37,882 nt of DNA from a virus. Below are positions 1 through 37,882 of the stretch, piece after piece. The position numbers and the translations under genes were made by a program. The DNA lies in IMG/VR virus record IMGVR_UViG_3300032050_000361, positions 1 through 37,882 of that record, one strand, 5' to 3'. How positions within the stretch are numbered: position 1 is the first letter of the stretch; each line of letters opens with the position of its first letter. The notes beneath the pieces were generated by a model. The model ran no database searches and was not told where the DNA came from. It saw only the letters and a list, made by a program, of their open reading frames with translations.

Positions 1-151
1 AACAACAGATATTGAGCCAACACCTGGTATTGGATGTCTTTATGATTTTGAAACTAAGACATTTACATATCCTCAACCACCAGTGCAAACTTCTGAAGAA
101 GAAATCATTGATGTGGAAGAAGTAACTCCAACTCCAGCAATAGAAAACTAA
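1..151 (+). CDS. C-terminal end of a small hypothetical protein (partial)
   Basis: An open frame enters from the left edge (codons in the phase beginning at base 2) and stops at TAA 149-151, leaving 49 residues. The end is acidic and proline/threonine rich, with a run of glutamates and a PTP motif before the final IEN. It lies just upstream of the large tail protein and is separated from it by a terminator-like hairpin, so it is probably a small protein of the late structural operon. No family is recognised and the start is outside the window. Confidence 0.6.
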   Translation, partial: TTDIEPTPGIGCLYDFETKTFTYPQPPVQTSEEEIIDVEEVTPTPAIEN

Positions 152-171
152 AGACTCTTAAAGTCTACACC

Positions 172-199
172 TGAGCATGTGTTTAAACTGCTCATTTTT
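172..199 (+). terminator. Hairpin plus T-run, possible weak intrinsic terminator
   Basis: TGAGCA (172-177) pairs with TGCTCA (189-194) around an 11-nt loop that carries a GTTTAAAC copy (181-188), followed by five T (195-199). A smaller hairpin, AGACT/AGTCT (152-156/162-166), precedes it. The same TGAGCA/TGCTCA stem with an 11-nt loop recurs at 20769-20791. The stem is short, so it may attenuate rather than fully stop transcription. Confidence 0.5.
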
Positions 200-222
200 C
201 ATACCTAAAAACAAGGAGCGAC

Positions 223-2193
223 ATGGTAGATAGCAGACCACCCGATATTTCTGAACGCGTTGTCATTGACTTATCTGGTCGCATCTCAACCTATTACGAC
301 CCGACTACATACAAATTTGATTTTGCTATTGGTGGCATGCCGTTTATTGCTGCCATCACAGACCAAACTCCGTACCGTAGACAGACTGCAGAGTTTCGCA
401 CACAGCGTGTAGACCAACTACGCGACCCAGGCGAGCAATCACTATCTGGCTCTGGCTATTGGATTAGAAGCCAATCGTCTTTTCACCTTGGAGCAGGCAG
501 TACTTATCAAGAGCCAATTGTTGGAAGTCTTGAGGAAGCACGCTTCCGCTTCAGTTCATCTGTTGGTGTTAATCCTTGGACTCCAGGACAAATCTCACTA
601 CTACGCAGAACCTTCTTGCAAGAAGCATTTACTGGAGATAGCCGTGTATTCAATACCGTTATCGGTGGCGTTGAGTATCTAATACTGGTCAAGTACGCAT
701 CTACTGAAACTGCACGCGTTGTGCGTATCAGGGTAAGTGACTACTCAGAAACTACTATTGTCAACAACACTTCACTTACGGAGAACATTATTGCAGTAGC
801 CATGGGCGGTAATGACTTGATGATGGTTACACCAACCAAAGTGTGGCGCTACTCATTTGACGAGAATACTCCTGCACTGCATCAAGACTATGCAATCAAT
901 ACAGCAAACGCAGAAACTGCAACTATTGCCTATGTTAAAAATCGTTTTATCTTAGCCTTTCATGACACAAACCAAAGCACATTTGTTTATGAAATAAACA
1001 GAAACACTGGCTCATCAATTAACCTCAGCACACTTACTGCTGTTAATGGAAGCAGCACGCTGCCTACTGGCTACACCTTTAGGGCTGTAACCGAGGCTGG
1101 CGCTGCTATTTATGTTGGTGGATTTTCTGGCGAACAAGGCAATGTGTATAAAATTACCGTTGCTAATGATGGAACTTTAAACACAATGACCAGCGTAATC
1201 ACACTACCTAGTGGAGAAAACATTACTGGCTTGCTTGGATACCTTGGCACCTATGTGGCTATCGGTACCAGCAGAGGATTACGAATTGCTATAGCCAATG
1301 AGGTTGGCGACTTGTCTTATGGACCGCTTATATTTGAATCAAATCTTGGCATCTACAAGATGAGCGCTTATAGTAAATTCATTATTGCTGGAGTTGACTC
1401 TGGTATTAGTGGATACTCTGGCGTATACCGAGTTGACTTATCACAACCATTGTCTAATGGCACCTATGCCTATGCAACAGATGTTTATGCAGAATCCACA
1501 ACAGGTAAAGTAGAAGGCGTTGCCAACCTTGGTGATGGAAGAATTGCTTTCTGTGTAAACGGTGATGGTTTGTTTATTGAGCATGCCACCGAACTTGTTG
1601 AATCAGGTGAGTTCACCACAGGTATCATCCGTTATGAAACACTTGAGAACAAAGCATGGAAGCGTTTAAAACTACGCACCGAAGGAACACTGCAAGGTGA
1701 CATTGATATTTTTCGTGTTCAAAATGGAACAGACACAGCCTTCCGTACAGTAGCACAAGGGAGTACATCTGATTATGACTACGACCTCTCATCGGTTTTT
1801 GGCGATGTTTCAGTTGAAGCGCAGTTTAAGTTCCGCCTCAATCGTAACGATACAACTGCCACGACTGGTGCTGTTATCTATGGTTACTCTGTTAAGGCTC
1901 TGCCTACTCCTACCCGCGCTCGCGTTATTCAAATCCCTGTCTTTTGTTTTGATTCGGAGCGTGACCGCAATAAGAACATCATGGGATTCCAAGGATACGC
2001 ACTAGGTAGACTGCAAGCGCTTGAGGCTATGGAAGCCCAAGGCGAAACCATTATCATCCAAGATTTCACTGCTGACGGAGAACCTATTGAGGCAGTGATT
2101 GAGCAGGTGTCTTTCACCCGCACCACACCACCTAACGGAAACTACTCTGGCTACGGTGGAATTCTCCAGATTATCGCTCGTACTGTCGTTTAA
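223..2193 (+). CDS. Large tail/virion structural protein, beta-propeller-like (656 aa)
   Basis: A 656-residue protein with an AAGGAG Shine-Dalgarno (SD) just upstream of ATG 223. Residues of about 180-470 read as successive beta-strand blades rich in G, Y, I and V (for example YVGGFSGEQGNVYKI and LGTYVAIGTSRGLRIAI), the look of a beta-propeller. The last 90 residues form a separate beta-rich domain. No signal peptide or membrane segment is seen. It lies directly before the lysis genes, as the last large late gene. Podovirus nozzle (tail tubular B) proteins contain a propeller and would fit, but a minor tail protein of another tail type is equally possible. The TAA stop lies inside a GTTTAAAC copy (2188-2195). 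Confidence 0.6.
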   Translation: MVDSRPPDISERVVIDLSGRISTYYDPTTYKFDFAIGGMPFIAAITDQTPYRRQTAEFRTQRVDQLRDPGEQSLSGSGYWIRSQSSFHLGAGSTYQEPIVGSLEEARFRFSSSVGVNPWTPGQISLLRRTFLQEAFTGDSRVFNTVIGGVEYLILVKYASTETARVVRIRVSDYSETTIVNNTSLTENIIAVAMGGNDLMMVTPTKVWRYSFDENTPALHQDYAINTANAETATIAYVKNRFILAFHDTNQSTFVYEINRNTGSSINLSTLTAVNGSSTLPTGYTFRAVTEAGAAIYVGGFSGEQGNVYKITVANDGTLNTMTSVITLPSGENITGLLGYLGTYVAIGTSRGLRIAIANEVGDLSYGPLIFESNLGIYKMSAYSKFIIAGVDSGISGYSGVYRVDLSQPLSNGTYAYATDVYAESTTGKVEGVANLGDGRIAFCVNGDGLFIEHATELVESGEFTTGIIRYETLENKAWKRLKLRTEGTLQGDIDIFRVQNGTDTAFRTVAQGSTSDYDYDLSSVFGDVSVEAQFKFRLNRNDTTATTGAVIYGYSVKALPTPTRARVIQIPVFCFDSERDRNKNIMGFQGYALGRLQALEAMEAQGETIIIQDFTADGEPIEAVIEQVSFTRTTPPNGNYSGYGGILQIIARTVV

Positions 2194-2211
2194 ACATTTA
2201 AGGATAAAAAC

Positions 2212-2415
2212 ATGACTCCTGCTGATTGGGCTGCTTTAGCCGTATCCGTAACCACTCTTGTTGGCGCACTAGCCATGGGTGTTAAACATCTAACTAAACA
2301 TTACCTGTCGGAACTCAAGCCCAATGGTGGGTCAAGTCTTAAAGACAAGGTGAATAGCCTTGAAGAAAAAGTTGACCTGTTAACTGATTTAGTCAAAGAA
2401 GTATTGAGGAAGTGA
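2212..2415 (+). CDS. Small membrane protein with coiled coil, holin-like (67 aa)
   Basis: Residues of about 6-26 form one hydrophobic transmembrane helix (LAVSVTTLVGALAMGV). A polar linker and a heptad-patterned helix follow (residues of about 43-67, VNSLEEKVDLLTDLVKEVL), giving a one-pass membrane protein with a coiled-coil tail. Its position directly before the endolysin suggests a holin or lysis accessory. Similar short TM plus coiled-coil proteins sit in lysis cassettes of many actinophages. The function is inferred from context. Confidence 0.6.
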   Translation: MTPADWAALAVSVTTLVGALAMGVKHLTKHYLSELKPNGGSSLKDKVNSLEEKVDLLTDLVKEVLRK

Positions 2416-2418
2416 AAG

Positions 2419-2952
2419 ATGAAACCCAAGGTTGCCAAGTCTGCCAGCCCTGCTGCGATTGCCATGCTACGCCAGGCGACTGCCCTTGCACCCCTACGGA
2501 AGAAAGCCTCAGACGGGTTACTCCCTTCCATTGCACATTTAAAACAAAGTCCTAACTCAGACCACAATACAGGTCTTGCGGTAGACTTAACCCATGACCC
2601 AAAAAATGGAATTGACTGTGCGGATATATTTCAGCGACTCAAAGAAGATAACCGAGTGGACTATCTTATCTTCAACGGAAAAATCTGGTCAAAAAAATTC
2701 GCAAAACAAGGTGATAGAAAGTACGCGGGTAGTAATCCGCACGACAAGCACCTCCATGTTTCCATCAAACCTGAGTTCGCTGGTGATACCAGCCCTTGGT
2801 TCTGGTGGAAGAATCAACCAAGCCTGACTAAGCAGATAGTGGCTGAAGCCATTGGTGGAACGCCCAAGAAAAAGGTAGCAAAAGGTACCATTGTGGTACC
2901 AGTCTGCACCTGCTGCAAGGTTCATGGTAAGGCAAACAAGAAAGGCAAATAA
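2419..2952 (+). CDS. Endolysin, peptidase M15 (VanY/DD-carboxypeptidase-like) family
   Basis: A 177-residue peptidoglycan peptidase. The M15 zinc signature is visible: SDHNTGLAVD (H49 and D56) and HDKHLHV (H113 as the third zinc ligand). It should cleave peptide cross-links of host peptidoglycan and release progeny. After the catalytic domain (about residues 15-125) comes a lysine-rich tail with a CTCC cluster near residue 165, which may bind metal or the wall. There is no signal peptide, so export would depend on a holin. It sits between two small membrane proteins in an obvious lysis cassette, and its stop abuts the next start (TAA-ATG). Confidence 0.88.
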   Translation: MKPKVAKSASPAAIAMLRQATALAPLRKKASDGLLPSIAHLKQSPNSDHNTGLAVDLTHDPKNGIDCADIFQRLKEDNRVDYLIFNGKIWSKKFAKQGDRKYAGSNPHDKHLHVSIKPEFAGDTSPWFWWKNQPSLTKQIVAEAIGGTPKKKVAKGTIVVPVCTCCKVHGKANKKGK

Positions 2953-3135
2953 ATGGAAACACTAAAGCAAGTATCGCTGACCTGGTTCCGTGCTGCAGCC
3001 TCTGCTGCAATCGCACTCTACCTCGCTGGTGAAACAGACATCAAGACACTAGCCGTGGCTGCCCTCGCAGGCTTCCTTGGTCCAGTGTTGAAGTGGCTAG
3101 ACCCATCTGCTGGAGAGTTCGGAAGAACTAAATAA
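2953..3135 (+). CDS. Putative holin (60 aa)
   Basis: A small protein with a hydrophobic region of about residues 10-48, readable as two short membrane passes (WFRAAASAAIALYLAG and LAVAALAGFLGPVLKWL) separated by a polar ETDIK turn. A charged C-terminus (GEFGRTK) follows. Its start touches the endolysin stop, and it is the last gene before a strong terminator. A two-helix membrane protein next to an M15 endolysin is most simply a holin. The 2212-2415 protein is the rival candidate, and both may act in lysis. Confidence 0.65.
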   Translation: METLKQVSLTWFRAAASAAIALYLAGETDIKTLAVAALAGFLGPVLKWLDPSAGEFGRTK

Positions 3136-3159
3136 CTTAATACTGTTTAAACAAAAGAA

Positions 3160-3201
3160 CCCCCGCCGTCAAGAAATATCTTGATGAGCGGGGGCTTTTT
3201 T
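3160..3201. terminator. Strong bidirectional intrinsic terminator of the late operon
   Basis: CCCCCGC (3160-3166) pairs with GCGGGGG (3188-3194). The stem continues inside as CAAGA/TCTTG (3170-3174/3179-3183), and the T-run 3196-3201 follows. On the minus strand the same stem is followed by TTCTTTTG, so it can also stop the convergent minus-strand genes at 3273-3654. A GTTTAAAC copy (3145-3152) lies just before it. Confidence 0.9.
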
Positions 3202-3272
3202 GCATTTATCCGATATGTAGTTTTACTGCACTACAGCACTTCCCCAAATACTGTAGCAATGAGATAGTAACA

Positions 3273-3455
3273 CTATCCGCCCGTCTTGTAAAATCCAGGA
3301 CCCTTGAACTGTACGGCTGGTGGCGTATACACCCGCACCATTGGACCATCACACAATGTGCAGTTAGGAATAGTTGAACTTTCAACTACTGACAAGAGCA
3401 ACTCTTGGACAATGCCACAGGCGTTGCATTTAAAGTCATATTTCGGCATCTTCAA
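3273..3455 (-). CDS. FmdB-family zinc-ribbon protein
   Basis: A 60-residue protein with two CxxC pairs (C10/C13 and C32/C35) in the pattern PKYDFKCNACG...PNCTLCDGPM, followed by a short VQFKGPGFYKT tail. This is characteristic of the FmdB/CxxC_CxxC_SSSS regulatory zinc ribbons common in actinobacteria and their phages. The third codon is also ATG (MPKYDF) and is an equally good start. It overlaps the upstream minus-strand gene by about 20 bp, and the pair forms a two-gene transcript. Its target is unknown. Confidence 0.8.
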   Translation of the reverse strand: MKMPKYDFKCNACGIVQELLLSVVESSTIPNCTLCDGPMVRVYTPPAVQFKGPGFYKTGG

Positions 3456-3654
3456 AATCCTCTGGAGTTGGAGCGGTTAATTCTGCGCCACATAAAGCAC
3501 ACTCTGCTTCGGTAAACCACAAAGCAATTTCGCCATTTTCAAAAATACAATTAACCTTTAAAAGAACTGAACCACACGGGCAGGCGTGAGTTGGAATACC
3601 ACGATAACTATGCTTAAATACAGCCTGCTTTCGCTTCCGCTTCAGCAGACACAT
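3436..3654 (-). CDS. Small zinc-ribbon protein (72 aa)
   Basis: After a basic N-terminus (KRKRK) come THACPCGS (C25/C27) and ECALCGAELTAPTP (C52/C55), a treble-clef or ribbon-like metal site separated by a short beta region. I recall similar THACPCG...C.xC proteins as common hypotheticals in aquatic actinophages. It is the first gene of the short minus-strand operon starting from the divergent region 3655-3781. No function is known; a regulatory or adaptor role is a guess. Confidence 0.7.
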   Translation of the reverse strand: MCLLKRKRKQAVFKHSYRGIPTHACPCGSVLLKVNCIFENGEIALWFTEAECALCGAELTAPTPEDFEDAEI

Positions 3655-3781
3655 ACACTTAACCCGTTCTGCACGAACAGGAGTATAGTGATTTTTTAAT
3701 TACAAGAGTGTAGTTCTCTCGGCGTGTCGCAGAATAGAGGAGCGAGGTGTATGTAAACTCCTCTATTGCAAAGGAGAATAA
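3655..3781. promoter_or_regulatory. Divergent control region with a possible RBS-switch hairpin
   Basis: This is the gap between the divergently transcribed zinc-ribbon pair and the replication operon. A perfect 10-bp stem, AATAGAGGAG (3733-3742) with CTCCTCTATT (3758-3767), ends just before the SD AAGGAG (3771-3776) of the gene at 3782. The 3' arm could instead pair CTCCT (3758-3762) with AGGAG (3772-3776) and hide the SD, so the two folds are mutually exclusive. TATAGT at 3684-3689 is a possible -10 element for the rightward operon, without a convincing -35. Confidence 0.5.
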
Positions 3782-4618
3782 ATGACACTTGAAGAAAAGA
3801 CTGGGAAAGGTTACATCTCCCACAGCGCCATGTCTACATGGCTCAACTGTGGCTGGTCGTTCTACCTTACCCGCATACAGAAAGTGCCTGAGAATCCATC
3901 CTACTGGCTTGTAGGTGGTAAATCTCTACATGAGGCAACAGAAATATACGACACTAATCCCGATGGGTTTGACCCTACTGCAGTATTTGCTGCTAGATGG
4001 GAAGAAAACTATCGTCTTGCTGACAACGGCATGCCGTTCCGTGCTGGTGGCAGGGCTACTAAGGCGTATCCCAACAAAGAGGATGCATCATGGTGGTTGG
4101 ATAATGGACCCAAGATGGTGGATTTTTGGATTCAGTTTAGACAAGACAGTGGGTACCAGCCATACCTGCTATCAGGTGGCGAAGCAGCCATTGAAACTGA
4201 ACTCAATGTAGAAATTGGTGGAGTCCTAATGAAGGGCTTTCTTGACCGACTTATGGTTTCACCCGATGGGGAACTTGTAGTCGTTGACATCAAGACTTCA
4301 AGCAAGCCACCAGTTACCTATACCCAATTAGGCACATACGCGATTATGTGCGACAAGGCTATGGGTATCCGACCTGTTAAGGGTGCCTACTTCATGGCTC
4401 GTACTGGTGAATTAACTGAGCCAGTAGAATTGTCACACTACACTGAACGGCGCTTAGCCTCACAGGTTAAGGGCTTTAAAACTGCGGTAGACAACAACAT
4501 CTTTATCCCACAGCCAGGATTTATGTGCGGTACATGTTCTGTCAATCACGCATGCTATGCAGTTAATGGTTCCGAATCACACAAATACCCTGAACTAGGA
4601 GAAGATACAGATGAGTGA
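3782..4618 (+). CDS. Cas4/RecB-like PD-(D/E)XK exonuclease with Fe-S cysteines
   Basis: A 278-residue nuclease that opens the replication operon. The N-terminal SxSxxxTWLNCGWSFYL segment carries C23, GKSLHEA follows near residue 47, and the catalytic core has KGFLDRL and VVVDIKTSS (the DxK motif). The C-terminus carries C249, C252 and C258 in CxxCxxxxxC spacing. One N-terminal plus three C-terminal cysteines is the 4Fe-4S arrangement of Cas4 and AddB nucleases. It probably resects DNA ends for phage recombination. A strong AAGGAG SD supports ATG 3782. Confidence 0.85.
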   Translation: MTLEEKTGKGYISHSAMSTWLNCGWSFYLTRIQKVPENPSYWLVGGKSLHEATEIYDTNPDGFDPTAVFAARWEENYRLADNGMPFRAGGRATKAYPNKEDASWWLDNGPKMVDFWIQFRQDSGYQPYLLSGGEAAIETELNVEIGGVLMKGFLDRLMVSPDGELVVVDIKTSSKPPVTYTQLGTYAIMCDKAMGIRPVKGAYFMARTGELTEPVELSHYTERRLASQVKGFKTAVDNNIFIPQPGFMCGTCSVNHACYAVNGSESHKYPELGEDTDE

Positions 4619-5000
4619 AAACTCACCAATCCAAATCAACTTCAAGACCAAGAAGGATGGCATGTTGATTAACCTTCGTGCTACCGATGGTGCTGAACTT
4701 GACTTACTACTTGACCAACTAACACAGCGCCTTGCTGCGCTTGTTGACCTTGAGAAAACTGTTGAAGGTATGGCAGTTATCAAGGATGCTTTCCCACAAT
4801 CAGCCGTTGTCGGCACTACCGCAGCACCACGCCCAGTACAACCAGCACCAGCAGCAGGCGCACCTGATTGCTCCTGTGGTGGCGGAGCAATGCGCTTCGT
4901 ACCAGCAGGTATTGCTAAGTCAACTGGTCGCCCATACAAGGCGTTCTATGCATGCCCTAAGCCACAGGGTCAGGCATGCCAGTACAAGGTGACTGTATAA
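4611..5000 (+). CDS. Zinc-ribbon protein, possibly a nucleic-acid-binding partner of the nuclease
   Basis: A 129-residue protein whose start overlaps the nuclease gene by 8 bp, with an AGGAG SD nine bases upstream. Residues 1-60 form a compact alpha/beta region ending in a coiled-coil-like helix (LDQLTQRLAALVDLEKTV). A proline/alanine linker (about 66-85) follows, then a zinc ribbon with C87, C89, C115 and C123 (CSCGG...FYACPKP...CQY). The ribbon resembles topoisomerase-type DNA-binding ribbons. Translational coupling to the nuclease suggests a joint role in DNA processing. No family name can be given. Confidence 0.65.
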   Translation: MSENSPIQINFKTKKDGMLINLRATDGAELDLLLDQLTQRLAALVDLEKTVEGMAVIKDAFPQSAVVGTTAAPRPVQPAPAAGAPDCSCGGGAMRFVPAGIAKSTGRPYKAFYACPKPQGQACQYKVTV

Positions 5001-5003
5001 ACA

Positions 5004-5783
5004 ATGCGCCTCTTATCCCGCGCAATCCGTACTGCATCAGCAGGGGGTGCGACACTGCCAACAGTGTGGCGCTCTCTGCTTGAGCAGCAGATAGCGTTTA
5101 GACGGGGCGAGGTAAGCATGATTGCTGGTCCTCCAGGGGCTGGTAAATCAACACTTGCTCTGTCACTTGCAGTGCATGCGCAAGTACCAACGCTTTACAT
5201 CTCCGCAGATACTCACTCACATACAATGAGTTTGCGTTTGCTTGCGATGTTAACTGGTAGAACTCAAGCAGAAGTAGAACCAATGATGGAAGCAGACAGA
5301 GAGTGGGCAGCGCAAATGCTCAAGCCTGCTGACCACATCATGTGGGAGTTTGATTCTGCACCTACGCTCAAAGATGTAGAGGATGCAGTCCTTGCAGCCC
5401 GCGAGCGCTTAGGTAAAGATGTTGAACTCATTGTGCTTGACAACGCAGTAGATGTAACCCTTGATGGACAAGATGAGTGGGGCGGATTACGCACACTTAT
5501 GCGTGAACTCAAGTGGTGGGCTAGAGATACTGGCGCTGCTGTTGTTGTGTGTCACCATACAAGTGAAGGTGTTAATGGAAACCCATGTCCTCCGCGTTCA
5601 TCGCTGCATGGAAAGGTTGCCCAAACCCCTTCTCTGATACTTACAGTCCACGGACAGATTGCTTCAATGGGTGTATGTGCGGTTAAGAACCGTTATGGAC
5701 CTGCTGATTCAACGGGCGCTACACCAGTGTGGCTTGCTTATGACCCTGCCAGTATGCAGATTAAGGACTTGGTGGCACCGTGA
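5004..5783 (+). CDS. RecA-fold ATPase, DnaB-like replicative helicase
   Basis: A 259-residue P-loop protein with Walker A GPPGAGKST at 42-50 and Walker B LIVLD at 142-146. A VVVCHHTSEG segment near residue 185 corresponds to the sensor strand of RecA-fold ATPases. There is no N-terminal DnaB domain, so it is a short helicase core of the DnaB-C/RepA type. Lying beside the primase halves it is most likely the replication helicase, although a RadA-like recombination ATPase cannot be excluded. No clear SD precedes ATG 5004, so translation may be coupled to the gene ending four bases earlier. Confidence 0.75.
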   Translation: MRLLSRAIRTASAGGATLPTVWRSLLEQQIAFRRGEVSMIAGPPGAGKSTLALSLAVHAQVPTLYISADTHSHTMSLRLLAMLTGRTQAEVEPMMEADREWAAQMLKPADHIMWEFDSAPTLKDVEDAVLAARERLGKDVELIVLDNAVDVTLDGQDEWGGLRTLMRELKWWARDTGAAVVVCHHTSEGVNGNPCPPRSSLHGKVAQTPSLILTVHGQIASMGVCAVKNRYGPADSTGATPVWLAYDPASMQIKDLVAP

Positions 5784-5914
5784 AGTTTATCCTTGCCATG
5801 TTTGCCTCGCTTGCAATACTTGTAGCAGTAGCAATCATTGTTGCTATGGCTGTTGTAGATGTTGTGATTGATTTTGATAACTATGAAAGCGAGGATGACG
5901 ATGACGAATTCTGA
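5780..5914 (+). CDS. Single-pass membrane micro-protein with acidic tail (44 aa)
   Basis: A GTG start (5780) overlaps the TGA of the helicase gene, and the frame runs to TGA 5912-5914. Residues of about 3-31 form one strongly hydrophobic helix (LAILVAVAIIVAMAVV), followed by a short acidic tail with five aspartates. Tight overlaps with both neighbours and the clean membrane-anchor profile support a real gene. Its job is unknown; a membrane tether for the replication complex would be speculation. Confidence 0.6.
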   Translation: MKFILAMFASLAILVAVAIIVAMAVVDVVIDFDNYESEDDDDEF

Positions 5915-6230
5915 TTGGGAACTTACAGAGGTTGGCAATGAGGGAAACCTTGTGGGTTCTTTAGATAGCCAAGATGTAGTTGTGCCTACCAAGACACTGA
6001 TTACAGACATGAAAGCGCAGTTGATGTTTTTACCGAAGAACTTTACTTGGACAGTGGGATGGAGAACTTATGTTTGGCGGAAGAAGGAAACGGGTCAATT
6101 CAAGGAACTCACAGATGAAGAATACAAAACGCTTCTTTCGGGGGGAACAGTCAATTACACCAGAGATGGTGGAGGAAGCAATCCAGCAGGCGAAACTTCC
6201 GAAGGAGTTGAAGGAAACTCTACTCAATGA
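5901..6230 (+). CDS. Hypothetical protein (109 aa)
   Basis: ATG 5901 is preferred because GAGG lies a suitable distance upstream; in-frame ATGs before it would overlap the previous gene further. The protein is polar, with a tryptophan-containing middle (FTWTVGWRTYVWRKK) and a glycine/serine/asparagine-rich disordered tail. No family is recognised. The next gene starts about 115 bp before this one ends, so the two share a long stretch in different frames. Confidence 0.55.
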   Translation: MTNSDWELTEVGNEGNLVGSLDSQDVVVPTKTLITDMKAQLMFLPKNFTWTVGWRTYVWRKKETGQFKELTDEEYKTLLSGGTVNYTRDGGGSNPAGETSEGVEGNSTQ

Positions 6231-6489
6231 ACTTCCAAACTTTGTGGAATATGTTGATGAAGCAACAAACAAAATCTTCAACCCATCTGCAATCTGGCTT
6301 GAGTCACTCCAGTTTGCTGACTATGTGGCGCAACTTGCTGCTCATCTCAGGGAAGAACACGGAGCAGAGTGCAGAGAAGAAGTCGCCGAAAAACTAATTC
6401 TTATGTCGGAGAACTTTAAAGAGTTAGCCGAGAACGCAATGACCATTATTGACCGCTCCGAGAAAAGGATGCATAACCATGGCGCATAG
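6115..6489 (+). CDS. Helical hypothetical protein (124 aa)
   Basis: The frame is open from 6070, but ATG 6115 has the better upstream AAGGA, so it is taken as the start; ATG 6166 is a later alternative. The protein is mostly alpha-helical and acidic (for example EEAIQQAKLPKELKETLL and ENFKELAENAMTIIDRSEKR), suggesting a helical bundle or coiled coil. It overlaps the previous gene by about 116 bp and the next by 11 bp. I do not recognise the family. Its place in a replication operon is the only functional hint. Confidence 0.55.
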   Translation: MKNTKRFFRGEQSITPEMVEEAIQQAKLPKELKETLLNELPNFVEYVDEATNKIFNPSAIWLESLQFADYVAQLAAHLREEHGAECREEVAEKLILMSENFKELAENAMTIIDRSEKRMHNHGA

Positions 6490-7216
6490 TAATAAAGAAA
6501 CTTTATCTATCATTTGGTGCGACAACGGTAACACTGATGGAAAGTTTACTGAGGGTTTGGTATACACACTTATCCATGCTCCAACAATAGGTGTGCCAGT
6601 TAATAACGCTATCCGTGTACAAGGCAATCAGATAGCACGCCAACGCCAAGCAGCCATAGAGATGTGGCAGAAGGTTAACACTGACTGGGCGTTATGGATT
6701 GACTCCGACATTGTGCTAACTAAGGAGATGCTCAAGACCCTATGGGATACGGCTGACAAAGTGGCACGCCCAGTAGTTAGCGGTGTTTACTTCATTAGCA
6801 AGGGCATGGAAAGTTCTTTGATGCAACCTATGCCATGTGTATTTAATGAAACTGGAAACCAATACGAGGTTAAGTATCTTCACCCTTTACCTAAGAACCA
6901 AGTAGTAAAGGTTGACAACGCTGGCATGGGATTAGTGCTAATGCACAAGAGCGTACTCAAAGGTTTAAACGAGAAGTTTCCTGATGACTTTTGGTTTGGT
7001 GAGAATAACGAGCGTGGTGAGAAGTTTATTGGTGAGGACATTGCCTTCTTCCGTAAGGTCAAGGCTGCGGGTATACCCGTACATGCACACACTGGTGTGA
7101 TTGCCAAGCACATGAAACGATTTTCATTTGACGATGCTTACTACAACTTGTATTGGGCAGCAGTAGAAGCAGCCGAAAGGAGAGAGCATGAGCCAGCAAA
7201 AGAGCAACAAGCGTAG
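6479..7216 (+). CDS. GT-A fold glycosyltransferase (GT2/Anp1-like)
   Basis: A 245-residue protein whose likely start is ATG 6479, with AAAAGGA about ten bases upstream; an earlier in-frame ATG would add ten residues. The nucleotide-sugar-binding DxD motif is seen as LWIDSDIVL (D75 and D77). Later come VDNAGMGLVLM and GEDIAFFRKVKAAG, the acceptor-side motif of GT-A enzymes. It probably transfers a sugar to DNA, to a virion or surface protein, or to a host molecule; its place among replication genes favours nucleic-acid modification but does not prove it. A GTTTAAAC copy inside encodes KGLNE. Confidence 0.75.
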   Translation: MAHSNKETLSIIWCDNGNTDGKFTEGLVYTLIHAPTIGVPVNNAIRVQGNQIARQRQAAIEMWQKVNTDWALWIDSDIVLTKEMLKTLWDTADKVARPVVSGVYFISKGMESSLMQPMPCVFNETGNQYEVKYLHPLPKNQVVKVDNAGMGLVLMHKSVLKGLNEKFPDDFWFGENNERGEKFIGEDIAFFRKVKAAGIPVHAHTGVIAKHMKRFSFDDAYYNLYWAAVEAAERREHEPAKEQQA

Positions 7217-7550
7217 AGGCGCAGCATGGGAGATTGACTTAGCCGATTGGTTTATGGAGCAAGGTTTAAACGCACAGCGTTTGCCTCGTGCAGGTCGTAA
7301 TGATGTGGGCGATGTGTATGTTCCAGGGGTTAACGGTGCCTATGTTGTAGAAGCAAAGGCTCCACGCCGTGATGGGCGCATTGACTTAAGTGGGTGGATA
7401 CGAGAAGCAGAGATTGAAGCAGAGAACTACCGAGTTGCTAAACGACTAGCCGTTGCACCTACGCCATTGGTAATTATCAAGGCAAGCAACAAGGGAGTTG
7501 GTGAAGCGTATGTCGTTCAGAAACTCAGTGATGTCCTCGCCAACCTCTAA
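7188..7550 (+). CDS. Holliday-junction-resolvase-like PD-(D/E)XK nuclease
   Basis: A 120-residue protein with the archaeal Hjc-type pattern: RRGAAWEIDLADWF (E15), then RLPRAGRNDVGDVYV (D42), then VVEAKAP (E55 and K57). These form the E...D...ExK active site of small resolvases. It would cut branched recombination or replication intermediates before packaging. It overlaps the glycosyltransferase gene by 29 bp and has a good GGAGAG-type SD. GTTTAAAC at 7264 encodes QGLNA. Another small PD-(D/E)XK nuclease type remains possible. Confidence 0.75.
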   Translation: MSQQKSNKRRGAAWEIDLADWFMEQGLNAQRLPRAGRNDVGDVYVPGVNGAYVVEAKAPRRDGRIDLSGWIREAEIEAENYRVAKRLAVAPTPLVIIKASNKGVGEAYVVQKLSDVLANL

Positions 7551-7908
7551 GCATGACATCGTTAAAGTACTTGAGCATTACGGATTTGTAATCTCTACCA
7601 ATCGTGGAGGTTGGCAATCAGTGCGTTGCGCCTTCCACAATGACCATGTAAAGTCGGCTCGTTTAAACATAGACAACGGTGGCTTTAGATGTTTTGCTTG
7701 CGACATGGCAGGCGATGTGTATTCACTTATTATGAAACGAGAAGGAGTTACCTATGGCGAGGCTCTCAAAATCGCAGAGAGAATTACTGGCGAAAGCAAC
7801 GGAGAACTACGAAGGAAACCTAAGCGAGGCGCTGCCGTACCTGACGGGTCGCGGTATAACAGAGGCGACAGCGCGTATGTTCCGCCTCGGCTTCGTGGCG
7901 AATCCTGA
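7510..7908 (+). CDS. dnaG (N-terminal half): Primase zinc-binding subunit (DnaG CHC2-type N-terminal half)
   Basis: The zinc site reads VRCAFHNDH...FRCFACDMAGDV, with C40, H43, C61 and C64 matching the CHC2 zinc domain of DnaG primases. The domain selects priming sites on single-stranded DNA. ATG 7510 or ATG 7531 can be the start; 7510 is given because GGGAG lies upstream. The reading frame continues for about 50 residues past the zinc domain as a basic tail. It overlaps the TOPRIM half by 155 bp in another frame, so the primase is encoded as two pieces. Confidence 0.8.
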   Translation: MSFRNSVMSSPTSKHDIVKVLEHYGFVISTNRGGWQSVRCAFHNDHVKSARLNIDNGGFRCFACDMAGDVYSLIMKREGVTYGEALKIAERITGESNGELRRKPKRGAAVPDGSRYNRGDSAYVPPRLRGES

Positions 7909-8374
7909 AGCGGGACACGAACCTTACCTTGGTAAGTTGGCTATCCCTTATTTAACTCCATCAGGTGTAGTTGACATCCGTTTCCGCAGTTTAAACAATG
8001 ATAGTGGACCAAAATATTTATCAAGACCAGGAGCAAGCACTCACATTTACAATGTTCAAGCATTGGATAAAGATGCTGACATGCTTGTGATTTGTGAAGG
8101 TGAACTAGATACCATCATTGCCACGCAAGTGGGCTTTGCTGCGGTTGGTTTGCCTGGGGCAAACAACTGGAAACCGTTTTACTCCCGTGTCCTTGCGGAT
8201 TGGGAAAAGATTATGTTGTTTTGTGATGGTGACAACGCAGGTAAAGAGATGGCTAAGACCCTCTCACGAGAATTGGACAATGTATTCCCCGTGTTCATGC
8301 CTGACAACTGCGATGTCAACGATGTGTTCCTTGCTGAAGGAGCAGAGGGATTGCGCAAACGAGTGGGTGTTTAA
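7754..8374 (+). CDS. dnaG (C-terminal half): Primase catalytic subunit (DnaG TOPRIM half)
   Basis: A 206-residue protein. An N-terminal DnaG-like linker (EALPYLTGRGITEATARMFRLGF) is followed by the TOPRIM domain, with E115 in LVICEGELDT and the DxD pair D158/D160 in MLFCDGDNAGKEM. These residues bind the catalytic metals for RNA primer synthesis. It starts inside the gene for the zinc half (155-bp overlap, +1 relative frame), so both chains are needed for a full primase unless a frameshift joins them. The TAA stop lies in GTTTAAAC 8369-8376. Confidence 0.85.
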   Translation: MARLSKSQRELLAKATENYEGNLSEALPYLTGRGITEATARMFRLGFVANPEAGHEPYLGKLAIPYLTPSGVVDIRFRSLNNDSGPKYLSRPGASTHIYNVQALDKDADMLVICEGELDTIIATQVGFAAVGLPGANNWKPFYSRVLADWEKIMLFCDGDNAGKEMAKTLSRELDNVFPVFMPDNCDVNDVFLAEGAEGLRKRVGV

Positions 8375-8377
8375 ACA

Positions 8378-8785
8378 GTGGCAAAGAACTCATCATTTGA
8401 CTTGGACTTTGGATACGGGCGAAAGGGTGAACAGTTAGTTGAAGAACTGCTAACCCAAGGCAAGAAGGTAGAAGTAAAGCGAGATAGAAAATGGTGGGTA
8501 ACCAACAATCTCTACATAGAAGTTGAGTGTTGGTACATGAAATCAAAATCATGGGAAGCATCGGGCGTGATGGTAACCGAAGCGGATTACTGGGCGTTCG
8601 TACTTGAACAGGGCGTACTTATGGTGCCAACCTCTCATGTTTTGTATGCGATTAAAGAGTTTGGTCGTGAGATTACTTGCGAGATTCCACCGAACAAGAG
8701 CAAGGGTTATCTCATCACCGTTGATGATTTGCTTATGGCAATGCGTAAACTAAAGAACGAGAAAGCAGAACCAAAAGATGGATAG
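8378..8785 (+). CDS. PD-(D/E)XK-like nuclease family protein (135 aa)
   Basis: The start is GTG 8378, one base after a GTTTAAAC copy that also holds the primase stop. No SD is visible, so translation is probably coupled. The N-terminus reads FDLDFGYGRKGEQLVEELL, then KVEVKRDRKWWVTNNLYIEVEC, with the E.K and IE elements typical of small phage PD-(D/E)XK nucleases. The rest is alpha/beta with no obvious further motif. A role in recombination or DNA degradation is likely; the exact substrate is unknown. Confidence 0.6.
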   Translation: MAKNSSFDLDFGYGRKGEQLVEELLTQGKKVEVKRDRKWWVTNNLYIEVECWYMKSKSWEASGVMVTEADYWAFVLEQGVLMVPTSHVLYAIKEFGREITCEIPPNKSKGYLITVDDLLMAMRKLKNEKAEPKDG

Positions 8786-9458
8786 CCAAGATAAAGTTTG
8801 GGAAACTATTTACGGGGTAGCCCGTCAAGTTGCAACCCGTGCTAATCGTATGCATCGTGGCATCGTAACCACTGATGATTTGTACCAGCACTTATCCTTG
8901 TGGGCATTAGAACACTGGCACAAGATAGAGCAGTGGACTGATGAAGAAAGCCTGAAGTTTAAACTGCGCAAAACTTTCTATAACGAAGCGCAAAAGTATG
9001 TTGCCAAAGAGCGCTCGCATTTATCTCGCTCACCAATCAACGATAGTTTTTATTACACACACGAGGTGTTACATGAACTATTGCGTGATGTATGGACACA
9101 CCAAGGTTGGACTGATACACCAGACATGAGTAGTGAATACATTTCTCGTAGTGCTAAGCCTTCCGAAGGTGGTAACCGCGTTGCTTTGCTGTCAGATGTT
9201 GCAGCAGGGCTTGACCGTTTAAACAAGGCAGACCAAGACTTACTGCGCATGCGTTATGCCAACGGTGGTATGGAGTTTGGTGCGCTTGCTGAATCTTATG
9301 GAACCACGGAGGAAGCAATGCGCAAGCGTGTCAAGCGTGCGATAGTTAAACTGCAAGACAGGTTAGGTGGCGAAGCACCAGTATGGCGTGGTCGTAGGCG
9401 CGTTCGTAGTAATGCAGAAGCACGAGCAGAAATTAGAAATCAGGAGGAGCAAGAGTGA
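8778..9458 (+). CDS. Sigma-70-like RNA polymerase sigma factor
   Basis: A 226-residue protein with two helical regions in the sigma layout. Residues of about 8-85 (TTDDLYQHLSLWALEH and LRKTFYNEAQKYVAKER) resemble region 2. Residues of about 145-195 (LNKADQDLLRMRYANGGMEF, then YGTTEEAMRKRVKRAIVKL) form a clear region-4 helix-turn-helix. A basic RGRRRVR tail follows. It could redirect host RNA polymerase to phage promoters, probably the late ones. It overlaps the previous gene by 8 bp. Confidence 0.72.
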   Translation: MDSQDKVWETIYGVARQVATRANRMHRGIVTTDDLYQHLSLWALEHWHKIEQWTDEESLKFKLRKTFYNEAQKYVAKERSHLSRSPINDSFYYTHEVLHELLRDVWTHQGWTDTPDMSSEYISRSAKPSEGGNRVALLSDVAAGLDRLNKADQDLLRMRYANGGMEFGALAESYGTTEEAMRKRVKRAIVKLQDRLGGEAPVWRGRRRVRSNAEARAEIRNQEEQE

Positions 9459-9991
9459 TTATTGGATTAAGCGGTTATGCCCGAAGCGGTAAGGATACAG
9501 TTGCTGAGTTGCTCGTATTGAACTACGGGTTTAAACGCATGGCGTTTGCTGATGGTATTCGTGAATCGTTGATTGCTTTGAATCCAATCTTGCATGATGG
9601 TCACCGTTTAAACGAGATAGTGCAGATGTACGGTTGGGAAGTAGCCAAGGCTAAAGATGAAGTGCGCCGTTTATTACAGGTTATGGGTACTGAAGTTGGT
9701 CGCCAACAAATCCACCAAGATGTATGGGTGTGGCGTTTGTTTAATCAAGTCAATGAAGGCGAGCGCATAGTCATACCTGATGTTCGTTTCCCTAATGAAG
9801 CACGCATGATTGAGGAGCGTGGCGGGGAAGTGTGGCGTATAAACAGACACAACCATGCAGCAGTCAATGACCATGTAAGTGAACGCGCTATGGATAATCA
9901 CATGTTTAAACGAGTGCTATACAACGATGGGACTCTTGATGATTTGGCTGAAGAAGTGTTCATGCTAATGCACAATGTTTTTAAACTATGA
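9455..9991 (+). CDS. Deoxynucleoside monophosphate kinase
   Basis: A 178-residue kinase with P-loop GYARSGKDT (7-15), the GxxxSGKD form of phage dNMP kinases and dephospho-CoA-kinase-like enzymes. VMGTEVGRQQIHQDVWVWRL and IVIPDVRFPNEARMIEERGGEVWRI match the conserved core of the phage T4 gp1-like family. It phosphorylates dNMPs for viral DNA synthesis. The start is GTG 9455, overlapping the TGA of the sigma-like gene, with an excellent GGAGGAG SD. It carries three GTTTAAAC copies (9529, 9606 and 9904). Confidence 0.85.
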   Translation: MIIGLSGYARSGKDTVAELLVLNYGFKRMAFADGIRESLIALNPILHDGHRLNEIVQMYGWEVAKAKDEVRRLLQVMGTEVGRQQIHQDVWVWRLFNQVNEGERIVIPDVRFPNEARMIEERGGEVWRINRHNHAAVNDHVSERAMDNHMFKRVLYNDGTLDDLAEEVFMLMHNVFKL

Positions 9992-10164
9992 CAGATGATG
10001 ATTTTATTGAGCGCTTTAACCTTCTTCATAAGGCGTTCATAGAAAAGTTTGTACAGAAAATTGAGTACTCTAAAATCACAGAAAAAGATGAGTGGTCTAA
10101 GGGTTTAAACGCTGGACTTGACTGGGCTATTCGTATTATTACTGGTGATAAATCGGCTTCATAA
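9988..10164 (+). CDS. Hypothetical protein (58 aa), last gene of the replication operon
   Basis: ATG 9988 overlaps the kinase stop (ATGA), and the frame ends at TAA 10162-10164 just before a bidirectional terminator. The protein is helical and charged (DDFIERFNLLHKAFIEKFVQK), ending GLDWAIRIITGDKSAS. The coupling and the precise fit before the terminator support it. No family is recognised. GTTTAAAC 10103-10110 encodes KGLNA in it. Confidence 0.65.
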   Translation: MTDDDFIERFNLLHKAFIEKFVQKIEYSKITEKDEWSKGLNAGLDWAIRIITGDKSAS

Positions 10165-10169
10165 ATAAA

Positions 10170-10208
10170 CAAGCACCGCTTTCGGGACTGGAACCTAGGC
10201 GGTGCTTG
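10170..10208. terminator. Bidirectional terminator between convergent early operons
   Basis: A 10-bp perfect stem, CAAGCACCGC (10170-10179) with GCGGTGCTTG (10199-10208), spans the gap between the plus-strand replication operon and the minus-strand accessory operon. The T tract is better on the minus strand (GTTTATTTAT follows), while on the plus strand only GTTCTAGTTT follows. It therefore mainly ends the minus-strand operon but should slow both. Confidence 0.8.
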
Positions 10209-10223
10209 CTGTTCTAGTTTAAC

Positions 10224-10583
10224 CTATCTTTGATTGTTGCTCAACGCAGGCTCGGTTAATCCCCACTTGCGTTTCTTGCGTTCTCTTTCACGCATTGCAG
10301 GTGTCATGCCACCCCAAATACCGTAGCGTTCGTGGGCTAGTCCCCACTCCCCGCAGGCTTCAATTACTGGGCAGCCTCCGCAGATTCTATTCCTGATGTA
10401 GCGTTCCTCATCGGGAGAAAACTTATCTTGTGGTGGATAAAATACTTCGGTAGGTACACCGTAGCATTTAGCATCTGTGAAGTTGCGTGGATTGTAAACA
10501 AGCGTGTAGTAAACACGGCTGTTTAAACGCAGCACCTTTCTGATTCTATGAAACCTTGGTTGTATTTGCGTATCCTGCTGCAT
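10224..10583 (-). CDS. whiB-like: WhiB-family Fe-S transcriptional regulator
   Basis: A 119-residue protein with the four WhiB cysteines: C40 (TDAKCYG), C68 and C71 (NRICGGC) and C77 (EACGEW). The GIWGGMT turn (88-94) and the basic REREKRKW-type tail follow. WhiB proteins bind a 4Fe-4S cluster and contact the primary sigma factor or DNA, and occur in actinobacteria and their phages. It may alter host transcription or superinfection immunity. GGAG seven bases upstream supports ATG 10583. It is the last gene of the minus-strand operon. Confidence 0.92.
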   Translation of the reverse strand: MQQDTQIQPRFHRIRKVLRLNSRVYYTLVYNPRNFTDAKCYGVPTEVFYPPQDKFSPDEERYIRNRICGGCPVIEACGEWGLAHERYGIWGGMTPAMRERERKKRKWGLTEPALSNNQR

Positions 10584-10731
10584 TTAAATACTCCATGACT
10601 GTGGCTGCCAGCATTTCAACGCGTACTGGTCTGATGATTACTGGCTGAGTGGGTACCTCTGCGTTGTAGGTTAGCCCACTGAGTATGAGGTGATTACGCA
10701 ATCCCTCTATTAGTTCTTGGTATTCGGTCAT
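10546..10731 (-). CDS. Hypothetical protein (61 aa)
   Basis: The start ATG at 10731 shares one base with the TAA of the upstream transglycosylase gene (TAATG), with GAGGG upstream; a start three codons earlier is possible. The protein begins with an amphipathic helix (TEYQELIEGLRNHLILSG) and ends with a second helix (VEMLAATVMEYLNAAGYA). It overlaps the WhiB gene by 38 bp. No family is recognised. Confidence 0.55.
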   Translation of the reverse strand: MTEYQELIEGLRNHLILSGLTYNAEVPTQPVIIRPVRVEMLAATVMEYLNAAGYANTTKVS

Positions 10732-11171
10732 TAGTACCACCCTCTTGATAGATTTGAACCGAGCGCTTTGCAGATGTTGCCTCCGTATTTTCTTTGTATG
10801 TACGCAAGCCCTGCTTCCACTTGTACGAACCCGTCATCAGTTCGTTTAAACCCTACGAGTTTCCATGTTGCTGGCATGAATTGTGCAATGCCATAGGCAC
10901 CTGACTTACGGTTAAGTGAGCGTGGATTCCAGTTACTCTCGCGTGTCCATAGTGTGTACAAGCAAGTCCACTGTTCTAGTTTGCCCATTTGTGTAAGCAT
11001 GTCTACTGCATAGCGTTGGTATTCGTTCTCGTAAAAGGCAACCACTGTGCCTGCCACTTTGCCATCATTAACCAATGGTGTGAGAGGCACATGGTCTTTA
11101 TCAAAAAACCTGTCGTCTATTGCTACCGATGCAGTAACAATGAGGAAGATAGCGACTAATCGTTTAAACAT
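10731..11171 (-). CDS. Secreted lytic transglycosylase (SLT-like lysozyme fold)
   Basis: A 146-residue protein with an N-terminal signal peptide or anchor (FKRLVAIFLIVTASVA). The catalytic domain has LYTLWTRESNWNPRSLN (E78, the general acid), then GAYGIAQFMPATWKLV and GLAYIQRKYGG, the pattern of SLT and Rpf/lysozyme-like domains. It would cleave glycan strands outside the membrane. Its place in an early-type accessory operon, far from the lysis cassette, is odd. The start codon overlaps GTTTAAAC 11162-11169, giving MFKR. Confidence 0.8.
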   Translation of the reverse strand: MFKRLVAIFLIVTASVAIDDRFFDKDHVPLTPLVNDGKVAGTVVAFYENEYQRYAVDMLTQMGKLEQWTCLYTLWTRESNWNPRSLNRKSGAYGIAQFMPATWKLVGFKRTDDGFVQVEAGLAYIQRKYGGNICKALGSNLSRGWY

Positions 11172-11605
11172 TATGCTTCCTTCTCCTGTTTAGCACTGAT
11201 GTTTCGCACCAGCGTAAGGATAAATTCGGGCAGGTCTGTGTCGTAACCCTCATCATCTGAGCGCCCAACAATCACCGCGTTACCCACAAGGTGTGGTGTG
11301 TTACCAAACAAGAAAGATAAGGCGCTCGCCATAGGATTTAATGGCAGGTTCTTTAACAACCCCTCATCATCTACATAGGCACACGCAATCTCTTGTCCGT
11401 TGTAATCGTATAAACGCACCGCAGTAATCCAACCGTCAATAGCACTTTGGTAATCTGCTAGTTGTTTAAACAACCCTTCGGTATGCGTTCCATTAGGTCG
11501 GATAACTACTCCTCGCACTGGTGATTGTTCCACCGCATTTGAATTGTTGTATTCAACGAAGGCGTTTATCACATCTTTCATAATTTTTTCAGGATTCTTA
11601 GTCAT
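11171..11605 (-). CDS. DUF3846-like protein (144 aa)
   Basis: The middle and C-terminal parts (ITAVRLYDYNGQEIACAYVDDEGLLKNLPLNPMAS..., then HLVGNAVIVG) match my memory of the DUF3846 pattern: a short beta-rich module of phage and plasmid proteins with a GNAVI motif. The function of that family is not established. The stop/start of this gene and the next share a base. GTTTAAAC 11464-11471 encodes LFKQL. Confidence 0.6.
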   Translation of the reverse strand: MTKNPEKIMKDVINAFVEYNNSNAVEQSPVRGVVIRPNGTHTEGLFKQLADYQSAIDGWITAVRLYDYNGQEIACAYVDDEGLLKNLPLNPMASALSFLFGNTPHLVGNAVIVGRSDDEGYDTDLPEFILTLVRNISAKQEKEA

Positions 11606-11735
11606 TTTTTTTCTCCAATACTTTCCAAGATAGTTGTGTATGAATTGGGTATGAAACTCGCGTTACCTCGTCTATGATTTCATAGAAGTCGTAGGTATCA
11701 GGAAATTCAAAACTCATGGTAATTGTTTTAGCCAT
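11598..11735 (-). CDS. Hypothetical micro-protein (45 aa)
   Basis: ATG 11735-11733 has a GAGGAAAG SD, and the frame ends at TAA 11600-11598, overlapping the next start by 8 bp. The sequence is polar, with an acidic aromatic stretch (FEFPDTYDFYEIIDEV) and a C-terminal LSWKVLEKKND. Overlaps at both ends support a coding role. No family is recognised. Confidence 0.55.
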   Translation of the reverse strand: MAKTITMSFEFPDTYDFYEIIDEVTRVSYPIHTQLSWKVLEKKND

Positions 11736-11868
11736 TACTTTCCTCCTCTAATAGTCCCTCTAATAAATTAAGTATTCCCGTCACTTGTTCAGGCTCATCT
11801 CCCTCTCGCCAAGGGTATGATGCCAAGAAATTGTATTGAGTTTTGAGTAGTTCTTTATTTAAGTTCAC
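11728..11868 (-). CDS. Hypothetical micro-protein (46 aa)
   Basis: The preferred start is GTG 11868, because GAGGAAAG lies at the right distance and the GTGA overlap with the upstream stop is typical of this operon; an ATG 16 codons earlier would overlap the upstream gene. The protein is helical with an acidic end (GILNLLEGLLEEESNG). It overlaps the next gene by 8 bp. No family is recognised. Confidence 0.5.
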   Translation of the reverse strand: MNLNKELLKTQYNFLASYPWREGDEPEQVTGILNLLEGLLEEESNG

Positions 11869-12029
11869 TCGCTTTCCTCCATTTCCATGTCGTCTATTAA
11901 CCATTGGTCTACGCAATCGCTACACCGTAGGTCTAAGTTAAGTCCGTCTAATTCGTAGACATCGTTACAGTCTATGCACTTAGCAGGGTTCTTTATTCGT
12001 GGCGCTTTCCATACTTTGCGTTTAAACAT
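11865..12029 (-). CDS. Zinc-ribbon micro-protein (54 aa)
   Basis: Residues C18/C21 and C36/C39 (KCIDCND...LRCSDCVD) form a two-knuckle zinc ribbon, preceded by a basic segment (FKRKVWKAPRIK) and followed by an acidic tail. The start ATG at 12029 overlaps GTTTAAAC 12020-12027, and the same octamer holds the stop of the upstream gene in another frame. A longer upstream frame exists, but the clean zinc-ribbon unit and the junction favour this start. Confidence 0.65.
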   Translation of the reverse strand: MFKRKVWKAPRIKNPAKCIDCNDVYELDGLNLDLRCSDCVDQWLIDDMEMEESE

Positions 12030-12156
12030 GTGCCACCTCGCAGTCGTATTGAGGCGCTGCATTATTGGGGCAATCAAAAACAAAACACTCCGCTTCGGTG
12101 TGCTTGTCGCAATCGCGCCAGCAGTTCTCGTGGTTCTCTCCATGCTTGTAACTCAT
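12022..12156 (-). CDS. Cysteine/histidine-rich micro-protein (44 aa)
   Basis: ATG 12156 lies two bases after the upstream stop, and the frame ends at the TAA inside GTTTAAAC 12020-12027. It has cysteines at 12, 16, 24, 29 and 39 and four histidines, in the order NCWRDCDKH, ECFVFDCP, DCEVAH. This probably makes a small metal-binding fold. It overlaps the next start by 8 bp. No known family is recognised, and the short length limits certainty. Confidence 0.55.
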   Translation of the reverse strand: MSYKHGENHENCWRDCDKHTEAECFVFDCPNNAAPQYDCEVAHV

Positions 12157-12158
12157 GT

Positions 12159-12293
12159 TCAAACTCCCAACGCTACTTGTTCGCCTGATTTATCAAACTC
12201 TGCTCCGCAGTCTAGGCAAACTATTATCCCGCAGTTGCATTTATTATTTTCAGTGAGAGTATCTAGGCTTTCAGTCCAGCCATGTTCGCACAT
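12159..12293 (-). CDS. Zinc-knuckle micro-protein (44 aa)
   Basis: ATG 12293 directly follows a GTTTAAAC copy (12294-12301) that contains the stop of the upstream gene. Cysteines at 2, 19, 21, 26 and 29 (KCNCGIIVCLDCG) and H4 look like a small treble-clef or ribbon. No SD is seen before the ATG, so translation may depend on termination-reinitiation at the octamer. No family is recognised. Confidence 0.58.
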   Translation of the reverse strand: MCEHGWTESLDTLTENNKCNCGIIVCLDCGAEFDKSGEQVALGV

Positions 12294-12295
12294 GT

Positions 12296-12523
12296 TTAAA
12301 CACCTGACCTTTCTTGATTCATTTTGTTGAGCATGTCTTGCAGTTGTTTGTCTGCTTCTTGCGCACCCTCAATAAATTTACCGTCACCCTGATAGGCATA
12401 GTCCCACGATTTGGTTTCGGTATCATAGACAGTTCCATTTGGAAAGGCTTGTTCCTCCGTGTCAATGTCTAACTGCCATTTGGTTCCGTCAAAATAAATT
12501 GCGTAAGAGAATTGTTTAGTCAT
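12296..12523 (-). CDS. Hypothetical protein (75 aa)
   Basis: ATG 12523 lies immediately after GTTTAAAC 12524-12531, and the TAA stop lies inside GTTTAAAC 12294-12301, so both gene borders are octamer copies. The protein begins with a beta-hairpin-like segment (FSYAIYFDGTKWQLDID), is acidic in the middle, and ends with a helix (EADKQLQDMLNKMNQE). No family is recognised. Confidence 0.6.
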   Translation of the reverse strand: MTKQFSYAIYFDGTKWQLDIDTEEQAFPNGTVYDTETKSWDYAYQGDGKFIEGAQEADKQLQDMLNKMNQERSGV

Positions 12524-12626
12524 GTTTAAACTCTTTCATACATTTCCCGCAGATTACTCCGCGTTCTGTACTGAACAAGTTTGATGAGTTGCGATACTCT
12601 CCACAATCTGAACAACGCTCTCTCAT
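12516..12626 (-). CDS. Zinc-ribbon micro-protein (36 aa)
   Basis: MRERCSDCGEY begins a two-knuckle zinc ribbon with C5/C8 and C26/C29 (ICGKC). The upstream AGG at 7-8 bases and the ATGA overlap with the previous gene support ATG 12626. The end overlaps the next start (ATGACTAA). GTTTAAAC 12524-12531 encodes EFKH at its C-terminus. A second frame is open here but codes no recognisable pattern. Such single-ribbon proteins often bind nucleic acid or act as protein adaptors. Confidence 0.6.
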   Translation of the reverse strand: MRERCSDCGEYRNSSNLFSTERGVICGKCMKEFKHD

Positions 12627-12781
12627 TTTTGAACCTCATGTTTAAACTCCCTGCCTACCTCAACCTCCGAGGCTATTCGTTCAACGGCATCGTCAAGTTG
12701 TTTAAACAATTCTTTGCGTTGGTCAAGACTTAGGTGTTTCACCATGTCGTCTGTGATTTCTGCTTTCCATAGGCTGCTCAT
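12623..12781 (-). CDS. Helical hypothetical protein (52 aa)
   Basis: ATG 12781 shares a base with the TAA of the upstream gene, and the TGA overlaps the next ATG. The protein is one long charged helix (LSLDQRKELFKQLDDAVERIASEVEV), suggesting a coiled coil. Two GTTTAAAC copies (12640 and 12700) encode EFKH and LFKQL within 52 codons. No family is recognised. Confidence 0.55.
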   Translation of the reverse strand: MSSLWKAEITDDMVKHLSLDQRKELFKQLDDAVERIASEVEVGREFKHEVQK

Positions 12782-12958
12782 TTAGAAAGGTCTTTCTACT
12801 GAGTTCTCAAGTTTCTTGAGAAGTTCTAAGTTGCGCTTGCGTAGGTAGGCGTTGTACTTATTCAAGCGTGCGTTATCTCTCATGGCGAGAGCCAGTACGA
12901 TTAACGCGCTGAGCAGGGCTATGATTATGCCTGCCATTTCTCCAGTCCCTAGATACAT
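12782..12958 (-). CDS. Small membrane protein (58 aa)
   Basis: ATG 12958 has AGGAG ten bases upstream and is preferred to an internal ATG seven codons later. Residues of about 9-26 are a transmembrane helix (GIIIALLSALIVLALAM), and the rest is a basic, leucine-rich helix (YLRKRNLELLKKLENS). It resembles small one-pass phage membrane proteins of unknown role. The stop abuts the next start. Confidence 0.6.
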   Translation of the reverse strand: MYLGTGEMAGIIIALLSALIVLALAMRDNARLNKYNAYLRKRNLELLKKLENSVERPF

Positions 12959-12971
12959 TTGGTTTGTTCTC

Positions 12972-13184
12972 CTATCGTTTCATTGTTTGGATTAGGTTTT
13001 TGTATTGCTCGCGTACACTTTGCTTGTGTTCGTGTTTGTTTGGTATCCCTGCTTCCCTGCATAGTTCGGCATAGATAATTTGAAAGTCGTCACGGTGGAG
13101 TTCTCTCAAGATGTGTTCCGCTTTGTTAAACAAGCGGGCGCGTAGTTGGTTTATCTCTTGTTGTGTTAGTTCGTTTTCTGTCAT
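12972..13184 (-). CDS. Helical hypothetical protein (70 aa)
   Basis: The first gene after a 230-bp control region, so its promoter probably lies within 13185-13280. The protein is fully helical and charged (NELTQQEINQLRARLFNKAEHILREL), with a single cysteine. It contains a near-match (GTTAAAC) to the octamer. There is no strong SD before ATG 13184. No family is recognised. Confidence 0.55.
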   Translation of the reverse strand: MTENELTQQEINQLRARLFNKAEHILRELHRDDFQIIYAELCREAGIPNKHEHKQSVREQYKNLIQTMKR

Positions 13185-13269
13185 GTCGCAAGTTTCTCAT
13201 ACGCATAAAATAAAAGTCAAGCATTTAATAAAGATAATAAAAAAATTTTTCTGCGTGTTGTTTAAACGC

Positions 13270-13329
13270 TTGACAAGAAGTTACTTTGTGGTAGCGTGAC
13301 ATGTCTGGTGTTTAAACAGTTGGTATAAT
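13270..13329 (+). promoter_or_regulatory. Candidate plus-strand promoters inside the minus-strand block
   Basis: TTGACA (13270-13275), a 16-bp spacer and TAGCGT (13292-13297, matching the actinobacterial TANNNT -10) form one candidate. An extended -10, TGGTATAAT (13321-13329), follows 24 bases later without a clear -35. No plus-strand gene lies downstream, so the product would be a short RNA or an antisense transcript ending near the hairpin at 13379-13400. GTTACT at 13280 starts a degenerate form of the 16-bp palindrome seen at 16207 and 16313. Confidence 0.35.
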
Positions 13330-13370
13330 TTCTGGCAGTCACAGCACCAGAGTGCTAACGATGTTTAAAC

Positions 13371-13400
13371 AAAAGAAAAACCCCCGCCGCAGCAGGGGTT
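13371..13400 (-). terminator. Intrinsic terminator after the glutamine amidotransferase gene
   Basis: On the minus strand AACCCCTGC pairs with GCGGGGGTT around a TGCG loop (plus coordinates 13392-13400 and 13379-13387, one G-U pair). TTTCTTTT follows. It lies 17 bases downstream of the amidotransferase stop and splits the minus-strand block into two transcripts. Confidence 0.8.
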
Positions 13401-13416
13401 CTCTCTGTTTAAACTA

Positions 13417-14271
13417 TTAGAAGGGTAGTTCTTCCTTATCCTCCCACCACTTTGCATAGCGGTCTGCCTTGCGTGTGTTGTAATGACCTAGATAATCCAA
13501 GTCCGTGGCATACGATGAGGCGGGGCGATAGTTGCTCCACCAATTTGTTGGTTCGTATTTGCGAGGCGTGAAAGTCTGATACTCGGTGATGTGACCGTCA
13601 CGCACTTTGAAATACTCACCCTCTGCTGCCTCATGCAGCCAGTCAATTTCGCAGTCGCTCATAATGGCTGCGTTCTCTACTGTCTGCTGCGTTGAGCCGT
13701 AGAATAGGGAGCCTGTGTTGGCTTGCGCTATCCACAACGGTGATGAGTTAACGCGTGCAAGGTGCAGGGTTCGTGGGTCATGCTGCCCAATCCATGCGAG
13801 CGCTGCCGTGCCGTATAACTCGGCGAGGATTTCCCAAGGCTTGCCGTCTGCAAACGCAATGAGCGCAGCAGCAGCCTCTGAATCTACCTGACCGACACGA
13901 GGCACACCTAGTTGTTTAAACAATTCGGTATCGTTGCTGATGTGTCCGTTGTGTGTGAGTACGATTTTACCGCGTGGGATTGGGTGGTTGTTGTTGTTGT
14001 TAGTTGGTGAGCCTTGTGTAGCCCAACGCGTGTGCAAGATTGCAGTGGTTGCGCCTGCACATAGGCGCTCGCCTGCCTTTGGCACGAACTTTGTCGCGCT
14101 GGCTGCTGCCTTGCTGATTACACGCCTGCCGTTGCGTGGGTTAATCCATGCAGCGCCCGTGGCGTGTTGTCCACGGTGTTCAATGTCGTAGAGCATCTGC
14201 CCTGCGAGGTCTGATGTTGTAATGCGTGAGTAATGCTTAGGGTCTAAGCAATAGCCTGCGATTCCGCACAT
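13417..14271 (-). CDS. Class II glutamine amidotransferase (Ntn hydrolase)
   Basis: A 284-residue protein starting MCGIAGY, with C2 as the N-terminal nucleophile after Met removal. HTRWATQGSPT (R82), THNGHISN (N108 and G109, oxyanion hole) and GQVDSEA (D130) complete the glutamine-binding pocket. It releases ammonia from glutamine. No synthetase or sugar-isomerase domain is attached, so the ammonia acceptor must lie on another protein. The amidoligase at 15055-15858 in the same operon direction is the obvious partner candidate. SD GGAG is eight bases upstream. Confidence 0.88.
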   Translation of the reverse strand: MCGIAGYCLDPKHYSRITTSDLAGQMLYDIEHRGQHATGAAWINPRNGRRVISKAAASATKFVPKAGERLCAGATTAILHTRWATQGSPTNNNNNHPIPRGKIVLTHNGHISNDTELFKQLGVPRVGQVDSEAAAALIAFADGKPWEILAELYGTAALAWIGQHDPRTLHLARVNSSPLWIAQANTGSLFYGSTQQTVENAAIMSDCEIDWLHEAAEGEYFKVRDGHITEYQTFTPRKYEPTNWWSNYRPASSYATDLDYLGHYNTRKADRYAKWWEDKEELPF

Positions 14272-14332
14272 TTATTTTTCTCCAGTCTGTAGGTGTTCGG
14301 TTAATGGGTGAAGTGTATCACATAGGGCGGGA

Positions 14333-14530
14333 TTATCTGCAACCTTTGCAATCGGTACGCAAACAATCGCCACACATGACGGTGTTTAAACGCTCGCAAT
14401 CATCTGACCACGGGCATGTTGGTTGGTGCGCTGCGTAGAAATTTTCCCCGCAGTTTAAACAGTTGTCGTTCTTGTCGTAGCGTTTCCCGTATTGGTTCCA
14501 CGCTGCAATCTCTTGGCGTGATAGGCTCAT
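14333..14530 (-). CDS. Cysteine-rich zinc-binding protein (65 aa, eight Cys)
   Basis: Cysteines lie at 24, 27, 39, 45, 53, 56, 61 and 64 (NCLNCGENF, PTCPWSDDC, MCGDC, DCKGC), probably binding two zinc ions. Its start overlaps the stop of the upstream membrane micro-protein and has GTTTAAAC one base upstream. Two further GTTTAAAC copies encode ERLNT and CLNCG, the second within a zinc knuckle. No family is recognised. Confidence 0.62.
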   Translation of the reverse strand: MSLSRQEIAAWNQYGKRYDKNDNCLNCGENFYAAHQPTCPWSDDCERLNTVMCGDCLRTDCKGCR

Positions 14531-14631
14531 CGTTTAAACGCCTTTCGTGCGAAGTAAACGGTGAGCGTGAGCAGTAACAACACGCGCCCGTCTATCCAAA
14601 CGAGCCACCACGGGAGCAGATTTTCGTACAT
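14527..14631 (-). CDS. Membrane micro-protein (34 aa)
   Basis: ATG 14631 follows GTTTAAAC 14632-14639 directly, and the TGA overlaps the next ATG. The protein is almost entirely one hydrophobic helix (LLPWWLVWIDGRVLLLLTLTV) with a basic end (FARKAFKR). A positive-inside arrangement with the C-terminus in the cytoplasm is likely. Precise coupling on both sides supports it despite the length. Confidence 0.52.
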   Translation of the reverse strand: MYENLLPWWLVWIDGRVLLLLTLTVYFARKAFKR

Positions 14632-14633
14632 GT

Positions 14634-14948
14634 TTAAACACCTGCGCTCTCGTCTAGGCGTTCCATGATTTCCTTGGCGATTGGATAATACGCATCTAAT
14701 CCCCACCCGTTGCAGAGTTGGGCAATGAGTAGCGTTCCAACGCTGGCGGTGTAATCGCTTGGGCGTTGCTTCATGGCTTCCGCGATTTTATTCTCCACAA
14801 ATTCCTCAATAAAGAGGGCGAGTTGGTAGGTGTCGTTGTTTAAACGCATCGCCTTGTTTCTGATTTCTTCATAGGCTGAGCCTGTGTTATCTAATACGAG
14901 CAGCAAGTCACGAGCGAATTGCTGGCGTGCGGTTGGTTCTGTGTTCAT
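14634..14948 (-). CDS. Hypothetical protein (104 aa)
   Basis: The frame is open from 15023, but ATG 14948 with GGA six bases upstream is preferred, because the upstream segment overlaps a GC-rich structured region. The protein is helical (RQQFARDLLLVLDNTGSAYEEI, then ALFIEEFVENKIAEAMK) and ends GWGLDAYYPIAKEIMERLDESAGV. The TAA lies in GTTTAAAC 14632-14639. No family is recognised. Confidence 0.55.
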   Translation of the reverse strand: MNTEPTARQQFARDLLLVLDNTGSAYEEIRNKAMRLNNDTYQLALFIEEFVENKIAEAMKQRPSDYTASVGTLLIAQLCNGWGLDAYYPIAKEIMERLDESAGV

Positions 14949-15054
14949 GGTTTCCAGTCCGTTTCTGTTTAAACGCAACGGTCTTTCCGTGGCGTTCGTG
15001 CCTGCCGTGGGGATTGCACCCACGCTTAGCCCACTAGGGGCAGGCTGCCCGCGC
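14949..15054 (-). other. Structured intergenic RNA segment in the minus-strand operon
   Basis: The plus-strand sequence shows GCCTGCC (15000-15006) paired with GGCAGGC (15039-15045), enclosing a GTGGG/CCCAC hairpin (15007-15011/15019-15023) with a 7-nt loop. Next to it, AACGCAACGG and CCGTGGCGTT (about 14971-14997) form a 10-bp stem with one mismatch. GGGCA/TGCCC offers a competing fold. The inner hairpin looks like a tRNA T-arm, but there is no D-arm or anticodon arm. It may be an attenuator, leader or RNA-processing element. Confidence 0.45.
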
Positions 15055-15858
15055 TTACCCGTTTAGACGGGCTGCGCGACCCTTGAGCCAGTCCCCCGTG
15101 CTGGCGTTGAGGTGATTGCCTGACACGAGCGTGTCAATGAGTAGGGCAGAATTCTCAACGCTTGGCGCGGTTGGGTTGCTCCATGGGTTGAGGTGTTCTT
15201 GGGTTGTTAAATCCACGCCCTGCACGCTGGCTTGGATTAAGCCCGCAATAAACTGGCTCCATGCGATTGCCTTAACACCGTTGAGCGTGCCTTGGTGTAG
15301 GCGGATTTCCACGGTGCCGTGGCGGTGCATGGATTCAAGATTGAGCGAGGTGTAGCGGTCACCGTTAAACGCGCCCATGTTGTCGTTTAAACTGTGGGAG
15401 GCTTGGCGCTCCGCAAAATCACGGGTGAGAATTCTGCAATAGCGGTTGTTTAAACGGCTAGGCGCAACAAGCGCTGCGATTGCGGAGTGCATGGAGTAAT
15501 AGTTGAGGATAAAACGGGCGAGATTCTCCGCGTTACGGCTAACGGGCGCTCCCATGCCTGCATCAAAAGCGTTTAAACCGATGTGGACATGAAAGCCCGT
15601 GGCACGGTCAACCCGTGCGCCTGCATTTTTGAGCGCCTTGGTGACTTTATGAGCCTCGTTTAAACGGGCAGGGTTGAGGATTGGGCTAACAACCTCCGCA
15701 CCGTTGGACACGCTGCCGTCATAAACGGCTTTCCAGTTGTTGTCGGTTTCATGTTGAGCGCGTGGCAGATTGCAGACAATCCCCGCAGCGTTTAAACGCT
15801 CCGCAGCGCGTTGTGGTGAGATTCCTTGAACCTCAAATTCCATGCCAAAAGTTGTCAT
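15055..15858 (-). CDS. Amidoligase-family (COOH-NH2 ligase) enzyme
   Basis: The start is taken at ATG 15858 (TTFGMEFEVQ), with AGAGG upstream; 11 further residues are possible. Conserved elements of the Amidoligase_2 family are visible: FGMEFE (E7/E9), WKAVYDGSV (D48) with GAEVVSPIL (E55), GFHVHIG (H90/H92), NNRYC (R139) and VEIRLHQGTLN (E184/R186). These enzymes use ATP to join a carboxylate to an amine, as in glutamine-synthetase-like ligases. The substrate is unknown. Five GTTTAAAC copies (15385, 15448, 15571, 15658 and 15790) lie in this one gene, all read as LN. Confidence 0.82.
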   Translation of the reverse strand: MTTFGMEFEVQGISPQRAAERLNAAGIVCNLPRAQHETDNNWKAVYDGSVSNGAEVVSPILNPARLNEAHKVTKALKNAGARVDRATGFHVHIGLNAFDAGMGAPVSRNAENLARFILNYYSMHSAIAALVAPSRLNNRYCRILTRDFAERQASHSLNDNMGAFNGDRYTSLNLESMHRHGTVEIRLHQGTLNGVKAIAWSQFIAGLIQASVQGVDLTTQEHLNPWSNPTAPSVENSALLIDTLVSGNHLNASTGDWLKGRAARLNG

Positions 15859-15860
15859 GA

Positions 15861-16028
15861 TTAGCGAGCCTCTCTCATTGGTTGGTTGCATGCAGGGCAG
15901 ATTGGGCTGCCGTAGGTGATAAGGGTTGAGCGAGAGATTCTTGCTATGTAACCGTCAACCTCGCAGAGAACCTTTTTTAAACGGGTTGTCTGCTTGGTTG
16001 CAGTTGGTGTTGCTGCTTGTCGTGCCAT
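15861..16028 (-). CDS. Small zinc-ribbon protein (55 aa), first gene of the minus-strand operon
   Basis: ATG 16028 has a strong GGAGG SD; a longer upstream frame would run through the leader hairpin. The basic N-terminus (ATPTATKQTTRLKKVL) is followed by LCEVDGYIARISRSTLITYG and ICPACNQPM (C22, C44 and C47). It is probably a metal-binding DNA- or RNA-contacting protein. Its RBS is partly enclosed by the hairpin at 16039-16068. Confidence 0.62.
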   Translation of the reverse strand: MARQAATPTATKQTTRLKKVLCEVDGYIARISRSTLITYGSPICPACNQPMREAR

Positions 16029-16038
16029 TGTCTTGCCT

Positions 16039-16068
16039 CCAGTCGTTGGGCGCCGTGTGCGCCACTGG
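16039..16068 (-). promoter_or_regulatory. Leader hairpin overlapping the RBS of the minus-strand operon
   Basis: GGCGC/GCGCC (16049-16053/16059-16063) with loop CGTGT is enclosed by CCAGT/ACTGG (16039-16043/16064-16068). On the transcript the ACTGG arm shares its GG with the SD GGAGG of the gene starting at 16028. Folding would therefore partly hide the RBS. Confidence 0.45.
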
Positions 16069-16206
16069 TGAAAGTGTGACATAGAGTTTAAACAATTACA
16101 AGCACCCAAAAAACAGCGTAAAATAAGGGTTTTTTGAGTGTTTTGCCGTTTCTTGATTCTCACGGTTTACCGATGCAGCAGGCTCAACGGCTGCCAGTTT
16201 TGCTAA

Positions 16207-16222
16207 GTTACTCAAGAGTAAC
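16207..16222. promoter_or_regulatory. Operator-like palindrome, copy 1
   Basis: GTTACTCAAGAGTAAC has 7-bp arms around AA and shares the form GTTACT-N4-AGTAAC with the copy at 16313-16328. The start-to-start distance is 106 bp, close to ten helical turns. It is probably the binding site of a dimeric helix-turn-helix regulator; no such gene is recognised in the window. Confidence 0.5.
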
Positions 16223-16312
16223 AAGGCTAAAGTCATTGTTTTACACTGGTTTTATGCAATTTGGTAAAACGCGGTTGTTAGATTTTCCCGTGTTTTATTG
16301 AGTTTTTTGCAT

Positions 16313-16328
16313 GTTACTGGTGAGTAAC
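16313..16328. promoter_or_regulatory. Operator-like palindrome, copy 2, filling a possible promoter spacer
   Basis: GTTACTGGTGAGTAAC repeats the palindrome of 16207. TTGCAT (16307-16312) directly precedes it and TTATCG (16329-16334) directly follows, so the 16-bp palindrome would fill the spacer of a rightward -35/-10 pair. Binding there would block RNA polymerase. The -10 match is weak. Confidence 0.45.
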
Positions 16329-16375
16329 TTATCGGGCGCTGCTTGTGCATTTGGTTGAACTTTCAACTATCTGCG

Positions 16376-16389
16376 ATTGTGCGCACAAT
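16376..16389. promoter_or_regulatory. Perfect 14-bp palindrome
   Basis: ATTGTGCGCACAAT is a perfect palindrome without a spacer, distinct from GTTTAAAC and from the GTTACT sites, lying nine bases before GTTTAAAC 16398. It looks like a dimer-binding operator. No second copy was noticed. Confidence 0.4.
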
Positions 16390-16404
16390 GCTTGAGTGTT
16401 TAAA

Positions 16405-16575
16405 CGGTGCAGGCTGCGGGGCGCGGGCGATAGATACACGCGCAAGATTGTGCGAGTAAAAGCCCGCCTGCCTGCCAGTGTTGCAGCCAAGCCAAGCAAT
16501 GCAGTGCCAAGCCTAGCCGTGCAGCCTTGCAAGTAGCAGTGCGAGGTGCTTGTCAGCACCCCAGGGTTTTTAAAA
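16405..16575 (+). ncRNA. Candidate structured RNA in a GC-rich island
   Basis: About 160 bp of clearly GC-richer sequence lies in AT-richer surroundings and has no credible reading frame. It contains GCGGGC/GCCCGC long-range pairing, CGCA/TGCG, several GCAGCC and CCAAGCC-type short repeats, and a closing hairpin GGTGCT-TGTC-AGCACC (16545-16560) followed after a few bases by GTTTTTAAAA. The strand is a guess based on that end. It could instead be an origin or a packaging element. Confidence 0.3.
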
Positions 16576-16583
16576 GCAGCGAG

Positions 16584-16611
16584 TGTATGTGTATGTGTAT
16601 GTATACACATA
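16584..16611. repeat. TATGTG tandem tract with 8-bp inverted repeat
   Basis: Alternating GTGTAT units make a short microsatellite that ends in TATGTGTA-TGTA-TACACATA (16592-16611), a hairpin with 8-bp arms. Such purine-pyrimidine alternation is prone to unusual helix forms and easy melting. Confidence 0.6.
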
Positions 16612-16676
16612 ACTTTGCTAGTCCTCGCCCCCCATAAATGTGGCTCTGACCTGCGCTTTTATGTATTTACTCCATA

Positions 16677-16886
16677 GTGTGTCGTAAATCACACACCCAA
16701 AAGTGTCCGATAAGGACCTTTTGGACACCTATAGTATTAGTGAGGAGGCGAAATTATCGGAGCCTCCGAACACTAACTGCGACCCTATGGGTCGCCCCTA
16801 GTAGAAGCCCTAACCTTCGGCTTCGTTTGGACTACGCCTTCGGTTAGGAGTTTAGCCCCAAGACTCCAAATACCCCGTCTTGGGAG
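16677..16886 (+). promoter_or_regulatory. Multi-hairpin leader upstream of the terminase gene
   Basis: Six stems follow one another. They are GTGTGT/ACACAC (16677-16696); CCAAAAG-T-GTCC/GGAC-CTTTTGG (16697-16724, one bulge; an alternative is GTGTCC/GGACAC 16703-16728); TTAGTG-A-GGAGGC/GCCTCC-GAA-CACTAA (16737-16776); GCGACCC/GGGTCGC with a 3-nt loop (16779-16795); CCTAACC/GGTTAGG (16809-16848; alternative GAAGCC/GGCTTC); and CCCAAGAC/GTCTTGGG (16857-16884). The last stem buries the GGG of the terL SD. It is either a regulatory leader RNA, a packaging (cos/pac) site, or both. Confidence 0.55.
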
Positions 16887-16891
16887 ATGCT

Positions 16892-18748
16892 ATGGAAAGA
16901 AAACGAACTACCTCTGCTTCGCATAAAAGCGATGCCATCAAAAAGCAAATTATAGATTTTTTAATGCAGGGCTACTCTGTCCAAAGGGCTATGGATGCCG
17001 TAGGCAGAAGTGTCAAGACTTATGAGTACTACCGAAAGGTAGACTCTGAGTTTGCCACTGCCGTGGACAAAGTGAGAAGCATGACCGCTCGTGGAGAGAT
17101 TGGGTCTGCTAGAGGGGAAGTACCACCCTTCCCCGAATTCTCAGAGAAGTATTTAGGCACTCAGGTGTTTACACACCAACGCCATTGGATAGATTTATTA
17201 GAGGGTAGAGAACCATCGGATGTACACCCTGCCATAACCTACGAGGTAGGCGCACCCGACTTACTGATTGTTAATACCCCACCAGAACACGCAAAGTCTA
17301 CGACCATTACGGTCAACTATGCTGTTTATCGGATTTGCCAGAACCCTAATATCAGAATCATGATTGTGTCCAAGACACAGGCTATGGCGCAAAAGTTCCT
17401 GCTCTCCATCAAGAACAGACTAACGCATCCTAAGTATCAGGACCTACAACTCACCTTTGGACCTCCAGGTGGCTTTGAAAAGAATTCTGATTCGTGGAAG
17501 CAGGACTTAATTTACCTCTCCTCAGAGGCGCGTGACTCAGGCGAAAAAGACCCTACGGTTCAGGCTATAGGTATCCGTGGTCATATCTACGGCGCTCGTG
17601 CTGACTTAATCATCATGGATGACTGCGTGGATAACACCAACGCCCATGAGTACGAAAAGCAGATTGACTGGATTCAGTCTGAAGTTATGTCCCGTATTGA
17701 TGAGGATGGGGGCAAACTGCTTCTCATAGGAACCCGCTTGCGACCAAAGGACTTGTACTCCGAATTGCGCGACCCTATGCGATACCCAGATGAAACTTCC
17801 CCTTGGACTTACTTCGCACAACCTGCCGTTTTAGAATTTGACGAGGACCCAGACAAATGGGTAACTCTCTGGGCTAAGACCAACATGGCTCCTGTATCAG
17901 GTAAAGGCGTACCAGACAAAGACGGTCTGTACCGCAAGTGGGATGGACACGCACTTCTAAAGAAGCGCAGCCGTCTATCTCCAAACCTATGGGCAATGGT
18001 CTATCAGCAACAGCAGGTACATGAAGATTCAGCATTTCCATCTGATGCTATTAAGGGTGTTATCAACGGCGCTAGAAATGTCGGGCGAATACCTAAAGGC
18101 AAGGCTGGTGTAAGACCGCACGGCATGGATGGACTTATTGTGATTGCTGGTCTTGACCCCGCAGGCTCTGGCTATACAGCAGCCGTATGTTTAGCAATAG
18201 ATATTTCTACACAGAAACGCTATCTGCTAGATGTATCAAACAAGGCTGGTATGAAACCAGATGAGATTAGAGAATTAATTAAAGACTGGACAGACCAGTA
18301 CAAAATTTCTGAGTGGCGTATTGAGAAAAATGCTTTCCAAACGATGTTAACTCAGGACCGTGAGGTGCGGGAATACCTCTCGTCACGGGGTGCAACTTTA
18401 CGAGAACATCATACGGGTCAAAACAAATGGGACACCAACTTCGGAGTTGCATCCCTGACGACACTATTCCACGGTTGGGAAGATGGACATGCTCTTATTG
18501 AGTTCCCATCAACTCACGCCTCAGAAGGTATAAAGACTTTAATTGAACAACTCATCACTTGGTATCCAGATGCACCTAAAGCACAAAAGACAGATACCGT
18601 GATGGCGTTTTGGTTTGCAGAACTTGGATGCCGTGACCGTGTTGCTAATGCAAGAACTTATGCACGCACACATAGCAGTTTGTCTATGTTCCAAACTCCA
18701 TACGATAAATCCAAGCAATACACCGTATCACTCAGCGACATCTATTAG
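16892..18748 (+). CDS. terL: Terminase large subunit, with N-terminal helix-turn-helix
   Basis: A 618-residue packaging motor. The start is ATG 16892 (GGGAG five bases upstream); a TTG four codons earlier is unlikely. Residues of about 12-60 (IDFLMQGYSVQRAMDAVGRSV) form a helix-turn-helix like that of small terminase subunits. Walker A PPEHAKST lies at 130-137 and Walker B LIIMDD at 239-244. The RNase-H-like nuclease begins with AGLDPAGSG (D422), continues with WRIEKNAF and ends with DTVMAFWFAEL. No separate small terminase gene is seen, so the N-terminal HTH may supply DNA recognition. Confidence 0.93.
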   Translation: MERKRTTSASHKSDAIKKQIIDFLMQGYSVQRAMDAVGRSVKTYEYYRKVDSEFATAVDKVRSMTARGEIGSARGEVPPFPEFSEKYLGTQVFTHQRHWIDLLEGREPSDVHPAITYEVGAPDLLIVNTPPEHAKSTTITVNYAVYRICQNPNIRIMIVSKTQAMAQKFLLSIKNRLTHPKYQDLQLTFGPPGGFEKNSDSWKQDLIYLSSEARDSGEKDPTVQAIGIRGHIYGARADLIIMDDCVDNTNAHEYEKQIDWIQSEVMSRIDEDGGKLLLIGTRLRPKDLYSELRDPMRYPDETSPWTYFAQPAVLEFDEDPDKWVTLWAKTNMAPVSGKGVPDKDGLYRKWDGHALLKKRSRLSPNLWAMVYQQQQVHEDSAFPSDAIKGVINGARNVGRIPKGKAGVRPHGMDGLIVIAGLDPAGSGYTAAVCLAIDISTQKRYLLDVSNKAGMKPDEIRELIKDWTDQYKISEWRIEKNAFQTMLTQDREVREYLSSRGATLREHHTGQNKWDTNFGVASLTTLFHGWEDGHALIEFPSTHASEGIKTLIEQLITWYPDAPKAQKTDTVMAFWFAELGCRDRVANARTYARTHSSLSMFQTPYDKSKQYTVSLSDIY

Positions 18749-18762
18749 AACAGGAGGTGGGT

Positions 18763-20580
18763 GTGCCACTCTCGCTAGACGAAATCAAGGACAACTATGA
18801 GCGTTATCGCCAGTTGTATTCTGACCGTGACACCCGCATGGAACAAGTGCTTCTTGTTCGTAAGGGTCGCATGCGCGATGTTTTCCCAGATTTGTTCCCA
18901 GACGGACCATTTGAGAATCCTATCGTTGCAAACATGGTGGATATTTCCGCTCGTGACTTGTCTGAAGTTATAGCGCCACTACCCGCATTTAACTGTAATT
19001 CCCCATCTATGGTGTCTGACAAAGAACGCAAGAAGGCTGACAAACGAGAAGAAATCGTTAACGGCATTATTGATTTCTCAGACTTACAAACACAGATGTT
19101 TCCTGCAGCAGACCGTTATGTATCCTACGGATTCGTACCTGCTCAGGTTGAAGTTGATTTAGAGAACAACATGCCACGCATCCGTTTCTTTGATTCCTAT
19201 GGATGCTATCCAATCATTGACAGATTTGGAAAAGTACACGGCATGTATCAGCGCATCAAGAAGCCTTTGGCTGAACTGATGAGCGCATACCCAGAGTATG
19301 CACATTTACTGTATGACAAAGATTCTACAGATTCAATGTTGGAGATTGTTCGCTACCATGACAAAGACCAAGATATTCTTTTTGTCCCTTCAAGAAACAA
19401 TATTGTCATTGACAGAACGCCTAATCCGATTGGTGAGTGTCTTGTTCGCGTTGTTAAGCGACCATCCTTGGATGGCGAAACGCGAGGTCAATTTGACGAT
19501 GTTCTTGCAATTCAGGTTGCTAAGGCTCGCTATGCGCTTCTATCTCTTGAAGCAGCAACTAAAGCGGTTCAAGCACCACTTGTAGCCCCTCAAGATGTAA
19601 ATGAGTTAGCCTTTGGACCAGATGCTGTTATTAGAACTGAACGACCTTCAGATGTTCGCAGATTGCCAATTGAGATACCAGCAGGTGCTTTTGCACAGCA
19701 GCAGGTTCTTGAGGGAGAACTGCGCCTAGGAAGTCGTTACCCAGAATCACGCACAGGAAACATTGATGCTTCTATCGTTACAGGTCGTGGCGTACAGGCT
19801 CTTATGGGCGGATTTGATACACAAATTAAAACTGCACATGCAATGTTTGCTCGTGCCTTCGTAGAACTTATTGGGCTTGCACTCAAGGTTGACGAAAAAG
19901 TTTTTGGCGACATGGAAAAAACTCTACGCGGTACACGCAACGGAGTTCCATACGCAATTAAATATAAGCCAGCACGCGACATTGATGGTGACTACACCGT
20001 TGATGTTCAGTATGGTTTGATGGCAGGACTTGACCCTAACCGCGCTTTGGTCTTTGGTCTACAGGCTCGTGGAGATAAATTGATTTCCCGTGACTTCCTA
20101 CGCCGTCAGATGCCTTTCTCTTTCAATGCAACACAAGAAGAAGAAAAGGTTGACACCGAGGATTTGCGTGATGCAATGAAGCAAGCAATTGCTTCTTACG
20201 CACAGGCTATTCCTGCACTTGCTTCACAAGGACAAAATCCGTCAGATATTTTGTACAAATTGTCTACAGTCATTAACGAACGCCAAAAGGGTACGCCAAT
20301 TGAGCAGGCAGTATCAGAAGCGTTCCAACCAGAGAATCCCCCACCTGGTGCGATGACCCCTGAAGCAGTAAGTCCCGACATGCTTGGGCTGCCAGGTGCG
20401 GTCCCTCCAGGTGAGGGGCAACTTCCTGAAGGCTTAAGTGCTACAGGTCGGATGATTGGTGTTGCTCCAGGACAAATTGCTCCTGGTGGTCGCCCAGATG
20501 TTCAATCGCTTTTAGCAAGTTTAACCCAAAGAGGCGAACCTAATCTTCAGGCTTCCCTCGTCAGACGACTACCAGTGTAA
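18763..20580 (+). CDS. Portal protein
   Basis: A portal ring protein of about 605 residues, following terL directly. The SD AGGAGG (18752-18757) overlaps a first GTG, so GTG 18763 is the better start. It begins with a charged helix (EIKDNYERYRQLYSDRDTRMEQVLLVRKG), has a long alpha/beta core, and has a helical stem (about 360-385, RGVQALMGGFDTQIKTAHAMFARAFVE). The proline/glycine-rich tail (about 515-605) is probably flexible. Length and position match podovirus/siphovirus portals. Confidence 0.88.
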   Translation: MPLSLDEIKDNYERYRQLYSDRDTRMEQVLLVRKGRMRDVFPDLFPDGPFENPIVANMVDISARDLSEVIAPLPAFNCNSPSMVSDKERKKADKREEIVNGIIDFSDLQTQMFPAADRYVSYGFVPAQVEVDLENNMPRIRFFDSYGCYPIIDRFGKVHGMYQRIKKPLAELMSAYPEYAHLLYDKDSTDSMLEIVRYHDKDQDILFVPSRNNIVIDRTPNPIGECLVRVVKRPSLDGETRGQFDDVLAIQVAKARYALLSLEAATKAVQAPLVAPQDVNELAFGPDAVIRTERPSDVRRLPIEIPAGAFAQQQVLEGELRLGSRYPESRTGNIDASIVTGRGVQALMGGFDTQIKTAHAMFARAFVELIGLALKVDEKVFGDMEKTLRGTRNGVPYAIKYKPARDIDGDYTVDVQYGLMAGLDPNRALVFGLQARGDKLISRDFLRRQMPFSFNATQEEEKVDTEDLRDAMKQAIASYAQAIPALASQGQNPSDILYKLSTVINERQKGTPIEQAVSEAFQPENPPPGAMTPEAVSPDMLGLPGAVPPGEGQLPEGLSATGRMIGVAPGQIAPGGRPDVQSLLASLTQRGEPNLQASLVRRLPV

Positions 20581-20593
20581 GGGAGGTGACGAT

Positions 20594-20758
20594 ATGAAGA
20601 AAATGAAGAAGGCAGCAGGCAAGAAGCCAGCAAACCAAGGTTCAGCAGGAAAGCCAAACACAATGAAGCCACTTATGGCTAAGAAGGCTTCCTCAAAGGG
20701 TGGCAAGACATACTTCTCAAGCAATCCAAGCGGAACACGCGGTTCACGCAGCAAGTAA
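20594..20758 (+). CDS. Small lysine-rich basic protein (54 aa)
   Basis: ATG 20594 has a strong GGGAGGTGA SD, and the frame ends at TAA 20756-20758. About a quarter of the residues are lysine (MKKMKKAAGKK...), with a serine/glycine-rich end (SSNPSGTRGSRSK). It has no membrane segment or fold signature and is probably disordered and DNA-binding. Similar basic mini-proteins occur later (33234-33845), so they may be packaged with DNA. No family is recognised. Confidence 0.7.
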   Translation: MKKMKKAAGKKPANQGSAGKPNTMKPLMAKKASSKGGKTYFSSNPSGTRGSRSK

Positions 20759-20768
20759 TTTAAAGACC

Positions 20769-20796
20769 TGAGCAAGTCCCAAAACTGCTCAATTAA
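20769..20796 (+). terminator. Weak terminator-like hairpin
   Basis: TGAGCA (20769-20774) pairs with TGCTCA (20786-20791) around an 11-nt loop, followed by ATTAAATTT. It uses the same stem as the hairpin at 172-194. A second small stem, CGCT/AGCG, lies before the next SD. Partial termination or mRNA processing is likely. Confidence 0.4.
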
Positions 20797-20835
20797 ATTT
20801 AAATGAAATGAGCGCTATTTTAGCGAGAGGTAAAC

Positions 20836-21291
20836 ATGGCAATTCGTAAAGAAAATAATTTTCAAGTATCCGCCACAGGTGGCGCAGGTACCAATGGACA
20901 ACCTGCACGATACGCAGCAGGTATTGATAACGCACAAGATTTTTATGACATGCAAACCTCTGCTCCTATGGCTGGAGCAAACCCTGAGATTGCTGCAAAA
21001 CAAGCAACTATGGGTAACGCTGCTCCAAAAATAAGCCTTGCAGGAATTGTTCCACTTGGCGCACCAACACAATATCCAGATGAGGGTGTTGATACAGGTG
21101 CTGCACTTGGACCAAATGCTGGTTCAGAAGTAATGGCTGCGCCAAGTATGTTGCAAGCACAGAACAATGAAGATATTGCAGCCCTTGCTGCATACCTGCC
21201 TTTTTATGCAAAGATTGCCGAATCACCACAGGCATCTAATGCAACCCGCAACTGGTATCGCTACATCCGTAGTCAGGTACAGGGCGGATGA
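20836..21291 (+). CDS. Hypothetical virion-associated protein (151 aa)
   Basis: GAGAGG precedes ATG 20836. The N-terminal two thirds are low-complexity, rich in alanine, glycine and proline (GGAGTNGQPARYAAG, then MAGANPEIAAKQ), and only the last 45 residues look folded and helical (DIAALAAYLPFYAKIAE). Its stop overlaps the start of the giant protein (ATGA). It may be a small internal head or portal-associated protein. No family is recognised. Confidence 0.6.
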   Translation: MAIRKENNFQVSATGGAGTNGQPARYAAGIDNAQDFYDMQTSAPMAGANPEIAAKQATMGNAAPKISLAGIVPLGAPTQYPDEGVDTGAALGPNAGSEVMAAPSMLQAQNNEDIAALAAYLPFYAKIAESPQASNATRNWYRYIRSQVQGG

Positions 21292-24200
21292 GTTGGTTAG
21301 ATAATTTAGGTAAGTTAGCAAAGTCAGCAATTGACTTTACTGGTTTACCAGGACTATTTAAAGACTTAGCAACTGCAGGCTCTAATGATGACCCGTGGTA
21401 TGTAGATGGCATTAACTTTGTTAAGAACACAGCCAAGGTTGCCACAACTCCAGTTCGCGCTGCTGTTGGTGGATTGCTTGCTGTTGGTGAAGCATCATAC
21501 GAACTAGGTGGCAGAGTACGCCGTGAAGGTGTTGAAACACTCCTTGACCAACCGTTCATGTACAACAAGTTTAAACGCCCTGGTGAGTCATACGCTGATT
21601 ACACCATCCGCGTTGAAAAAGAAAAAGAAAACATTTCACTTGGTCAAGCAGCGCTTTCTGTTCTTTCTCCAGGCTCTGCTGGCGGAGAAAAGAGTGGTTG
21701 GCTTCAAGATTGGACAGAGAATAACTTTAAATTCCTATCTGCTGGTTTTGATGTATTTGACCCTGAAGATAGAAAAATTGCTTTTAGTGAGCAGTACACA
21801 GGTAAGTTTTTATCTGGCTTACAAGACATCACAGCATCAACAATTATTGACCCATTAACCTTTACTGGTTTCTTGGGTAAGGGTGCTGTTATTGCAGCCA
21901 AGGCTCCGATGCTTGACCAAATTTCTGGTCGCACAGCCCGTGCTGTATTTGGTAAGTTTGCAATGACACCAGAGCGTATGGATAACATCCTTACTAAAGC
22001 CCTTGAGGGAACTGGTGAAGGACTTACAGATGTTCAATTCCTTGCTCGCTCAAATGCTCGTGAGCAGTATGAATACTGGCGCAAAAAGAAAGTAACCAAC
22101 CCAGATGCCATGGCGTATCTTTTTGGTCGCGCCACTAATGAGCAAGAAGTTGTAGATACTTTTAGAGCAGTAATGTTCAAGGATACAAACTCAATTTCTA
22201 AAATTGCAGATGCCGATGCTGAGGCAGCAATTGTTCTTGAGAACATGAACGATGTGCCACACCCACAGCGTATGTTCCTTGAAGGCAAAAGCGATGGAGA
22301 TTTGATTACCTCACCTAAGTACAATGAGGCACTTGGTGGTTATGTTGGCAAACTAAAAGAAGAAGATGACCGCTTCCGTGCTGCGCTAGAAACTGTACAA
22401 ACTGGTGGACAGATTAAGTATGGTTTTAGCCGTGGACCTTGGGAAGGTAAACTTGCTGAGAAGTCTAAGAAGCAAGCACAGTTAACTTTTGCTGAACCAG
22501 ACTCTGTAGTTTTCCAAAAGACAAGCCTTCACCCAATCGTTAAGGTTGTTAACTACTTCACCAAAGAATTGCCAAGTGGTGTATTTAATGTTAACGATGG
22601 TGACTCATATATTGAGTTTAATGCTTTCTTGCGTGAGGCTAATGAGTTGTCAAAGGGCGCATTTGGCGCACGGGCTGCAAATTACGCTGACCAGTATTTA
22701 AACGCTGCTACTCAAGGCGAGCGCATGGTTGTTATTAAGCGTGCTGAAATGGATGCAATGGCTACATTGTTTCCAAACTATGACCAGCAGACAATTGAAA
22801 AGTTATATGCAATTTTTGATTATCGCCGTGCATCACGCATTAAGCAGCACCGCGACCAAGGCTTTGTTTCTTACTTAGAAAACGGTCAAGTTGTAAACGC
22901 TGTTAGCCCAGTACTACAGCGCGAATCAGCAAACTTTGTAATCATCGCAGACTTGCGCAAACTAAAGTATGCAATTGATTCACATGAGCGTATTCTTCCT
23001 GGCATCCTTGATGGACTTAACTTTGAAGATTTGACCTTCCGTACACAAAAGGGACTATCTGCCCTAGGTACGATTAACGACATTTTTAAAACCTCTGTGC
23101 TTATGCGCCTTGGTTATACTGTTCGTAACATTACCGAAGCACAACTATCTATGTTGGCTAAGGGATTTGCTATGCCAGCAATGGTTGCAGCAGGCGGAGC
23201 AGAAGGCGTAAAGCGTTTCTTTGGTAATCGCAAAGTTGGCTTTACCCGTCTTATTGACCAAGTAAATGTTATGGCTGGTCGCATTGACGATATTCCAACA
23301 ATGCAATATGCCTTTATGACTGAGGTTGATAAGTTGCGTGCTATTGACATGAGCCGTAAGCAACTTGCAAAGGCTATCTCACAGCGCATACGAGATATAG
23401 AAACAGACAAGTTTAAAGTTCGTCTAACTGGAGATGTTGGTCCACTCACCGTAGAGGATGAGTTAACCACGCTGCGTGGAGCATTGGCTGACCTAGAATC
23501 AGTTACCCTCTATCACGGAAGTTCAGAGGCGGGATTTGCCCTAGACCAAACCCGTGCATTAGCGGCATCTGCATCACCAACTATTGCTCGCAGATACTCA
23601 GAAGGTGCAACCTTCCACTCTGCAGAGAACTATCTAGCAACACCATCTGGTCGCCCTGGAAAGATTACAGATGTTGATGCAAGAATTTCTCAAGCACAAC
23701 GCGCTATCCGCGATGCTGAGAAAAAGATTGTTCAGGCTGAAAAAGACATTGCTGCCTCTGGCTCAACCCAGTGGGATGTAAACCTTCTTCGTCAAACAAT
23801 TGCAGATAATAAGGCAATTCTTAAGAAGGCTCGTGCTTCTGAAAAAGGCGCAGAGCGTAGAGCAGCAACACTTGATGATGCAGCAGATAACCTGCTAACA
23901 GACATGATTGCTGCTAAGAACGCTGGCAGAGAAGTTGAAATGCGCACAGCCCGTGGCTGGCGCAAGGTTGAATCCCTTGACTTCCAGCAGATTCGTCTTG
24001 CCGAAGAAGGCGAACTCAATGTTAGCCCAGAACTATTCCGCCGTGCGGTATTCCGTGTTAAAGGTGGCAGTGGTTCTGTAAATGCAGTTCGTGTTTATGG
24101 AGAGGCTCTATACCTAACCAAGTGGAGCGATGTTCCAGTAGAACTCCGCGAGTTAGCATTTGATAACAAACTTTCAAATTTCAGAGCATGGGTAAGTTCA

Positions 24201-27116
24201 AAGGGTTGGCAAGACCAAAACTCACCAATCTACAAGTACCTACGCGATAATGGCTATGGTCGTGCTGTTGTTGCAGACGACAAGCGTGCTGGTGGTGTGT
24301 CACACATCGTATTGCCAGAGGCAGTCGGTGGTAAAGGTCGCACTCGTTCAGTCAATGAATATGTTTCTAAACTACAAGAGCGTGCTGCTATTGAGATGCA
24401 GGAAGATTTCCCTGTACTAGAGCAGGCAATGGCTACTCCAAAGGAGCGCCGTGCTGCACGCACTGCTGCTCGTAAGGCTGCTCGCGCTCGCCGTGGCGAA
24501 AGTTCTGTATCTCCTTACTACAATAAGGAAAATGTTGATGCCATGATTAACAATGGTGTTGAAGATGCAGCAGAAAACTTGGCTCGCCTATACAGCATGT
24601 CCCATGCTCATCTTGATGACATGTCAGCACGCTTAAGTTCACGCATTACCCGCGCTGAAAGCAATGCAATTAAGCAGCGTACTGGCTATGGCTACATGAA
24701 CATTGAGGCAAATGGTCAGACATACGAAGTTCCTGAACTATTCCAAGATGCAACATGGTTTATGGGTCGCACTTCTGCTGAAGATACATGGAACGCCATG
24801 GTTGGAACTCAAGAAATGGCTTTCTCAGCAGGTATTGGCGCACGAACAGTAAGCCTTGTTAAGGCAAATGACCCTCGTTACTTTGAGGGTTGGGCAAACA
24901 TTTTGAATATGCACTTCCGTGACCCTGAAACTGGCATCATGGACCCAGTTGTTCGCCGTATTTTAGACGGAGAAACTGACAAAGACATCCTTAACTGGAT
25001 GACTCGCTCTTATGAGGGTCGTACATACGCCAATGACACATACACATCTGTCAAGGAAGGCTATGGATTCACCAAACTTAAGGGTGGAGAACTTGATGAG
25101 GACTTGCTAGAGAAGATTAACATTACTCGCAGCGCCGTTAAGTTGTATATTCCAGATGAAGAAACAGCATTATTCCTCAGTACTGCAGCACCAGACGGCA
25201 AACCGCTAACTGGTGGCGATGTACAGAACTACTTGCGTGACCGTTTTGGCAGTAACCCAGAAAACTTGCCAGATATTAACGGCTTGCTTGTTACAACTAG
25301 CAAAGAGTACAAAGACCAAGAACGCCTGATTGATACTTTCAATCGCCGTGTTATGCGTTTCCTTGGTTCACTACCTGAAGATGTTTTTGCTCGTCACCCA
25401 CTAGCACGCGCTCAGTACAACCGTAACATAAAGATTAACCTAGAGAACATGGCTGCTGGCAAGGGAACTGAAAAGTTAACTGCCGAAGAAATCAACCGTG
25501 CTATCAGGGGCGCTCGTGAAGATGCTCGCCGTGAGGTTGAGCGCACACTGTTTACTATCGTGCGCCGTACCCGCGCTTCTTCAAGCCAAGTAATGCAGTT
25601 GATGTTCCCGTTCTATGCAGCGTATGAAAATACTATGAAGCGCTGGTCTGGAATTATTGCTGAGAACCCACAGGCTGTAGCAACTGCTGGTCGTACTATT
25701 GCCCAAGTTGTTAACGGTCAGACCGTTGTTGACCAAGATGGTAACCGCATTACAGATGCTAAGAAACTATCTGGCGATGGCATGGCTAACCTTGTAATAC
25801 AAGTTCCAGAAGGATTTATTAAGTCATTGCCACAGCAATGGCAAGAGGTAGCACAAAACGCATTTAAGACAGTAAGCATCCCGCTTTCATCCTTAGATGT
25901 TATTACACAGGGACAGCCTGGCAACCCAGGATTTGGACCTTATGCAGTGCTTCCAACATATTTGATTCTGCGTAATCGCCCAGAGTTAGAAGAAGCGTTT
26001 AAACCTTTGTTCCCTGCTGGTATGCCACAGTCTGCAACAGACTTGTTTGCACCTGCTGCTCTACGGCGTTTAAACACCATGTGGCGACAGGATGAACTAT
26101 ATGTTCGTACCTTCAATCAGATGCTCCGCTATGAAGCCTACAACTTCAACAGTGGCAAGCGTACTGATGCTCCTACACTAGATGAGATTACCGACAAGAC
26201 AAATAAGTTTTTCTTGCTCCGTGCTTTAAGTTCTATATCAATGCCGTTTGCTATTGCTCCAGAAATGGACTTCTACCAGCAAACCTACCGCCAGTTCCTA
26301 AACCAATACGGTCCAGGCGAGGCAGAAGCACGATTCCTTGAGATGTACCCAGATTACTTTGAGGCTACGGTAAGCCTGTCTAAGTCACCAGGAAGCCTTG
26401 AGGCTAACCTTGATACAGTCAAGAACCTTAAGAAGTTCCGTGGACTTATGGCAGCAGCCGAAGCATCAGATAATCCAGAACTTATTGGATTCTTGGCTAA
26501 TGACTTTGATGGTCAGTACACATTTAGCCAAGCAGCATACCAATGGCAGTACAACCAAGGCGCTTACCCTGGCTCTAAGAACACTTACCGCCAGAACCGT
26601 AGCCCTGAAGAACTGCTACGAGATGCAAACATTAAGCGTGGTTGGACTCAGTTCAATTCCCTTATGGGTCAAATCAACACATTTAAGATTCAAAACGGAA
26701 TCGTATCTGACACAGATAACCGTATGGATGTAATCAACGGTGCTAAGAAGTTATGGCTTCGCCAGATGGCAGAAGAAAACTTTGACTGGTATTCAGAATA
26801 CATCTCGCCAGACAGAGGTAAATATGAGCGCCGTGCAATGGTGCTTAAGCAAGCCCTATCTGATAAGAATTGGATGGCACAAAATGGTGACCGCCCAGTA
26901 GTAAAAGCAATGGCTGTATACCTAGATGTTCGTGAACAGGTCAATCAACTACTTACCCAACGCGAACAATTAGGTGGCTCACGGATGTTATCGGCTAAGA
27001 AAAATGCAGATGTTGCATATGTCTTTGAGCAGGTAAGACAGCAACTTATTGCTGAAAGTCCAGAGTTTGAAGAATTCCTTAATCGTTACTTTATCAATGA
27101 CACGGTGGTGGTCTAA
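21288..27116 (+). CDS. Giant virion protein, probable internal/ejected protein (1942 aa)
   Basis: By far the longest gene, between portal and scaffold. The sequence is mostly helical and charged without clear transmembrane repeats, so it does not look like an ordinary tape measure. Residues of about 738-780 (LYHGSSE..., ASPTIARRYSEG) and about 930-1015 (GEALYLTKW, YLRDNGYGRAVVADDK, SHIVLPEA), separated by a coiled coil, recall an ADP-ribosyltransferase-like domain; this is tentative. A basic ARKAARARR stretch lies near residue 1060. Large proteins at this position in podoviruses are ejected with DNA. Three GTTTAAAC copies are present. Confidence 0.6.
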   Translation: MSWLDNLGKLAKSAIDFTGLPGLFKDLATAGSNDDPWYVDGINFVKNTAKVATTPVRAAVGGLLAVGEASYELGGRVRREGVETLLDQPFMYNKFKRPGESYADYTIRVEKEKENISLGQAALSVLSPGSAGGEKSGWLQDWTENNFKFLSAGFDVFDPEDRKIAFSEQYTGKFLSGLQDITASTIIDPLTFTGFLGKGAVIAAKAPMLDQISGRTARAVFGKFAMTPERMDNILTKALEGTGEGLTDVQFLARSNAREQYEYWRKKKVTNPDAMAYLFGRATNEQEVVDTFRAVMFKDTNSISKIADADAEAAIVLENMNDVPHPQRMFLEGKSDGDLITSPKYNEALGGYVGKLKEEDDRFRAALETVQTGGQIKYGFSRGPWEGKLAEKSKKQAQLTFAEPDSVVFQKTSLHPIVKVVNYFTKELPSGVFNVNDGDSYIEFNAFLREANELSKGAFGARAANYADQYLNAATQGERMVVIKRAEMDAMATLFPNYDQQTIEKLYAIFDYRRASRIKQHRDQGFVSYLENGQVVNAVSPVLQRESANFVIIADLRKLKYAIDSHERILPGILDGLNFEDLTFRTQKGLSALGTINDIFKTSVLMRLGYTVRNITEAQLSMLAKGFAMPAMVAAGGAEGVKRFFGNRKVGFTRLIDQVNVMAGRIDDIPTMQYAFMTEVDKLRAIDMSRKQLAKAISQRIRDIETDKFKVRLTGDVGPLTVEDELTTLRGALADLESVTLYHGSSEAGFALDQTRALAASASPTIARRYSEGATFHSAENYLATPSGRPGKITDVDARISQAQRAIRDAEKKIVQAEKDIAASGSTQWDVNLLRQTIADNKAILKKARASEKGAERRAATLDDAADNLLTDMIAAKNAGREVEMRTARGWRKVESLDFQQIRLAEEGELNVSPELFRRAVFRVKGGSGSVNAVRVYGEALYLTKWSDVPVELRELAFDNKLSNFRAWVSSKGWQDQNSPIYKYLRDNGYGRAVVADDKRAGGVSHIVLPEAVGGKGRTRSVNEYVSKLQERAAIEMQEDFPVLEQAMATPKERRAARTAARKAARARRGESSVSPYYNKENVDAMINNGVEDAAENLARLYSMSHAHLDDMSARLSSRITRAESNAIKQRTGYGYMNIEANGQTYEVPELFQDATWFMGRTSAEDTWNAMVGTQEMAFSAGIGARTVSLVKANDPRYFEGWANILNMHFRDPETGIMDPVVRRILDGETDKDILNWMTRSYEGRTYANDTYTSVKEGYGFTKLKGGELDEDLLEKINITRSAVKLYIPDEETALFLSTAAPDGKPLTGGDVQNYLRDRFGSNPENLPDINGLLVTTSKEYKDQERLIDTFNRRVMRFLGSLPEDVFARHPLARAQYNRNIKINLENMAAGKGTEKLTAEEINRAIRGAREDARREVERTLFTIVRRTRASSSQVMQLMFPFYAAYENTMKRWSGIIAENPQAVATAGRTIAQVVNGQTVVDQDGNRITDAKKLSGDGMANLVIQVPEGFIKSLPQQWQEVAQNAFKTVSIPLSSLDVITQGQPGNPGFGPYAVLPTYLILRNRPELEEAFKPLFPAGMPQSATDLFAPAALRRLNTMWRQDELYVRTFNQMLRYEAYNFNSGKRTDAPTLDEITDKTNKFFLLRALSSISMPFAIAPEMDFYQQTYRQFLNQYGPGEAEARFLEMYPDYFEATVSLSKSPGSLEANLDTVKNLKKFRGLMAAAEASDNPELIGFLANDFDGQYTFSQAAYQWQYNQGAYPGSKNTYRQNRSPEELLRDANIKRGWTQFNSLMGQINTFKIQNGIVSDTDNRMDVINGAKKLWLRQMAEENFDWYSEYISPDRGKYERRAMVLKQALSDKNWMAQNGDRPVVKAMAVYLDVREQVNQLLTQREQLGGSRMLSAKKNADVAYVFEQVRQQLIAESPEFEEFLNRYFINDTVVV

Positions 27117-27517
27117 TGGCTAAAAAAGAAACTCCAGGTACCGCATCAGGAACTGCTGCTGGAACTGGCTCAAATACAGGTGGCGTTGATTTAGCAGCCC
27201 TAGTTGCTGCAGCACAGGCTGCTGGCTTGGGTGGAGATGCTACAAGCAAAGGACCAGTTTTCACACAGCAAGAGGCTGCTGCTTATGTACAAAGCGTGTA
27301 TCAACAGTTGCTTGGGCGTAATGCTGTAGGCGCGGAATACACCAAAGGTATCAATATTTTCTTGAATCAGTCCAAAGATACATCTGTCACTGGTCGTCAG
27401 GCTGCTCTTGTTCAGGCTGTAGAAGGAACCTCAGAGTTTCGCAAGCGTGAAGAAAACAAATACTTAGATGCTATCTATAGCGCGGTTATGGAAGATGTTA
27501 GAAAGGCTCAGGGATAA
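27116..27517 (+). CDS. Hypothetical virion protein (133 aa)
   Basis: The start shares a base with the stop of the giant gene. The first 45 residues are glycine/alanine/threonine-rich and disordered; the rest is helical (FTQQEAAAYVQSVYQQLLGRN, then FRKREENKYLDAIYSAV). The segment YVQSVYQQLLGRNAVGAEYTKG resembles a short DUF4214-like helical pair. It belongs to the block of large internal or structural proteins and is probably virion-associated. Confidence 0.55.
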   Translation: MAKKETPGTASGTAAGTGSNTGGVDLAALVAAAQAAGLGGDATSKGPVFTQQEAAAYVQSVYQQLLGRNAVGAEYTKGINIFLNQSKDTSVTGRQAALVQAVEGTSEFRKREENKYLDAIYSAVMEDVRKAQG

Positions 27518-28956
27518 TGGCGGAAAGAACTGCTGGTTTTGCACCTGATGTAGAAACTCCCGAAGAAACCCTGCGCAAACTTGGTCTTGCTATTTATCAA
27601 AATGAGCAGATTATTAAAAGCGCTAAACCTGGTAGCCCACAGTTTGAAAAGGCTAAGAAGGCTCTTGTTGAATTGCGCAAGCAATTTGCTGTTGCCAATG
27701 AAGCAGTAAATAAACAACGCGAAGGCGAAAAGGCTACTGCTGCTGCAAAAGCAAAGGCTAAGGCTACAGAGGAATTAAAGCGTGCAGAAGCCCTTGGTGA
27801 TGAAGAAAAAGCCAGAATAGCAAGAGATAAAATCAAGAAGGCTGAAGAAGGCGTAACTGATAATGCTAAAGACAGCGATGGCGATGGCATCCCAGATGTT
27901 AAAGACAACCTTCCAAATGTAAAAAATCCAGACCAAAAAACTGGCACTGGCACAACCAAGCCAAAAGTTACTACTGCCTCAACTGCTGGAGCCAAAGGCT
28001 CTGGCGCTGGTGCAGGAGCAGGCGCTGGAGCAGGTGCAGGTGCCGACACTGGTGCAGATAACAAACAAATTTGGATAAGTTTCCTTCGTAAGACATTTGC
28101 TGGTCTTGAGGATAAAACTCAAAAAGACCAGATTGACAAATTGTTTGATTTGGCTGTTGCTCAGAAGTGGGATGAAAAAACCTTTATGGAAGCCCTTAAG
28201 GGTACTGCTTGGTGGCAAAACACCTTTCCAAGCCTACGCCAGTTCTTCCTAGACACAAATGACCCACGCAATAAAAGCACATTTGCTGAAAAAGTAAAGA
28301 ACAACATTGATACAATCAATGACACTTTAGAAAAACTTGGAATCTCTGCTCAATTTGTAGACCCAGTTACAGGTAAAGTCAATGACAACAAAGACTTTAT
28401 TGAAGGCATTGCTATGGAAGCAATCAAGAATAATTGGGATGATAACCAAATTCAAAATTACTTGGCTACCAAAGGCAACATCCTTTTTACTGGTGGTGGA
28501 ACCATTGGCTCCTACTACAACCAAGTAAAGCAACAGGCTTATCTATACGGAGTAACCCTTGATAAGACTATGCAGGATACGATTAACTATTCTTTGCTTG
28601 ACCCTAATGACGGTAGAGATATTAACTACTGGTTAAACAATGTCAAGCAGATGGCTATAGATACTCCTGAGTATAAGCCTTTCTTAGAATCTCTTAAGGC
28701 TGGTCGTAATCTGTACGAAGTAACAAATAGTTATCGCGCTCAGATGGCTAATCTATTAGAGGTTGATTCAACAGCGATTACTTGGAAAGACTTGATGAGT
28801 AAGGTTATTGATAACCAATCAGGCAATGCTCGCACATTTGCTGACTTTACAAAGCAATTAAAACAAGACCCACTATGGCAGTACACCCGTAATGCAAAGG
28901 AAACCTATAGCAATATGGCACTTGACTTGGCTAAGATGTTTGGATATTCGGGGTAA
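27517..28956 (+). CDS. Virion protein with coiled coil, Ca-loop and Gly-Ala linker (479 aa)
   Basis: Residues of about 14-115 form a long charged coiled coil (KALVELRKQFAVANEAVNKQ, then KAKAKATEELKRAEALGDEE). Residues 119-131 read DSDGDGIPDVKDN, the aspartate-rich calcium-binding loop of thrombospondin type 3/EF-hand-like repeats. A GAGAGAGA linker (about 162-176) leads to a helical C-terminal domain. It shares a base with the previous stop. Taken with its neighbours it is likely an internal or ejected virion protein; no homologue is named. Confidence 0.58.
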   Translation: MAERTAGFAPDVETPEETLRKLGLAIYQNEQIIKSAKPGSPQFEKAKKALVELRKQFAVANEAVNKQREGEKATAAAKAKAKATEELKRAEALGDEEKARIARDKIKKAEEGVTDNAKDSDGDGIPDVKDNLPNVKNPDQKTGTGTTKPKVTTASTAGAKGSGAGAGAGAGAGAGADTGADNKQIWISFLRKTFAGLEDKTQKDQIDKLFDLAVAQKWDEKTFMEALKGTAWWQNTFPSLRQFFLDTNDPRNKSTFAEKVKNNIDTINDTLEKLGISAQFVDPVTGKVNDNKDFIEGIAMEAIKNNWDDNQIQNYLATKGNILFTGGGTIGSYYNQVKQQAYLYGVTLDKTMQDTINYSLLDPNDGRDINYWLNNVKQMAIDTPEYKPFLESLKAGRNLYEVTNSYRAQMANLLEVDSTAITWKDLMSKVIDNQSGNARTFADFTKQLKQDPLWQYTRNAKETYSNMALDLAKMFGYSG

Positions 28957-28958
28957 TC

Positions 28959-30341
28959 ATGGCTGAACTAATTAAACCAGACGAAGTTCTTGCTAAACTT
29001 CAAGAGCAATTAGCAACAGCAACTACTGCACAAAAAGCAACCATACTTGAGCAGATTAACAAAAGACAACAAGAGATATTCAAGGCATCAGGATTCTCAA
29101 ATGTGGGTTTTGGTGGTGCTGGTTATTATGTACCTGGCGCTGGACAAGGCATTGGCACAGAAGTACTTGAACCAACTGGAACTCCTGGAGTTTATCAAAA
29201 GTCGGTTATCACATCTGATACATCTGTTGACCCCTACGGAAGAAAAAGCGTTGGCGTAACAGGAAATAAGCGTACATTTTATGATGCCAATGGCAATGTA
29301 TTAACGCCAGAACAAGTTGCAAAAACTGCTGCAGGGCAGGGCTTTGCTCAGGCTGGTTGGGATATTGGTTTTGGCGCTGGTGTACTTCCAAGTGGCACAC
29401 CTATCATAGATAGGACATCTGGAACGGGAAACCGCTTAGGGATGGGCAGTAGCACTGATACTGGTTCATCCACAAATACATCAACTGGTTTAACCGCAGC
29501 CGATGTTGCTACACAAGCACGCCGTACAGCACAGCAAGAGTTTCGTGCAGCCTTGACTGATATGGGTCTTGCAGACCTTGCTGATACCGTAGATGAAATG
29601 ATTAAGCAAGACTTTACCACTGCCCAAATTCGCTTAGAATTACCTAAGACTAAGGCATACGAGTTGCGCTTTCCAGGCATGAAAGCCCTTCGTGATGCCA
29701 AGCAAGCCATTAGTGAGGCTACTTACATCTCAATGGAAAAAGGTTACCTTCAAACTCTTGGAGCCTATGGATTAGATGCAAGTGTTCTTGGAAGCCGTGA
29801 GCAACTTGGAAAGTATATTGCTAACTTAGTTTCCCCTCGTGAATTTGAGGAGCGAGTTGACATTGCTGCAACGCGTGTTAAAGAGAACCCAGATTTGATT
29901 TCTCAATTTAAAGTTTACTATCCAGAGGTAGATACATCAGCCCTAACTGCATATCTACTAGACCCAAACAAGGGTATGGATATTATCAAGAAGCAAGTTA
30001 GAACAGCAGAAATCGGTGCTGCTTCTATTAAGGCAGGCTTTGGTGTATCAACACTTGGAACTGCTGCTGCTGAAGCACTCATTGGAGCAACTGGCACTGC
30101 AACCTATGCTGCTCTATCGCAATCATTTGCTAGAGCAAAAGAACTTGCTACACAACAATCTCGCCTTGCAGCAATTGAAGGCACTGGTTATCAAGATTTA
30201 GAAGCAATTGGAGCAGTTGTTGGTGGAGATATAACAAAGACACTTGCTTCTCAAGCCCGTGCCGAGAGAGAAGTATCTCGCTTTGCAGGTAGAAGTGGAG
30301 TAACTTCCACATCACTAGCAACGCCTGGCATGCAAATATAA
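28959..30341 (+). CDS. Hypothetical virion protein (460 aa)
   Basis: An N-terminal coiled coil (LAKLQEQLATATTAQKATIL) is followed by a glycine-rich region (about 48-165), then a helical domain (RRTAQQEFRAALTDMGLADLADTVDEMI). The last part (GFGVSTLGTAAAEALIGATGTATYAALSQ) is alanine-rich and amphipathic, the sort of helix that can insert into membranes. Placed before the scaffold, it is probably another ejected or internal head protein. No family is recognised. Confidence 0.55.
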   Translation: MAELIKPDEVLAKLQEQLATATTAQKATILEQINKRQQEIFKASGFSNVGFGGAGYYVPGAGQGIGTEVLEPTGTPGVYQKSVITSDTSVDPYGRKSVGVTGNKRTFYDANGNVLTPEQVAKTAAGQGFAQAGWDIGFGAGVLPSGTPIIDRTSGTGNRLGMGSSTDTGSSTNTSTGLTAADVATQARRTAQQEFRAALTDMGLADLADTVDEMIKQDFTTAQIRLELPKTKAYELRFPGMKALRDAKQAISEATYISMEKGYLQTLGAYGLDASVLGSREQLGKYIANLVSPREFEERVDIAATRVKENPDLISQFKVYYPEVDTSALTAYLLDPNKGMDIIKKQVRTAEIGAASIKAGFGVSTLGTAAAEALIGATGTATYAALSQSFARAKELATQQSRLAAIEGTGYQDLEAIGAVVGGDITKTLASQARAEREVSRFAGRSGVTSTSLATPGMQI

Positions 30342-30461
30342 GAATCCCCACCCTGACCGACCAGCCCAGGGGGGCGTACAAGTCTGGAAGCAATAGCCAA
30401 AGTAGTTTCCCCGAACTGCCTTGTGGATTGCGAATACAACTAGAAAAAGGGAGATAGGTAG
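30342..30461 (+). other. Short intergenic gap before the scaffold gene
   Basis: A 120-bp gap with a CCCC/GGGG stem potential (about 30345-30373) without a T-run. GGGAG lies upstream of ATG 30462. No convincing promoter is seen; RNA processing or pausing before the capsid genes is possible. Confidence 0.35.
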
Positions 30462-30914
30462 ATGGCTACCAACTATGAATACGATGACGAAGATGACGAC
30501 ACCACAACTGATGTTGTCGGACAACTCCGCAAAGTAAACCGTGCGCTAGAAAAGCGTGCGAAAGAACTAGAACAGGAGTTGAGCGGTCTGAAAACTCAGA
30601 CTCGTCAGCGTACTGTCAAGGATGTGCTACAGGCTAAGGGATTAAACCCAAAGATTGCTGCATTTATACCAGCAGATATTGATACTTCCGAGGAAGCAAT
30701 CAGTAACTGGGTAAATGAATATGGCGATGTATTTGGTATCCAAGCACCTACAGAGGAAAAGCCTGCACAAAAGAGTCCAGAAGTTATGGCACAAGCAAGA
30801 ATCAATAACATTGTCGCTACTGGCACTGCGCCAGATGTTGACGAAGATGCATTTGCAAAGATTGCTGGAGCCAAAACTCGTGAGGACCTAGATGCACTCC
30901 TTGGATTGCAATAA
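30462..30914 (+). CDS. Capsid scaffolding protein
   Basis: A 150-residue protein with an acidic start (YDDEDDDTTTD), then a coiled coil at about 18-50 (LRKVNRALEKRAKELEQELSGLK) and a helical C-terminus (KIAGAKTREDLDALLGL). Size, acidity, coiled coil and position directly before the major capsid gene are the hallmarks of phage scaffold proteins, which guide procapsid assembly and are then removed. The identification rests on architecture and context. Confidence 0.8.
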   Translation: MATNYEYDDEDDDTTTDVVGQLRKVNRALEKRAKELEQELSGLKTQTRQRTVKDVLQAKGLNPKIAAFIPADIDTSEEAISNWVNEYGDVFGIQAPTEEKPAQKSPEVMAQARINNIVATGTAPDVDEDAFAKIAGAKTREDLDALLGLQ

Positions 30915-30954
30915 CTAACCCATACATCAACCAATCACCAGGAGGTGAACCTAC

Positions 30955-32127
30955 ATGGCATATACCGACACCTCGGCGCTCGCTGGTCTAGTCAAGACAG
31001 CGTATGACCGTTATGTTGAATTTGCCCTCCGCGCTCAGCCGATGATTCGTGCTGTTGCGGATAAGAAGCCTGTACAGCAGGCTATGCCAGGCAACTCCGT
31101 TGTATTCTCACTTTACAACGACTTGGCAGCAGCAACTTCTACTCTATCTGAAACTACAGATGTAGATGCAGTTGCACTTAACAATGTTGATACAGTTTCA
31201 GTAACTCTAAACGAGTACGGAAATGCATCACTTGTAACTCGTAAACTACAGTTGTTCTCACTATCAGATGTTGACCCTGCTGTTGCAGACATCATCGCGT
31301 ACAACATGGCAGACTCACTAGACAATGTGGCACAAAATGTCCTTGTCCAGGGTACCAATGTTATCTACGGTGGAACACGCACTTCTACTGCAACAATCAC
31401 AGCATCAGACACTATTGATTCTGCTGACCTCCGTAAGGCTGTTGCTAAACTCCGCTCCAACAAGGCTGTTCCACGCGCTGGAAGCCTTTACTGGGTCGGT
31501 ATTCACCCAGAAGTATCACACGACCTTCGTGCCGAAACAGGCTCTGTTGGCTGGCGTGAATCTCACCTACATACCGATGCATCACTTGGCAACTTGTTTG
31601 CTGGTTCCATCGGAACTTATGAAGGTGCTTTCTATATTGAAAACCCACGCATGTACAATGCTAAGACAGGCGCTGACCAGACCGCTCTTGCTACCACAGC
31701 AGTAACTGTTGCTGGTACATCAGCAGGCTTCACCTTCGGTGTTGCTGCAACATCTGTCATTGCAACTCGTGCAGAGGCTGGAGATAAGATTGCAGGAACT
31801 GGTATCGCTTCAGGTGCCAAGATTACTGACATCACAATCTCAGGCTCAACCGCAACAATCACTGTTGACACTGCTAACACTGCTGCAGTTACTGCAACTA
31901 CTGTTGTAACTGTAACTCCTGTAACTCGCGTATTCTCAACAATCCTTGCTGGAAAGCAAGCATTGGCAGAAGCCGTATCACAGGAGCCAAATGTTGTTAT
32001 CGGTCCAGTGACTGATAAGTTGATGCGTTTCCGCCCAATCGGTTGGTACGGTGTTCTCGGATGGAGCATCTACCGTCAAGAGGCGCTATATCGCATTGAA
32101 ACTGGTTCTTCAATCGCTGCACTTTAG
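30955..32127 (+). CDS. Major capsid protein, N4-gp56/HK97-fold type, with inserted domain
   Basis: A 390-residue protein with the strongest SD in the window (AGGAGGTGA). Its core (LRAQPMIRAVADKKPVQQAM, FSLYNDLAAATSTLSETTDV, then IAYNMADSLDNVAQNVL) matches the N4-gp56-type major capsid pattern. Residues of about 240-323 are a threonine/alanine-rich beta insertion (SGAKITDITISGSTATITVD), probably a surface-exposed domain. The core resumes with VFSTILAGKQALAEAVS and YGVLGWSIYRQEALYRIETGS. It builds the icosahedral shell. Confidence 0.88.
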   Translation: MAYTDTSALAGLVKTAYDRYVEFALRAQPMIRAVADKKPVQQAMPGNSVVFSLYNDLAAATSTLSETTDVDAVALNNVDTVSVTLNEYGNASLVTRKLQLFSLSDVDPAVADIIAYNMADSLDNVAQNVLVQGTNVIYGGTRTSTATITASDTIDSADLRKAVAKLRSNKAVPRAGSLYWVGIHPEVSHDLRAETGSVGWRESHLHTDASLGNLFAGSIGTYEGAFYIENPRMYNAKTGADQTALATTAVTVAGTSAGFTFGVAATSVIATRAEAGDKIAGTGIASGAKITDITISGSTATITVDTANTAAVTATTVVTVTPVTRVFSTILAGKQALAEAVSQEPNVVIGPVTDKLMRFRPIGWYGVLGWSIYRQEALYRIETGSSIAAL

Positions 32128-32141
32128 TTGATTGACTCTGA

Positions 32142-32177
32142 GGGGTAGGCAAATTTGAAAAGTCTACCCCTTCGGGG
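32142..32177 (+). other. Competing hairpins after the capsid gene
   Basis: GGGGTAG (32142-32148) can pair with CTACCCC (32164-32170), or the same CCCC can pair with GGGG (32174-32177) across TTC. There is no T-run. It lies between the capsid stop and the SD AGGAGG of the next gene and may set relative expression by partial termination or mRNA stability. Confidence 0.45.
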
Positions 32178-32197
32178 TGAGTCCATTAGGAGGCTTA

Positions 32198-32458
32198 ATG
32201 TCAATGTATTACTTCACTACCCCTACGGTAGATGAAACTCCTGCAGGAGATAACATCCTGTTTGCTCGCTACAAGATAGCGCGTGGAATCTCAGTGCTGC
32301 GTTTAAACGGTGTGTATTCCTCATACAGATACCCAAGTCAGATTCTGACAAATACTGCCGAGGAGTATTACCCAGGCGGTACATCAACTTTGATTACACA
32401 ACAGACAGCCGATGCTTTAACAGCACAAGGCTACGGAGAGTACATAACACCAGCATGA
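32198..32458 (+). CDS. Hypothetical structural protein (86 aa)
   Basis: ATG 32198 is chosen because AGGAGG lies four bases upstream; a start seven codons earlier overlaps the SD. The protein is beta-rich at first (MYYFTTPTVDETPAGDNILFARYKIARGISVLRLNGVY in short pieces), with an acidic middle. Placed after the capsid gene, it may be a head-completion or connector protein. GTTTAAAC at 32301 encodes RLNG. It overlaps the next start. Confidence 0.6.
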   Translation: MSMYYFTTPTVDETPAGDNILFARYKIARGISVLRLNGVYSSYRYPSQILTNTAEEYYPGGTSTLITQQTADALTAQGYGEYITPA

Positions 32459-32706
32459 ACCTACATCAAAAACAAACCCACCCAGAATTTGTGGAAGGTT
32501 GTTTTGGTTGCAAGTTAGGAACTCTTGTAATGAATACAGGAGAAGCCAACTCTAACCTAGGCGTATCTTCTAAGAAGTGGGATAAAGAATTGCAGGCATA
32601 CAGAGATGCCCGCGCTCAGGGCATACAGCCCGCAGGAACCAGCATGAAAAAGGTTCAAGAAGCAGTAAGAATTTCAAATGAAACTGGCAAAGCGTTCGGA
32701 GCATAG
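32455..32706 (+). CDS. Hypothetical protein with CFGCKL motif (83 aa)
   Basis: It starts four bases before the previous stop (ATGA-type overlap). Near the N-terminus it has HPEFVEGCFGCKL, where one histidine and two cysteines could hold metal. The remainder is a helical, basic segment (KKWDKELQAYRDARAQGIQPAG). I recall the same CFGCKL signature in unnamed phage structural-operon proteins. Its function is unknown. Confidence 0.6.
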   Translation: MNLHQKQTHPEFVEGCFGCKLGTLVMNTGEANSNLGVSSKKWDKELQAYRDARAQGIQPAGTSMKKVQEAVRISNETGKAFGA

Positions 32707-32715
32707 GGAGGAATC

Positions 32716-32973
32716 ATGGCTGCTCGCAAACCACCAAGAAAAAAACAACCAGTAAAGCGTGTGCGTACAGTCAAAGATGAGTCGTATACAGAACTTGAAA
32801 TGTACTGTATTTGGCTCAACGAATACTACCGCTCTTTAATTAAAGCAGGTTTTAAGTCTGATGTAGCCATGGCATTTGTCATGGATAAAGGTTCTTATCC
32901 AAGTTGGGTGTCATACAAGGCACCTTCTGAGGATGAGATTAAGCGGTTACTGGATGAGGAAGATGATGACTGA
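32716..32973 (+). CDS. Hypothetical protein with basic head and acidic tail (85 aa)
   Basis: GGGAGG precedes ATG 32716. The first 18 residues are strongly basic (ARKPPRKKQPVKRVR), the middle is aromatic and helical (LEMYCIWLNEYYRSLIKAGF), and the end is acidic (RLLDEEDDD). It overlaps the next gene. The charge split suggests an assembly or chaperone role, but no family is recognised. Confidence 0.58.
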   Translation: MAARKPPRKKQPVKRVRTVKDESYTELEMYCIWLNEYYRSLIKAGFKSDVAMAFVMDKGSYPSWVSYKAPSEDEIKRLLDEEDDD

Positions 32974-33058
32974 GCCTATTGTTCCAGAGCCACTGTGGGG
33001 ACTGCCCTCTCCCACTATAGAAGATGAGGACATCTACGAAGATGAGGATGAAGAATAA
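32966..33058 (+). CDS. Acidic micro-protein (30 aa)
   Basis: ATG 32966 overlaps the previous gene by 8 bp with GAGGA upstream, and its stop shares a base with the next start. The sequence has a proline-rich start (PIVPEPLWGLPSP) and a highly acidic end (DEDIYEDEDEE). Perfect coupling on both sides is the main evidence. Confidence 0.5.
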   Translation: MTEPIVPEPLWGLPSPTIEDEDIYEDEDEE

Positions 33059-33234
33059 TGTGCGTTGAGTGCAACTGCTTCGGAACTGTCACACCTTATG
33101 GTGTTGGTGGCAGAACCCCTACAGAACTACCAAAGGCTCCTAATGTAGCCATTTACAACAAGCCGATTGTCCGTATTGGCGAAACCCCAATGAGCAAAAT
33201 GGAAGAATACGATGACTCAGAGGACATGGACTAA
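33058..33234 (+). CDS. Hypothetical protein with N-terminal cysteines (58 aa)
   Basis: A TAATG junction with both neighbours marks the borders. The protein begins MCVECNCFG, with three cysteines in six residues. A glycine/proline-rich middle follows, then VAIYNKPIVRIGETPMSK and an acidic tail. The cysteines may bind metal. No family is recognised. Confidence 0.55.
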   Translation: MCVECNCFGTVTPYGVGGRTPTELPKAPNVAIYNKPIVRIGETPMSKMEEYDDSEDMD

Positions 33235-33422
33235 TGCCTAAAAAAACTAAAGTTCAAAAGATAATGGGCGAATACAAGCGTGGAACCCTTCACTCAGGTC
33301 GTGACCCAAAAGGTCCAAAGAAGGCTCCAGTTGTTAAGAGCCGCAAGCAAGCGGTTGCTATTGCTCTATCTGTAGCAGGCAAATCAAAGAAGGCTGCCAA
33401 GCGTGGCGGAAAAAAGAAGTAA
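33234..33422 (+). CDS. Lysine-rich small protein, DUF6496-like (62 aa)
   Basis: A short basic protein reading MPKKTKVQKIMGEYKRGTL, then PVVKSRKQAVAIALSVAGKS and a KKAAKRGGKKK tail. The order MGEYKRGTLHSG...SRKQAVAIALS fits what I remember of DUF6496, a small family in phages and bacteria of unknown role. High positive charge suggests DNA contact inside the head. TAATG start. Confidence 0.68.
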   Translation: MPKKTKVQKIMGEYKRGTLHSGRDPKGPKKAPVVKSRKQAVAIALSVAGKSKKAAKRGGKKK

Positions 33423-33678
33423 GCGCGACCCGCGCTTAGCGCGGGCTGGCGTATCTGGTTTTAATAAACCAAAGCGCACACCAAGCCACCCAACCAAATC
33501 ACATGTGGTGGTAGCAAAAGAAGGCAGCCAAGTAAAGACCATCCGTTTTGGTCAACAAGGTGTAACAGGCGATAGACAGCCCACAAAACGCCAGAAGTCA
33601 TTTAAAGCACGCCATGCAAAGAACATTGCTAAAGGCAAAATGAGTGCAGCGTATTGGGCAGACAAGGTGAAGTGGTGA
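33403..33678 (+). CDS. Basic conserved phage protein (91 aa)
   Basis: The start is GTG 33403, overlapping the previous gene by 20 bp. The signature segments ARAGVSGFNKPKRTPSHPTK, HVVVAKEGSQVKTIRFGQQG and FKARHAKNIAKGKMSAAYW are ones I recognise as a widespread small phage protein without assigned function. The motif KSFKARHAKNI, with its many lysines, suggests nucleic-acid binding. It lies in the basic-protein run of the structural operon. The stop overlaps the next GTG (GTGA). Confidence 0.68.
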   Translation: MAEKRSKRDPRLARAGVSGFNKPKRTPSHPTKSHVVVAKEGSQVKTIRFGQQGVTGDRQPTKRQKSFKARHAKNIAKGKMSAAYWADKVKW

Positions 33679-33845
33679 AAGGTAAAGCATTTTGGGACAA
33701 GAAGAATCCAAAAAAGACATCTACAAAACTTACTTCTGCACAGAAGGCTGCTGCCAAGGCTCGTGCAAAGGCTGCGGGTCGGAAGTATCCGAACCTAGTA
33801 GATAACGCAGCAGTGGCTCGCAAGGCTAAGAAGAAAGGCAAGTAA
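33675..33845 (+). CDS. Basic alanine/lysine-rich protein (56 aa)
   Basis: The start is taken as GTG 33675, overlapping the previous TGA; an ATG seven codons earlier would extend the overlap. The protein has a histone-H1-like composition (KKNPKKTSTKLTSAQKAAAK, then ARAKAAGRKYPNLVDNAAVA, ending KAKKKGK). The stop shares a base with the next ATG. A DNA-condensing or packaged role is possible. Confidence 0.58.
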   Translation: MKGKAFWDKKNPKKTSTKLTSAQKAAAKARAKAAGRKYPNLVDNAAVARKAKKKGK

Positions 33846-34120
33846 TGGCAACAGGAGTAGCAGGAAGCACCCTTACGGGCGAACTTAACCGTCTAGCCAA
33901 TGGCGGAACATACCCCGTTTATACAGTCTATGAAGCACCACAGGGTGCTGCTAACGCATGGGCTGGTACAAATGGCTTAGGACTTATTGCTGCCCTTAAT
34001 TACAAGGCTAGTTCTACACGCCAGCCAAACAACTATAAAGGTTTAAACGCCATCTGCAATGAACTTGCTGGCACATCTGGACTATCAGCCGTGGCTGCGT
34101 TAAGGAGCATTAACCTATGA
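33845..34120 (+). CDS. Hypothetical structural protein (91 aa)
   Basis: It starts at TAATG. The sequence is glycine/alanine/asparagine-rich without charge clusters (GELNRLANGGTYPVYTVYEA, then GLGLIAALNYKASS). It ends in four bases shared with the neck-protein start. GTTTAAAC 34041 encodes KGLNA. It may be a small virion or connector protein. No family is recognised. Confidence 0.58.
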   Translation: MATGVAGSTLTGELNRLANGGTYPVYTVYEAPQGAANAWAGTNGLGLIAALNYKASSTRQPNNYKGLNAICNELAGTSGLSAVAALRSINL

Positions 34121-35010
34121 GTACCTTTGGACAACTAGCAGACCGCGTTGAAGCGGTATTGCATGGCTATACAGAAAATACAGAGTCTGCCACATGGTTA
34201 GTTAGCAGTGCTAACAGCACAACAACAACCTTAAGTGTTTATGATGCTTCAGTTATTGGTCGTGGATATGTACAGATTGATGATGAAATTGTATTCGTTA
34301 ACACTACGGATAATGTAGCCAACACTTTAACGCTTGCCCCTTGGGGTAGAGCGCAGCGCGGTACAACTGCTGCTGCTCACTCAAGTAACGCTAAGGTAAC
34401 AATGGCTCCATTGTTCCCACGCAATGAAATTAAAAATGCTATTAACAACACAATTGATGCCATGTACCCAAGCATCTTTGCCCTAGGCACATACGACTTT
34501 GATTATGTAGCAGCGCAGTATTCATACCAAATTCCTGCTGCTGTTCAAAATGTCCTATCTGTAACTTATTCAACAGTAGGTCCATCAAAAGAGTGGTTTC
34601 CTGCTCGTGCGTGGCAACTAGATAGAGTTGCAGATTCAGATGCCTTTGCTACCACAAAGAGCCTATCTATCTATTCAGAGATTGTGCCTGGACAAACAGT
34701 ACATGTGTCATACAGCAAGCGCCCAACACTGCTTGTTAATGATAGTGATGACTATGAAACAGTCACAGGCTTCCCATCATATTCGGAGGATGTTGCCATC
34801 TACGGCGCAGCCTTCCGCATGATTTCGTTCTTGGACCCATCACGCCTTGGTCCTCAGTCTGCAGCAGCAGACATGCTTGATGGCGTGCGCCCAACAGGTT
34901 CTGGACAAAACGCTGCCAGATTCTTGTACAACATTTACACACAGCGTTTAAACGAAGTGGCGAATAACCAACGCCGTCAACATCCAATCCGTTCGCACTA
35001 TCAAAGATAA
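34117..35010 (+). CDS. Putative head-tail connector/neck protein (297 aa)
   Basis: A 297-residue protein with an N-terminal helix (STFGQLADRVEAVLHGY), then a beta module (about 27-90) ending LAPWGRAQRGTTAAAHSSNAKV. A helical hairpin (RNEIKNAINNTIDAMYPSIF) and a beta-rich C-terminal half follow, with a final helix (ARFLYNIYTQRLNEVANNQR). This order is like tail-tube-A/adaptor proteins that close the portal and hold the tail. A similar TLTVTRGA...HSAGAVV module recurs in the tail fibre. Position and architecture, not a firm family match, support the call. Confidence 0.6.
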   Translation: MSTFGQLADRVEAVLHGYTENTESATWLVSSANSTTTTLSVYDASVIGRGYVQIDDEIVFVNTTDNVANTLTLAPWGRAQRGTTAAAHSSNAKVTMAPLFPRNEIKNAINNTIDAMYPSIFALGTYDFDYVAAQYSYQIPAAVQNVLSVTYSTVGPSKEWFPARAWQLDRVADSDAFATTKSLSIYSEIVPGQTVHVSYSKRPTLLVNDSDDYETVTGFPSYSEDVAIYGAAFRMISFLDPSRLGPQSAAADMLDGVRPTGSGQNAARFLYNIYTQRLNEVANNQRRQHPIRSHYQR

Positions 35011-35018
35011 GGTAGAAA

Positions 35019-37637
35019 ATGGCAGCAGGCGACCCAGGCTCACCAGCGCGGTACTACTCCTCAACCGCAGTAGAAACCTCGCTCCAATCATCTATCCCCG
35101 CACAATCACAAGGGGCATCAAACACATCCTTCATTGTCGCATCCATTTCTGGATTCCCGACATCTTTTCCATATACGCTGATTGTTGACCCAGACACATC
35201 TAAAGAAGAAGTTTTAACTGTCACATCTGGTAGCAGCACAACCCTTACTGTAACTCGTGGTGCCGATAATACACAGGCTGTAGCCCACTCTGCTGGTGCA
35301 GTGGTTCGCCATGGCGTATCAGGTCGTGAGTTCCGTGAGTCAGAAAACCATATTGCTGCTCGTGGGTATGACATTGACCAAGCAATTCTTACTGCTGCCA
35401 ACCAAACACATGTTCATGGTTTGCAGACAGGTGATGGTGTTGTCGTAGGTACCGATGCTCTACAGACACTTACCCGTAAGACCTTATCAAACCCAACCAT
35501 TACTGGCGTAATTGGTAACATTGGCATTACCTTTGAAGGCAATACTGCAGATGCCCATGAAACCACATTAGAGGTTGTAGAGCCAACACAAGATAATACA
35601 ATCTACTTGCCTAATACATCAGGCACTGTAATCTTAAATTCTGCAACCCAAACCATAAGCAATAAAACTCTTGGCTCCAACCTTAATGCTGGCGGTTATA
35701 CGGTAACAAACCTTGCAACTCCAGTTAATGCAAGCGATGCAGTACGCAAAGATTTTGCCGATGCTCAAGTTGCTGCTGCTGCCACAAGTGCAGCATCTGC
35801 TGCAACCTCAGCAAGTTCGGCTGCTACATCAGCCACCAGCGCTGCAGCCTCTGCAGCAACTGCTGCTGCTTCTGTAGCAACCATTGCAGGCTATGCAACA
35901 TCGGCTGCTAACTCAGCATCTGCTGCAGCAACCAGCGCAACAAGCGCTGCTGCAAGCGCAACTGCTGCATCTACCTCAGCATCTTCTGCTGCAACAAGTG
36001 CGACTGCTGCTGCTACTAGCGCTGCAAGCGCAGCAACATCTGCCACCGCAGCAGCCACAAGTGCAGCAAGCGCAGCCACAAGCGCTACCGCTTCTGCTAA
36101 CTCTGCAAGTGCTGCTGCTACTTCGGCTACATCTGCTGCTGCCAGTGCCACTGCTGCTGCGAACTCGGTTGCAACAATTGCTTCTTATGCAACAGATGCT
36201 GCTAATTCAGCAAGCGCTGCTGCAACATCCGCTACTTCTGCAGCGACAAGTGCAACTAGCGCATTAAATAGCGCAACTGCTGCAGCAACAAGTGCTACAT
36301 CTGCAGCAGCAAGTGCTACTGCTGCAGCCACATCTGCTGCTTCTGCTGCTGCATCTGCTACTGCTGCAGCCACAAGTGCTACAAGCGCCGATAGTGCTGC
36401 ATCTATTGCTATTGCCCAAGCATCTAATGCAAGTGCATCAGCAACTGCTGCTGCAACATCTGCGACATCTGCAGCAAACTCTGCAACAGCAGCAGCCACC
36501 TCAGCAACAAGCGCTGCTAACTCTGCTACCGCAGCAGCAACATCTGCTACAAGTGCAGCATCAAGTGCTACATCTGCAGAGGCTGCGTGGGACCAGTTTG
36601 ATGATAGATACCTTGGTCCAAAAGCAACAGCACCAACTGTTGATAATGATGGCAACCCACTTACTTCGGGTGTTATCTATTGGAATACAACAAACAATAA
36701 CATGTATGCTTACGATGGCAGTGCATGGCAGGTATTTACATCTTCATCTGCAATTACAAACATTACTGCATCATCACCTATTACAGGTGGAGGTGCATCA
36801 TCATCAGTAACAATCAGTATCCAGGATGCAACTACATCACAAAAGGGTGCGGTTCAACTTACTGATTCTGTAACCAGTACATCTACCACATCTGCAGCAA
36901 CTCCAAACTCTGTTAAGCAAGCATACGATTTGGCTGCAACTGCATTGGCTGGTTTGCACTTTCATGACCCAGTAGAAACTGCTACTTCCAGCAACATTAC
37001 ACTTTCTGGCTTGTCGGCGGTCAATGGATACACTCCAATTGCTGGAGATAGAATCCTTGTTAAGGACCAGTCAACGCAGGCTGATAATGGTGTTTATGTC
37101 GCAGCATCTGGAGCATGGAGTCGTGCAACAGACTTTGACTCATGGGATGAGGTATACACATCTGCTGTTTATACTAAACAAGGTAACTTCTCTGGCGAGT
37201 CATTTATCACCACGGTTGCTTCAACTGGAACAGTTGGCGTAACTGCAATTACCTTTGCATTATTCTCAACAGATGCTGTTTATTCTGCTGGCACTGGGCT
37301 TACCCTTACAGGTACAACATTTGCCCTTGATACAACTACTCAATATGTAGTTCCATCACAAACAGGACAAAGCGGAAAGTATCTTACAACTGACGGCACT
37401 ACTTCATCTTGGGGTACTGTATCAAGTTATAGCGCACCAACACTTGGTTCAACTTTAATTTCATCTGGCGCAACAGTTACAACCGTCAGTGCATTAACAG
37501 TTAACAACACCACAATTACTGGCACCACGACTGCCAGTGGAACAATAACAACAACAGGCGACATCGTTATGAACGGAACTCTTGGGGTCGGAAGTGTGAC
37601 CGATGAGTTCCAGTTAATCATAATGGGTGTTTATTAG
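35019..37637 (+). CDS. Tail fibre protein with long Ala/Ser/Thr repeat shaft (872 aa)
   Basis: The N-terminal part (about 1-110) has a beta module shared with the neck protein. Residues of about 110-245 contain fibre-type repeats (LTRKTLSNPTITG, SNKTLGSNLNAGGYTVTNL). Residues of about 249-523 are almost only A, S and T in a heptad rhythm, a trimeric coiled-coil shaft like T7-type fibres. The distal part (about 525-872) has GGGASSSVTISIQDATTSQKG, then VNGYTPIAGDRILVKDQ and a threonine-rich beta tail, probably receptor binding. The final residues EFQLIIMGVY look like an abrupt end. Confidence 0.85.
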   Translation: MAAGDPGSPARYYSSTAVETSLQSSIPAQSQGASNTSFIVASISGFPTSFPYTLIVDPDTSKEEVLTVTSGSSTTLTVTRGADNTQAVAHSAGAVVRHGVSGREFRESENHIAARGYDIDQAILTAANQTHVHGLQTGDGVVVGTDALQTLTRKTLSNPTITGVIGNIGITFEGNTADAHETTLEVVEPTQDNTIYLPNTSGTVILNSATQTISNKTLGSNLNAGGYTVTNLATPVNASDAVRKDFADAQVAAAATSAASAATSASSAATSATSAAASAATAAASVATIAGYATSAANSASAAATSATSAAASATAASTSASSAATSATAAATSAASAATSATAAATSAASAATSATASANSASAAATSATSAAASATAAANSVATIASYATDAANSASAAATSATSAATSATSALNSATAAATSATSAAASATAAATSAASAAASATAAATSATSADSAASIAIAQASNASASATAAATSATSAANSATAAATSATSAANSATAAATSATSAASSATSAEAAWDQFDDRYLGPKATAPTVDNDGNPLTSGVIYWNTTNNNMYAYDGSAWQVFTSSSAITNITASSPITGGGASSSVTISIQDATTSQKGAVQLTDSVTSTSTTSAATPNSVKQAYDLAATALAGLHFHDPVETATSSNITLSGLSAVNGYTPIAGDRILVKDQSTQADNGVYVAASGAWSRATDFDSWDEVYTSAVYTKQGNFSGESFITTVASTGTVGVTAITFALFSTDAVYSAGTGLTLTGTTFALDTTTQYVVPSQTGQSGKYLTTDGTTSSWGTVSSYSAPTLGSTLISSGATVTTVSALTVNNTTITGTTTASGTITTTGDIVMNGTLGVGSVTDEFQLIIMGVY
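35765..36590 (+). repeat. Degenerate coding repeat of the fibre shaft with a ~98-codon duplication
   Basis: GCA/GCT/TCT/ACA-type triplets repeat for about 825 bp. Two stretches start alike, VATIAGYATSAANSASAAA (near 35876) and VATIASYATDAANSASAAA (near 36170), about 294 bp apart. This indicates an internal duplication. Long open frames in the other phases here are by-products of the triplet repeat and are not genes. Confidence 0.8.
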
Positions 37638-37650
37638 AAAGTAGGTAATA

Positions 37651-37882
37651 ATGGCTACGACAACTAAAGCGCTTTTTAGAGGCGCAGCAACAACCAATAC
37701 AGGAACAACTCTCTATACAACCCCATCAGGGTCAAGTGCAGTTGTTACCAACATCGCAATATCTAACACAGCAGCATCAACTTCAACCGCAACAATTGCA
37801 CTTAATGGAACCAATGTTGTTCCAACAGTAAGCATTCCTGCAAACACAGTTATTGTTGTTGACCTTAAGCAAGTTCTTGCAG
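37651..37882 (+). CDS. N-terminal part of a small tail-associated protein (partial)
   Basis: ATG 37651 follows the fibre gene by 13 bases, with AAGTAGG upstream. The 77 visible residues are beta-rich and polar (TTKALFRGAATTNTGTTLYT, then TNIAISNTAASTSTATIALN, IPANTVIVVDL). This looks like a small tail or fibre-associated beta-sandwich protein. The frame runs off the right edge. If the sequence is circularly permuted, its end may lie near the partial gene at base 1, but the two fragments need not be one gene. Confidence 0.6.
   Translation, partial: MATTTKALFRGAATTNTGTTLYTTPSGSSAVVTNIAISNTAASTSTATIALNGTNVVPTVSIPANTVIVVDLKQVLA

Follow-up and report, generated by a model that had tools for sequence, protein, structure and literature searches.

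A dispersed palindromic octamer array in an actinobacterial phage and a SprT-derived zinc ribbon as its probable reader

Introduction

Several systems are known in which a short DNA site is iterated through a genome. In the repressor-stoperator system of Cluster A mycobacteriophages (L5, Bxb1; PMC6550527, PMC9283540), about 30 short sites are scattered through the phage genome, some in promoters and most not, and related phages show diverging consensus sequences that are matched to their reader; these sites are 13-bp, asymmetric and oriented with transcription, and are read by a monomeric repressor with two DNA-binding domains, including a helix-turn-helix. An R4-type repressor-stoperator system of Streptomyces phages likewise uses dispersed binding sites, described as intergenic (PMC10276819). 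The HIP1 highly iterated palindromes of cyanobacteria are octamers, lying mostly in coding DNA, that are replaced by alternate palindromes in some lineages; they are chromosomal and linked to methyltransferases (PMC4390886). SprT-like/Spartan (SPRTN) proteins (Pfam PF10263), which become relevant below, are DNA-protein crosslink proteases for which sequence-specific binding to a phage array has not, as far as we know, been described.

Here we examine an array in an aquatic actinobacterial phage (IMG/VR record IMGVR_UViG_3300032050_000361; the whole 37,882-nucleotide stretch is referred to hereafter as the window), which carries 47 copies of the octameric palindrome GTTTAAAC, 38 of them packed into its early-gene region. 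Phages as distant as Arthrobacter and Streptomyces phages mostly carry the same kind of array when they encode one particular small zinc-binding protein, which is probably its reader. Literature searches on the octamers, and on SprT proteins in connection with repressors, zinc ribbons or Arthrobacter, found no such system among open-access papers.

Results

We first sought to establish whether the array, described in an earlier note as 38 exact copies confined mainly to the early/accessory half, exceeds chance. This observation is confirmed. GTTTAAAC occurs 47 times in the window against an order-2 Markov expectation of 0.98, and 38 times in 6963-16405 against 0.44 (at 6963, 7264, 7661, 7989, 8369, 8957, 9217, 9529, 9606, 9904, 10103, 10521, 10844, 11162, 11464, 12020, 12294, 12524, 12640, 12700, 13260, 13310, 13363, 13407, 13914, 14384, 14453, 14532, 14632, 14838, 14967, 15385, 15448, 15571, 15658, 15790, 16086 and 16398); there are none in 3782-6962, and the next most frequent of the 256 palindromic octamers, GCTGCAGC, occurs 7 times. 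With 47 sites placed at random, the fullest 9.4-kb window held at most 27 in 5000 simulations, against 38 observed. One-mismatch neighbors are hardly enriched in the block, so the whole octamer is under selection. Spacing is more even than random, with a CV of 0.36 versus 0.92 for 6.9-12.5 kb (although it should be noted that this subset was chosen after looking) and of 0.65 versus about 0.95 for the arrays of two relatives (p 0.0085 and 0.021).

Within the block, 27 sites lie inside genes, only in the two frames without a stop (16 as F-K, 11 as L-N), whereas the other 11 are intergenic or overlap gene ends. An intergenic cluster of four sites (13260, 13310, 13363 and 13407, spanning 13260-13414 with spacings of 50, 53 and 44 bp) lies between two minus-strand operons, and its site at 13310 is 6 bp upstream of an extended -10-like TGGTATAAT; this is the one such case in the window, with 1.02 expected by chance, and promoter embedding is hence not a rule there. 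The site at 8369-8376 spans the stop codon of the Toprim primase gene, 1 bp before the next start (8378), and that at 12294-12301 ends directly at the start codon of the minus-strand gene 12159-12293 (GTTTAAACATG), an arrangement repeated at 12524 and 14632. Of the nine outlying sites, 181-188 occupies the loop of a terminator-like hairpin (TGAGCA...TGCTCA TTTTT) at the end of a late operon, 2188-2195 lies over a late-gene stop codon, 3145-3152 lies just before the terminator-like hairpin that ends the late genes, and the remaining six are sparsely placed in the late region (21569, 25997, 26068, 32301, 34041 and 34946; 21569-34953).

Comparison with relatives shows that the array is kept upstream of terminase, at 2.4-5.3 sites per kb against 0-0.37 in late genes. 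Two outcomes set beforehand as grounds for rejecting the observation, namely loss of enrichment on Markov correction and equal density in the late regions of related phages, were not seen in this phage family. The border at 16.4 kb probably coincides with the end of the packaged genome, because terminase begins within 0.7 kb of the left end in the Streptomyces relatives; confinement to early genes holds in this clade, and not in other phages that carry the array. A GC-richer clade has no GTTTAAAC, its orthologous sites instead reading GTCTAAAC: a clade-C genome has 36 GTCTAAAC and no GTTTAAAC, with sites orthologous to 6963, 7264, 7661, 7989 and 9217 reading GTCTAAAC. Such a concerted switch implies a trans-acting reader.

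We looked for the reader as a protein shared between the window family and unrelated array phages. The best remote match in a profile-profile comparison (covering 1651 of 4896 pairs, such that other shared proteins may exist) was between a family of the window phages and a SprT-like (Spartan-like) family with a C-terminal zinc ribbon (hhalign probability 99.84, E 1.9e-30 at family level), also found in L135, an unrelated AT-rich array phage. Fuller members of the ribbon family match SprT-like (E 2.9e-9 for L135, 2.1e-7 for clade B, a clade with a different motif, and 1.2e-4, below cut-off, for the array-carrying phages that we call T-type), and named phages annotate them as SprT-like protease. 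In the window only the ribbon remains, as a 55-aa product (MARQAATPTATKQTTRLKKVLCEVDGYIARISRSTLITYGSPICPACNQPMREAR) encoded at 15861-16034 on the minus strand (start codon at 16028), with alignment revealing invariant residues R16, K19, C22, R30, G40 and P42. The metallopeptidase motif HExxH is absent in all 21 longer members of the window family, and the domain is deleted in the window, yet arrays persist, so the ribbon is what matters. The predicted T-type SprT model (pLDDT 92.3) and window ribbon model (pLDDT 75.8) gave no PDB match with E below 0.04, which counts against the model below, and a sequence search of solved structures returned nothing relevant.

If the ribbon is the reader, other phages that encode it should carry arrays of the generic form GTnTAAAC. 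In named phages chosen only by this protein (some of which are related to each other), all ten with an intact ribbon were enriched, nine clearly: observed/expected counts were 23/0.15 in Zeta1847, 16/0.08 in Percival, 20/0.33 in Yang, 28/0.67 in Reedo, 27/0.06 in Araceli, 14/0.5 in 4A, 8/0.29 in R5C, 7/0.68 in Mica and 4/0.62 in Persinger, with ep3 borderline at 7/3.13. In the first eight of these, GTGTAAAC or GTTTAAAC, or an 8-mer overlapping it, is the top 8-mer. Contigs fetched by the peptide K[KTP]Q[GS]TRM[LK] alone showed at least four sites and several-fold excess in 10 of 16 DNA-unrelated groups, the other six having few or no sites. One further exception is L120, a virus-like contig of 36.6 kb, which has 12 GTTTAAAC sites (seven of them in a 350-bp cluster) without a detectable SprT protein.

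Natural variants of the ribbon are informative on its relationship to the array. The SprT proteins of Armstrong and Dismas carry RSGKSIK instead of TRM, and S instead of the second R, and these phages have 0 sites; Bordetella MW2 has a ruined ribbon and 1 site; Beephvirinae relatives (Immanuel3, Manuel) have no detectable ribbon and no array. Clade B has TNL for TRL and an array of TGTCTTAAGACA instead.

The placement of sites is operator-like in several of these genomes. In Zeta1847, 18 of 22 sites lie within 40 bp of gene starts (2.7 expected), several inside TTGCGC-17-TATGAT promoter spacers. A site lies within 100 bp upstream of 19 of 20 ribbon genes of the window family (13% expected), including 16086-16093 in the window, about 58 bp upstream of the ribbon gene start and hence a proposed autoregulatory operator, and 7 of 10 named phages have a site upstream of the ribbon gene (3% expected). 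T-type phages, by contrast, rarely have a site close to their SprT gene (1 of 21).

Other candidate readers were considered and set aside. The GntR/HutC-type consensus GTnTAnAC prompted a search for GntR domains, none of which was found among the window proteins scanned. Pfam and PHROG scans of 20 window proteins, which did not include every small ORF, gave only WhiB and a sigma factor as transcription regulators, and both are present in all clades without following the motif. DUF3846, class-II GATase and amidoligase are shared by clades A and C and lacking from B, but amidoligase and DUF3846 were not found in the near-complete T-type genomes. The primases are distantly related in all, but the motif follows the ribbon across different primases.

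Discussion

We favor a model, held at moderate confidence, in which the GTTTAAAC copies are binding sites of a phage-encoded zinc-ribbon protein descended from SprT-like proteins. In this view, the ribbon reads the octamer through the conserved T-R-[ML]..K..C segment and the Arg of Y-[IV]-[AV]-R, and bound protein would silence transcription, as an operator where a site lies in or beside a promoter (including upstream of its own gene) and as a stoperator-like roadblock to elongating RNA polymerase where sites lie in genes. In the window phage this would shut down the early region; in temperate Arthrobacter and Microbacterium phages with the same reader it would be the missing immunity repressor. 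The sequences themselves establish the array, its selection, its concerted motif switch, its link to the ribbon family and its loss with the ribbon residues, whereas direct binding is an inference that we consider likely but that no biochemistry yet supports, and silencing, including any block to elongation, is an inference that we hold only at even odds. Most window sites are inside genes and not at promoters, requiring an unproven roadblock there, and the window phage has no recognized integrase, such that lysogenic repression is not an obvious need.

The earlier note's interpretation is thus partly supported. Of the three meanings it offered (stoperator-like repressor sites, a partition or nucleoid-type array, or replication sites), the first is now favored, given sites in promoters of some phages, upstream of the reader gene in the window family and in named actinophages, and scattered through operons; like the note, we know of no published system with this motif. 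Two points change: the reader is most likely not a helix-turn-helix protein but a SprT-derived zinc ribbon, and other phages with this ribbon carry the motif genome-wide. Relative to the Cluster A system, the window shares many short sites far above chance and a site sequence that diverges by clade (GTTTAAAC, GTCTAAAC, TGTCTTAAGACA), but its site is an 8-bp perfect palindrome, with orientation bias seen only in clade B (24:3) and weakly in named phages. In contrast to HIP1, the array is viral, regional in the window family and linked to a zinc ribbon.

Alternative explanations remain, though each is less well supported. An unlikely but surviving possibility is that the array recruits a SprT/Spartan-type metalloprotease to strip or cleave proteins bound or crosslinked to phage DNA (host silencers, defense proteins, stalled polymerase), with sites spread like landing pads. 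The ribbon is fused to a SprT-like domain in most families, HExxH is intact in 15 of 28 T-type and 15 of 16 clade-B proteins, and sites are spread genome-wide in T-type and Arthrobacter phages; however, in the window family the active site is missing in 21 of 21 longer proteins and the domain is absent in the window, while the array is densest there, and HExxH is lost in about half of the T-type proteins too.

Somewhat less probable still is that another phage protein reads the octamer and the ribbon merely co-occurs with it, such as the ribbon-helix-helix (RHH) protein of T-type phages, the sigma-like DNA-binding protein near SprT in actinophages, or WhiB/sigma in the window. The RHH protein is present in 29 of 31 long T-type loci and tracks TTTAAA-core arrays, and could be the T-type reader, and a DNA-binding protein gene lies near SprT in several named phages. 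Against this, no RHH was found in the window family, Armstrong and Dismas keep the neighboring DNA-binding protein but lack both the ribbon residues and the array, and no single one of these proteins was seen in all array phages.

A replication function (origin-like iterons plus dispersed primase or initiator sites) is doubtful. Clusters of 3-6 sites at about 45-bp spacing lie 3′ of the primase-helicase gene in T-type phages, the four-site window cluster sits beside an AT-rich tract, and the array is located in the early region, but the triple-site clusters were selected by the search pattern, the primases of the window and T-type phages are only distantly related, one-mismatch forms are hardly enriched in the window, and the motif tracks the ribbon across phages with different primases. 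A host-wide or methylation-driven palindrome of the HIP1 kind is very unlikely, despite the precedent of octamer replacement between lineages, because the array respects genome regions in the window family, no methyltransferase was recognized among the window proteins examined, phages at 29-71% GC share the motif, and the 117 bacterial and archaeal stretches sampled, all hit by a three-site pattern, showed only CRISPR-like and local repeats and no dispersed array.

More tentatively, and beyond what we would regard as likely, SprT-type zinc ribbons may be a new class of sequence-specific phage DNA readers that, together with iterated GTnTAAAC arrays, form a silencing system spread across unrelated phages of Actinobacteria, Proteobacteria and others, constituting the unidentified immunity repressor of the temperate Arthrobacter AZ and Microbacterium EH phages; the protease domain, where kept, may act as its inducer or release switch.

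SprT-like protease is a frequent annotation in phages of unknown role, and linking it to a readable DNA code in the same genomes gives it a testable function. Cluster AZ phages form stable homoimmune lysogens although no repressor could be found (PMC8758107, PMC11600132), and the ribbon protein and its sites are a concrete candidate. If correct, this reading adds a zinc-ribbon class of readers to stoperator-like control, with natural specificity variants (GTTTAAAC, GTGTAAAC, GTCTAAAC, TGTCTTAAGACA) for working out a recognition code.

An iterated palindrome in the early half of the phage genome

We first sought to establish whether the array is genuine. The octamer GTTTAAAC occurs 47 times in the window, with 38 copies between 6963 and 16405, none in 3782-6962 and nine elsewhere, against an expectation of 0.98 from order-2 Markov composition; the next most frequent palindromic octamer has 7 copies. 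Simulated random placement of 47 sites never put more than 27 in any 9.4-kb stretch, and one-mismatch neighbours are hardly enriched in the block. Sites of the block that fall inside genes occur only in the two frames lacking a stop codon. The observation of the earlier note, which had claimed 38 copies in this block and nine outside it, holds in both count and borders.

The window is a viral record encoding WhiB, a sigma-like gene, split primase genes, a DnaB-like helicase, RusA, a Cas4-like nuclease, and terminase and portal genes; no integrase was recognised in it. The zinc-finger (7513-7908, plus) and Toprim (7754-8374, plus) halves of the primase are encoded by overlapping genes, as in Streptomyces Beephvirinae. 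These Beephvirinae are the nearest named relatives by terminase (49-50% identity) and have a similar layout with terminase at the left end; the sharp border at 16.4 kb is therefore probably the genome end.

A concerted motif switch among relatives

Of eighty terminase relatives retrieved, close ones have 2.4-5.3 GTTTAAAC per kb upstream of terminase and 0-0.37 downstream. Others have none, but carry a different motif in the same place, either GTCTAAAC (clade C) or TGTCTTAAGACA (clade B). The clade-C genome G012 has 36 GTCTAAAC and no GTTTAAAC, and positions orthologous to window sites 6963, 7264, 7661, 7989 and 9217 read GTCTAAAC. A change of many sites together implies a trans-acting reader. 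The Streptomyces relatives have no array. In the clade-B relatives (L040, L047, L051-L071 and L084), 20-30 copies of TGTCTTAAGACA lie upstream of terminase, confined mainly to minus-strand genes and often overlapping the ribosome-binding site or start codon (TTAAGACAGGAG), and are paired with a different SprT-like protein; clade-B sites are oriented 24:3 with transcription. One contig of this set (G013, the 76,622-base contig of L053) is about twice the genome length of its relatives and is probably a concatemer or misassembly.

A pattern scan also found GTTTAAAC arrays in phages without close relation to the window, above all in a T-type group with a primase-helicase, AAA and VWA proteins, where 37-45 copies are spread over 37-38 kb. 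Nearly all longer loci with that primase carry the array or a variant, and three to six GTTTAAAC at about 45-bp spacing lie directly 3' of the primase-helicase gene in T-type phages (L132 4084-4276, L123 2262-2452 and others).

A zinc ribbon as candidate reader

We next asked which protein might read the motif. Gene content showed that clade B lacks several genes that clades A and C share; among those conserved together in A and C but not B are the class-II glutamine amidotransferase (13417-14271, minus) and Amidoligase_2 (15055-15858, minus) genes of the window, a possible peptide-ligation pair. Profile-profile comparison of window-family and T-type protein families (covering 1651 of 4896 pairs) gave one strong match beyond the primase, linking the family of the window gene 15861-16034 to a T-type SprT-like protein with a C-terminal zinc ribbon (probability 99.84, E 1.9e-30 over 173 columns). 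The same family is in L135, another unrelated array phage. In the window only the ribbon of 55 residues is left, and the alignment keeps R, K, C, R, G and P invariant in the ribbon across window, clade C, T-type, L135 and L150 sequences. Structure prediction gave no informative match. Two observations temper this assignment: T-type phages also encode a ribbon-helix-helix protein with a conserved MRFPSG tail (L349:5146-5475, minus, and T-type relatives; 29 of 31 long T-type loci), which could be a second reader, and one AT-rich virus-like contig (L120; L597/L598) has a smaller set of 12 GTTTAAAC, seven within about 350 bp, with no detectable SprT protein.

Arrays in phages chosen by the ribbon

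If the ribbon reads the motif, other phages with the ribbon should carry GTnTAAAC arrays; we tested this on named phages picked only by a match to this protein. Observed/expected counts of GTnTAAAC were 23/0.15 in Zeta1847, 16/0.08 in Percival, 20/0.33 in Yang, 28/0.67 in Reedo, 27/0.06 in Araceli, 14/0.5 in 4A, 8/0.29 in R5C, 7/0.68 in Mica, 4/0.62 in Persinger and 7/3.13 in ep3, although some of these phages are related to each other, such that the effective number of independent cases is smaller than ten. Phages without a detectable ribbon gave 0/0.21 (Immanuel3), 2/0.2 (Manuel), 4/6.5 (PJN03), 0/0.03 (Pag-Yong1) and 10/8.2 (hattifnatt). Phages with a SprT protein whose ribbon lost the T-R-[ML] residues gave 0/0.02 (Armstrong), 0/0.01 (Dismas) and 1/0.23 (MW2); the Microbacterium phage Armstrong has a TACAATAGAAGTAT-type repeat six times against about 0 expected. 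Clade B and Actinoplanes phage phiAsp2 (NC_005885), with N in place of the R, lack GTnTAAAC excess and have other repeated motifs; in phiAsp2, which has a clade-B-like SprT protein (Pas43), TGAAGTGTCA occurs 14 times against 0.02 expected. Contigs retrieved by the peptide K[KTP]Q[GS]TRM[LK] alone fall into 16 DNA-unrelated groups, of which 10 have at least four sites and several-fold excess, five have one to three sites and one has none.

Site placement and possible function

In Zeta1847, 18 of 22 sites lie within 40 bp of an annotated start (2.7 expected), and several sit in a promoter spacer of the form TTGCGC-17-TATGAT. A site lies within 100 bp upstream of the ribbon gene in 19 of 20 window-family genes (13% expected) and 7 of 10 named phages (3% expected), but in only 1 of 21 T-type genes. 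This is what a self-regulated DNA-binding protein would show. In the window most sites are inside genes and evenly spaced, so silencing would have to be by roadblock, as with stoperators. The protease motif is absent in all 21 longer members of the window family, and present in 15 of 28 T-type and 15 of 16 clade-B proteins, so protease action is not needed for the array to be kept. The arrays, the motif switch and the link to the ribbon family are observed in sequence, whereas binding of the motif by the ribbon and silencing of transcription are inferred.

Cluster AZ Arthrobacter and EH Microbacterium phages are temperate or predicted to be so, and Powerpuff lysogens are immune to AZ phages, yet no repressor is identifiable (PMC8758107; PMC11600132). 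Yang, Reedo, Zeta1847 and Percival belong to these groups or close to them, encode the ribbon and carry the array. The SprT-like protein is thus, by inference, a candidate for the missing repressor.
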